DNA from: Bryobacterales bacterium
GTDB taxonomy: Bacteria; Acidobacteriota; Terriglobia; Bryobacterales; Bryobacteraceae
Direction: 5' to 3'
DNA length: 40,327 bases
Assembly (NCBI GenBank): GCA_027324255.1
Contig: DAHVTI010000078.1
Coordinates: forward strand, 1-40,327
The position numbers and the translations under genes were made by a program. Below the pieces are notes generated by a model, which ran no database searches, was not told the DNA's origin, and was given only the letters and a program-made list of their open reading frames with translations. Below are positions 1-40,327 of the stretch, piece by piece (the first letter of the stretch is position 1; each line of letters begins with the position of its first letter).

Positions 1-697
1 TCTCTTCGATGGCGGGAGGCAGGAGCTGGTACATCCCTTCAAACCAGGTTCCGTCCACGTGGAAGGCGCGCAGGCCGAAGCCGCGGGCGATGTCGCGCAC
101 CGTGGAGCCGGTTTGAACGGTCTGCCGCGTGCTGATGGCGAAGCCATTGTTCTGAACGGTGAAGATGACGGGGAGCCGTTCGCGGGAGGCCCAGTTGAGC
201 GCCTCGAAAAACTCGCCCTCGCTGGTGGCGCCCTCGCCGGAGGAGACGTGGACCAACTGGTCGAGGCCTTCGAGCTTGAGGGCGCGGGCGAGGCCGACGG
301 CGGGCAGGAACTGGCTGCCGGTGACGGCGGTCTGCGCGACGAGCTTGAGATCGCGGGAGCTGAACTGCTCCGGCATGTTGCGGCCGTTGGAGCTGGGGTC
401 ACCAAGGCGGCTGAGCATGGCGAGGAAGATGTCCCTGAGCGGCATGCCGAGGCCGACGGCGACGGCCTTGGAGCGGTAGTAGGTGAAGAACCAGTCGTGG
501 CGGGGGCGCAGCAGCATGGTCATGCCGATCTGCAGCTTTTCGTGGCCGCGGGTGGAGGCCTGAAAAGTGCACTTGCCCTGCTTGGCGAAGACCTTCAGGC
601 GCTCCTCGACCAGCGCCGCCGTGAGCATCTTGCGGTACAGCTCCAGCGTAACCTCGTGAGGAACGCGGACAGCCTCGAGTTCCGTGACAGCAGTCAT
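1..697 (-). CDS. Thiamine-diphosphate 2-oxoacid dehydrogenase E1, alpha part (5' portion, cut by window edge)
   Basis: The first 232 residues are present; the gene continues beyond position 1. E1 enzymes decarboxylate a 2-oxoacid (pyruvate or branched-chain) with thiamine diphosphate and hand the acyl group to E2 lipoate in the cytoplasm. The N-terminal half carries the thiamine-diphosphate motif: GEGATSEG, then about 20 residues later VQNNGFAIS, the GDG-to-NN signature with Glu instead of Asp. The stretch TYYRSKAVAVGLG is typical of E1 alpha. The ATG at 697 is chosen because AGGGAG lies about 7 bases upstream. It is divergent from nsrR with 133 bases between. It could be a stand-alone alpha subunit or a fused alpha-beta protein; the C-terminal half needed to decide is outside the window. 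Substrate is not assigned. Confidence 0.85.
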   Translation of the reverse strand, partial: MTAVTELEAVRVPHEVTLELYRKMLTAALVEERLKVFAKQGKCTFQASTRGHEKLQIGMTMLLRPRHDWFFTYYRSKAVAVGLGMPLRDIFLAMLSRLGDPSSNGRNMPEQFSSRDLKLVAQTAVTGSQFLPAVGLARALKLEGLDQLVHVSSGEGATSEGEFFEALNWASRERLPVIFTVQNNGFAISTRQTVQTGSTVRDIARGFGLRAFHVDGTWFEGMYQLLPPAIEE

Positions 698-790
698 GGC
701 ATGCTCCCTTTCGCTCTCATCCAGAGCCGGCTCGTTCAGCCTACCTCCACAAGGGGAAGCGGGCGTCTAAATCAATACTACTTTGTCCGG

Positions 791-818
791 TTGATAAAAG
801 CAATACTCCTGGTATATC
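791..818 (+). promoter_or_regulatory. Candidate sigma70-type promoter of nsrR
   Basis: TTGATA (791-796) and TATATC (813-818) are 16 bases apart in an AT-rich patch within GC-rich DNA. A start about 7 bases after the -10 would leave only a very short leader before the ATG at 831, so either the transcript is nearly leaderless or another promoter upstream is used. Inferred from sequence only. Confidence 0.4.
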
Positions 819-820
819 TT
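798..820. promoter_or_regulatory. 23-bp imperfect palindrome, candidate NsrR operator
   Basis: The arms AAGCAATAC (798-806) and GTATATCTT (812-820) flank TCCTG; 7 of 9 arm positions are complementary. The length of 23 bp and the AAG...CTT ends resemble the NsrR operator type known from enterobacteria (two 11-bp halves). It covers the -10 box of the putative nsrR promoter, so bound NsrR would block it. Identification as an operator is inference. Confidence 0.4.
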
Positions 821-830
821 TAAGGGGACC

Positions 831-1301
831 ATGAATCTGACAGTGCACTCCGATTACGCGTTTCGGACGATGATGCTGCTGGCGGTGCGGGATCCGCGGA
901 GCACGACGATCCAGGAGATCGCGGACCGCTACGAGATTTCGCGGGGCCACTTGATGGTGCTGGTGCGCCAACTGGGGAGCCAGGGGTTCCTGGAGAACAC
1001 GCGGGGGCGAGGAGGAGGGATCCGGCTGGCGCGGCCGGCGGCGAAGATCCGGCTGGACGAGATTGTGCGGGCGACGGAGCCCAATTTCCGGATGGTGGAG
1101 TGTTTCGACACGGAGAACAACCGCTGCCTGATCACCAAACCGTGCCGGCTGCGGAGGGTACTCGACGAAGCGCTGAAGGCGTGGATGGGGGTCTTGAAAA
1201 AATACACGCTGGCGGACCTGGTGGAGAGGAACCTGGCGCTGGCGCGGATGCTGGTTGGGCCGGAGGCGGCCGGGCAGGCAGCGGCGCGGCGGAAGACATG
1301 A
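831..1301 (+). CDS. nsrR: Rrf2-family nitric-oxide-sensing regulator, NsrR type
   Basis: 156 residues, the usual NsrR length. An N-terminal winged helix (about 1-80, with the recognition helix near SRGHLMVLVRQL and the wing GRGGGIRL) is followed by three cysteines, C91, C99 and C105, in the context VECF, NRCLI and KPCRLR. This is the [4Fe-4S] or [2Fe-2S] ligand arrangement of NsrR, whose cluster reacts with NO and releases DNA. The C-terminal YTLADL motif is also characteristic. The start ATG has AAGGGGA just upstream. It heads the nar-like operon (next gene 133 bases downstream) and has a palindrome over its own promoter, so autoregulation and control of nitrate/NO metabolism are likely. Another Rrf2 subtype cannot be excluded, but the Cys pattern fits NsrR best. 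Confidence 0.85.
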   Translation: MNLTVHSDYAFRTMMLLAVRDPRSTTIQEIADRYEISRGHLMVLVRQLGSQGFLENTRGRGGGIRLARPAAKIRLDEIVRATEPNFRMVECFDTENNRCLITKPCRLRRVLDEALKAWMGVLKKYTLADLVERNLALARMLVGPEAAGQAAARRKT

Positions 1302-1372
1302 TTGCCGCGCGGGCCGCCAGGGGAAAGGGCTTGACTCCGCTGCCGGCGCGGAAAGCATGGATCCATGGATTT

Positions 1373-1390
1373 GCGGAGACACCTCTCCGC
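1373..1390 (+). other. Perfect hairpin between nsrR and the transporter gene
   Basis: The 7-base arms GCGGAGA (1373-1379) and TCTCCGC (1384-1390) enclose the loop CACC, 44 bases before the GTG start of the next gene. No T-run follows, so it is a poor intrinsic terminator. It could be a processing or stabilising element within the nsrR-nar transcript. Confidence 0.35.
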
Positions 1391-1434
1391 CGGCCCACTC
1401 CGCGCGAGTGCGGCCATCGACTGGGAGATTTCAG

Positions 1435-3660
1435 GTGAATCCTGCACAAAACGCCAACACTCATCTCACCCTGGGGACGATTTCGTTTGCGATTTGCTTT
1501 TGCGCATGGGGGCTGGTGGGGGCATTTGCGCCGGCCTTCCGGCAGGAATTCGGGCTGAGCGCGACGCAGGCATCGCTACTGGTGGCGACGCCGGTGATTC
1601 TGGGAGCGCTGGCGAGGATCCCGGTCGGGCTGCTGACGGACCGCTTCGGCGGGCGGCTGATCTTTACGCTCATCTTTCTGGTCTCGGCCGCGGCGGCCTT
1701 GCTGGTGCCGCTCGCGCCGACGTACCCGAAGCTGCTGGCGGCGAGCTTTCTACTGGGCGTAGCGGGTTCGTCGTTTGCCGCGGGGGTGGGGTACGTATCG
1801 AGCTGGTTTCCGCCGAAGGCGCAGGGCACCGCGCTGGGCGTATACGGCATGGGGAACGCGGGCCAATCGCTGGCGGTGTTTCTGGGGCCGGTGATCGCAG
1901 CCGTGTACGGTCGCGCGGTGGTCTTTGAAGGCCTGGCGGCGATGCTGGCGGCGTGGGCCGTCATGTTCTGGCTGATGGCCAGGAACGCGCCGTCCACGGC
2001 GCCGCCGCCGACGCTGGGTGCGATGATGCAGGTGCTGACGCGGAGCCGGACGGCGTGGGACCTCTCCGCCTTTTACTTCCTGACCTTCGGCGGGTTCGTA
2101 GCGTTTTCGATCTATCTGCCCACGCTGTTGAAGGACGATTTCGGGCTTGTGCCCAGCGACGCCGGGTTCCGGACCGCCGGGTTCGTGATCCTGGCGACGC
2201 TGATGCGGCCGGTGGGCGGGATCCTGTCGGACCGCATTGGCGGCGCGCGCGTGCTGGCCGGCGTTTTTTCGGGCATCGTGCCGTTCGCCTGCCTGATGGC
2301 GTGGCATTCGATGGTGCCGTTCACGGTGGGGGCGCTGGGCTGCGCGGCGCTGTTGGGACTGGGCAACGGCGCGGTGTTCAAGCTGGTGCCGCAGTGGTTT
2401 CCGGGGCAGACCGGCACGGTGACCGGGTTGGTGGGGGCCATGGGCGGGCTGGGCGGGTTCTTCCCGCCCTTACTGCTGGGCGCGTTCCGTGATCGCATGG
2501 GTGCGGTGTGGCCGGGTTTCCTGCTTCTGGGCGTCACCAGCGCGGCCCTGGCGGTGCTGAACCACCGCGTCTTCGTGCCGAGGGAGGTTGAACTGGAAGC
2601 GCTGATGACGCCCGCGCTGCGGCGGCGCGCCGACCAACTGCGCGCGGCGGCGTGGGCGACGATGGCGACCACGCTGCTGTGCGCGGCGATCGTGGTGGGC
2701 TCGCGGAACCTGCAGAACTTCGACGCGGCGCTGGTGGTGTACACGTTTGCGGTGATCTTCGCGGCGTGGGGCGTGACGTACCACTACACGGTGTGGCTGC
2801 AGAAGCCGCCGACGCGGCGCTTCTGGGAGCGAAGCGTGGAGCTGGTGGGTCGCTTTGGCGCGGCGCGGTCGGCGGCGATGATAGTGAGGACGTCGGCGAC
2901 GCACATCGTGGCGCAGAGTTTTATCGCGAAGCGCTCGCGGCTGCGGTGGTGGATGCACTTCTGCCTGTTCTGGGGCTGCCTGTCGGCGGTGGCGATCACG
3001 TTCCCGCTGGTGTTCGGGTGGATCCACTTCACCTCTTCGCCCGAGAGCCAGACGACGTACATCACGTGGCTGTTCGGCTTCCCGGCAGGATCGTTCGAAG
3101 TGCATACGGTGCTGGCGTGGGTATTGTTCCACGGGCTGGATTTCTCGGCCGTGCTGGTGCTGGCCGGCATCACGCTGGCGCTGTGGCGCCGGATGCGCGA
3201 CGAGGGCGCGCTGTCGCTGGAGTCGCTGTCGATGGACTTCGTGCCGCTGATCCTGCTCTTCGCGATCTCGGTGACGGGGCTGGCGCTGACGGCATCGACA
3301 ATCTGGCTGCGCGGCTCGCAGTATGAGTTCCTGGCCATCCTGCATGCCATCACGGTGATTTCGGCGCTGCTGTACCTGCCGTTCGGCAAGTTCTTCCACA
3401 TTTTCCAGCGGCCGGCGCAACTCGGCGTGAAGCTGTATCAGAAAGCGGGCGAGGCCGACGGAGCGGCGCTGTGCGCGCGCTGCGGCGCCGGGTTCGCCAC
3501 GAAGATGCAGATCGAGGACCTGAGGAGCGTGTTGCCGCAGCTCGGCTTCGATTACGCGATGACGGGCGCGGCGGAGCACTGGCAGGCGGTGTGCCCGGCC
3601 TGCAAACGGAAGTCCATCGCGTTGTCCCAACTGAGAGCGAAGGAGAGTGCCCGTGGCTAA
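1435..3660 (+). CDS. NarK-type nitrate/nitrite MFS transporter fused to a NarI-like cytochrome b domain
   Basis: 741 residues, far longer than a plain NarK (about 400-460). Residues about 10-385 are an MFS transporter with the family loop LLTDRFGGR and a second-half LSDRIGG repeat, plus a Gly-rich helix as in nitrate/nitrite porters. Residues about 400-660 form a second membrane domain with histidines H508, H531, H557, H566, H637 and H655. The ending [16 protein letters not shown] resembles NarI/DsrM-type heme-b subunits that oxidise quinol. A C-terminal tail carries C680-x2-C683 and C720-x2-C723, which could bind zinc or an Fe-S cluster. The GTG at 1435 is chosen because GGGAG ends 7 bases upstream and the MFS domain begins right after it. 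The next gene overlaps the end by 8 bases. Likely role: nitrate import physically joined to the electron-feeding subunit of the reductase. The reductase partner assignment is inference. Confidence 0.75.
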
Positions 3661-5878
3661 GCTGCCGCTGCCGGTCGAAGACCTGATCCGCGCCTACGGC
3701 CCCACACTGAAGCACACGCCTCCGGGGGGCTGGGCGGAGAGCGCCCGCCACGAAGGGGAGCGGCTGGTGAAGACGCACTGCTGCTTCTGCGGGCAGCAGT
3801 GCGGCATCCAGTTGCGAGTGCGGCAGAACGAAGTGGTGGGATTCGAGCCGTGGGAGGAGTTCCCGTTCAACCGCGGCATGCTGTGCCCGAAGGGCGTGAA
3901 GCGCTACCTGCAGGGATCGCACCCGGACCGGCTGCTGGATCCGCTGCTGCGGGCGGAGGGCGGATTTCGCAAGGCGAGCTGGGAAGAGGCGCTGGGCACG
4001 ACGGCGAGCCGCCTGAAGGAGATTCAGGCGGCGCACGGGCCGGACTCGGTGGCCGTGCTGGGCGGGGCGTCGCTGATCAGCGAGAAATCCTATCTGCTGG
4101 GCAAGTTCGCGCGGGTGGCGCTGGGCACGCGGCATATCGACTACAACGGGCGGCTGTGCATGGTTTCGGCCGGCACGGCGTACAAGCTGGCGCTGGGTGT
4201 GGACCGCAATCCGAATCCGTGGTCGGACATCCCGCATGCGCAGGTGGTGCTGGTGGCTGGCTCGAACGTGGCGGAGTGCTTCCCGATCACGACCGACTAC
4301 CTGTGGCGGATGCGCGACAACGGGGGGAAGCTGATTATCGCGGACCCGCGGCGGACGCCGATCGCGCGAAACGCGGACCTGTACCTGCCCGTGAAGCCGG
4401 GCATGGACGTGGCGCTGTTTGCGGGCATCCTGCACGTGGTGCTGCGGGAAGGGCTGGAAGACCGCACGTTCATCGACGAGCACACAACGGGCTTCGAGGC
4501 GGTGGCCGAGTATGTGAAGCAGTGGGACCCGCGGCGCACGGCCGAGGCAACGGGCGTGCCGCCGGAGTCGATCGAGAAAGCGGCGCTGTGGTTCGGCACG
4601 GCGGAGCGGGCGATGGCGCTGCACGCGCGCGGCATCGAGCATCATTCTCATGGCGTGGAGAACGTGCTTTCGGTGATCAACCTGTGCCTGGCCACGGGCA
4701 ACATCGGCCGGAGGGGCGCGGGTCCGAACACGATCACGGGCCAGGGCAACGGCCAGGGCGGCCGCGAGCACGGCCAGAAGTGCGACCAGTTACCCGGGCA
4801 GCGCCATATCGAGGACCCGGCGGCGCGCGAGTACGTGGCCAAGGTGTGGGGCGTGAAGCCGGAGAGCCTGCCGCACGCGGGGTACTCGGCGGTGGAGATC
4901 ATCGAGGCGATTCACCGCGGCGAGATCAGGGGGCTGTTGTCGATCTGCTTCAATCCCCTGGTGTCGCTGCCGGACGCGGGCTACGTGCGCGAGGCGCTGG
5001 AGAAGCTGGAGTTTTTCGGCATCATCGATTTCTTTCTGTCCGAAACGGCGAGGCACGCCGACGTGGTGCTGGCAGGCAGCCTGCAGGAGGAGGAAGAGGG
5101 CATCGTGTGCTCGGGTGAGGGGCGCGTGATCAAGATCAACAAAGCAGTGGACCCGCCGGGCAACGCGCGCGGGGATTCGCGGATTATCGTGGACCTGGCG
5201 CGGCGCCTGGGCCAGGGGCAATACTTCCAATTCCCCTCGACGCGCGAGATCTTTAATGAACTGCGCGTGGCTTCAAAGGGCGGCACGGCGGACTATTCGG
5301 GCATCACTTGGGAGCGGCTCGAAAAGGAGATGGGCCTGTTCTGGCCGGTGCCGGAGGAGGGCCACCCCGGCACTCCGCGCTTCTTTGAAGGCGGGCATTT
5401 CAAGTACCCGGACGGCAAGGCGCGCTTCCTTGCGGCCGAGGTCAGGCCGGGCGGCGATCCGCTGGACGCCGAGTATCCGCTGTACCTGACGACGGGGCGG
5501 GTGGTGAGCCAGTTCCTGTCGGGGACGCAGACGCGGCGCATCGGCCCGCTGGTGGACCAATATCCGGAGCCGCAGGTGGAGCTGCATCCGGAGCTGGCGG
5601 CGCAGCACGGCATTGCGAACGGCGACCTGGTGACGGTGACTTCGCGCAGGGCGTCGGTGACGCTGCCGGCGATGGTGGTGCGGACGATCCGGCCGGACAC
5701 GGTGTTCATTCCGTACCACTGGCCGGAGCGGAAGAGCGCCAACAACCTGACGCACCGCACACTGGATCCGCGCAGCAAGATCCCGGAGTACAAATGCTCG
5801 GCGTGCCGCGTCGCGAAGGCGGAGACGCCGGCGGGGCTGAAGGCGAACGGGCGGCTGAACGTGCTGGGGTGGCGCTGA
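3653..5878 (+). CDS. Molybdopterin oxidoreductase, nitrate-reductase-like catalytic subunit
   Basis: 741 residues of the DMSO-reductase superfamily. The N-terminal [4Fe-4S] motif is C43-x2-C46-x3-C50-x27-C78. C169 in NGRLCMVSA is the likely Mo ligand. The C-terminal bis-MGD domain has YLTTGRV followed by SGTQTRR, very close to NapA/NasA and formate dehydrogenase. Cys as Mo ligand, neighbouring NarK and NsrR favour nitrate over formate or other substrates, but this is context inference. There is no Tat signal, so the subunit should be cytoplasmic, as in Nas-type enzymes. The GTG at 3653 is preferred over the GTG at 3647 because AAGGAG (3640-3645) is then 7 bases away. It overlaps the transporter gene by 8 bases and is followed after 1 base by the ferredoxin gene. 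No NarJ-type chaperone is seen. Confidence 0.75.
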
Positions 5879-5879
5879 G

Positions 5880-6458
5880 GTGCACGGGTACGAGTTCTAC
5901 GCCGATCCTTCCCGCTGCATCGGCTGCCAGAGTTGCGTGAACGCCTGCGCGGAGTGCGGGACGCACCGCGGCGTGTCGATGATCCACCTGGATTTCCTGG
6001 ACCGGGAGTGGACGACGGCGACGACGCCGATGGTGTGCATGCACTGCGAAGATCCGACGTGCGCACAGGCGTGCCCGGCGGACGCCATCAAGAAAGGCGA
6101 GGACGGAGTGGTGCGCAGCGCGCTGAAGCCGCGGTGCATCGCCTGCTCCAACTGCGTGCTGGCCTGCCCGTTCGGCGTGCCGAAGGTGGAGGTGGCCATG
6201 GAGCTGATGATGAAGTGCGACATGTGCTACGACCGCACTTCGGTGGGCCTGCGGCCGATGTGCGCGACGGTGTGCCCGTCGCAGGCGCTGATGTACGTGA
6301 CGCCCGACGAGGCGGCGCGGCTGCGGCGGGACAGGCCGGTGAACACGTTCCGGTTCGGCAACCAGGAGGTGCGGACGAAGGTGTACATGTATCTGCCGCA
6401 GGGCGAGGAACAACTGGAAGTGGATGTGATTCACGACATGTGGAGGCCAGAGGAATGA
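5880..6458 (+). CDS. Four-cluster ferredoxin electron-transfer subunit (DmsB/NrfC-like)
   Basis: 192 residues. Four cysteine groups are visible: CIGCQSC with [14 protein letters not shown] with QACP, CIACSNC with ACPFG, and CDMC with a later CATVCP. This is the DmsB/NrfC/PhsB layout that normally wires four [4Fe-4S] clusters between a molybdenum subunit and a membrane quinol oxidase. There is no signal peptide, so it is cytoplasmic with the Mo subunit. It starts with GTG one base after the stop of the Mo subunit; its own ribosome site is weak (GGGG region), suggesting translational coupling. Its end overlaps the Rieske start in an ATGA. Confidence 0.85.
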
Positions 6459-6991
6459 GCGGCAATCCGGGGCGATGCCCGAAGGAAGAACGGCTGTGGC
6501 GCGAGGAGTTCTCGGTCTCCTCGGCGGAGCAAGCGTATGTAGAGCGCCGGCAGTTCAGCCGGTTTCTGGTGCTGACCAGCGGGGCGATGTTCGCCGGCCA
6601 GGTGTGGCTGATGGCGAAGAGCTGGGTAGCGAAGGCCGGCTCGGTGGTGTGGCCGCGGCAGCCGGTGGCGGCCGTGGGCGAACTGCCGGTGGGGGAGGCG
6701 AAGGTGTTTCAGTATCCGGGGCCGAACGACAACTGCCTGCTGGTGCGCGTGAGCGAGACGCAGTACGCGGCCTACAGCCAGAAGTGCACGCACCTGTCGT
6801 GCGCGGTGATCTACTCGGCGGAGAAGCGGGTGCTGGAGTGTCCGTGCCACCAGGGCTATTTCTCGATCGACGACGGGCACGTCGTTCAGGGTCCGCCGCC
6901 GCGGCCGCTGCCGCGGGTGGAACTGGAGGTGAGCGGCGGGCAGTTGATCGCGAAGGGCATGTCGGTGTTCGGCGAGCGGGAGAGGGAATAG
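6455..6991 (+). CDS. Membrane-anchored Rieske [2Fe-2S] protein
   Basis: 178 residues. Box 1 is C111-T-H113-L-S-C116 and box 2 is C129-P-C131-H132. C111, H113, C129 and H132 would bind the cluster and C116/C131 would form the disulfide known from high-potential bc1/b6f Rieske proteins. A twin arginine at 31-32 (RRQFSRF) precedes a hydrophobic segment, consistent with a Tat signal anchor that places the cluster outside the cytoplasmic membrane. The ATG overlaps the ferredoxin stop (ATGA), with TGGAGG 8 bases upstream. It belongs to the same operon as the nitrate-reductase-like genes and probably works with the cytochrome b domain of the fusion protein in quinol oxidation; this partnership is inferred. 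Confidence 0.85.
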
Positions 6992-6993
6992 CG

Positions 6994-7260
6994 ATGGCCT
7001 TTTACGATTCTCCTTTGCGAAAGCGCGCCGCCCGGGTAATGGACGGCACGATGCTGCTGATCGTGGTGCTGGTGGTGGTGCAGGTGTGGCTGCTGATGGC
7101 GTCCGTGGAATCCTGGCTGGCGGGGCATCAACAGGTGGCGCTGCCCGCGATGCTGCTGTCGGGGGCTCTATTTGCCGGTTGCGCCGGGCTGCTGGCGTTA
7201 TCGCGCAGGACGGACCGGGCGGCGAGGGTGGGCGGAACTGGAGAGCGGCGGGAGGTGTGA
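6994..7260 (+). CDS. Small two-helix membrane protein of the nar-like operon
   Basis: 88 residues with two predicted transmembrane helices (about 18-36, Val/Leu-rich, and about 48-66) and basic ends. Only 2 bases separate it from the Rieske stop, so it is in the same operon. No motif or cofactor ligand is seen. Its position suggests a membrane assembly or stabilising subunit of the redox complex. I do not recognise the family with confidence. Confidence 0.7.
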   Translation: MAFYDSPLRKRAARVMDGTMLLIVVLVVVQVWLLMASVESWLAGHQQVALPAMLLSGALFAGCAGLLALSRRTDRAARVGGTGERREV

Positions 7261-7364
7261 TTCAGGCTGCGAGCCGTTCGCCGTTGAGCCGAAGGCGAGG
7301 TATGCGGCGCGATGCTGAACCAGGGGCTTTCAGGGGAATTGCCGTTGGGAGGTAAGAGGATTAC

Positions 7365-7405
7365 CTGATTCCAAGAATGAGGCCCGAGGAGGAGGCTGGA
7401 ATCAG
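7365..7405 (+). other. Inverted repeat in the 189-base gap after the nar-like operon
   Basis: The arms CTGATTCC (7365-7372) and GGAATCAG (7398-7405) are perfectly complementary with a 25-base loop. A smaller GGTAA/TTACC pair lies just before. It sits in the leader of the next gene (TTG start at 7450) and could be an mRNA structure or an operator. There is no T-run. The rest of the gap 7261-7449 shows nothing else recognisable. Confidence 0.3.
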
Positions 7406-7449
7406 GCCGCTCAAGTCGCCGCCGCTTTGCCGGCTTTGGAGGAACCGAC

Positions 7450-8667
7450 TTGCCCTCTGATCGAATCGCCATTTTGTGGCGGGACGCTGACATGGCGTCC
7501 GAAGTGCGTGATCTGGTTGGCCGCGTGCGCCCGTTCCACCGTCTGTGGAACATCGACGTGTCCGATGGAAGCGCGCTGGCGGAGTTTCTCGGCATTCTCG
7601 AGGAAGAGGAACCCTATACGATTTTCGCTGAAGTGCGCGATTTCCTCGATATGGGCGCTGTTCTCGATCCCATTCTCACGGCCTGCCCGCGCGCGCCTGT
7701 GGTGGTGTACGGCCGGGCGATGGAGAGCCAGGCATTTGTGGAACTCAACCGGACGGGAATCCGTTTCTTCCTGCACCTGCCGGCCAAGGCGGGCGAGTTG
7801 GAAAGCATCTTTCAAGCACTGCGAGCCGCACCGCCGTCATCCAGCGAGCCTGAGGCGCCGTGCGGCAAGGTGGTCAGCTTCATCCCGGCCAAGCCAGGGG
7901 CGGGCGCTTCCACGGCCGCCGCTCATTTCGCGCATGCCTGCTCGGAGATCCTTGGCAAACGCGTGGCCCTGGTGGATCTGGATCTGAATTGTGGTGTGCA
8001 AGGGGTGCTGCCCCGCATTGAATCGAAGCATTCGCTGCCGGAAATCGTGAGGCGCGTGAACCGATCGGGCAGCCTGCCGGCTGAGAACCTGATGACCCGC
8101 GCCGGCGCGGTGGATGTCTTTTCCTCCGACAAGCGCACACGCACGGCGAGGCTGGACTGCAGCGAATTCGAGGAGTTCGTCCGCTGCCTGGAGAGAGCCT
8201 ATGTCCTGGTGGTGATCGACCACTCCGGCAACTGGGAGCGGTACTCCGTGCTGGGCTTGCGGCGTTCGGCCGCGGTGTTTTACGTCTGCGGAGCGGACCA
8301 TCTATCCCTCAGGCTGGCCTGCTCGGGACGCCCCCTGCTGGATGAGGATGCGGTGCCAAACGTGAGACTTCTGCTCAACCGCAGCGAGTGCAAAGGCGCG
8401 GCGGCGCCCGCCGAGGCCGAGAGACTGGTGGGGATGCCGCTCTTCGCCAGCCTTCCGAACTCCTATTCGGTGCTGCAGCAGGCGGCCCGCTCCGGCGGAC
8501 TGGCGCCGCGTTCCTCGCCCTATGGCGAGGCGGTGAATGAACTGTGCCTGCGCACCGTGGAGTGGCTGCTGATGCCGCGCCACGAGCGCGGCGGCGCCAG
8601 GCGCGGAGTGAGTTCGGGGGTGCTGTCGGCGCTGGGCTTATCGACGCTGGGGCGGGCCCGCAGATAG
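7450..8667 (+). CDS. TadZ/CpaE-like MinD-family ATPase with N-terminal receiver-like domain
   Basis: 405 residues. The first 125 or so resemble a response-regulator fold of the kind found at the front of CpaE/TadZ, without an obvious phospho-acceptor Asp cluster. Residues 140-390 form a ParA/MinD domain. The P-loop reads K148-P-G-A-G-A153-S-T: the signature Lys is kept but the nucleotide-binding Lys of GKS/T is Ala, as in many TadZ/CpaE proteins. DLDLNCGV follows as the next motif. TadZ proteins localise pilus machinery to the cell pole. No other tad genes are in the window, so partner and role here are unknown. The TTG start is chosen because GGAGG lies 7 bases upstream (7438-7442). Confidence 0.7.
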   Translation: MPSDRIAILWRDADMASEVRDLVGRVRPFHRLWNIDVSDGSALAEFLGILEEEEPYTIFAEVRDFLDMGAVLDPILTACPRAPVVVYGRAMESQAFVELNRTGIRFFLHLPAKAGELESIFQALRAAPPSSSEPEAPCGKVVSFIPAKPGAGASTAAAHFAHACSEILGKRVALVDLDLNCGVQGVLPRIESKHSLPEIVRRVNRSGSLPAENLMTRAGAVDVFSSDKRTRTARLDCSEFEEFVRCLERAYVLVVIDHSGNWERYSVLGLRRSAAVFYVCGADHLSLRLACSGRPLLDEDAVPNVRLLLNRSECKGAAAPAEAERLVGMPLFASLPNSYSVLQQAARSGGLAPRSSPYGEAVNELCLRTVEWLLMPRHERGGARRGVSSGVLSALGLSTLGRARR

Positions 8668-8701
8668 CCACGGCCGCGGGGCGCTCCGAGAGGCCTGAGA
8701 G

Positions 8702-8723
8702 GGCCGGCCCGACACGGCCGGCC
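8702..8723 (+). terminator. GC-rich hairpin after the TadZ-like gene
   Basis: GGCCGGCC (8702-8709), loop CGACAC, GGCCGGCC (8716-8723): a perfect 8-bp stem 34 bases after the stop codon. No T-run follows, so termination would have to be Rho-assisted or weak. The remainder of 8668-8809 has no other visible structure except an AAAAT patch just before the next start. Confidence 0.4.
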
Positions 8724-8809
8724 GGCGATTGGACCCCACGAAAAACAAGTGATTGCAGATTCTTCACTCTCCTGAACAGGAACCCGATCCGTGAGAAAAT
8801 GAAAGCTGC

Positions 8810-10237
8810 ATGTCGAATCATCCGGTGATCATACAAGGCGGCATGGGCGTAGCGGTGTCGAACTGGAAGCTGGCCAACGCCGTGGCGAAATTGGGGCAAT
8901 TGGGCGTCGTGTCCGGCACGGCGCTGGACGTGGTGATGGTGCGGCGGCTGCAGGACGGCGACATCGGCGGGCACATCCGCCGGGCATTCGACCACTTTCC
9001 GTTCAAGAAGATGGCGGAGCGGCTGTGGGAGAAGTACTTCGTGCCGGGCGGCAAGACCGAGAGCGCATCCTACCTGGCGCTGCCGATGCACACCAAGGAC
9101 GGCCCGCGGGAGTCGCGCGAGCTGCAGATCATCTCGAATTTCGTGGAGATCTTCCTGGCGAAGGAAGGGCACTCGAATCCGGTCGGCATCAATTACCTGG
9201 AGAAGATCCAGACGCCGCACCTGGCCTCGGCCTACGGCGCGATGCTGGCGGGGGTGGGCTACGTTCTGATGGGCGCGGGCATCCCGATGCGCATCCCGGG
9301 CGCGCTGGACCGGCTGGCGGTGCACGAGACGGCCACCTACCCGCTCTACGTGGCTGGCGCGCAGGAGGGCGACGACAACACGATGACGTTCGACCCGCGC
9401 GAGTACATGGAATGCGACCTGCCGCCGCTGGAGCGCCCCTACTTCTTCCCGATCATCGCCTCCAACACGCTGGCGATCACGATGGCGCGGAAGGCCAACG
9501 GGCGGGTGGACGGCTTCGTCATTGAAGGGCCGACGGCGGGCGGCCACAACGCGCCGCCGCGCGGCAAGCTGCAACTGAACGAAGCGGGCGAGCCGTTATA
9601 TGGCGAGCGCGACAAAGTGGACCTGGCCAAGATGCGCGAGCTGGGCCTGCCGTTCTGGCTGGCGGGCAGCTACGGCGCGCCGGAAAAGCTGCGCGAGGCG
9701 CTGGACGAAGGCGCGGCCGGCATTCAGGTGGGCACGGCTTTCGCGTACTCGGAGGAGTCCGGCATGCGGGCGGACTTCAAGGCCGAGGTGATCCGGATGG
9801 CGAAGGAAGGCACGGCGCGGGTGTTCACGGACCGGCTGGTGTCGCCTTCGGGCTTCCCGTTCAAGGTGGCGCAGGTGGCGGGGACGATCTCCGACGCGGA
9901 GATCCAGAGCAAGCGGCCGCGCATCTGCGACCTGGGGTACCTGCGCGAGGCGTACCGCACGCCGGAGGGAGAGGTGGCGTTCCGCTGCCCGTCTGAGCCG
10001 GTTTCCATTTATTTATCGAAGGGCGGCAAGGAAGAGGACACCGAGGGCCGGGCCTGCATCTGCAACGCGCTGATGGCGACGGCCGGGCACCCGCAGATCC
10101 GGGCCGGCAAGCACCTGGAGAGCGGCGTCGTCACATCGGGCGACGAGATCGCCAACCTGGCGCGGTTCCTGCCCGACGGCGCGGACACCTACACCGCCGA
10201 GCACGTGGTGAACGTGCTGCTGGCGGGCCTGGCATAG
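8810..10237 (+). CDS. Nitronate monooxygenase / 2-nitropropane-dioxygenase-like FMN enzyme
   Basis: 475 residues. It opens with PVIIQGGMGVAVSNW, the FMN-barrel start of this family, and contains IEGPTAGGHNAP, where H246 matches the catalytic His of the AGGH motif. Later GIQVGTAFAYS matches the phosphate-binding strand. The family oxidises nitronates or acts as enoyl-reductase-like flavoproteins (the PfaD branch). This longer form of 450-480 residues has a C-terminal extension with CxC (ACIC near 415) whose role I do not know. Substrate is not assigned. No clear Shine-Dalgarno precedes the ATG; GAAAAT lies 9 bases before it. Stand-alone gene; the proximity to the nar-like operon may be coincidental. 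Confidence 0.8.
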   Translation: MSNHPVIIQGGMGVAVSNWKLANAVAKLGQLGVVSGTALDVVMVRRLQDGDIGGHIRRAFDHFPFKKMAERLWEKYFVPGGKTESASYLALPMHTKDGPRESRELQIISNFVEIFLAKEGHSNPVGINYLEKIQTPHLASAYGAMLAGVGYVLMGAGIPMRIPGALDRLAVHETATYPLYVAGAQEGDDNTMTFDPREYMECDLPPLERPYFFPIIASNTLAITMARKANGRVDGFVIEGPTAGGHNAPPRGKLQLNEAGEPLYGERDKVDLAKMRELGLPFWLAGSYGAPEKLREALDEGAAGIQVGTAFAYSEESGMRADFKAEVIRMAKEGTARVFTDRLVSPSGFPFKVAQVAGTISDAEIQSKRPRICDLGYLREAYRTPEGEVAFRCPSEPVSIYLSKGGKEEDTEGRACICNALMATAGHPQIRAGKHLESGVVTSGDEIANLARFLPDGADTYTAEHVVNVLLAGLA

Positions 10238-10246
10238 TCCGGGCCG

Positions 10247-10284
10247 GCGCATCGGGTATATTCTGATCGGGTCTCCCGATGCGC
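10247..10284 (+). promoter_or_regulatory. 10-bp perfect inverted repeat over a promoter-like box and a start codon
   Basis: GCGCATCGGG (10247-10256) pairs perfectly with CCCGATGCGC (10275-10284) around an 18-base loop. The loop begins with TATATT, a -10-like box, and repeats ATCGGG at 10266-10271, which can pair instead with CCCGAT (10275-10280) around TCT. The ATG of the next gene (10279-10281) is inside the right arm. It may end the upstream transcript, act as an operator, or form two alternative mRNA hairpins controlling translation. Confidence 0.45.
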
Positions 10285-12456
10285 ACGACACATTTTGCGT
10301 TTCTTCTCGCAGCGATTCTGCCAGCCGTTCCCGCGTGGGGCGGCTGGACTGCATTTGGGGAGCCGGATGCCGGGCGGGCGGGCCTGGTGTGGCTGAACCG
10401 TCCGGCGAGCGTGAAGACGGCCGCGACGGCGATGCAGATGGACCCAGGGCTGGAGCTGCCGGTTGTGCGGGCGGCGGCTGTGGCGGAAGGCTCGCCGCGC
10501 TTCCGGCTGGAGGGGCAGGGGGAGTTCATCGTCGAGGTGTTCGTGCAACTGGTGGCGCGGACGGACGCCGGCCTGACGCTGCGCAGCGGCGGGAAGCTGC
10601 TGGACGGGCGGCTGCTGGCGGCGCCGCTGCGGCTGTATCCGGGATCGAAGCGGCAGCGCATGTGGGCGTTGAGCGGCGTGGCGCAGGGCGGCGAAGAGTT
10701 GGAGCTGCGCTCGACGTATCCGCGGTTCCTGCTGGTGGCGGCGCGCTGGACGCCGCGGGAGGAGTTCGAGCGGGAGCTGGCCCCGCGGCTGGCGGCGCGG
10801 CTGAAGAAGATGGCGGCGGATCCGTTCTTTGAAGGGCGCCGGTCGGGCCGTGCGCCGCGCTTGAAGGAGTTGGGCGACCTGGCGCTGCACAGCCGCCAGG
10901 CGGAGGTGCGGCGGGAGGGCCTGCTGGGCGCGGCGCGCGGGGCCTACTGGCAGGCGGCGGAGAATCACGAGCCGCGCGATTTGCGGTGGACGGGCGAACT
11001 GCTGGACCGGGCGCTGGAGAAGATGCCGGATCACCCGATGGTGCGTCAGATGGCTTCGGCGGCGTGTCTCGGGCTCAATACCGGGTCGAGCCGCGGGATG
11101 CCGTGCACGCCGGCGATGAAGCGCGTGAGCGGCGTGCGCTGGGAGACCTCCGACAGGACGGACCTGGCCGGCGCGCCGGCATGGGCGGCCGCCGAGTGGC
11201 GGCTGCGGGCCAGGGTGGAAGATCTGACGCGCTACTGGGTGAAGGAGCGGCAGAGGGCGAACGGAGAGCTGGCGGGAGGGTGGGGCGACGACGTGGAGAT
11301 CCTGCGGCAGTGGGGCCCCATCGCGCTGGGCCTGGGCAGCGGCGTGGCGGCGGAGGGGACGCGGCGCGTGGCGCTGGGGGTATGGGAGAGCGGCATCCTG
11401 AAGGACGGCTACAACGCGCGGATCGAGGACGTGGAACACTCTGCCGAGCCGAGCTCCGACACGCTGGGGCTGCTGGCGGCGCTGGACCCCTTCGGCGAAG
11501 AGACGCGGCGCAAGCTGGGGATTGCGGCGGCCTGCGCGGACCACTGGATCGCGCCGCAGCCGGACGGGCAGTGGCGGTTCCGGTCGAGCTGGTTCAACTG
11601 CAGGGAGCACGACGCGTCGGCGGAGCGGGCGGTGGACGTGCACCTGAACGCGCGGGCGATGGGGCCGGCACTGTGGCACGCCTGGCTCGCGCGGGACAAG
11701 CGGCTGACCGGGCTGATCGAGCGGTGGGGCGAATCGTGGTTGGCGGCGATGCGCTCAACGGCGCACGGCAAGCCGAAGGGGATGATCCCGGCGGCGGTGC
11801 GGTCGGTGGACGGCAATTACCTGCTGGGCGCGACATGGGACAAGCCGGACGTCGAATGGGACTACTTTCAGTGGACGCGGGGCTCGCAGGAGTCGCTCGC
11901 GCACCTGTTCCTGGCGCTGGAGGATCTGACGGGCAAGGCAAAGTGGGGGGAGGCCGCGCGGGAGGCGTTCGCGGGGGTGGGCCTGCCGCCGCCGGCCATG
12001 CCCGCGGCGGTGGACGAAGCGGCGCTGGCCGCGGAGATGGAGCGGGCGGAGGCCAGGCTGGCGGTGAACTTCGACATGCACACGCGGGAAGCGATCTACA
12101 CGGACCGGGTATATTACGCCCTGCCGGCGGCGCTCACGCCGCACCTGTTCGGCGGCAGTGTGCCGCGCGGGGACAGGGCGCCGGGCTTCGCGGTGACCTG
12201 GCCGGAGTCGGGCACGCGTTTCGCGCGGCTGGTGACGGCGGCCGGGACGTCGAAGCTGGAGGCGCGGCTGTACAGCTTTGAGGACGCGGCGGGCGAGGCG
12301 AAACTGCGGCTCTGGCGGCTGAAGCCCGGCGCCTACCGGTGGAGCGTTGGAAACAGCAGCGGCCGGCTGCGGGTGGAGCGGCAGCCGGCGGAGCTGGCGG
12401 TGCCGCTGCCCTCGCGGCGCGAGGTCCGGCTGGCGGTGGAGCCGGCGGCACGTTGA
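10279..12456 (+). CDS. Secreted protein of unknown function, alpha-helical glycosidase-like
   Basis: 725 residues with a clear signal peptide (MRTTHFAFLLAAILPAVPAWG). The N-terminal third looks like a beta-rich carbohydrate-binding-like region. The middle (about 200-570) is rich in helices and aromatic residues (GGWGDDVEILRQW, EPSSDTLGLLAALDP, NCREHDASAERAVDVH), reminiscent of alpha/alpha-barrel glycosidases or lyases. The end is beta-rich. I do not recognise a family and cannot name catalytic residues. Its start codon lies in the right arm of an inverted repeat. The gene ends 2 bases before the end of a convergent pseudogene. Confidence 0.65.
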   Translation: MRTTHFAFLLAAILPAVPAWGGWTAFGEPDAGRAGLVWLNRPASVKTAATAMQMDPGLELPVVRAAAVAEGSPRFRLEGQGEFIVEVFVQLVARTDAGLTLRSGGKLLDGRLLAAPLRLYPGSKRQRMWALSGVAQGGEELELRSTYPRFLLVAARWTPREEFERELAPRLAARLKKMAADPFFEGRRSGRAPRLKELGDLALHSRQAEVRREGLLGAARGAYWQAAENHEPRDLRWTGELLDRALEKMPDHPMVRQMASAACLGLNTGSSRGMPCTPAMKRVSGVRWETSDRTDLAGAPAWAAAEWRLRARVEDLTRYWVKERQRANGELAGGWGDDVEILRQWGPIALGLGSGVAAEGTRRVALGVWESGILKDGYNARIEDVEHSAEPSSDTLGLLAALDPFGEETRRKLGIAAACADHWIAPQPDGQWRFRSSWFNCREHDASAERAVDVHLNARAMGPALWHAWLARDKRLTGLIERWGESWLAAMRSTAHGKPKGMIPAAVRSVDGNYLLGATWDKPDVEWDYFQWTRGSQESLAHLFLALEDLTGKAKWGEAAREAFAGVGLPPPAMPAAVDEAALAAEMERAEARLAVNFDMHTREAIYTDRVYYALPAALTPHLFGGSVPRGDRAPGFAVTWPESGTRFARLVTAAGTSKLEARLYSFEDAAGEAKLRLWRLKPGAYRWSVGNSSGRLRVERQPAELAVPLPSRREVRLAVEPAAR

Positions 12457-12458
12457 AG

Positions 12459-13375
12459 TCAGATCAGCAGGGCGGCGTCGAAGTCGAGGGCGAGCTGGCC
12501 GGGGTGCACGCGGCGGCGGGGGCGGCGCGGGGGCTGTACGTGGCGGCGCTGCTCGTGGCTGACGGGGAGCTGCTGATGAGACTCGATCCAGACGCTGACG
12601 GCGGTGAGGGCTTCGCGCGTGGGCAGATGATTGAAGCGGCCGCGGGCCTCCTCGAGCGCCCAGCCCGTGGAGTGGGGTGGAGGCAGAGGGTGAGGCGCAT
12701 GGGGCTGGCCAGGCGGTAGAAGTGGGCATCGCGCTGGTGGACGCGGTGGGAGTAGCCGGCGCGGCAGTGGTGCATCGCTTCGCCTTCGGCGGCGAGATCG
12801 GCCTAACAGCGGATGGCGGTGATAGCTTCGGTTTCCGGCACAGGCGGCGGGAAGTCGCGGGGTGCTTCGGGGCGGAGCACGGGGCGCAGGCGGCGCTGGT
12901 AGTTTTCCACGGCGTCGGTGTGGGGAAAGGGCGCGGGCGGGTGCGGGAGGCGGACGGTGCGCTGCGCGCCGGAGACGCCGAGGTGGGCGGCGACGTCGCG
13001 GCGGCGGAGGGCGAGCAGGGAGCGGGCGCCGTCCCAGGAGGAGAGCTGGCGGTCGACGCCCTGGAAGCACTGGCGGTGCGCGACGAGCAGGGCGCGCGGA
13101 GGGTGGGAGCGCAGCAGATCGACGAACGGCTGGCCGCGGTTGTTGGCGTGCATCAGGAGCGGCCAGGAGTCCTCGGGGAAAAAGGCGGCGGCGCGGAAGA
13201 TGGACGGATCGGGGGAAGAGGCGGCGGTGATTGCGAGCTTGGCGAGGTCGATGCGGGCCTCGAAGGGCTACCAGCCGGCTGGCGAAGATTTCGCAAACAG
13301 GGTGCGCGGCGGACGTGGGCGCAGGCACGGGGCACCTCCAGGCGAAAGTGGGAGAGGGGCTCCGAAGTGTAGCAT
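12459..13375 (-). pseudogene. Decayed PcfJ-like gene (two in-frame TAGs and a frameshift)
   Basis: Read from the ATG at 13375, the frame gives a plausible N-terminus, then TAG (13270-13268) between GW and PFEARIDL. It then runs on (ITAASSPDPSIFRAAAFFPE, LLRSHPPRALLVAH) to a second TAG (12805-12803), followed in frame by AAEGEAMHHCRAGYSHRV. Near 12665-12690 the frame must shift for TGWALEEARGRFNHLPTREA to follow. The block EGxxMHHC...Y, then RGRFN, matches the PcfJ-like domain of conjugative-plasmid and chromosomal proteins of unknown function. Both TAGs could come from CAG by one C-to-T change. Sequencing error could explain one lesion, hardly all three. Confidence 0.7.
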
Positions 13376-13381
13376 GACATT

Positions 13382-15379
<1,998 letters not shown>

Positions 15380-16759
15380 GGTAGCGGAGTTTCTTGAGGG
15401 CGGGGATTTCGCGGTTGGGGTTCTCGTAGGGGATGAGGAACTGCGCGAAGAAGCGCCGGTGGTCGGCATAGGTCATGCTGCCGAGGGCGAGGTCCTGAAG
15501 AACGAGGCGGGAACCGAACGTCAGCATTTGGGCAGAGTCCAACTGCCGCAAGGTATCTTCCCTGATCCCGACAACGAGGGCATCGCCTTCGCGGCGGAGG
15601 GCCGAGACGGAACTGAACTGTTGCACGAGCGGCCCGACGCGGAACCGGTTGAGGAGGATGCGGCAGAGCTCTCGGGGCGCCGGCGAAGGAATCCGGAGCG
15701 AGGGCAATCAGGGAGGCAGGAAGGCGGCTGTTGGAAATGGCGCCGAGGTAGATTTCGGGACCGCCTCCCGGGACGAGGTCCGCGACCAAGACGGAGCTGA
15801 AATGGTCGGCGTGCCAATATTCGCGGAGGACATGGCCGGCCGCGTCGAAGAGAATGGCGACGGACGGAGAATCCGTGGCATGGCTGAAGGTGGCGAGGAT
15901 GCGCAGGGGTGTCCCGTCATGACCCGGCACGAGGGCGATCTGGCGGATCGTGAACGGCGGGGCATGGACGCTGCCGCTCGCCGTGCGGACGGCTTTCACC
16001 AGCCGGTGAGATCACTTGATCCGGACGGAGGGGGCGAAGCGCAGCAACGCGCCGCTGCCTGGCGAGCCGGAATCGCCGGGGTTCAGAGGGAAGAACAACC
16101 CCTGTTCACCGTCGCCGTCAACGCCGGAGAAAAGCGGCGCGGAGTACGACGGTTGGGTTCTCCAAATCCGATCGGGCGACTGCTCGAGGCGCTAGGTCCA
16201 GAGGAGGCGGCTGGAAGCGGAGAAGCTGAGCAATTTAGCGGTTGAGGAGGAGTCCTGCCGATGGTAGGCGTAAAGGACTTCAGAAATCGAATCGCCGTCG
16301 AGGTCGGCGATGACGGGGGTAACGAAATCCGGCTGGTCGCTCCGGGCGGGATTGGGCGGAGCGGGCAGGCGATAGCGCCACAATTCGGCGCCTTTTTCAT
16401 CCAGAACGACCAGGAAAGGGCCATCGATGCGGTGCAGAGCCGGCACTGCGCCGGCGTGGCGGGCCACGGAGAGCAGCGCGATGCATAGCAGAATATGAGC
16501 AGTAGAAACAGCAAACGGAAGGACAACACGCCGCCATGTGCCCGGCGCCGCGGCGGACGCTTCCGGAGCGGCGGCGCGGGCCGGCGCGCGCCAGGCCTCG
16601 TGTTCGGCGGCGCCGGCGAAGACGCGGCCGCGCGTGCCGGGCTGGCGATGGACCGGCAGTCCGCTTTCCCGCTCTCAATGCTGCACGGCTCGAACAGTGA
16701 CTCCGAAATGGAGTGCAATATTTCTCCAGTAATCGAGTATTTTCGGGCTAGTCCTCGAA

Positions 16760-16788
16760 GAGGGAGGGCAGTCCACTGGCGCTCCCTC
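16760..16788 (-). terminator. Hairpin downstream of the sulfatase gene
   Basis: GAGGGAG (16760-16766) and CTCCCTC (16782-16788) form the outer stem. An inner CAGT-CC-ACTG (1669-16778 within the loop, i.e. 16769-16778) extends it. On the minus strand it lies 35 bases after the sulfatase stop. A long T-run is missing. Between 16675 and 16823 no gene is apparent. Confidence 0.35.
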
Positions 16789-16823
16789 GTTCATTTAAAG
16801 GAAGAGTATACCTGAAAGAGGGG

Positions 16824-18404
16824 TTAGCGAGTTTTGGAATTGAGGCTGGCCCAGGGAACGACGCCGCAGCGGCCGGCCCAGATATCGTATTGATGCTGCA
16901 TGGCGGCGACGCGGGCGGGCTCGCGGGCGGAGAGGTCGTTCAGTTCGGTGCGGTCGGCGGACAGGTCGTAGAGTTCCCAGGGCTTGCGGTAAGTGGAGAC
17001 GAGTTTCCATTCGCCCATGCGGAGCGCGCGGTGGCCCTGGTGCTCCCAACCGGTGACGGGCCGTTCGGCGGCCTTGCCGCCACGCAGGGCGGGCAGCAGG
17101 CTGCGGCCTTCCAGCGGCAGCACTTCCCTGCTCTGGCGCTGGCGGGGCGCCTGGGCGCCGGCGGCGTCGAGCAGGGTGGGCAGGACGTCCATGACGTGGC
17201 CGGGCGTGGCATCGAACCGGTTGCGGCGGTCGATGCCGTTGGCCCAGGAGGCGATGAAGGGCGCGGAGATGCCGCCTTCGTGGGTGTACTGCTTGAAGAG
17301 GCGGAAGGGCGTATTGGAGGCGTTGGCCCAGGGGCGGCGGTAGGAGGTGAAGGAGTCGGGTCCGCCGGGGACGGGGTTGGCGGCCTTGGCTTCGCCGCCG
17401 ATGTTTTCCTCGGCGCAGCCGCCGTTGTCGGCGAGGAAGAGGACGAGGGTATTGTCGAGGCGGCCGGAGAGGCGGAGCTGATCGAGGACGCGGCCGATGT
17501 TGCGGTCCATACACTCGACCTGGGCGGCGTAGACGGCCATGCGCAGGTCCCACTCCTCTTTCTCTTTCGACGAGAGGGTATCCCAGGCGGGGACGCCTTC
17601 ATCGCGGGGCGAAAGAGGCCAGCGTTTATCGACGATGCCGGCGGCGGTCTGGCGCTCGTGGCGCTCGAGGCGCAGGCGGTCCCAGCCGCGCATGTATTTG
17701 CCGCGGTAGCGGTCGACGTCCTCGGGCAGGGCGTGGAGCGGCCAGTGGGGCGAGGTGAAGGCCAGATACATGAGCAGGGGATTTTGTTTTGGCGCTTCGC
17801 GGAGCATGCGGACGGCATGGTCCGCGATGGCGTTGGTCATGTAGAAGCCTTCCGGCGAGCGCGCGTTGTTGGGCGGAGGGATGAAGGGCTCGGAGTCGAG
17901 GGCCATGCGGCGGACGGGGTCGAGGCGGAAGTAGTTGGAGGCGCCGCTGATGAGGCCGAAGTAGTGGTCGAAGCCGCGGCGCAGCGGCCAGTGTTCGGGC
18001 TGCTCGCCGACGTGCCACTTGCCGGACATGAGGGTGGTGTAGCCGGCGGGCTTGAGGGCTTCGGCGAGAGTGAGGCAGCGGTCGTTGAGGTAGCCCTGGT
18101 AGGCGGGGACGCCGCGGTCCTGGATCATGTGGCCGACGCCGGCCTGGTGGTTGTAGAGGCCGGTGAGGAGAGAGGCGCGGGTGGGGCAGCAGCGGGCGCA
18201 GTTGTAGAAGCGGTTGAGGCGGACGCCGGAGGCGGCGAGGCGGTCGAGGTGCGGCGTGGAGATTTCGCCGCCGAAGGGGCCGATGTCGGAGAAGCCGAGG
18301 TCGTCGGCGAGGATGACGAGCAGGTTGGGGCGGGCGGCGGGGGCTGCGACGGAGGCAGGGGCGGCGGCCAGAAGCGAGGTGAACGCGCGGCGGGTGAGGG
18401 CCAT
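16824..18404 (-). CDS. Secreted type I sulfatase (arylsulfatase family)
   Basis: 526 residues. The start MALTRRAFTSLLAAAPA is a Tat signal with twin Arg. Mature metal-binding ADDLGFSD follows. The sulfatase signature is C72-C-P-T-R76-ASLLTG, where C72 would be converted to formylglycine by a maturase not found in this window. GKWHVG and the late DNGG motif complete the calcium-binding active site. Such enzymes remove sulfate esters from polysaccharides or small aryl esters in the periplasm; the substrate is unknown. The gene lies 23 bases after the hydrolase gene on the same strand and is probably co-transcribed. It is divergent in function from the adjacent pseudogene. Confidence 0.92.
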   Translation of the reverse strand: MALTRRAFTSLLAAAPASVAAPAARPNLLVILADDLGFSDIGPFGGEISTPHLDRLAASGVRLNRFYNCARCCPTRASLLTGLYNHQAGVGHMIQDRGVPAYQGYLNDRCLTLAEALKPAGYTTLMSGKWHVGEQPEHWPLRRGFDHYFGLISGASNYFRLDPVRRMALDSEPFIPPPNNARSPEGFYMTNAIADHAVRMLREAPKQNPLLMYLAFTSPHWPLHALPEDVDRYRGKYMRGWDRLRLERHERQTAAGIVDKRWPLSPRDEGVPAWDTLSSKEKEEWDLRMAVYAAQVECMDRNIGRVLDQLRLSGRLDNTLVLFLADNGGCAEENIGGEAKAANPVPGGPDSFTSYRRPWANASNTPFRLFKQYTHEGGISAPFIASWANGIDRRNRFDATPGHVMDVLPTLLDAAGAQAPRQRQSREVLPLEGRSLLPALRGGKAAERPVTGWEHQGHRALRMGEWKLVSTYRKPWELYDLSADRTELNDLSAREPARVAAMQHQYDIWAGRCGVVPWASLNSKTR

Positions 18405-18427
18405 GCGGACAGTGTACAGCCTAGCGG

Positions 18428-20104
18428 TCAGCGGGGCGGCGGGGTGCGCAGCTCATCGGGCAGCGGGACCGGCTTGCCGGAGGGTTTCCAGGCGCCGGCG
18501 CGCACAGCGTCGAAGAACTGGAAGACGCGGGGCAGCGCCAGGGGGAAGGCGTTGGCCTGATCCGCGCCGGGCAGTTCATCGTAGTCGAAAAGCTTGAAGC
18601 CCTTGGCTAGGACGAAACCGAACCGGCGGGACTCCAGCGTGGTCTGAATGCGGCTGGCGGGCGCCTGCAGGAGGAGCACGGGGATATTGGGCGCGCGGCT
18701 GAAATTGTCCTGTCTGATCGGGGTGGCGGCCACGGCGGCGACGGCGGCGAAGCGGGCGCGCGGGTCGAGGGTGAGCATCATGGCGCCCATGCCGCCCATG
18801 TTGTTGCCGGCCAGAAACACCTGGCGGGGATCCACGGAGTAGGAGGCGCGCATACGGTCAATGACGTGGAAGACATCGTCGGCGGCGGTGCCGGCGAAGT
18901 AGCTGTAGGGGCCGAGGCCTTCCGGCGCGGCGACGAGGTAGCCGCGCTCGCGGGCGAGCTTCAGCAGCAGGCTCTCCGCGCCGGGCGGACAGAGGTCGAA
19001 GAGCGTGCCGTCGTCGCCGGTGTAGGAGCGGAGGGCGACGATGAGGGGCCACTTGCGGCCGGGCTCGTAGGAGGGCGGCAGATAGACGCGGTAGGGCTGA
19101 TAGGGTTTCTCGACGCCCGAGCGATAGGCGAGGCGCAGGTCGCCGGTGCGGGCGGCGAGCGGGTCCGCTCCCTGGAGCAGGGAGCCGGCGAGGGCCTCGG
19201 CCTGGGGCAGGTCGAGGTCCGGACGCAGCGGATCGGTGGAGTCCGGTTCCGGCCAGCCGGCGGAGAGCTGCAGCAGCAGGGGGTGGAGGTTCTGATGGTA
19301 GGAGCCGACGGGTTCGCGCGTGGCGCGGCGGCAGAGTTCGGTGGTGAAGAGGATGGTCTCCACGGCGGCGGCGTGGCGGGGGCTTTTGCGTGCGGCGCCG
19401 GCGGCGGCGAGTTGGTCGGCCTGGGCTTCGAGAGCGGCCAGGCGAGTGAAAAAGCGGGCGCTGAGCAGAAGCGGCCGGGCGGCGGAGGACAAGGTGCGGC
19501 CGGCTTTGTCGAGCAGGGCGAAGCGCACCAGGTAGGCGCCCTCGGGCAGGTCCGCGGTGGGCAGGCGAATGTCGCGGTCCTCGAGGCGCTCGATCTGGAG
19601 AGGCGGGAGTTCGCGGGCGGCGCCCCCGCCGGCGGGGGCGAGGGACAGGCGCACGGAGTAAGTGTCCTGGATGGGCCGGTCGAGCAGCAGGGCGGGATCG
19701 AGGCGGGCGTGGACGATGGCGCCGGGCGCGGCCACGCGGCGGTCGAGACGGAAACGGAGAGAGCCGGCCACCTCCAGCCACTCGCCGGGCGTCTGTCCAC
19801 GCAGCACCGCCAGCACGCGGGCGTAGTAGCGTGCCGCGGCGTTCGTGCTGTTGGTCTGGAAGGCGCGATCGGCGGTCCCGATGAGATCCATGGCGGCCGC
19901 GGGCGGCCGGTATTGCGGCCCGGTTTTGCGAATTTCCGCCAGGCAGAGATTTCTCAGGAAGAACGCGTTGCTGGGCTCGAAGTCGGAGAGAAAATGCCCT
20001 TCCAGCCTAGTCCAGCTATCGGGTTTTTCGCTCAACTGCGCGTGTAGCAAGGGCCAGAGCAGGAAAAACGCGCCAGCCAGGACAATCCGCCGCATGGGTT
20101 GCAT
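18428..20104 (-). CDS. Secreted alpha/beta-hydrolase-like protein with degenerate active site
   Basis: 558 residues with a signal peptide (RRIVLAGAFFLLWPLLHA). The first 330 residues are an unassigned region with a beta-sandwich-like part (RLSLAPAGGGAARELPP). The C-terminal 230 residues resemble PHB-depolymerase/esterase-type alpha/beta-hydrolases: YLPPSYEPGRKWPLIVAL, then VFLAGNNMGGMGAMML, then ELPGADQANAFP. In active relatives the elbow is GHSMGG; here the nucleophile Ser is N435. The His expected after the last strand appears to be Q516. The fold is kept but catalysis is probably lost, so a binding role is possible. The ATG at 20104 (MQPMRR) or 20095 (MRRIVL) may be the start. It is divergent from the S9 peptidase and followed by the sulfatase. 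Confidence 0.75.
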   Translation of the reverse strand: MQPMRRIVLAGAFFLLWPLLHAQLSEKPDSWTRLEGHFLSDFEPSNAFFLRNLCLAEIRKTGPQYRPPAAAMDLIGTADRAFQTNSTNAAARYYARVLAVLRGQTPGEWLEVAGSLRFRLDRRVAAPGAIVHARLDPALLLDRPIQDTYSVRLSLAPAGGGAARELPPLQIERLEDRDIRLPTADLPEGAYLVRFALLDKAGRTLSSAARPLLLSARFFTRLAALEAQADQLAAAGAARKSPRHAAAVETILFTTELCRRATREPVGSYHQNLHPLLLQLSAGWPEPDSTDPLRPDLDLPQAEALAGSLLQGADPLAARTGDLRLAYRSGVEKPYQPYRVYLPPSYEPGRKWPLIVALRSYTGDDGTLFDLCPPGAESLLLKLARERGYLVAAPEGLGPYSYFAGTAADDVFHVIDRMRASYSVDPRQVFLAGNNMGGMGAMMLTLDPRARFAAVAAVAATPIRQDNFSRAPNIPVLLLQAPASRIQTTLESRRFGFVLAKGFKLFDYDELPGADQANAFPLALPRVFQFFDAVRAGAWKPSGKPVPLPDELRTPPPR

Positions 20105-20162
20105 TATGACGCAAGGCGGGAGGCCGGCGCAGCGGCTGTGAGAAACTACGAATTCTGAAGCC

Positions 20163-22484
20163 ATGAAACCGATTCTTTCGATTCTGCTGGCGCTGCTGCT
20201 GACGGCGCCGGCGCCCGCCCAGACAACCGCCGCGAAAACCGCCCCGCTGGATGTGAACACCATCATGCGCGGCCCCGAGCTGTACGGGCACGCGCCGCGC
20301 GCCGTGCGCTGGTCCGGCGACGGCCGGAGAATCTACTTTGAGTGGAAGCAGGCCGCCGAGCCGCTCGAGAAGGATTTCGACACGTGGGTGGCGAACCGGG
20401 ACGGCTCCGGGCTGCGGAAGCTGAGCAAGGAAGAGGCGCTGCAGACTCCGCCGGCGAGAGCGGCGGAGACGCCGGACCGGCGGCTGGCGGCCTTCAGCGA
20501 GGACGGCGATGTGTGGATCTACGACCGGACGGCGGACAAGCGCAGGCGGCTGACGAAGACGGGGGAAGCGGAGTCCGCGCCGCGGATGACGCGCGACGGC
20601 AGGCGGGTGACGTTCCAGCGGGGCAGCAACCTGTTTGCGCTGTCGCTGGAAGACGGCGCGCTGGAACAGCTCACCGACATCCGCAGCGGCGGGCCATCAG
20701 ACGGCGAGCGCAAGGGCACGGAGAGCCAGGAGGCGCTGAAGAAAGAGGAGCGGGCGTTGCTCGACACCATTGCGCGCCGCGCCAGGCAGAGAGAAGAGCG
20801 CGAGGCGGAGCGCAAGAAACTGAACCCGCGCCAGCCTTGGAACCTGGGTCCGCGGCAGACGGTGACGGGACTGGCGCTGTCGCCGGACGAGAGCTACATC
20901 GTGGCCACGGTGATGGAGCGCGCGGCGGAGGCGAAGCGGTCGATTGTGGCGAACTACGTGACGGAGTCCGCCTACACGCAGGAAACCCCCGCGCGCACGC
21001 TTGTGGGCGACGTGCAGAACCGCATGCGCACGGCGATTCTGCAGGTGAAGACGGGCGAGCACCAGTGGATCGACCACCAGCAGAAAGAGAAGCAGGGAGA
21101 GAAGGAACTGGAGCGCGCGGTTTCCCTGCAGAACCCGCAGTGGTCCGAAGACGGCACGAAGCTGGCGATGCTGGGCCGCGCGGCCGACTACAAGGACCGC
21201 TGGGTGTTCGCGGTGGACCCCGGCACGGGCAAGGCGCGCGCGCTGTTCCACCTGCACGACGACGCCTGGGTGGGCGGTCCCGGCGGCTACACGCTGGGCT
21301 GGATGGCGGGCGGCAAGGCGGTGTACTTCCAGGCGGAGCGCGACGGCTGGTCGCACCTGTACGCGGTGGATTGGGAAGGCGGCGAGCCGCGCGCGCTCAC
21401 CGCAGGCAAGTGGGAAGTCGAATCGGCAGTGCTTTCGAAAGACAAGCAGACGTTTCTGCTGACGACGAGCGAAGCGAGCCTGCACGAGCGGCACATTTAC
21501 ACGATGCCGGCCGGCGGCGGGCCGCGCACGCGGCTGACCACCGAACCGGGGGACTACGAGGCCGTGCCGTCGCCGGACGAGCAGGCGCTGGCCGTCGTCC
21601 ACAGCTACACCAACCGGCCGCCCGAGCTGTACGTGATGGAAAACCGCGTGGGGGCGCCGCTGGTGCGCATTACGACGTCGCCGTCGAAGGATTTTCTGGC
21701 GCGGAGCTGGCTGGATGTGCCCATCGTGGAGATTCCGGCGCGCGACGGCGCGCGGGTGCCGGGGCGGCTGTACAAACCGGCGGGATGGAAGCGGGGCGGC
21801 CCGGCGGTGCTGTTCGTGCACGGCGCGGGCTACCTGCAGGACGTGCACCGCTGGTGGTCGAGCTACGCCCGCGAATACCTGTTCCACCACCTGCTGATGG
21901 AGCGCGGCTACCTGGTGCTGGACATCGACTACCGCGGCTCGGCCGGCTACGGCCGCGACTGGCGCACGGCCATCTACCGCCACATGGGCGGCCAGGACCT
22001 GGACGACCACGTGGACGCGGCGCGCTGGCTGGTGCAGGAGCACGGCGTGGACGCGAAGCGCATCGGCCTGTACGGCGGCAGCTACGGCGGCTTCATCACG
22101 CTGATGGCGATGTTCACGCAGCCGGGCGTCTTCGCTGCCGGCGCCGCACTGCGCCCGGTGACGGACTGGGCTCACTACAACCACCCCTACACGGCCAGCA
22201 TCCTGAACCTGCCGCAGAAGGACCACGAGGCCTACGCGCGCAGCTCGCCCATCTACCACGCGGCCGGACTGCAGGGCGCGCTGCTGATCTGCCACGGCAT
22301 GGTGGACATGAACGTGTTCTTCCAGGACACCGTGCAACTGGTGCAGAAGCTGATCGAGCTGCGGAAGGAAAACTGGGAGGCGGCCATGTACCCGGTGGAG
22401 GACCACGGGTTCGTGCAGTCCACGAGCTGGGCGGACGAGTACAAGCGCATCCTGAAGCTGTTCGAGACGAACCTGAAGAAGTAG
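20163..22484 (+). CDS. Secreted S9-family peptidase (prolyl oligopeptidase / dipeptidyl-peptidase type)
   Basis: 773 residues with signal peptide MKPILSILLALLLTAPAPAQ. Residues about 30-530 form a WD40-like beta-propeller (repeats such as APRMTRDGRRVTF, SPDEQALAV). Residues 535-773 are the alpha/beta-hydrolase domain with Ser640 in YGGSYGGF, Asp715 in HGMVDMN and His748 in EDHGF: a complete triad. RGSAGYGRDW before it is typical of S9B/S9C peptidases. Likely role: periplasmic cleavage of oligopeptides for nutrition. It is divergent from the hydrolase gene (58 bases between starts) and convergent with the regulator gene 12 bases beyond its stop. Confidence 0.92.
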   Translation: MKPILSILLALLLTAPAPAQTTAAKTAPLDVNTIMRGPELYGHAPRAVRWSGDGRRIYFEWKQAAEPLEKDFDTWVANRDGSGLRKLSKEEALQTPPARAAETPDRRLAAFSEDGDVWIYDRTADKRRRLTKTGEAESAPRMTRDGRRVTFQRGSNLFALSLEDGALEQLTDIRSGGPSDGERKGTESQEALKKEERALLDTIARRARQREEREAERKKLNPRQPWNLGPRQTVTGLALSPDESYIVATVMERAAEAKRSIVANYVTESAYTQETPARTLVGDVQNRMRTAILQVKTGEHQWIDHQQKEKQGEKELERAVSLQNPQWSEDGTKLAMLGRAADYKDRWVFAVDPGTGKARALFHLHDDAWVGGPGGYTLGWMAGGKAVYFQAERDGWSHLYAVDWEGGEPRALTAGKWEVESAVLSKDKQTFLLTTSEASLHERHIYTMPAGGGPRTRLTTEPGDYEAVPSPDEQALAVVHSYTNRPPELYVMENRVGAPLVRITTSPSKDFLARSWLDVPIVEIPARDGARVPGRLYKPAGWKRGGPAVLFVHGAGYLQDVHRWWSSYAREYLFHHLLMERGYLVLDIDYRGSAGYGRDWRTAIYRHMGGQDLDDHVDAARWLVQEHGVDAKRIGLYGGSYGGFITLMAMFTQPGVFAAGAALRPVTDWAHYNHPYTASILNLPQKDHEAYARSSPIYHAAGLQGALLICHGMVDMNVFFQDTVQLVQKLIELRKENWEAAMYPVEDHGFVQSTSWADEYKRILKLFETNLKK

Positions 22485-22496
22485 GCGGGGCGGCGC

Positions 22497-23618
22497 TCAG
22501 GCCAGCACCGCGCCGGTCTGGGCCGTGTCGTAGCCGGCCAGCACCTCCAGCTTGCGGCGCAGCGCGGACTTCTGCAGCACGTCGAGAAAATCCCGAATGG
22601 CCGGCACGTCGAGCGACCTGCGGCGCAGGACGAAGTCGTAGCGCTCGCTCTGCAGCGGGATGAAGTCGATCCCGAAGGCGCGGGCCGCGGAGCGCGTGGC
22701 CAGGCAGCAGTCCGCCTCGCCCGCATACACGGCGTAGGACGCCGGCAGGTGGCCGTGCGCGATGCGCGCGTAGCCGGCGAGCTTCGCCGGGGAGATGCCG
22801 GCCTGCCCGAGCAGGCTATCGAGCAGCGCGCGGCTGCCCGAGCCGGGCTCGCGGTTGATGCAGCGCACGCCGCGGCGCGCCAGGCAGGCGGCTGAGCGGA
22901 TGCGCTTCGGGTTGCCGGGCGCGACGACGAAGCCCTCCTCCCAGTGGGCGAAGGTGACCACGGCGAAATCCTCGCCGGGGTAGTCGCGGCGCAGGATGGG
23001 CAGGTTGAATTCGCCCGTCTGCGCATCCTTCAAGTGGGTGCCGGCGATGTGCACCTTGCCGGCCTTGAGCCAGTCGAGAGCGAGGCGGCTGGCAGCGAAG
23101 GCGGAGATGATCTCGACGCCGCTGAGCCGCTCCACCATGCGCGTGAGCAGGCCGATGGCGGGATCGCAGCCGGCCAGCACTAGGCGCTTGGAGAAGGTGT
23201 CTTCGGGCGAGAACAGAACCAGTTCGGCGCGGCCCTCCCTGCGGCGGGGTCCGGAGACTACGCCATCGGCCTCAGGCAGGAACGCGGCCAGGGCATTGAC
23301 GGGGACGCTCACCAGCCGCGAGCCGAGGCGGCACACCTGCACGGCCTGGCCCTTGACCGCCGGAGCGGGGCTGAGCAGCTCCGACTCGATCGCCTGGGGC
23401 GCGCCGGCCTCCTCGGCAGCCAGCGAGAACAGCTCCTCCACCGGCACCTCCAGCTCGCGCGCCAGCTTCAGCGCCACTTCGGTATTGGGCACAAACGAGC
23501 CGGCCTCGATGGCGTAGATGGTCTGGCGGCTGACGCCGGCGCGCTGCGCCAGTTGCGAGGCGGCGAGGCCACGGCTGCGGCGGAGGGCGCCGAGTTGGTT
23601 GCGGATGCCGGACTGCAT
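22497..23618 (-). CDS. HTH (XRE) regulator with periplasmic-binding-protein-like sensor domain
   Basis: 373 residues. Residues 3-62 are an XRE helix-turn-helix (LAQRAGVSRQTIYAIEAG). From about 130 on the protein resembles the PBP-like domain also found in molybdate-linked regulators and at the end of some MoeA proteins: LVLAGCDPAIGLL, GKVHIAGTHLKD, INREPGSGSRALLD, SYAVYAGEADCCLATRSA. Such proteins are thought to bind an oxyanion such as molybdate or tungstate, but the ligand is not shown for this one. If so, it would respond to supply of the metal needed by the Mo enzyme at 3653. The ATG at 23618 is chosen, with AGAGGG just upstream. It is downstream of the TonB receptor gene (46 bases). Confidence 0.75.
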   Translation of the reverse strand: MQSGIRNQLGALRRSRGLAASQLAQRAGVSRQTIYAIEAGSFVPNTEVALKLARELEVPVEELFSLAAEEAGAPQAIESELLSPAPAVKGQAVQVCRLGSRLVSVPVNALAAFLPEADGVVSGPRRREGRAELVLFSPEDTFSKRLVLAGCDPAIGLLTRMVERLSGVEIISAFAASRLALDWLKAGKVHIAGTHLKDAQTGEFNLPILRRDYPGEDFAVVTFAHWEEGFVVAPGNPKRIRSAACLARRGVRCINREPGSGSRALLDSLLGQAGISPAKLAGYARIAHGHLPASYAVYAGEADCCLATRSAARAFGIDFIPLQSERYDFVLRRRSLDVPAIRDFLDVLQKSALRRKLEVLAGYDTAQTGAVLA

Positions 23619-23664
23619 CAACCCTCTACCTTACGACGATCGCACCGCGCCGCGGAGCACGGCG

Positions 23665-26600
23665 TCAGAATTGCAGCTTCACCACCAGCTCGAAGACGCG
23701 CGGATCCAGCGCCGTCGTGATGCTGCCGAAGGCGGCGCTGCCGAAGCTGCCGTTGGGATTGCCGAGCGGCGGCGTGTTGGTCGAGTTGAAGGCTTCGGCG
23801 CGAAATTCGGCCCGCAGCCGCTCCGTGACGGAAAAAGTCTTGCCGGCCATGACGTCGAGCGTCCGGTAGCCGGGGCCGGTCGCCGGGTTGCGCGAGCTGT
23901 TGCCGAGCGTGAACTGAGGCGCGGCGGCGAAGGCGGCGGTGTCGAACCAGCGGGCGGTGGTGCGCCGCTCCGCCGGCAGCGCGGAATCGGCCAGGCGGTT
24001 GGGCCGCTGGATGCCGAAGCCGGCGAAGGCGTTCAGGTTGGTGGCCTGCGTCACCGCCACGGGGCTGCCGGACTGCAGGCGCACGATGCCGGCCAGCCGC
24101 CAGGAGCCTGCCAGCAGGTTGAGCCAACGGGCGAGCGGGCGCGCGCGGCCCTGTCCGAAGGGCAGCTCATAGACGAAGCCCGCGGAGAAGACATGCGGGA
24201 TGCTGCCGGTGGAGACGTCCTTTTCCAGGCGTTTGTTGTAGCTGTCGGCGGCCTGGAAATTGGCGACGGGCCCGGTGAGGATGGCGGAGTCGAACACGGC
24301 GCCGGCGTCGTCGATGAGGCGCGAGAAGGTGTAGGCGGCGGTGAAGGTGAGCCCGGCGGAGTAACGCTTCTCGAGGCGGGTCTGCAACGAGTGGTAAGTA
24401 GAGTGACCCGTATTGTTACGGTACAGCGCCACGGTGGTGAAGCGCGGATAGGGCCGCAGCAACTGGGCGCGCGCGATGGAAGGCGTGCCGAGCGAAGTGT
24501 TGGCGGGGATCCGGCCGAAATACGGATTGGGCACCTGCTGCAGAAGCTGCGCGCCGAGCGCGAGCTGCCCGGCGGTGAGCTGATTCAGGTTGACGTCCGG
24601 CACTCCGATGCGGGTGAGCTTGGAGCCCAGGTAGCCGGCCTCCACGCTCCAATCCGAGGGGAAGGTTTTCTGGAGCATGAAGTTCCACTGCTGGGCGTAG
24701 CCGCTGCCGTTGTCGCGCTGCACGCCGAAGACGCCCTGGCCGAGCCCGGAGTCCGGTCCGGGCGGGCGGACGGCGGCGGAAGGCCCTTGCGACAGCACGA
24801 AAGCGGGATGGATGTTGTCGAGCGCCTGCTGGCCGAGGGTCTGGATGAAGGGAAACAGCGGCGTGGTGAAGGGCGTGGTGATGCCGGCCTGCTCGATCCA
24901 GGTGAGGCCGTAGCCGGCGCGCGCCACCGCGGAGCCGGAGAGCTTCCAGGCGAAGCCGGCGCGCGGGCCGAAGTTGGTCTTTTCGAGATTGCGGGCGGTG
25001 CGCGGGATGCCGTCCGTGCCCAGGAAGTCCAGCCGCTGCGTGTCGAGGTTGAAGACGGCGGCGCGGTTGTCCACCACCGTCGAGGGGAAATTGAGCGTGT
25101 AGCGCAGGCCGTAGTTCAGCGTGAGGCGGCGCGAGGCGCGGAAGTCGTCCTGAAGGAAGAATTCGGCGATGCGGGCGCGGGGCTGGAGCGTCTCGGGCTG
25201 GGCGTCGATGCTGAAGCGGCCGGTCTGGCCGAGGAGGAACGAGGCGAAGCTGCTGCCCGTGCTGGCGGCGACGGCGCCGGCGGCGGTGAGGCGGGCGGTG
25301 AAGATGGGGGTGAACTGGAAGTTGCCGGTGGGGCTGGGCGGCTGCAGCACGTCGAGCGTTTCCAGCCGCACGTCCGTGCCGGCCTTCAGGCTGTGGCGGC
25401 CTCGCACGAGCGAGAGCGTGTCGAGAAACTGCGTGACGGAGGTGGTGAAGCGCGAGTTGCCGCTGGCCGGCGGCCCGAGTTGCTGCAGGCCCACGATGTC
25501 GAAGGTGGGCAGGACGTCGGCGAAGGAGGTGGCGGGGATGTTGGGGATGCCGGCCGCGGCGGAGGCGGGCTGGCCGGTGTGCAGGGCGTCGCGGGTGAAG
25601 CGGCGCCGCGTGTAGCCGAAGCGGAGCTGGTTGACGGTCAGGGGCGAGAGCGTCCAACTGTGCTCGGCCGCCAGGCCGTCGGCGCGCGTCAGTGTGTCGC
25701 CGATGACGCCCGAGGCGAGGTTGCCGCTGCCGTCGGGCAGGGGCGTGGCCGGCCGCGTGTCGTCGCGCAGGAAGGAGTAGCGAGCGAAGAGGCGTTGGGC
25801 GGGGCCGAAGTATCGGTCGAGGCGAGCGTCAAACTGGTGGGCCAGAGTATCGCTATTGGCCACGCGGCGGTAGTTGTTGGCCAGGGCCTCGGCACCGGAG
25901 GCGGAGAAGACGCCGGGGCTGGGGTAGCGGGCGGCGAGCGCCCGGGCGGCGCCGTCGAAGCGCGCCGCGGGGATGGCGTTTGCCGGGAAGGGGTCGCGGG
26001 CATAGCCGGCAGAGTCCAGCCGCGACGTGGCCGGATCGAAGACGGCGGCCGGGAAGACGCCGCCGCGCTGGGCGGAGGTGGGCACGGTGCTGGTGCGCAC
26101 TTCGCCGGTATTCAGGCGGGTCGCCTGCCAGTCCACGAAAAAGAACGTCGTGTTCTTCCGCAGCGGCCCGCCCAGCACGAAGCCATACTGGTTGCGGCGA
26201 AAGCGCGGCAGCGGTCCGGCCGGCGCGAAGTAGTTCCGGGCGTTCAGCTTCTCGTTGCGGAAGAACTCGAACAGCGTGCCGTGCATCTGGTTGGAGCCCG
26301 ACTTCTGGCTCACCATGATGATGCCGCCGTTCGAGCGGCCGTACTCGGCCGAATAACTGTTTGTTTCAACGCGGAACTCCGCGATGGCGTCGAGGACGGG
26401 ATAGAAAGCCACCTGGCCGGGTTCGGGCTGCAGCACGCTGATGCCGTCGTAGATGTACTCGCTCACGCGCGGGCGGCTGCCGTTGACGCGCGGCAGCAGG
26501 CTGCCGGGCGGCAGGCTGACGCCGGGAGAAAGCGCGATGAGCGGCACGAAGTTGCGGCCGTCGAGCGGGAGCGCGGCCACCTTGCGTTGCCCCACGACGT

Positions 26601-27009
26601 ACCCCACGCTGCCGCGGGCCGTCTGCAGCAGGGGCGCGGCGGCGGTCACCTCCACGGCCTGGCTGGCGTCGCCGAGGACGAGATCGAGATTCATCTCCTG
26701 GCGGTCGCCGACGCGCAGCACGATGCCGTCGCGCCGCAGCACGGCGAAGCCCTCCTTGGCGGCCGTCAGGCGGTAGGCGCCGGCGGGCAGGGCCAGGAAC
26801 TGCCACGCGCCATCCGCGCCGCTTTCGGCCCGCAGCGCGGCGCCGGTGGCGGGGTTGAGCAGCTCGATGCGGGCGGCCTGCACGGCGCGGCCGTCGGGGT
26901 CGCGCACGAGGCCCAGCAGCTCGGCCTTGGTGGATTGCGCGCGGAGAAGGGGCGCGGCCGCCAGCAGCAGCGCCGCGCGGAAGCGCCAACGGAATTGCCA
27001 CGTGCGCAT
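23665..27009 (-). CDS. TonB-dependent receptor, Oar-like, with carboxypeptidase-regulatory N-terminal domain
   Basis: 1114 residues. A signal peptide ending near LLRAQ is followed by a carboxypeptidase-regulatory-like domain (about 26-110; LLGLVRDPDGRAVQAARIEL, LPAGAYRLTAAKEGF). Then come a plug (about 120-240; VNGSRPRVSEYIYDGISVL, FRVETNSYSAEYGRSNGG) and a large beta-barrel ending in aromatic FELVVKLQF as outer-membrane proteins do. This architecture is highly expanded in Acidobacteriota and is used for uptake of polymers, peptides or metal chelates. The ligand cannot be inferred. It is not next to a SusD partner. The mtgA gene precedes it by 39 bases on the same strand. Confidence 0.93.
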   Translation of the reverse strand: MRTWQFRWRFRAALLLAAAPLLRAQSTKAELLGLVRDPDGRAVQAARIELLNPATGAALRAESGADGAWQFLALPAGAYRLTAAKEGFAVLRRDGIVLRVGDRQEMNLDLVLGDASQAVEVTAAAPLLQTARGSVGYVVGQRKVAALPLDGRNFVPLIALSPGVSLPPGSLLPRVNGSRPRVSEYIYDGISVLQPEPGQVAFYPVLDAIAEFRVETNSYSAEYGRSNGGIIMVSQKSGSNQMHGTLFEFFRNEKLNARNYFAPAGPLPRFRRNQYGFVLGGPLRKNTTFFFVDWQATRLNTGEVRTSTVPTSAQRGGVFPAAVFDPATSRLDSAGYARDPFPANAIPAARFDGAARALAARYPSPGVFSASGAEALANNYRRVANSDTLAHQFDARLDRYFGPAQRLFARYSFLRDDTRPATPLPDGSGNLASGVIGDTLTRADGLAAEHSWTLSPLTVNQLRFGYTRRRFTRDALHTGQPASAAAGIPNIPATSFADVLPTFDIVGLQQLGPPASGNSRFTTSVTQFLDTLSLVRGRHSLKAGTDVRLETLDVLQPPSPTGNFQFTPIFTARLTAAGAVAASTGSSFASFLLGQTGRFSIDAQPETLQPRARIAEFFLQDDFRASRRLTLNYGLRYTLNFPSTVVDNRAAVFNLDTQRLDFLGTDGIPRTARNLEKTNFGPRAGFAWKLSGSAVARAGYGLTWIEQAGITTPFTTPLFPFIQTLGQQALDNIHPAFVLSQGPSAAVRPPGPDSGLGQGVFGVQRDNGSGYAQQWNFMLQKTFPSDWSVEAGYLGSKLTRIGVPDVNLNQLTAGQLALGAQLLQQVPNPYFGRIPANTSLGTPSIARAQLLRPYPRFTTVALYRNNTGHSTYHSLQTRLEKRYSAGLTFTAAYTFSRLIDDAGAVFDSAILTGPVANFQAADSYNKRLEKDVSTGSIPHVFSAGFVYELPFGQGRARPLARWLNLLAGSWRLAGIVRLQSGSPVAVTQATNLNAFAGFGIQRPNRLADSALPAERRTTARWFDTAAFAAAPQFTLGNSSRNPATGPGYRTLDVMAGKTFSVTERLRAEFRAEAFNSTNTPPLGNPNGSFGSAAFGSITTALDPRVFELVVKLQF

Positions 27010-27048
27010 GACACAGTCATTTTAATACGACTTGGCAAGCCGCGCGCC

Positions 27049-27723
27049 CTACCAGCCCATCAGTGCCATGCGCTCCAGGATGATGGCGCTGTAGCGGTTC
27101 ATACGCTCGGGCCGGCGCTTGCGCGGATTCGGCAGGATGGCGGCCAGCCGCGCGCCGGAGTCGCGGCCGATGGCGGCGGCGGGCGAATGGAAGTAGGCCT
27201 GCGCGGCGGCCTCGGCGCCGTAGATGCCCGGGCCCCACTCGATGACGTTCAGGTACAGCTCCAGGATGCGGCGCTTGCCGAGGATGAGCTCCGCCAGCGG
27301 CACGATGGTGGCTTCGAGCCCCTTGCGGACAAACGAGCCGCGAGTGGTGAGGAAGAGGTTCTTCACCAGTTGCTGCGAGATGGTGGAGGCCCCGCGCGCG
27401 CGGCCGCCTTCGAGGTCGTCGGCGATGGCGTCCTGAATCTGTTCCCAGTCGAAGCCGGAGTGCTGATAGAAGCGGCCGTCCTCGGCGGCGATGACGGCGT
27501 GCTGGAAGGCGGGCGAGATGCGGGCGAGCGGCACGAAACGCTGTCGCTTGCGGTAGCGGCCCTTGGCGAACCAGGATTCGGCGCGGCGCTCGGCCTGCAC
27601 GGCCGTGGTGGGCGGATCGACGAAGCGCAGGAGGAGGAGAGAGAGCGCGATGAAGCCGTAGAACGCGGCTACGGCCAGGAGAACCCGGCGGAGGACGCGT
27701 TTGGAGGGGAGGCGCAGGCGCAC
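27049..27723 (-). CDS. mtgA: Monofunctional peptidoglycan transglycosylase
   Basis: 224 residues. One N-terminal transmembrane helix (about 12-33) is followed by the GT51 domain with catalytic E81 in AVIAAEDGRFYQHSGFDW, then RGASTISQQLVKNLFL and a KRRILELYLNVIEWGPGIYG block. All are hallmark motifs. It polymerises lipid II into glycan strands on the outer face of the inner membrane. The GTG at 27723 is taken as start, 6 bases after the stop of the dehydrogenase, with only a weak ribosome site, suggesting coupled translation. Confidence 0.93.
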   Translation of the reverse strand: MRLRLPSKRVLRRVLLAVAAFYGFIALSLLLLRFVDPPTTAVQAERRAESWFAKGRYRKRQRFVPLARISPAFQHAVIAAEDGRFYQHSGFDWEQIQDAIADDLEGGRARGASTISQQLVKNLFLTTRGSFVRKGLEATIVPLAELILGKRRILELYLNVIEWGPGIYGAEAAAQAYFHSPAAAIGRDSGARLAAILPNPRKRRPERMNRYSAIILERMALMGW

Positions 27724-27729
27724 GGCGGC

Positions 27730-28761
27730 TCAGGGCTGGAGGACGATCTTGCCCACGCCGTCGCGGTACGCTTCGAGCATCTCGAAGGCGCTCTGCACGC
27801 GGTCGAGCGGCAGGTGGTGGGTGATCATCGGGGTGAAGGCGCCGGGCCGTTCCTGGAGCAACCGCAGCGCCAGGTCGCTCTTGTGGTTGGAGCGGCGGAT
27901 GGGAAAGAACCACTGCTCCTTGCGGCGCAGGTGGTGGAAGTCGATGTCGAGGCGGCGGCCGACGGGCAGGCCGGTCATGACGATGCGCGCGGCGGGCGCG
28001 CCCATGTGGATGGCCTGGTTGTGGGAGTCGTCCTTGCCGGCGCAGTCGAAGACGACGTCGACGCCGCGCTGGCCGGTGTCGCGGAGGACCTCGGCGACAG
28101 GATCGGCCTGGGCGGGGTCGATGGCGGCGTCGGCGCCCAGGCGCAGGGCCAGTTCGCGGCGGTGCGCCACCGGATCGACGCACCAGATGCGCGCCGCGCC
28201 GGCCACCTTGAGGCCGGCGATGGTGCTGAGGCCGATGGGGCCCGCGCCCAGCACGGCGGCGGTCTCGCCCAGCTTGGGGTCGCCAAAGCGGAAGGAGTGC
28301 AGGATGATGCCGAGCGGCTCGAAGAGCGTGGCCTCGGAGACGCTGAGGTTGGCGGGCAGCGGCAGCAGGCTGACGGCGGGCAGGTTGACGTGGTCGCGGA
28401 AGAAGCCCGGCTCGCCGGGATTGCTGAGGAAGCGGACGTGCTCGCAGAGATTGTGCCGGCCCGTCATGCAGAATTCGCAGTGGTAGCAGTAGATGGGCGG
28501 CTCCAGCGCGGCACGGTCGCCGGGCGCCCAGCCGGTGACGCCGGCGCCGACGGCCGTCACGGTGCCGGCCGGCTCGTGGCCGAGCACCATCGGGTACTGG
28601 CAGGGCGTGCCGCCGACCTCTCCTTCGGAGTAGTTGTGCAGGTCGCTGCCGCAGACGCCGACCGCCTCCACGCGGACCTGAATCTCGCCCGGGGCGGGCG
28701 GCTCAATGGAGTAGTCGCGCACTTCGAAAGTGCGGCGTGCGGTGAGGTAGGCGATAGCCAT
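27730..28761 (-). CDS. Zinc-dependent medium-chain alcohol/polyol dehydrogenase
   Basis: 343 residues of the MDR family. Catalytic-zinc ligands lie in VGVCGSDLH and LGHEPAG. Structural-zinc cysteines are CYHCEFCMTGRHNLC. The Rossmann motif is VLGAGPIGL, followed by an acidic D in CVDPVAHR, which favours NAD over NADP. The closest type is sorbitol/threonine dehydrogenase-like. Substrate is not assigned. The ATG lies 27 bases after the Cys-rich protein's stop, and mtgA follows after 6 bases, so all three may share a transcript. Confidence 0.88.
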   Translation of the reverse strand: MAIAYLTARRTFEVRDYSIEPPAPGEIQVRVEAVGVCGSDLHNYSEGEVGGTPCQYPMVLGHEPAGTVTAVGAGVTGWAPGDRAALEPPIYCYHCEFCMTGRHNLCEHVRFLSNPGEPGFFRDHVNLPAVSLLPLPANLSVSEATLFEPLGIILHSFRFGDPKLGETAAVLGAGPIGLSTIAGLKVAGAARIWCVDPVAHRRELALRLGADAAIDPAQADPVAEVLRDTGQRGVDVVFDCAGKDDSHNQAIHMGAPAARIVMTGLPVGRRLDIDFHHLRRKEQWFFPIRRSNHKSDLALRLLQERPGAFTPMITHHLPLDRVQSAFEMLEAYRDGVGKIVLQP

Positions 28762-28788
28762 GGCGGTGCGGAGCGGCGCCGGCGCCGC

Positions 28789-29283
28789 TTACTTCTTAAA
28801 CAGGTTATCGAAGGCGATGCGCGCGTCGTTGGCGGTCTTGGGTGTGGTCACCTCAGGCCGGTCGCCTGTGCGCGCGACCGAAGCGGGCGGGGCGGAATCG
28901 CGCGCCACGGTGACGCGAGCACGGAAGAACGTGCACTCGTTGGCGCGGTCCTTGTAGGCGATGCGCTCCGGGATTGGCTTCAGGCACTGAAACCTGGTCG
29001 ACGGCTCGAAGTAGGAGCATTGCTTGCAACAGTGCAGCGCAACGGTGCACTTCGGGCAGTTGCCGGAGAAGTCCATGCCGGGCGGCAGCGGCGTCGCGCA
29101 GTTGTAGCAGCGCGACGCGGTCACCGTTTCCACCATGCGCGGCAGGCGCGGGCCGGTGACGTCGAGGGGCGGGCGCGGGCCGCGAGGCCGCTGGCGGTCT
29201 TCGCCTCCGCGCTGCTCGGAGCCCTGGCTGGGCGCGTCGGAGTCCATGTATCCGCGCTGTCTGTACTTGCGGTCGCCTTCCAT
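28789..29283 (-). CDS. Cys-rich zinc-ribbon protein of unknown function
   Basis: 164 residues. A charged, disordered N-terminal 45 residues is followed by three CxxC-type knuckles (CYNC, CPKC, CKQC, with an extra adjacent Cys), then FQCLKPIPERI and NECTFF. This gives at least nine cysteines, enough for two or more zinc sites. The C-terminal tail is basic with ARIAFDNLFKK. The ATG at 29283 is preferred: AAAGGAG is 12 bases away, rather far, while the TTG at 29295 directly abuts it. The ribosome site lies in the loop of a short UUCAAC/GUUGA hairpin. I do not recognise a function; DNA or RNA binding is possible. Confidence 0.75.
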   Translation of the reverse strand: MEGDRKYRQRGYMDSDAPSQGSEQRGGEDRQRPRGPRPPLDVTGPRLPRMVETVTASRCYNCATPLPPGMDFSGNCPKCTVALHCCKQCSYFEPSTRFQCLKPIPERIAYKDRANECTFFRARVTVARDSAPPASVARTGDRPEVTTPKTANDARIAFDNLFKK

Positions 29284-29529
29284 ACGGGAAGTCAACTCCT
29301 TTGGTTGAACTCGATCCGGGTTCTGCGCCAGGCTCGGGACACCTGCACGGGTGCAGCCTGTCCAGACAGTTCAAGAACTCCGCTTCGGTCAAAGGGGGGT
29401 GGTTGAAATGAAACTGGCCCGTACCGTTCTTACCGGCGTAAGAGCGTCTAGCGGCTCCTCTTCCGGCCACTCGCCCGGCACATCCTCATTCTTAGCACGG
29501 AATGCGCCGGGAATCCAGCATAGAATCTC
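29284..29529. other. 246-base intergenic region between glgP and the Cys-rich gene
   Basis: Holds two weak hairpins: GTTGA/TCAAC arms at 29292-29308 around the downstream ribosome site (minus strand), and CTTAC-CGGC-GTAAG at 29429-29442. No promoter or terminator can be called with confidence. A minus-strand frame through it shows a short coding-like segment (PPLTEAEFLNCLDRLHP) that has no convincing start or end and is not called as a gene. Confidence 0.3.
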
Positions 29530-32088
29530 TTACCCCTGGGTCCACTTCACGGGAGAGTTGCAGGGCCGGGTGAGCGGATCGTCGCAGTGGTTGGGGCTGA
29601 CGCGCAGGGTGTAGCCGAGCCGTCCGGTCTGGTGCGGCACGAATTCCCGCCCGAAGAGATAGCGCCCGTCCGCCTGCCCGGTGCACGGCAGCGAGACTAC
29701 GGTGGTGTCGCGCAGGCCGCCGTCGGGGGAGACGCGCCCCACTACCGCTTCCACGCGCACGTCGTCCGGCGTCAGGGCGCCGAGTTCCAGCAGGGCGCGC
29801 AGGCTGATGGGCGTGCCGGTGAGCACGCAGCGGCCGGGGCCGTCGCCGTCGTGGTGGATGCGGACGTTCGACCAACTGCGCTCGACGCGGCCTTGCCAGG
29901 CGGCCTTCTCGCGCGAGAACTGGTAGTCGTCGCGCCGCACCTTCAGGCAGGCGGCGTGGGCCGGCTCGTAGAGCCGCGTGGCGTAGTCGTACAGCATGCG
30001 CTGGCAGTTGAACATCGGGCTGAGGTTCATCAGCGACTGCTTCACGCGCTGGATCCAGGCGTGCGGCACGCCCTCCTCGCGGCCGCGGTAGTACATCGGC
30101 AGGATATCGTTTTCAAGCAGCGAGTAGATGGCGGAGGCGTGGATCTCGTCAAGGTCGGCGGAGTAGGAGTCGCGGTCGCCGATGGCCCAGCCGCCGGACA
30201 CTTCGAATGCCTCGTCGAACCAGCCGTCGAGAATCGAGAAGTTGAGCGTGCCGTTGAGGGCCGCCTTCATGCCGCTGGTGCCGCAGGCTTCCTCGCCGCG
30301 CCGCGGGTTGTTGAGCCAAAGGTCGACGCCCTGCACCAGTTCGCGGCCCACCTCGATGTCGTAGTCCTCCACGAACACGATGTGACGCGAGAATTCGGGT
30401 TCGCGGCTGAGCTGCGCGATCTCGCGGATGAACTGCTTGCCGGGGTTGTCCTTCGGATGCGCCTTGCCGGCGATGATGATCTGCACCGGCATGGCCGGGT
30501 TGGTGAGGATCTTCAGCAGCCGCGCCTTGTCGCGGAAGATCAGCGTGGCCCGCTTGTAAGTGGCGAAGCGCCGCGAGAATCCGATGGTGAAGACCTCGGG
30601 GTCGAACAGCTCGCTCAGCCGCTTCATCTCGGCCGACGAAGCGCGCCGCTCGTGGGCGCGGCCGAACATCCGCTCGCGCACGAAGCCGATGAGGCGGCGC
30701 TTGCGGCGGCGGCGGATCTCCCACAGCTCGTCGTTCGGGATGTCGCTCACCTGGCTCCACACGGCCGTGTCGGGATACTCCACGCGCCAGCCCGGCGCCA
30801 GGTACTGGTCGTAGAGCTGCGCCAGGTCGCCGTTGAGCCACGACGGCAGGTGGACGCCGTTCGTGATGGGGATGATGGGCACCTCGTACACCGGCAGGTC
30901 CGCCCACAGGTCGTGGAACATGTCCTGGCTGACTTCGGCATGCAGGCGGCTGACGGCGTTGCGGTAAGCCGAGGTCTTCAGCGCCAGCACGGCCATGGAG
31001 AAGCGGTCGCCCTGCTCGCTGGTGCCGCCCTGGCCCAGCGCCAGGAAGCGCTCGAACGGCACGCTGTTGCGCTCGCAGTAGGCGTGGAAATACTGGTACA
31101 CCAGGCCGGGGTCGAACATGTCGATGCCCGCCGGCACCGGCGTGTGGGTGGTGAACACGTTGTTGGCCCGTGCCGCTTCCAGCGCCTCTTCCCAGCTCAG
31201 GTGATGGTCCTGCATCAGCAGGCGGATGCGCTCCAGGGCGAGGAAGGCCGAATGGCCCTCGTTCATGTGGAACACGGTCGGCTCGATATCCAGCGCCTGC
31301 AGCGCGCGCAGGCCGCCCACGCCCAGCACGATCTCCTGCTGGATGCGCGTCACCGTGTCGCCGCCGTAGAGCTGGTCGGTGATGTCGCGGTACTCCCCGA
31401 TGCGGTTTTCGGCGATATTGGTGTCCAGCAGGATCAGGTCCACCCGCCCCACCTTCATCCGCCACACTTTTACGAAACACTGCCCGGCCGGCAGCTTCAG
31501 CTCGATCAGCAGCTCGTTGCCCTGGTCATCCACCGCCGGCTGGATGGGCCACGTGTAGAAGTCGTTGGTCGAATACTTCTCCACCTGCCAGCCGTCCGGG
31601 TTCAGGTACTGCTGCAGGTAGCCCTTCTGGTACAGCAGGCCGATCCCGAACAGGTTCAGCCCCAGGTCGCTGGCCGCCTTCAGGTGGTCTCCCGACAGGA
31701 TGCCCAACCCCCCGGAGTAGATGGTGAGCGACTCCAACAGCCCGTATTCCATCGAAAAGTAGGCGACCGTCATCGAGTCCTTGCGGCCCTGCTCGGCCGA
31801 CGCCGCCAGGTAGCTGTCGTAGGTCCGGCAGGCGTTCTGGTACAAGGCCAGGTAGCGCGGATCCGCCGCCGCCTTCTCCAGCGTTTCCTGCGGGATGCGG
31901 CCCAGCATCAGCACCGGGTTGCGGTGGCACTCCTTCCACAGCACCGGATCGAGCCGGCGGAAGAGCAGACGGACCGAGTGATCCCAGCTCCAGAGCAGGT
32001 TGTGAGCCAGTTCTCCGAGCCTCGAAAGGGCTGGGGGCAGAGCCGGACTTACAAGGAATTCCCGAACCGGGTGGATTTGATAGGACAT
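29530..32088 (-). CDS. glgP: Alpha-glucan (glycogen) phosphorylase
   Basis: 852 residues, the short GT35 branch. It has an N-terminal domain of the DUF3417 type (LGELAHNLLWSWDHSVRLLF), then YFSMEYGLLESLTIYSGGLG and NEGHSAFLALERIR. The pyridoxal-phosphate Lys sits in CGTSGMKAALNG. The enzyme releases glucose-1-phosphate from linear glucan ends and works with GlgX (13382). The ATG at 32088 (MSYQIHPV) is chosen as the first codon of conserved sequence; no Shine-Dalgarno is evident. It is divergent from the rrf2 gene across 191 AT-richer bases. Confidence 0.93.
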   Translation of the reverse strand: MSYQIHPVREFLVSPALPPALSRLGELAHNLLWSWDHSVRLLFRRLDPVLWKECHRNPVLMLGRIPQETLEKAAADPRYLALYQNACRTYDSYLAASAEQGRKDSMTVAYFSMEYGLLESLTIYSGGLGILSGDHLKAASDLGLNLFGIGLLYQKGYLQQYLNPDGWQVEKYSTNDFYTWPIQPAVDDQGNELLIELKLPAGQCFVKVWRMKVGRVDLILLDTNIAENRIGEYRDITDQLYGGDTVTRIQQEIVLGVGGLRALQALDIEPTVFHMNEGHSAFLALERIRLLMQDHHLSWEEALEAARANNVFTTHTPVPAGIDMFDPGLVYQYFHAYCERNSVPFERFLALGQGGTSEQGDRFSMAVLALKTSAYRNAVSRLHAEVSQDMFHDLWADLPVYEVPIIPITNGVHLPSWLNGDLAQLYDQYLAPGWRVEYPDTAVWSQVSDIPNDELWEIRRRRKRRLIGFVRERMFGRAHERRASSAEMKRLSELFDPEVFTIGFSRRFATYKRATLIFRDKARLLKILTNPAMPVQIIIAGKAHPKDNPGKQFIREIAQLSREPEFSRHIVFVEDYDIEVGRELVQGVDLWLNNPRRGEEACGTSGMKAALNGTLNFSILDGWFDEAFEVSGGWAIGDRDSYSADLDEIHASAIYSLLENDILPMYYRGREEGVPHAWIQRVKQSLMNLSPMFNCQRMLYDYATRLYEPAHAACLKVRRDDYQFSREKAAWQGRVERSWSNVRIHHDGDGPGRCVLTGTPISLRALLELGALTPDDVRVEAVVGRVSPDGGLRDTTVVSLPCTGQADGRYLFGREFVPHQTGRLGYTLRVSPNHCDDPLTRPCNSPVKWTQG

Positions 32089-32246
32089 GCTGATTTGGTG
32101 GAAGACTAGCTTACAGAGTACCAGAGTCGTAGCAATAGGAACGAAATCGACCCCAGTACGAACACAAGACGAAAATACGAAGATCCGCCGAAAGTCCGGC
32201 ACCACCCTCGGATGGGGACAATATCATATTTTTAAATCTTTTTATC

Positions 32247-32252
32247 TATAAT
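32247..32252 (+). promoter_or_regulatory. Perfect TATAAT -10 box upstream of the second rrf2 gene
   Basis: TATAAT stands 28 bases before the ATG in a strikingly AT-rich stretch (32221-32260). No good -35 is at the right distance, which suits a promoter activated or repressed by a regulator. A second -10-like TACAAT (32268-32273) is 6 bases from the ATG and would give a leaderless message. The 191-base gap to glgP shows no gene. Confidence 0.45.
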
Positions 32253-32279
32253 TCTACCAACTTGCTGTACAATGTCGTC

Positions 32280-32780
32280 ATGAAGCTAAGCGCCCAGGAA
32301 GAATACGGGTTGCGATGCCTGTTGTACATGGCCAGACATGGCGAGACGCAGAGCCACAGCATCCCTGAGATCAGCCGCGCCGAGGGGCTTTCGGTCCCGA
32401 ACGTGGCAAAACTGATGAGAATCCTGCGGCTGGGCGGTCTTGTCGCGAGCGTCCGCGGACAGGCCGGCGGCTACACTCTGTCGAAGCCGGCTGACCAGGT
32501 GAGCGTGTCCGAAATTCTCGCCCTGCTCGGAGGCAGTTTCTTCAACTCGCACTTCTGCGACCGGCACGCGGGGTTGGAGCGCTCGTGCGCCCACTCGAGC
32601 GACTGCTCGGTGCGGCTGCTGTGGGGGGCCGTCCAGAAGAGCCTGGACGCCATCCTGACGCGGACGACGCTGCGCGACCTGCTGAAGAACGAAGAGGAGA
32701 TGCGCGTCTTCATCAAGGAAGCGGTGGCGTTCGCGGCCCTCGAGCCGGCCGGGCAGGTGACGCGCGTCAACGGCCACTAG
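32280..32780 (+). CDS. Rrf2-family Fe-S cluster-type transcriptional regulator
   Basis: 166 residues. An N-terminal winged helix (MKLSAQEEYGLRCLLYMA start is typical of IscR/Rrf2; wing GQAGGYTLSKP) precedes a cysteine cluster C-x9-C-x5-C (HFCDRH, SCAHSSDC) that differs from both IscR spacing and the NsrR gene at 831. It probably senses Fe-S, redox or iron state. The ATG is taken as start because the Rrf2 N-terminus begins there; no Shine-Dalgarno is seen. It precedes the cobalamin cluster by 130 bases and may regulate it or act elsewhere. Confidence 0.85.
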   Translation: MKLSAQEEYGLRCLLYMARHGETQSHSIPEISRAEGLSVPNVAKLMRILRLGGLVASVRGQAGGYTLSKPADQVSVSEILALLGGSFFNSHFCDRHAGLERSCAHSSDCSVRLLWGAVQKSLDAILTRTTLRDLLKNEEEMRVFIKEAVAFAALEPAGQVTRVNGH

Positions 32781-32811
32781 GCGGTCTGGGAAGCGCGCCG
32801 GCGGCGGCGGG

Positions 32812-32848
32812 AGTGTGCCCTCCAGGCACAGCGGGGCAATGAGTTTGC
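32812..32848 (+). other. Two tandem hairpins between rrf2 and the CobQ-like gene
   Basis: Stem 1 is TGTGCC (32812-32817)/GGCACA (32823-32828) with a 5-base loop. Stem 2 is GGGCAA (32832-32837)/TTGCCC (32843-32848), also with a 5-base loop. No T-run follows. It could be a Rho-type terminator of rrf2 or a leader structure. No cobalamin-riboswitch box is recognisable here. Confidence 0.4.
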
Positions 32849-32910
32849 CCGATCGGCTACCCTGTAAGAATGAACTCAGGCAAGTGGCCGGAAGGAGGCG
32901 GGCGGCGGGC

Positions 32911-33786
32911 ATGGCGGTGCGAGTAGTGGCGGTGACCAGCGAGCGTGCGGGGGAGGGAAAGACCCATTTTGCGGGGGGCGTGGCCCGCTGGCTGAAGACT
33001 CGCGGCCATCACGTTGCCCCGCTTCACCTTTCGGCGCGCAGCGGGGATCCGGTGGAGTGTCCGGGAGGCGGGAGCGTGACCCGCGCCGCGGCGCTGCTGG
33101 CCGAATCCTGCGGGCTGGCCGCGGCGCCCGAGTTCGAATCCGGCTGGCAGGCCGTCGAGAGCCTCCTGCGGGAGCACGACCTGGTGGTGGTGGAGGCTCC
33201 GGCCGGAAGCGCGGCCCCGCCGGGCTCGATCGAACTGCGGCTGCGGAGCCGCGGGCGGCGCATCGAGGTCGCCACCGGGGGCAGCCTGCCGTACTTCGAG
33301 CCCGACCTGATGCCGGCGCCGGATCCGGACCTGGAAAGCCTGCCGCCCTGGCGCTTTGGCGCCGGGCCGCGCCTGGGGGTGATTTCCCTGCCCCATATCA
33401 GCAACTTCGGCGAGTACCGGGCCTTCCGCGGGGCCGAGTGGCTGGCCTCGCCGGCCGTCGGGCGGTTCGGCATCGTCTTTGTGCCGGGGTGCTCGAACGA
33501 GCCGTCCGACCTGGCCTGGATGCGGGAAACCGGCCTCCTCGACTGGCTGGCCGGCCAGGCGCAATCGGGCGCCAGAATCGTGGTGTCCGGCTGGGGGGAC
33601 GCCTCGGCCCTGGCGGGCGTCAAGACGCAACTGGCCGAGGGCGAACTGCTCGACTACCGGATCGCATCGAGGCTGCTGGGCCTGCGCATGCCGGCGCCGC
33701 TGCCGGCCGAAGAGCTCTTGGAACGGCTGGGCGAATGGGCCGGTGAGTGGCCGGGCATGGAAGAACTGGCCGGCAGCCTCTACTGA
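32911..33786 (+). CDS. Shrunken CobQ-like (cobyric acid synthase-like) protein without catalytic Cys
   Basis: 291 residues; genuine CobQ is about 490. N-terminal P-loop ATPase: VTSERAGEGKTHF (K17), then HDLVVVEAPAGSA as the Walker-B region. From about 158, LGVISLPHISNFGEYRAF matches the CobQ segment that leads into the class I glutamine amidotransferase domain, and VPGCSNEPSDLAWMRETGL matches its LPG-x-K-x-T-x-DL-x-L block. At the place of GICGG it has VVSGWGDAS (224-232): the nucleophile Cys is gone and the C-terminal His/Glu region is missing. It is first in the cobalamin cluster. The start ATG (MAVRVVAV) is chosen for the ATPase fold; GGAGG lies about 13 bases upstream. Likely a non-amidating relative; function unknown. 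Confidence 0.65.
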   Translation: MAVRVVAVTSERAGEGKTHFAGGVARWLKTRGHHVAPLHLSARSGDPVECPGGGSVTRAAALLAESCGLAAAPEFESGWQAVESLLREHDLVVVEAPAGSAAPPGSIELRLRSRGRRIEVATGGSLPYFEPDLMPAPDPDLESLPPWRFGAGPRLGVISLPHISNFGEYRAFRGAEWLASPAVGRFGIVFVPGCSNEPSDLAWMRETGLLDWLAGQAQSGARIVVSGWGDASALAGVKTQLAEGELLDYRIASRLLGLRMPAPLPAEELLERLGEWAGEWPGMEELAGSLY

Positions 33787-33883
33787 CGCCAGCGGCGGGA
33801 AAGAGAGTAGTAGAGTAGGAACAGGGCCGGAAGGCGCCTGCCGCCGTGGCCCGTTTCCTTCTCGGAGATCGAGATGACACCCA

Positions 33884-33916
33884 GGCCGGCTCCGGGCCAT
33901 GTCCGGAGGGCCGGCC
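33884..33916 (+). other. Strong GC hairpin upstream of cobD
   Basis: GGCCGGCTCCGG (33884-33895) pairs with CCGGAG and CCGGCC of 33903-33916 (a two-base GG bulge) around a 7-base loop. It lies in the 175-base gap 33787-33961, which contains no recognisable gene or cobalamin-riboswitch core. It may be a terminator of the CobQ-like gene or a leader element of cobD. Confidence 0.4.
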
Positions 33917-33961
33917 CGCGCCGGGCAGAGCCAGGCGCCAGGGATGGTGGGGAGGAACCGT

Positions 33962-34975
33962 TTGACGATCACGCATGGTGGGAACATCTTCGCGATCGCG
34001 CGCGATCGCGGCTGGGACTGGCGCTCGGTGCTCGACCTGAGCGCGAGCATCAATCCCCTGGGACCCGCGCCCGGCGTGCGCGCCGCCGTGGAACGCGCGA
34101 TGGACCGCATCGCCCACTACCCCTGCCAGCGGCCGGGCGAACTCGAAGCGGCGCTGGCCGCCGAGTGGCGCGTCGCGCCGGAGCAGGTACTGGCAGGCAG
34201 CGGGGCCACCGAACTCATCCACTTCGTCGCGCGCTCCGGCTGGAACGGCCCGGCCGCCCTGGCCACCCCCGTCTGGAGCGAGTTCTACCGGGTGTTCCCC
34301 CATGCGCTGCGCGTGTCGCTGGACACGGTGGAAAGCTGGCCGCAGCGCGGGCTGCTGGTGTTGAGCCAGCCCGTCAACCCCACCGGCGAGGCCATCCCCG
34401 AGGAGCTGATCCGGCGCACCATCGCCGGCCGCGAAGGCCCGGTGCTGATCGATGAGAGCTTCATCGACTTCACGCGGCTGGAATCGGCGGTGGCCTGGAC
34501 GGATCGCCACCCGAACCTGCTGGTGCTGCGGTCGCTGTCGAAGTTCCACGCCCTGCCCGGCTTGCGGGTGGGTGCGCTGGTGGGCTCGCGCGAGTGGATG
34601 GACCGCCTGGCGCGGCGCCGCGAGCCGTGGCAGGTGAGCGCGCTGGCCGAGGCCGCCGCGCTGGCCGCCCTCGCCGACCGCGAACACGCCGCGCGCACGC
34701 GCGAGTTCGTGGAGCGGGAGCGGCAGTGGCTGCTCGACCAACTGGATAGCCTCGACGGCCTGAAACTGTATCCGGGCGCGGCCAACTTCCTGTTTGCCGA
34801 GATCGACCCGCCGGCAGCCGAGGTCTGCGACTGGTTCCTCGACCGCAGGATCATCCTGCGCAACTGCACTGGGCTGCCCGGGGTCGCCGGCCAGGCGATC
34901 CGCTTCGCCGTGCGAACGCGCGCCGAAAACGAGCGGTTTGTCCAGGCCGCCAGGGAGTACTTTTGCCAAGGCTGA
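33962..34975 (+). CDS. cobD: L-threonine-O-3-phosphate decarboxylase
   Basis: 337 residues, fold-type I PLP enzyme. It begins with HGGNIFAIARDRGWDW and SASINPLGP, a CobD hallmark that separates it from histidinol-phosphate aminotransferase. PLP Lys is K194 in LRSLSKFHALPGLRVG; VNPTG and FAVRTRAENE are also present. It makes (R)-1-aminopropan-2-ol phosphate for the nucleotide loop of cobalamin in the cytoplasm. The TTG at 33962 is chosen because GGAGG (33951-33955) lies 6 bases before; upstream ATGs give non-conserved residues. Its stop overlaps the btuF start by 13 bases, so coupled translation is expected. Confidence 0.9.
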   Translation: MTITHGGNIFAIARDRGWDWRSVLDLSASINPLGPAPGVRAAVERAMDRIAHYPCQRPGELEAALAAEWRVAPEQVLAGSGATELIHFVARSGWNGPAALATPVWSEFYRVFPHALRVSLDTVESWPQRGLLVLSQPVNPTGEAIPEELIRRTIAGREGPVLIDESFIDFTRLESAVAWTDRHPNLLVLRSLSKFHALPGLRVGALVGSREWMDRLARRREPWQVSALAEAAALAALADREHAARTREFVERERQWLLDQLDSLDGLKLYPGAANFLFAEIDPPAAEVCDWFLDRRIILRNCTGLPGVAGQAIRFAVRTRAENERFVQAAREYFCQG

Positions 34976-35826
34976 CGGCCGCCATCCTCTTTTGCTGCTG
35001 CGCGGCGTGGGGAGCCGCGCCCGCCCGCATCGTCTCCACCGCCCCCTCCATCACGGAAGTCCTTTTCGCCCTCGGCCTCGGCAGCCGCGTGGCCGGCGTC
35101 ACGCAGTACTGCCGCTACCCGGCAGAAGCGCAGTCCAAGCCCAAGATCGGCACCTTCCTGGAGCCGGACCTGGAGCGCATCCTCGCGCTGCGGCCGGACC
35201 TGGTGCTGGTCATCAGCAACCCCGTGCAGGTGGCCGAGCGCCTGAGGCGGCTGGGCGTGCGGGCCGAGAACGTGAAGCAGGAGTCGATCGCCGACATCTT
35301 CCAGTCCATCGCACTCATCGGGAAGCTGACGGGCACGGAGCAGCGCGCCGGCCGGCTGGCGTCCGGCATTCGCGCCAAGCTCGAAGCGGCCCGGCGCCAG
35401 GCGGCCGGCAAGCGCCGCCGCAGCGTCCTGTTTCTGGTGGGCCGCTCACCGGGCACGCTGCAGGGCATGGTGGGCGCGGGACCGGGCACGTTCGTCGACG
35501 AGCTGCTGACGCTGGCCGGCGGAGCGAACATATTGAAGGACTCGCCGATGGCCTACCCCAAGGTGTCGGTGGAGCAGGTGCTGGCCGCCGACCCGGAGGT
35601 GATCCTGGACATGGGCGACTTCGCGCACGTCGAAGGCAAGCCGATGGAGCCGGCTGACAAAGTTCTGGGGCTGTGGTCGAGGTACCCGCGGCTGCGCGCT
35701 GTTCGCAGCGGCGGCGTGCGGCAGGTGGGCGATGAGATCTTCATCCGCCCGGGGCCGCGGGTGGGCGAGGCCGCCCTCGAGATGGTGCGGCTCATCCAGG
35801 CGGCGGGAGCCGCGCGGGCACAATGA
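34963..35826 (+). CDS. btuF: Cobalamin/cobinamide ABC transporter substrate-binding protein
   Basis: 287 residues with a short signal peptide (RLTAAILFCCCAAWGA). The mature part starts RIVSTAPSITEVLFALGLG, the class III binding-protein opening typical of BtuF/FecB. LRPDLVLVISNP and an inter-lobe helix are visible. It binds corrinoids in the periplasm and delivers them to BtuCD. The TTG start at 34963 has GGGAG 5-7 bases upstream and overlaps the cobD stop; its own stop overlaps the ATPase start (ATGA). Siderophore binding is the alternative, but the cob neighbours favour corrinoid. Confidence 0.88.
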   Translation: MPRLTAAILFCCCAAWGAAPARIVSTAPSITEVLFALGLGSRVAGVTQYCRYPAEAQSKPKIGTFLEPDLERILALRPDLVLVISNPVQVAERLRRLGVRAENVKQESIADIFQSIALIGKLTGTEQRAGRLASGIRAKLEAARRQAAGKRRRSVLFLVGRSPGTLQGMVGAGPGTFVDELLTLAGGANILKDSPMAYPKVSVEQVLAADPEVILDMGDFAHVEGKPMEPADKVLGLWSRYPRLRAVRSGGVRQVGDEIFIRPGPRVGEAALEMVRLIQAAGAARAQ

Positions 35827-36593
35827 ACGTGCGCTTCGAGCTCGACCGCGTGGGCATGCGCTATGGCGACGCCCAGGTGCTCAGCGAGGTCACGCTCGCC
35901 TTCGAACGGCCGGAAATGGTGGCGCTCACGGGGCCGAACGGCGCCGGCAAATCCACGCTGCTGGGTATCATGGCCGGGCTGCGCGGCGGCCACGGCGGCA
36001 CGTGCCTGCTGAACGGCCGGGCGGCCGGCGAGTGGCGGCGGCGGGACTACGCGCGCGTGGTGGCCTTCGTGCCCCAGAGTCTGAAGCTCGACTTCCCCTT
36101 CACCGCCGAGCAGGTGGTGCTGATGGGGCGCACGCCCTACGCCGGCGGCCTGTTCGAAAGCCCCGGGGACTGGGCGGCGGTCCGCCGCGCCATGGAGGTG
36201 ACCGACACGCTGGCCTTCCGCGAAAGGGATTTCCGCTCGCTGAGCGGCGGCGAGCGGCAGCGCGTGGTGCTGGCCTCGGCCCTGGCGCAGGAGCCGCGCG
36301 CCCTGCTGCTCGACGAGCCCACCACGTTCCTCGACCTCGAGCACCAGGTCGCCATCTACGCCCTGCTCCGGCAACTGGCGCGGGACGGCCTGCTGGTGAT
36401 CTCGGTGACGCACGACCTCAATCTCGCCGCCGTCTACTCCGACCGCGTGGTGGCGCTGCAGCGCGGCCGCCTGGTGGCCGACGCCCCGCCCTGCGACGCG
36501 CTGTCGGTGGAGCGCATCCGCCAGATCTTCGGCGTCGAAGCGGAGTGGCTCCGCCGCTCCGACGGAAAGGCCTGGATCTCGTATGGCAATTGA
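35823..36593 (+). CDS. btuD: ABC transporter ATPase for cobalamin uptake
   Basis: 256 residues. Walker A GPNGAGKST, Q-loop VPQSLKLDF, signature LSGGERQRV, Walker B ALLLDEPTTFLDLE and switch His in VTHDLN are all intact. The FecE/BtuD branch is indicated by the neighbouring FecCD-type permease. It powers corrinoid import from the cytoplasmic face. It overlaps both neighbours (ATGA with btuF; 11 bases with the permease). Confidence 0.93.
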   Translation: MNVRFELDRVGMRYGDAQVLSEVTLAFERPEMVALTGPNGAGKSTLLGIMAGLRGGHGGTCLLNGRAAGEWRRRDYARVVAFVPQSLKLDFPFTAEQVVLMGRTPYAGGLFESPGDWAAVRRAMEVTDTLAFRERDFRSLSGGERQRVVLASALAQEPRALLLDEPTTFLDLEHQVAIYALLRQLARDGLLVISVTHDLNLAAVYSDRVVALQRGRLVADAPPCDALSVERIRQIFGVEAEWLRRSDGKAWISYGN

Positions 36594-37587
36594 GCCGGTG
36601 ACGGCCGGAAGGGCGGCGCGAATCCTGGGCGTGGCGGCGGCGGTGACGGCGGCCGTGGCGCTGCTGACGCCGCTGGCCGGACCGGCCAGCATCAGCCTCC
36701 CCAAGGCCTTCGCCGGCGTCTGGCCGGACGCGCAGATGTTCTTCGGCGTGCGCTGGCCGCGCACGCTGCTGGCCATGTTGTGCGGCGGCGCCCTGGGCAT
36801 CTCCGGCGCGCTCTTCCAGGCGCTGCTGCGGGACCCCCTGGCCACGCCCTACACGCTGGGCGTGTCGAGCGGCGCCTCGCTGGGCGCCGTGGCGGCCATC
36901 TGCCTCGGCCTGCACAGCGTGGCGGGGCTGCCGGGCTTGTGGGTTTCCGCGCTGGGCGGCGCAGGCGCCGTGCTGGCCATCGTGCTGATGGTGGCGGCCG
37001 AAGGGCGCCGCATGTCGTCGTTCACTCTGCTTTTGGCCGGCGTGACCATCAACAGCATCGTCAGTTCGCTCATCATGCTGCTGCACAACCTGGCCAGCGT
37101 CGGCCAGAGCTTCGCCATCGTGCACTGGCTGATGGGCAACATCGACCCGGTGGACGCCGGCACGCTCGGCTGGCTGGCGGTGCTCATCCTGCCGCTCAGC
37201 CTCGGGCTGTGCGTGCTGGCCCGGCAGTGGAACCTGATGGCGGTGGGCGAAGAGTGGGCGGCCTCGCGCGGCGTTTCGCCGCAGGCGCTGCTGGTGGGCG
37301 GCTACGTCGCCGGCTCCGTGCTGACGGCGGCCGTCACGGCCGTCACCGGCCCCATCGGCTTCGTCGGGCTGGTGGTACCGCACGCCCTGCGCCTGCGCTT
37401 CGGCGGCGACCACCGGCTGCTGATGCCGCTCTCGTTCCTGGGCGGCGGGGCCTTCCTGGCGATCTGTGATACGTTGGCCCGGAGCCTGCTGGCCGTCGAG
37501 ATCCCGGTGAGCGTCGTGACGGCGCTGGCCGGCGGCCCTTGCTTCATCGCGCTGCTCCGCAGCAGGAGGAGGTCACTATGGCTATAG
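36583..37587 (+). CDS. btuC: FecCD/BtuC-type ABC permease
   Basis: 334 residues with about ten hydrophobic helices. It carries the family markers RWPRTLLAMLCGGALGISGALFQ split here as RWPRTLLAML and GISGALFQ, RDPLATPYTLGVSSGA, TGPIGFVGLVVPH and the final EIPVSVVTALAGGPCF. It forms the membrane channel for corrinoid import. It starts inside the ATPase gene end and overlaps the CobU start by 10 bases. Confidence 0.93.
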   Translation: MAIEPVTAGRAARILGVAAAVTAAVALLTPLAGPASISLPKAFAGVWPDAQMFFGVRWPRTLLAMLCGGALGISGALFQALLRDPLATPYTLGVSSGASLGAVAAICLGLHSVAGLPGLWVSALGGAGAVLAIVLMVAAEGRRMSSFTLLLAGVTINSIVSSLIMLLHNLASVGQSFAIVHWLMGNIDPVDAGTLGWLAVLILPLSLGLCVLARQWNLMAVGEEWAASRGVSPQALLVGGYVAGSVLTAAVTAVTGPIGFVGLVVPHALRLRFGGDHRLLMPLSFLGGGAFLAICDTLARSLLAVEIPVSVVTALAGGPCFIALLRSRRRSLWL

Positions 37588-38093
37588 CGGTAGTCGGGGG
37601 AGGCCGCCGTTGCGGCAAGAGCAGGTACGCGCTGGCCCTGGCCAGCGCCCACGGGCCGCGGCTGGGCTTCATCGCCACGCTCTGCCCGGACGATGAGGAG
37701 AGCCGGCAGAAGGTGGAAACCGCCCGCCGCGAGCGGGGCGCCTCGTTCCTCACCGTGGAGGAGCAGTTCGAGGTGCCGGGCGTGCTGGAGGCCCGCGCGG
37801 AACTGCTCGACGCCATCGTCGTGGACGACCTCACCACCTGGGTTTCGAATCTCGTCATCGCCGGCCGCACCGACGCCGAGGTGGAGGTGGCCGCCGAACG
37901 CCTCATCCAGGCGGCCGGCAAGGGCCCCGCCGAGGTCGTCATCGTCACCAGCGACGTGGACTTCGGTTTCGCCATCGACTCCCCCGCCTCGCGCCAGTTC
38001 CGCCGCCTGGCCGGCTACATCAACCGCCGCGTGGCGGAATCCGCCTCCAGGCTCTACTGGATGGTCTTCGGCGCGCCCAACAGAATCCGATGA
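37578..38093 (+). CDS. cobU: CobU-like adenosylcobinamide kinase, atypical (no guanylylated His)
   Basis: 171 residues, family length. P-loop GGGRRCGKS (7-15) and a later VDDLTTWVSNLV (Walker B) plus GFAIDSPASRQFRRL and INRRVAESA fit CobU/CobP. In the enterobacterial enzyme the GMP-carrying His lies in the RIxxH block; the matching region here is RQKVETARRERG with A49 in the His place, so the guanylyltransferase mechanism may be altered or absent while the kinase P-loop stays. The ATG at 37578 is chosen with AGGAGGAGGT a few bases upstream. Overlaps cobT by 4 bases. Confidence 0.82.
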   Translation: MAIAVVGGGRRCGKSRYALALASAHGPRLGFIATLCPDDEESRQKVETARRERGASFLTVEEQFEVPGVLEARAELLDAIVVDDLTTWVSNLVIAGRTDAEVEVAAERLIQAAGKGPAEVVIVTSDVDFGFAIDSPASRQFRRLAGYINRRVAESASRLYWMVFGAPNRIR

Positions 38094-39121
38094 TCTCAAG
38101 ACTTGCCGACCGCACACTCGAACAGATCCGCCCGCTCTTCGACGCCAACCTGGCCGCCACGCTGGCCGGGCGGTGGGCCGCGCAGAACCGGCTTCCGGGC
38201 AGTCTGGGGCGGTTCGAGCACCTCGTCGTCCACTACGGGCTGGTGAAAGGCACGGCGCAACCGGTGGCGGCGCGCAAGGGGCTGGTGGTCTTCGCCTCCG
38301 ATCACGGCATCGTGCACGAGGGGGTGACGGCGGAGGCGCAGGACGACACGCAGCGCCAGGTGCGCCAGTTCCTGCAAGGCGGGTCGGCGGCGGGCGTGCT
38401 CTGCCGCTCGTGCCACATCGACCCGCTGCTGGTGGATGTGGGCCTGGCGGCCGAGCCGGAAACAGGCGCCGTCGGCCGCAAGATCGCGGGCGGGTCGCGG
38501 AGCATGTCGCAGACGGCCGCCCTCAGCGCGGAGCAGACCGTCGCGGCGCTGGAAACCGGCATCCGGCTGGCTGAAGAGCTGGCGCTGCGTTTCGAAGTGG
38601 TGGGGCTGGGGCAGCTCGGCGTCGGCGGCTCCTGCGCCGCCGCGGCCCTGCTCAGCGCGTTCTCCGGCCGCGACGCGGCCGACTGCGCGCAGCGCGAGCC
38701 CGGCCTCGACGAGGCCACCTTCAACCGCCGCGTGCAGGTGATCCGCACGGCCGTCAACCTCCACCAGGGCGAAGCAATCACGCCGCTCGGCATCCTCCGC
38801 ACGCTCGGAGGACTGGACCTCGCCGCCCTCACCGGGTTCATCCTCGGCGCCGCCGCCCGGCGGCTGCCCGTCGTCGTCGACGGCTTCACGGCGGGCGCCG
38901 CGGCGGTGGCGGCCCGCGCGCTGTCGCCGGATTCGCTCGACGCGCTCATCTTCCCCCACGTCGACCCGTCCCGGCCCCACTCCTACCTGCTGCATTTCCT
39001 CTCTGTGCAGCCGCTGCTGGACCTGCGCATCCAGGAGGAGGGCGGCTTCGGCGCGGCCCTGGGCCTCGCCATGCTGGACCTCGCCCTGCACCAGTACGCC
39101 GAGGTGCAGGGCCCGGCCTGA
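38090..39121 (+). CDS. cobT: CobT-like nicotinate-nucleotide:base phosphoribosyltransferase, divergent
   Basis: 343 residues. LPGSLGRFEHL, FASDHGIVHEGV and LQGGSAAGVLCR match CobT motifs for the lower-ligand base site and phosphate site. Two places differ from the canonical enzyme: the GEMGIGNTT block reads GQLGVGGSC (Gln175 for Glu), and the C-terminal GEGTGA that carries the catalytic Glu reads QEEGGFGA with the Glu shifted by one. Its role would be to make alpha-ribazole phosphate from a benzimidazole or other base. It is the last gene of the cobalamin cluster; no CobS is seen in the window. Confidence 0.82.
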   Translation: MISRLADRTLEQIRPLFDANLAATLAGRWAAQNRLPGSLGRFEHLVVHYGLVKGTAQPVAARKGLVVFASDHGIVHEGVTAEAQDDTQRQVRQFLQGGSAAGVLCRSCHIDPLLVDVGLAAEPETGAVGRKIAGGSRSMSQTAALSAEQTVAALETGIRLAEELALRFEVVGLGQLGVGGSCAAAALLSAFSGRDAADCAQREPGLDEATFNRRVQVIRTAVNLHQGEAITPLGILRTLGGLDLAALTGFILGAAARRLPVVVDGFTAGAAAVAARALSPDSLDALIFPHVDPSRPHSYLLHFLSVQPLLDLRIQEEGGFGAALGLAMLDLALHQYAEVQGPA

Positions 39122-39163
39122 GTGCCTTCCGGCCGCCGGTTAGGGGCTGGAACCACACAGAGG

Positions 39164-39169
39164 TAAAAT
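39164..39169 (+). promoter_or_regulatory. Candidate -10 box before the FtsX-type permease
   Basis: TAAAAT in a short AT-rich patch 30 bases upstream of the TTG start, after the end of the cobalamin cluster. No convincing -35. Suggests a new transcription unit starts here. Confidence 0.35.
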
Positions 39170-39199
39170 GGTTTATTCTGCTGGAGGATCAGCAGCCTT

Positions 39200-40300
39200 T
39201 TGATCAATCGACTCGTCATTGAAAACCTCAAGCACCGCAAGCTGCGCACCGGCCTCAGCGCTCTGTCCATCGGATTTCAGGTGACCATGATTCTGGCCGT
39301 CACCGGCCTGAGCCGCGGTATGCTGCAGGACTCGGTGAACCGCGCGAAGGGCGTCGGCGCCGACATCTGGATCAAGCCGCCAGGCGCGTCGGCCATCTCG
39401 CTGAGCGGCGCATTCATGCCTGAAAAGGTTCTCGATTACTTCCAGAGCGTCCCCCACGTCGCCCTGGCGACGGGCACCACCATTCAACTGGTGGGCGGTA
39501 TCAGCACCGTCAGCGGCATCGACTACGGCCAGTTCGTCAAGCTCAGCGGCCCGTTCAAGTTCCTGGAGGGCGGCCCCTTCCAGTCGCCCGACGACGTCAT
39601 CGTCGACCGCTGGTACGCCGAGCAGCAGAACCTGCATGTCGGCGGCACGGTGAAACTGGTGAACCACGACTGGCGCATCTGCGGCATCGTGGAGCCGGGC
39701 AAGCTGGCGCGCCTGTTCGTCCCCATCGGCCGCCTGCAGGAACTGACCAACAGCGAAAAGAAGCTGAGCCAGGCGTTCCTCAAGCTCGACAACCCGGCCA
39801 ACACGCGGCAGGTCATCGCCTGGCTGAAGCGGCAGCCGGAGCTGGAAGGCTACTCGATCTACTCCATCGAGGAGTTCGTCAGCCTGTTTTCGGTGAACAA
39901 CGTGCCTGGACTGCGGGCCTTCATCTACGTCATCATCGGCCTGTCGATCGTGATCGGGTTCCTGGTCGTGGGCCTGACGATGTACACCACGGTGCTCGAG
40001 CGGACGCGCGAGATCGGAATCCTGAAGGCGCTGGGCGCCTCGCCAGGAGACATCATCAACATTCTGGTGCGGGAGACCACCATGCTGGCGCTGGCCGGCT
40101 GGCTCTCCGGCATTCTGCTATCGATGGGCACGAGTTGGGCCATCAACCGTTTTGTGCGGGCCAACCTCCAGTCCCAGATCACGCCCGACTGGTGGCCCGT
40201 CGCGCTGGCCGTTTCCGTGGTCGCCAGCATGTTGGGAGCGCTGTATCCGGGCCTGCGCGCGGCCCGTCAGGATGCCATTGAGGCACTGTCCTACGAATAG
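39200..40300 (+). CDS. FtsX/MacB-type ABC transporter permease
   Basis: 366 residues. One N-terminal helix (LSALSIGFQVTMILAVTGL) is followed by a periplasmic MacB-like domain (about 40-235) and three C-terminal helices (YVIIGLSIVIGFLVVGL, ETTMLALAGWLSGILL, VALAVSVVASMLGALYPG). TREIGILKALGASPGDI between helices is the coupling region typical of FtsX/LolC/MacB permeases. Such proteins move lipoproteins, peptides or act as mechanotransmitters rather than classical pumps. The start is TTG with GGAGG 12 bases upstream. The ATPase partner is expected just beyond the window. Confidence 0.88.
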   Translation: MINRLVIENLKHRKLRTGLSALSIGFQVTMILAVTGLSRGMLQDSVNRAKGVGADIWIKPPGASAISLSGAFMPEKVLDYFQSVPHVALATGTTIQLVGGISTVSGIDYGQFVKLSGPFKFLEGGPFQSPDDVIVDRWYAEQQNLHVGGTVKLVNHDWRICGIVEPGKLARLFVPIGRLQELTNSEKKLSQAFLKLDNPANTRQVIAWLKRQPELEGYSIYSIEEFVSLFSVNNVPGLRAFIYVIIGLSIVIGFLVVGLTMYTTVLERTREIGILKALGASPGDIINILVRETTMLALAGWLSGILLSMGTSWAINRFVRANLQSQITPDWWPVALAVSVVASMLGALYPGLRAARQDAIEALSYE

Positions 40301-40310
40301 GAACCGGCTC

Positions 40311-40327
40311 ATGGCAGATCCCATCAT
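40311..40327 (+). CDS. Start of the next gene (partial, possible ABC ATPase)
   Basis: ATG GCA GAT CCC ATC follows the permease stop by 10 bases, with AGGAA overlapping that stop. Only five codons are in view. An ABC ATPase is expected from FtsX-type operon layout; nothing in the five codons proves it. Confidence 0.4.

Follow-up and report, generated by a model that had tools for sequence, protein, structure and literature searches.

A BtuFCD-type importer operon in Bryobacterales with CobQ, CobU and CobT homologues that lack canonical catalytic residues

The window analysed here, a stretch of 40,327 nucleotides from the genome of a Bryobacterales bacterium, carries a seven-gene operon where the initial annotation had placed it, with all genes on the plus strand in the order CobQx-CobD-BtuF-BtuD-BtuC-CobUx-CobTx. 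The operon begins with CobQx (32911..33786, 291 aa), a shortened CobQ (cobyric acid synthase) with internal deletions and a retained P-loop, followed by a CobD-like PLP enzyme (33899..34975), a BtuF-like periplasmic binding protein (34963..35826; PF01497, 112.3 bits), a BtuD-like ABC ATPase (35823..36593; PF00005, 92.8 bits), a BtuC-like FecCD permease (36583..37587; PF01032, 258 bits), the CobU homologue CobUx (37578..38093) and CobTx, which has a CobT fold (38090..39121). From CobD through CobTx, successive genes overlap by 4 to 13 bases. The flanks are a putative Rrf2-type regulator gene upstream (32262..32780, plus strand; PF02082), syntenic in some relatives, and a putative FtsX/MacB-like permease downstream (39200..40300, plus strand; PF02687 and PF12704). 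Phosphorylase, Rrf2 and FtsX flanks are common to seven of the 11 other carrier loci and the FtsX flank alone to three more; the same FtsX gene adjoins the canonical cobU-cobS-cobT genes of genome G039.

NCBIfam BtuF and BtuC are the best matches of the binding protein and the permease, respectively, with scores under their cut-offs. The BtuD-like ATPase matches a haem transporter ATPase (240 bits) better than a corrinoid one (225 bits), both under cut-off, so that a corrinoid is the presumed rather than the proven cargo. No Rfam family reaches its gathering score within the window, cobalamin riboswitches included; two weak matches there both lie under the gathering scores of their own families. 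The absence of a riboswitch carries little weight, since only one of nine loci checked has such a riboswitch (L046, canonical) and the eight loci without it include the canonical L044 and L047.

CobQx is, as initially annotated, about 200 residues short: it has 291 aa, and two full-length CobQ relatives have 465 and 471. Alignment with full-length CobQ places the deletions internally and both ends are kept, which rules out a C-terminal truncation. The reported loss of the amidotransferase Cys stands for the window, where Ser226 (33586-33588) occupies the position, and the amidotransferase His is missing in all 11 CobQx; across the family the claim is weaker, a Cys being still possible in four of 11 rows (five with one extra gap) when the positions are read by eye from the alignment. 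CobQx fails both the NCBIfam cobyric acid synthase model (40.4 bits, cut-off 273) and GATase_3 (19.4 bits, cut-off 27). Its AlphaFold2 model has a mean pLDDT of 89.9, and the predicted structures of CobQx and CobTx are confident and compact. Foldseek matches to CobQx are weak (best E 5.4e-4) and fall for the most part on CTP synthase and P-loop proteins, with an rmsd of 15-22. Imidazole glycerol phosphate synthase subunits also align, over 82-83 columns with an rmsd of 2.6-2.7, a match that carries no weight as evidence.

CobUx passes the Pfam family PF02283 (124.5 bits, cut-off 27) and fails the NCBIfam CobU equivalog (106.8 bits, cut-off 161). Its Ala49 (37722-37724) aligns with His46 of Salmonella Typhimurium CobU (1c9k), the GMP-carrying residue, which serves guanylyl transfer. 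In a ten-row alignment this column holds Ala in every CobUx and His in none, against His in 21 of 22 canonical CobU from the same taxonomic family. The kinase step of CobU uses the P-loop, and in CobUx this element (37596-37622) is preserved, with GGxRxGK kept in 10/10 and one Ser varying between Ser and Cys; the Asp82 column is kept as well. The motif SDVDFGF together with Arg10 and His25 is invariant in all ten CobUx and absent or rare in canonical CobU. It is important to point out that high class-wide CobUx scores arise partly by construction, because the search model was built from ten carriers that already account for six of the seven top genomes, only G412 being new.

CobTx likewise passes its Pfam family (PF02277, 287 bits, cut-off 22.6) and fails the equivalog TIGR03160 (255.6 bits, cut-off 319.3), and its model superimposes on CobT 6b5f with a Z of 44.2 and an rmsd of 2.9 over 339 aligned residues. 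In the alignment with Salmonella enterica CobT (1d0s), Gln175 (38612-38614) corresponds to Glu174, confirming the substitution noted at the outset, and Gly318 (39041-39043) corresponds to Glu317. Glu is found in none of 11 CobTx and in all 23 canonical CobT of the same taxonomic family at either column. A shifted Glu, as initially proposed, does exist, displaced upstream by two columns from that of Glu317, in eight of the 11 relatives only; most of the GNTT site is lost and varies among relatives. The comparison with 1c9k, 1d0s and the 22 CobU and 23 CobT canonical relatives rules out intact catalytic residues at shifted positions in CobU and CobT, and the column counts place the CobU and CobT alterations, to which the initial annotation had drawn attention, beyond chance. 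Genome G412 is not included in the CobUx and CobTx counts; the CobTx of G005, a contig-end fragment, is excluded from trees and counts, and the G009 match, a fragment with a canonical-looking LGEG end, was dropped as well. All CobUx, and separately all CobTx relatives, lie on one side of a 100/100 branch in unrooted trees.

CobD appears intact in the window, as first described, with its PLP Lys215 present (34541-34543). It scores 252.4 bits against TIGR01140, under the cut-off of 290.55, keeps 53 of 60 canonical-conserved columns and has the L-threonine-O-3-phosphate decarboxylase 1lc5 as its best solved relative. Ten of 11 altered operons encode a CobD with the Lys, and very strong selection acts on CobD (pN/pS 0.08, G100 vs G412). 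The Lys is absent in four of ten CobS-less genomes compared with none of nine with CobS, and the four CobD without it still adjoin BtuFDC. CobD as the only HisC of the genome is ruled out; the best hisC match lies elsewhere in all 12 genomes searched and over cut-off in 11.

CobS has no match in 11 of the 13 carrier genomes searched; the other two, the window genome (G000) and the complete genome G100, encode it at another locus than the altered operon. Away from the operon and its one CobT-like gene, G000 holds a canonical cobS and a second cobT, the latter being its sole other PF02277 match (contig C476), and G100 holds canonical CobT, CobS, CobU and CbiB. The initial annotation would have been contradicted by canonical genes elsewhere together with decay of the copies seen here; the first is observed, and close pairs carry no signs of the second. 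Frames are open in the carrier copies read, and a stop listed for the G082 CobTx falls beyond the frame end. CbiB is missing in six of seven carriers tested, an absence that we dropped as evidence because two of four canonical genomes tested (G007 and G076, both with CobS) are also without it. G015 and G005 have CobTx but no CobUx, searches for CobQx found none in G011 and L055, neither CobUx nor CobTx occurs in G044 and G099, and G012, G033, G056 and G074 are without all three; the three are therefore not obligate partners. Genome G079 carries an independent degenerate CobU-CobS pair. The pairs L055/G292, L051/G047, L054/G011 and L056/G082, whose contigs are equal in length, were counted as one record each.

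Codon comparison of close pairs reveals purifying selection on the altered proteins about as strong as on their canonical relatives. CobUx has a dN/dS of 0.05-0.15 (three pairs) vs 0.17-0.23 for canonical CobU (three pairs), and CobTx 0.14-0.18 (three pairs) vs 0.09-0.16 for canonical CobT (four pairs); the G100/L053 pair gives 0.07 for CobUx and 0.10 for CobTx. For CobQx, dN/dS is 0.17 in the single close pair computed, and two other pairs have a pN/pS of 0.31 and 0.48. Over longer distances CobQx and CobTx, the fastest genes of the operon, reach a dN/dS of 0.24-0.51 with dS near or past 1.

In this group of Acidobacteriota the three disarmed cob proteins, being kept under selection, probably do a different, import-linked job; we infer this role from catalytic residues lost in proteins that evolution has kept intact. 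The explanation that we favour, and consider about as likely as not, is the conversion of a cobinamide-salvage operon at its original place; its cob proteins, for the most part deficient in catalysis, would serve cobamide capture, hand-off or uptake control. The ancestor would have been a late-cobamide operon with CobQ or CbiB, CobD, BtuFDC, CobU, CobS and CobT, from which CobS dropped out and in which CobQ lost its amidotransferase site, CobU the GMP-carrying His and CobT both Glu; as the trees are unrooted, this direction from canonical to altered is itself presumed. Folded CobQx, CobUx and CobTx would have been kept under selection beside the B12-type importer, no longer building nucleotide loops and acting instead with BtuFDC. 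They may bind incoming cobamide, or parts of its loop, on the cytoplasmic side, and the P-loops of CobUx and CobQx could be nucleotide-driven switches, so that cobamide would be captured, handed on or controlled in its uptake. The initial suggestion that cob folds were reused for corrinoid handling fits better than its companion proposal, discussed below, given conservation, purifying selection, the BtuFDC link and the missing residues, with corrinoid binding a prediction from sequence. A bolder version, which we regard as possible and rather doubtful, has the jointly disarmed synthesis enzymes kept as the part of a B12 ABC importer that captures or senses cobamide on the cytoplasmic side under nucleotide-driven switching; cobamide uptake would then be built on pseudoenzymes, and CobD would be taking the same course in sister lineages.

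Some operon members could be active enzymes, given the P-loop and Asp82 column of CobUx and the strongly selected CobD with its Lys. A first rival is a new pathway, in which CobUx would be a kinase only and CobD an active PLP enzyme; together with CobTx and CobQx they would use undescribed chemistry on a threonine-phosphate-like metabolite or on some compound brought in by the importer. The division of CobU into a guanylyl transfer by His46 and a P-loop kinase step, the P-loop and new invariant motif of CobUx, the retention of Lys in all but one altered operon and the strong selection on CobD agree with it. However, CobTx has lost both Glu and most of its variable GNTT site, four relatives retain the BtuFDC linkage with a CobD that is without Lys, and G015 and G005 have CobTx without CobUx; we consider such a pathway unlikely, if somewhat less so than the two readings that follow. 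A dispensable salvage operon in slow decay, carried along by a needed importer, would account for the stepwise loss of parts across carriers, the fast evolution of CobTx and CobQx and the independent degenerate pair in G079; it sits poorly with open frames, a close-pair dN/dS near that of canonical enzymes, new invariant residues in CobUx and confident predicted folds, and appears improbable.

The other proposal of the initial annotation, that nucleotide loops are assembled in an alternative way with a different lower ligand or activating nucleotide, draws on the ability of CobT-like proteins to take other bases and on the best solved sequence matches of CobTx, which are ArsB and then ArsA. 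By structure, however, CobT ranks above ArsA (Z 44.2 vs 42.5), and ArsB retains the Glu pair. Since most carriers are without CobS and G100 holds a canonical set elsewhere, loop assembly is very improbable and is disfavoured relative to conversion for import-linked handling.

This operon could mislead surveys that use nucleotide-loop genes to predict cobinamide salvage, because CobUx and CobTx pass Pfam cut-offs, though the NCBIfam equivalog cut-offs reject both. If the handling role is true, steps after BtuC would be feasible with recycled biosynthetic folds, and the operon would allow the reception of cobamide in the cytoplasm to be tested directly.

None of the literature matches listed presents this operon in its title or in the opening of its abstract. 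CobUx shares with CobU (adenosylcobinamide kinase/guanylyltransferase, PF02283) full-length homology and the P-loop, and has S-D-V-D in 10/10 where canonical CobU has N-E-V-G. CobTx shares with CobT (NaMN:DMB phosphoribosyltransferase, PF02277) whole-length homology and fold, and is without both Glu. ArsAB, a known repurposed CobT pair for phenolic bases (PMC6461909), consists of two tandem CobT genes, whereas the importer operon has CobTx as its one CobT-like gene, and CobTx lacks both Glu that ArsB keeps. The canonical operons of G061, G039 and G026, from the same family, code for late cobamide steps and have the CobD-BtuF-BtuD-BtuC-CobU order of the window. In G061 and G026 this set is preceded by CobQ; G061 and G039 have CbiB, and in these two CobS and CobT follow; in G026, CobS lies with CobT on another contig. 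Unlike the altered operon, all three have an intact CobU His and CobT Glu174/Glu317, and the Cys-His of CobQ is intact in G061 and G026. Finally, the three subunits of the BtuFCD vitamin B12 importer match by family, and in the window this putative importer shares its operon with the altered cob proteins.

Three linked proteins encoded in the window have lost catalytic residues in a family-specific manner, they are linked to the genes of a B12-type importer (BtuFDC), and most genomes that carry them have no match to CobS, an enzyme of nucleotide-loop assembly. Seven plus-strand genes form one operon: CobQx (32911-33786), CobD (33899-34975), BtuF (34963-35826), BtuD (35823-36593), BtuC (36583-37587), CobUx (37578-38093) and CobTx (38090-39121), where x denotes the altered homologues in this operon and its relatives. 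Neighbours from CobD through CobTx overlap by 4 to 13 bases, and 112 bases separate the end of CobQx from CobD. Six of the seven proteins pass their Pfam cut-offs, the exception being CobQx with a sub-threshold GATase_3 match (19.4 bits versus 27), and the CobQ, CobD, CobU and CobT homologues all fall under the curated cut-offs of their NCBIfam models.

The initial annotation reported Ala for the GMP-carrying His of CobU and Gln for a Glu of CobT, and both substitutions are borne out: Ala49 corresponds to His46 of Salmonella CobU (1c9k alignment) and Gln175 to Glu174 of Salmonella CobT (1d0s alignment), in which Gly318 also occupies the position of Glu317. The CobT variants E174A and E317A have structures of their own, according to titles among the structure matches. 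In alignments across the taxonomic family, the His occurs in 0/10 CobUx versus 21/22 other CobU, and Glu174 and Glu317 each in 0/11 CobTx versus 23/23 canonical copies. The sole other His-less CobU is the copy of genome G079, itself degenerate; there, locus L077 (985-2735) holds a second, apparently independent degenerate pair, in which CobU lacks the His region and the Asp-rich motif of CobS looks altered, and this genome has no PF02277 match. All ten CobUx share specific invariants, including SDVDFGF (N-E-V-G in CobU), Arg10 and His25, among others; CobTx is less uniform, its GEMGIGNTT region varying between relatives. In unrooted trees, a branch with 100/100 support separates the 11 CobTx rows from all others, and another does so for the 10 CobUx rows. 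The CobU tree contains two well separated lineages within one family, with the canonical CobU of G100 in one and CobUx in the other.

CobQx had been described as short and devoid of the amidotransferase Cys. It is indeed shortened, but not by plain truncation, as both ends align and internal blocks are gone (by eye); the window protein has Ser at the Cys position, but Cys may persist in four, perhaps five, rows. The amidotransferase His is found in 0/11 CobQx aligned with full-length CobQ, and the P-loop GKT in 10/11. Mean pLDDT is 89.9 for the CobQx model and 88.7 for that of CobTx, which matches CobT 6b5f with Z 44.2 and rmsd 2.9 over 339 aligned residues.

PF02277 is matched in 30 of 101 genomes of the family, with low-scoring full-length copies (223-313 bits) in G000 (the window genome), G100 (second copy), G047, G082, G011 and G015, and a fragment of the same kind in G005. 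A contig scan with the CobUx alignment found eight loci, all titled Acidobacteria or subgroups, Paludibaculum and Candidatus Solibacter among them. A class-wide CobUx search of 399 genomes gave seven at or above 299 bits, which all belong to two genera (g1, g12), whereas the following genome scored 173 bits; the model included six of the seven, G412 being the one outside it. Counting repeats of one contig once, 13 carriers of CobTx were identified: G000, G100, G047, G412, G082, G011, G292, G015, G005 and the genomes of L049, L050, L052 and L053.

The genes that flank the operon in the window (phosphorylase, Rrf2, FtsX) recur together at 7/11 other carrier loci (L037, L038, L039, L049, L050, L052, L141) and FtsX alone at 3/11 (L040, L142, and L053, whose contig begins inside the operon); L041 has no such flanks within the stretch fetched. 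All three surround CobQx-CobD-BtuFDC, without CobUx or CobTx, in G099 and G044, and CobD-BtuFDC alone in G012. In G039, a canonical CbiB-CobD-BtuFDC-CobU-CobS-CobT array adjoins the same FtsX gene on a contig lacking the upstream flank; canonical L047 and L143 have none of the three. The simplest reading would be in-place conversion of a canonical operon, the change having run from canonical to altered. The FtsX-like permease lies 3′ of the operon (39200-40300), and relatives add a LolD-like ATPase after altered or canonical operons. Elsewhere in the window, an MFS transporter domain is encoded in a frame that precedes a molybdopterin oxidoreductase gene (1255-5878), and two long open frames, putative genes (10279-12456, 20342-22663), have no Pfam match at E 0.001.

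CobS is matched in 2/13 carriers (G000, G100) and has no match in the other 11; most carriers are drafts, with G005 at 84% and G412 listed at 100% completeness. Among seven carriers tested, CbiB turned up in G100 alone; its absence from the others tells little because two of four canonical genomes tested (G007, G076) lack it too. At another locus, G100 also encodes BtuFDC, an adenosyltransferase, a nitroreductase-family protein, CbiB, CobD, CobT, CobS and a CobC-like phosphatase, and its canonical CobU lies ~11 kb from the CobT there. This canonical B12 locus of G100 further contains, adjacent to the adenosyltransferase, an AAA_33 P-loop kinase-like gene (L044, 9876-10421). In the window genome, CobS and a CobC-like gene occur, and a second CobT is represented by its C-terminal end at one edge of contig C476; another CobU was not found in this 605-contig draft.

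Window-type CobD (E 1e-60) occurs in 19/101 genomes, nine with CobS and ten without a match. Its PLP lysine is present in 9/9 of the former and lost in 4/10 of the latter, being replaced by Ser (G015), Ala (G012, G056) or Asn (G033); these counts are low and come from related genomes. The Lys-less genes (L041, L137, L138, L139) all lie next to BtuFDC, and their genomes yield no CobS match. On the CobD tree the lysine label needs three changes, at least two of them required by well-supported branches. In the five pairs whose CobD lacks the lysine, its pN/pS is 0.51-0.65, versus 0.45 in one canonical pair, and mostly exceeds that of the transporter genes.

We suggest that CobQx, CobUx and CobTx may receive or control cobamide at the importer. 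The main competing explanation is a novel enzymatic pathway in which CobUx would act as a kinase and CobD would be a PLP enzyme: CobUx keeps its P-loop, and in carriers with the lysine CobD ranks with the most strongly constrained genes (pN/pS 0.08, G100/G412). Alternative nucleotide-loop assembly, one of the two options proposed initially, is unlikely, since 11 of the 13 carriers have no CobS match.

Next after the enzymatic pathway comes a slow relict. Nei-Gojobori estimates of dN/dS for CobTx are 0.14-0.18 in three pairs, as against 0.09-0.16 in four pairs of canonical CobT; CobUx gives 0.05-0.15 and canonical CobU 0.17-0.23, in three pairs each; the G100/L053 pair gives 0.10 (CobTx) and 0.07 (CobUx), and the one close CobQx pair computed 0.17. 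Close pairs of all three are thus under purifying selection, not decay. Between more distant sequences the ratio rises to 0.24-0.51 for CobQx and CobTx, where dS is close to 1 or exceeds it, and two further CobQx pairs have pN/pS of 0.31 and 0.48. Surveys that count such genes could class these bacteria as cobinamide salvagers, a category described in PMC6461909.
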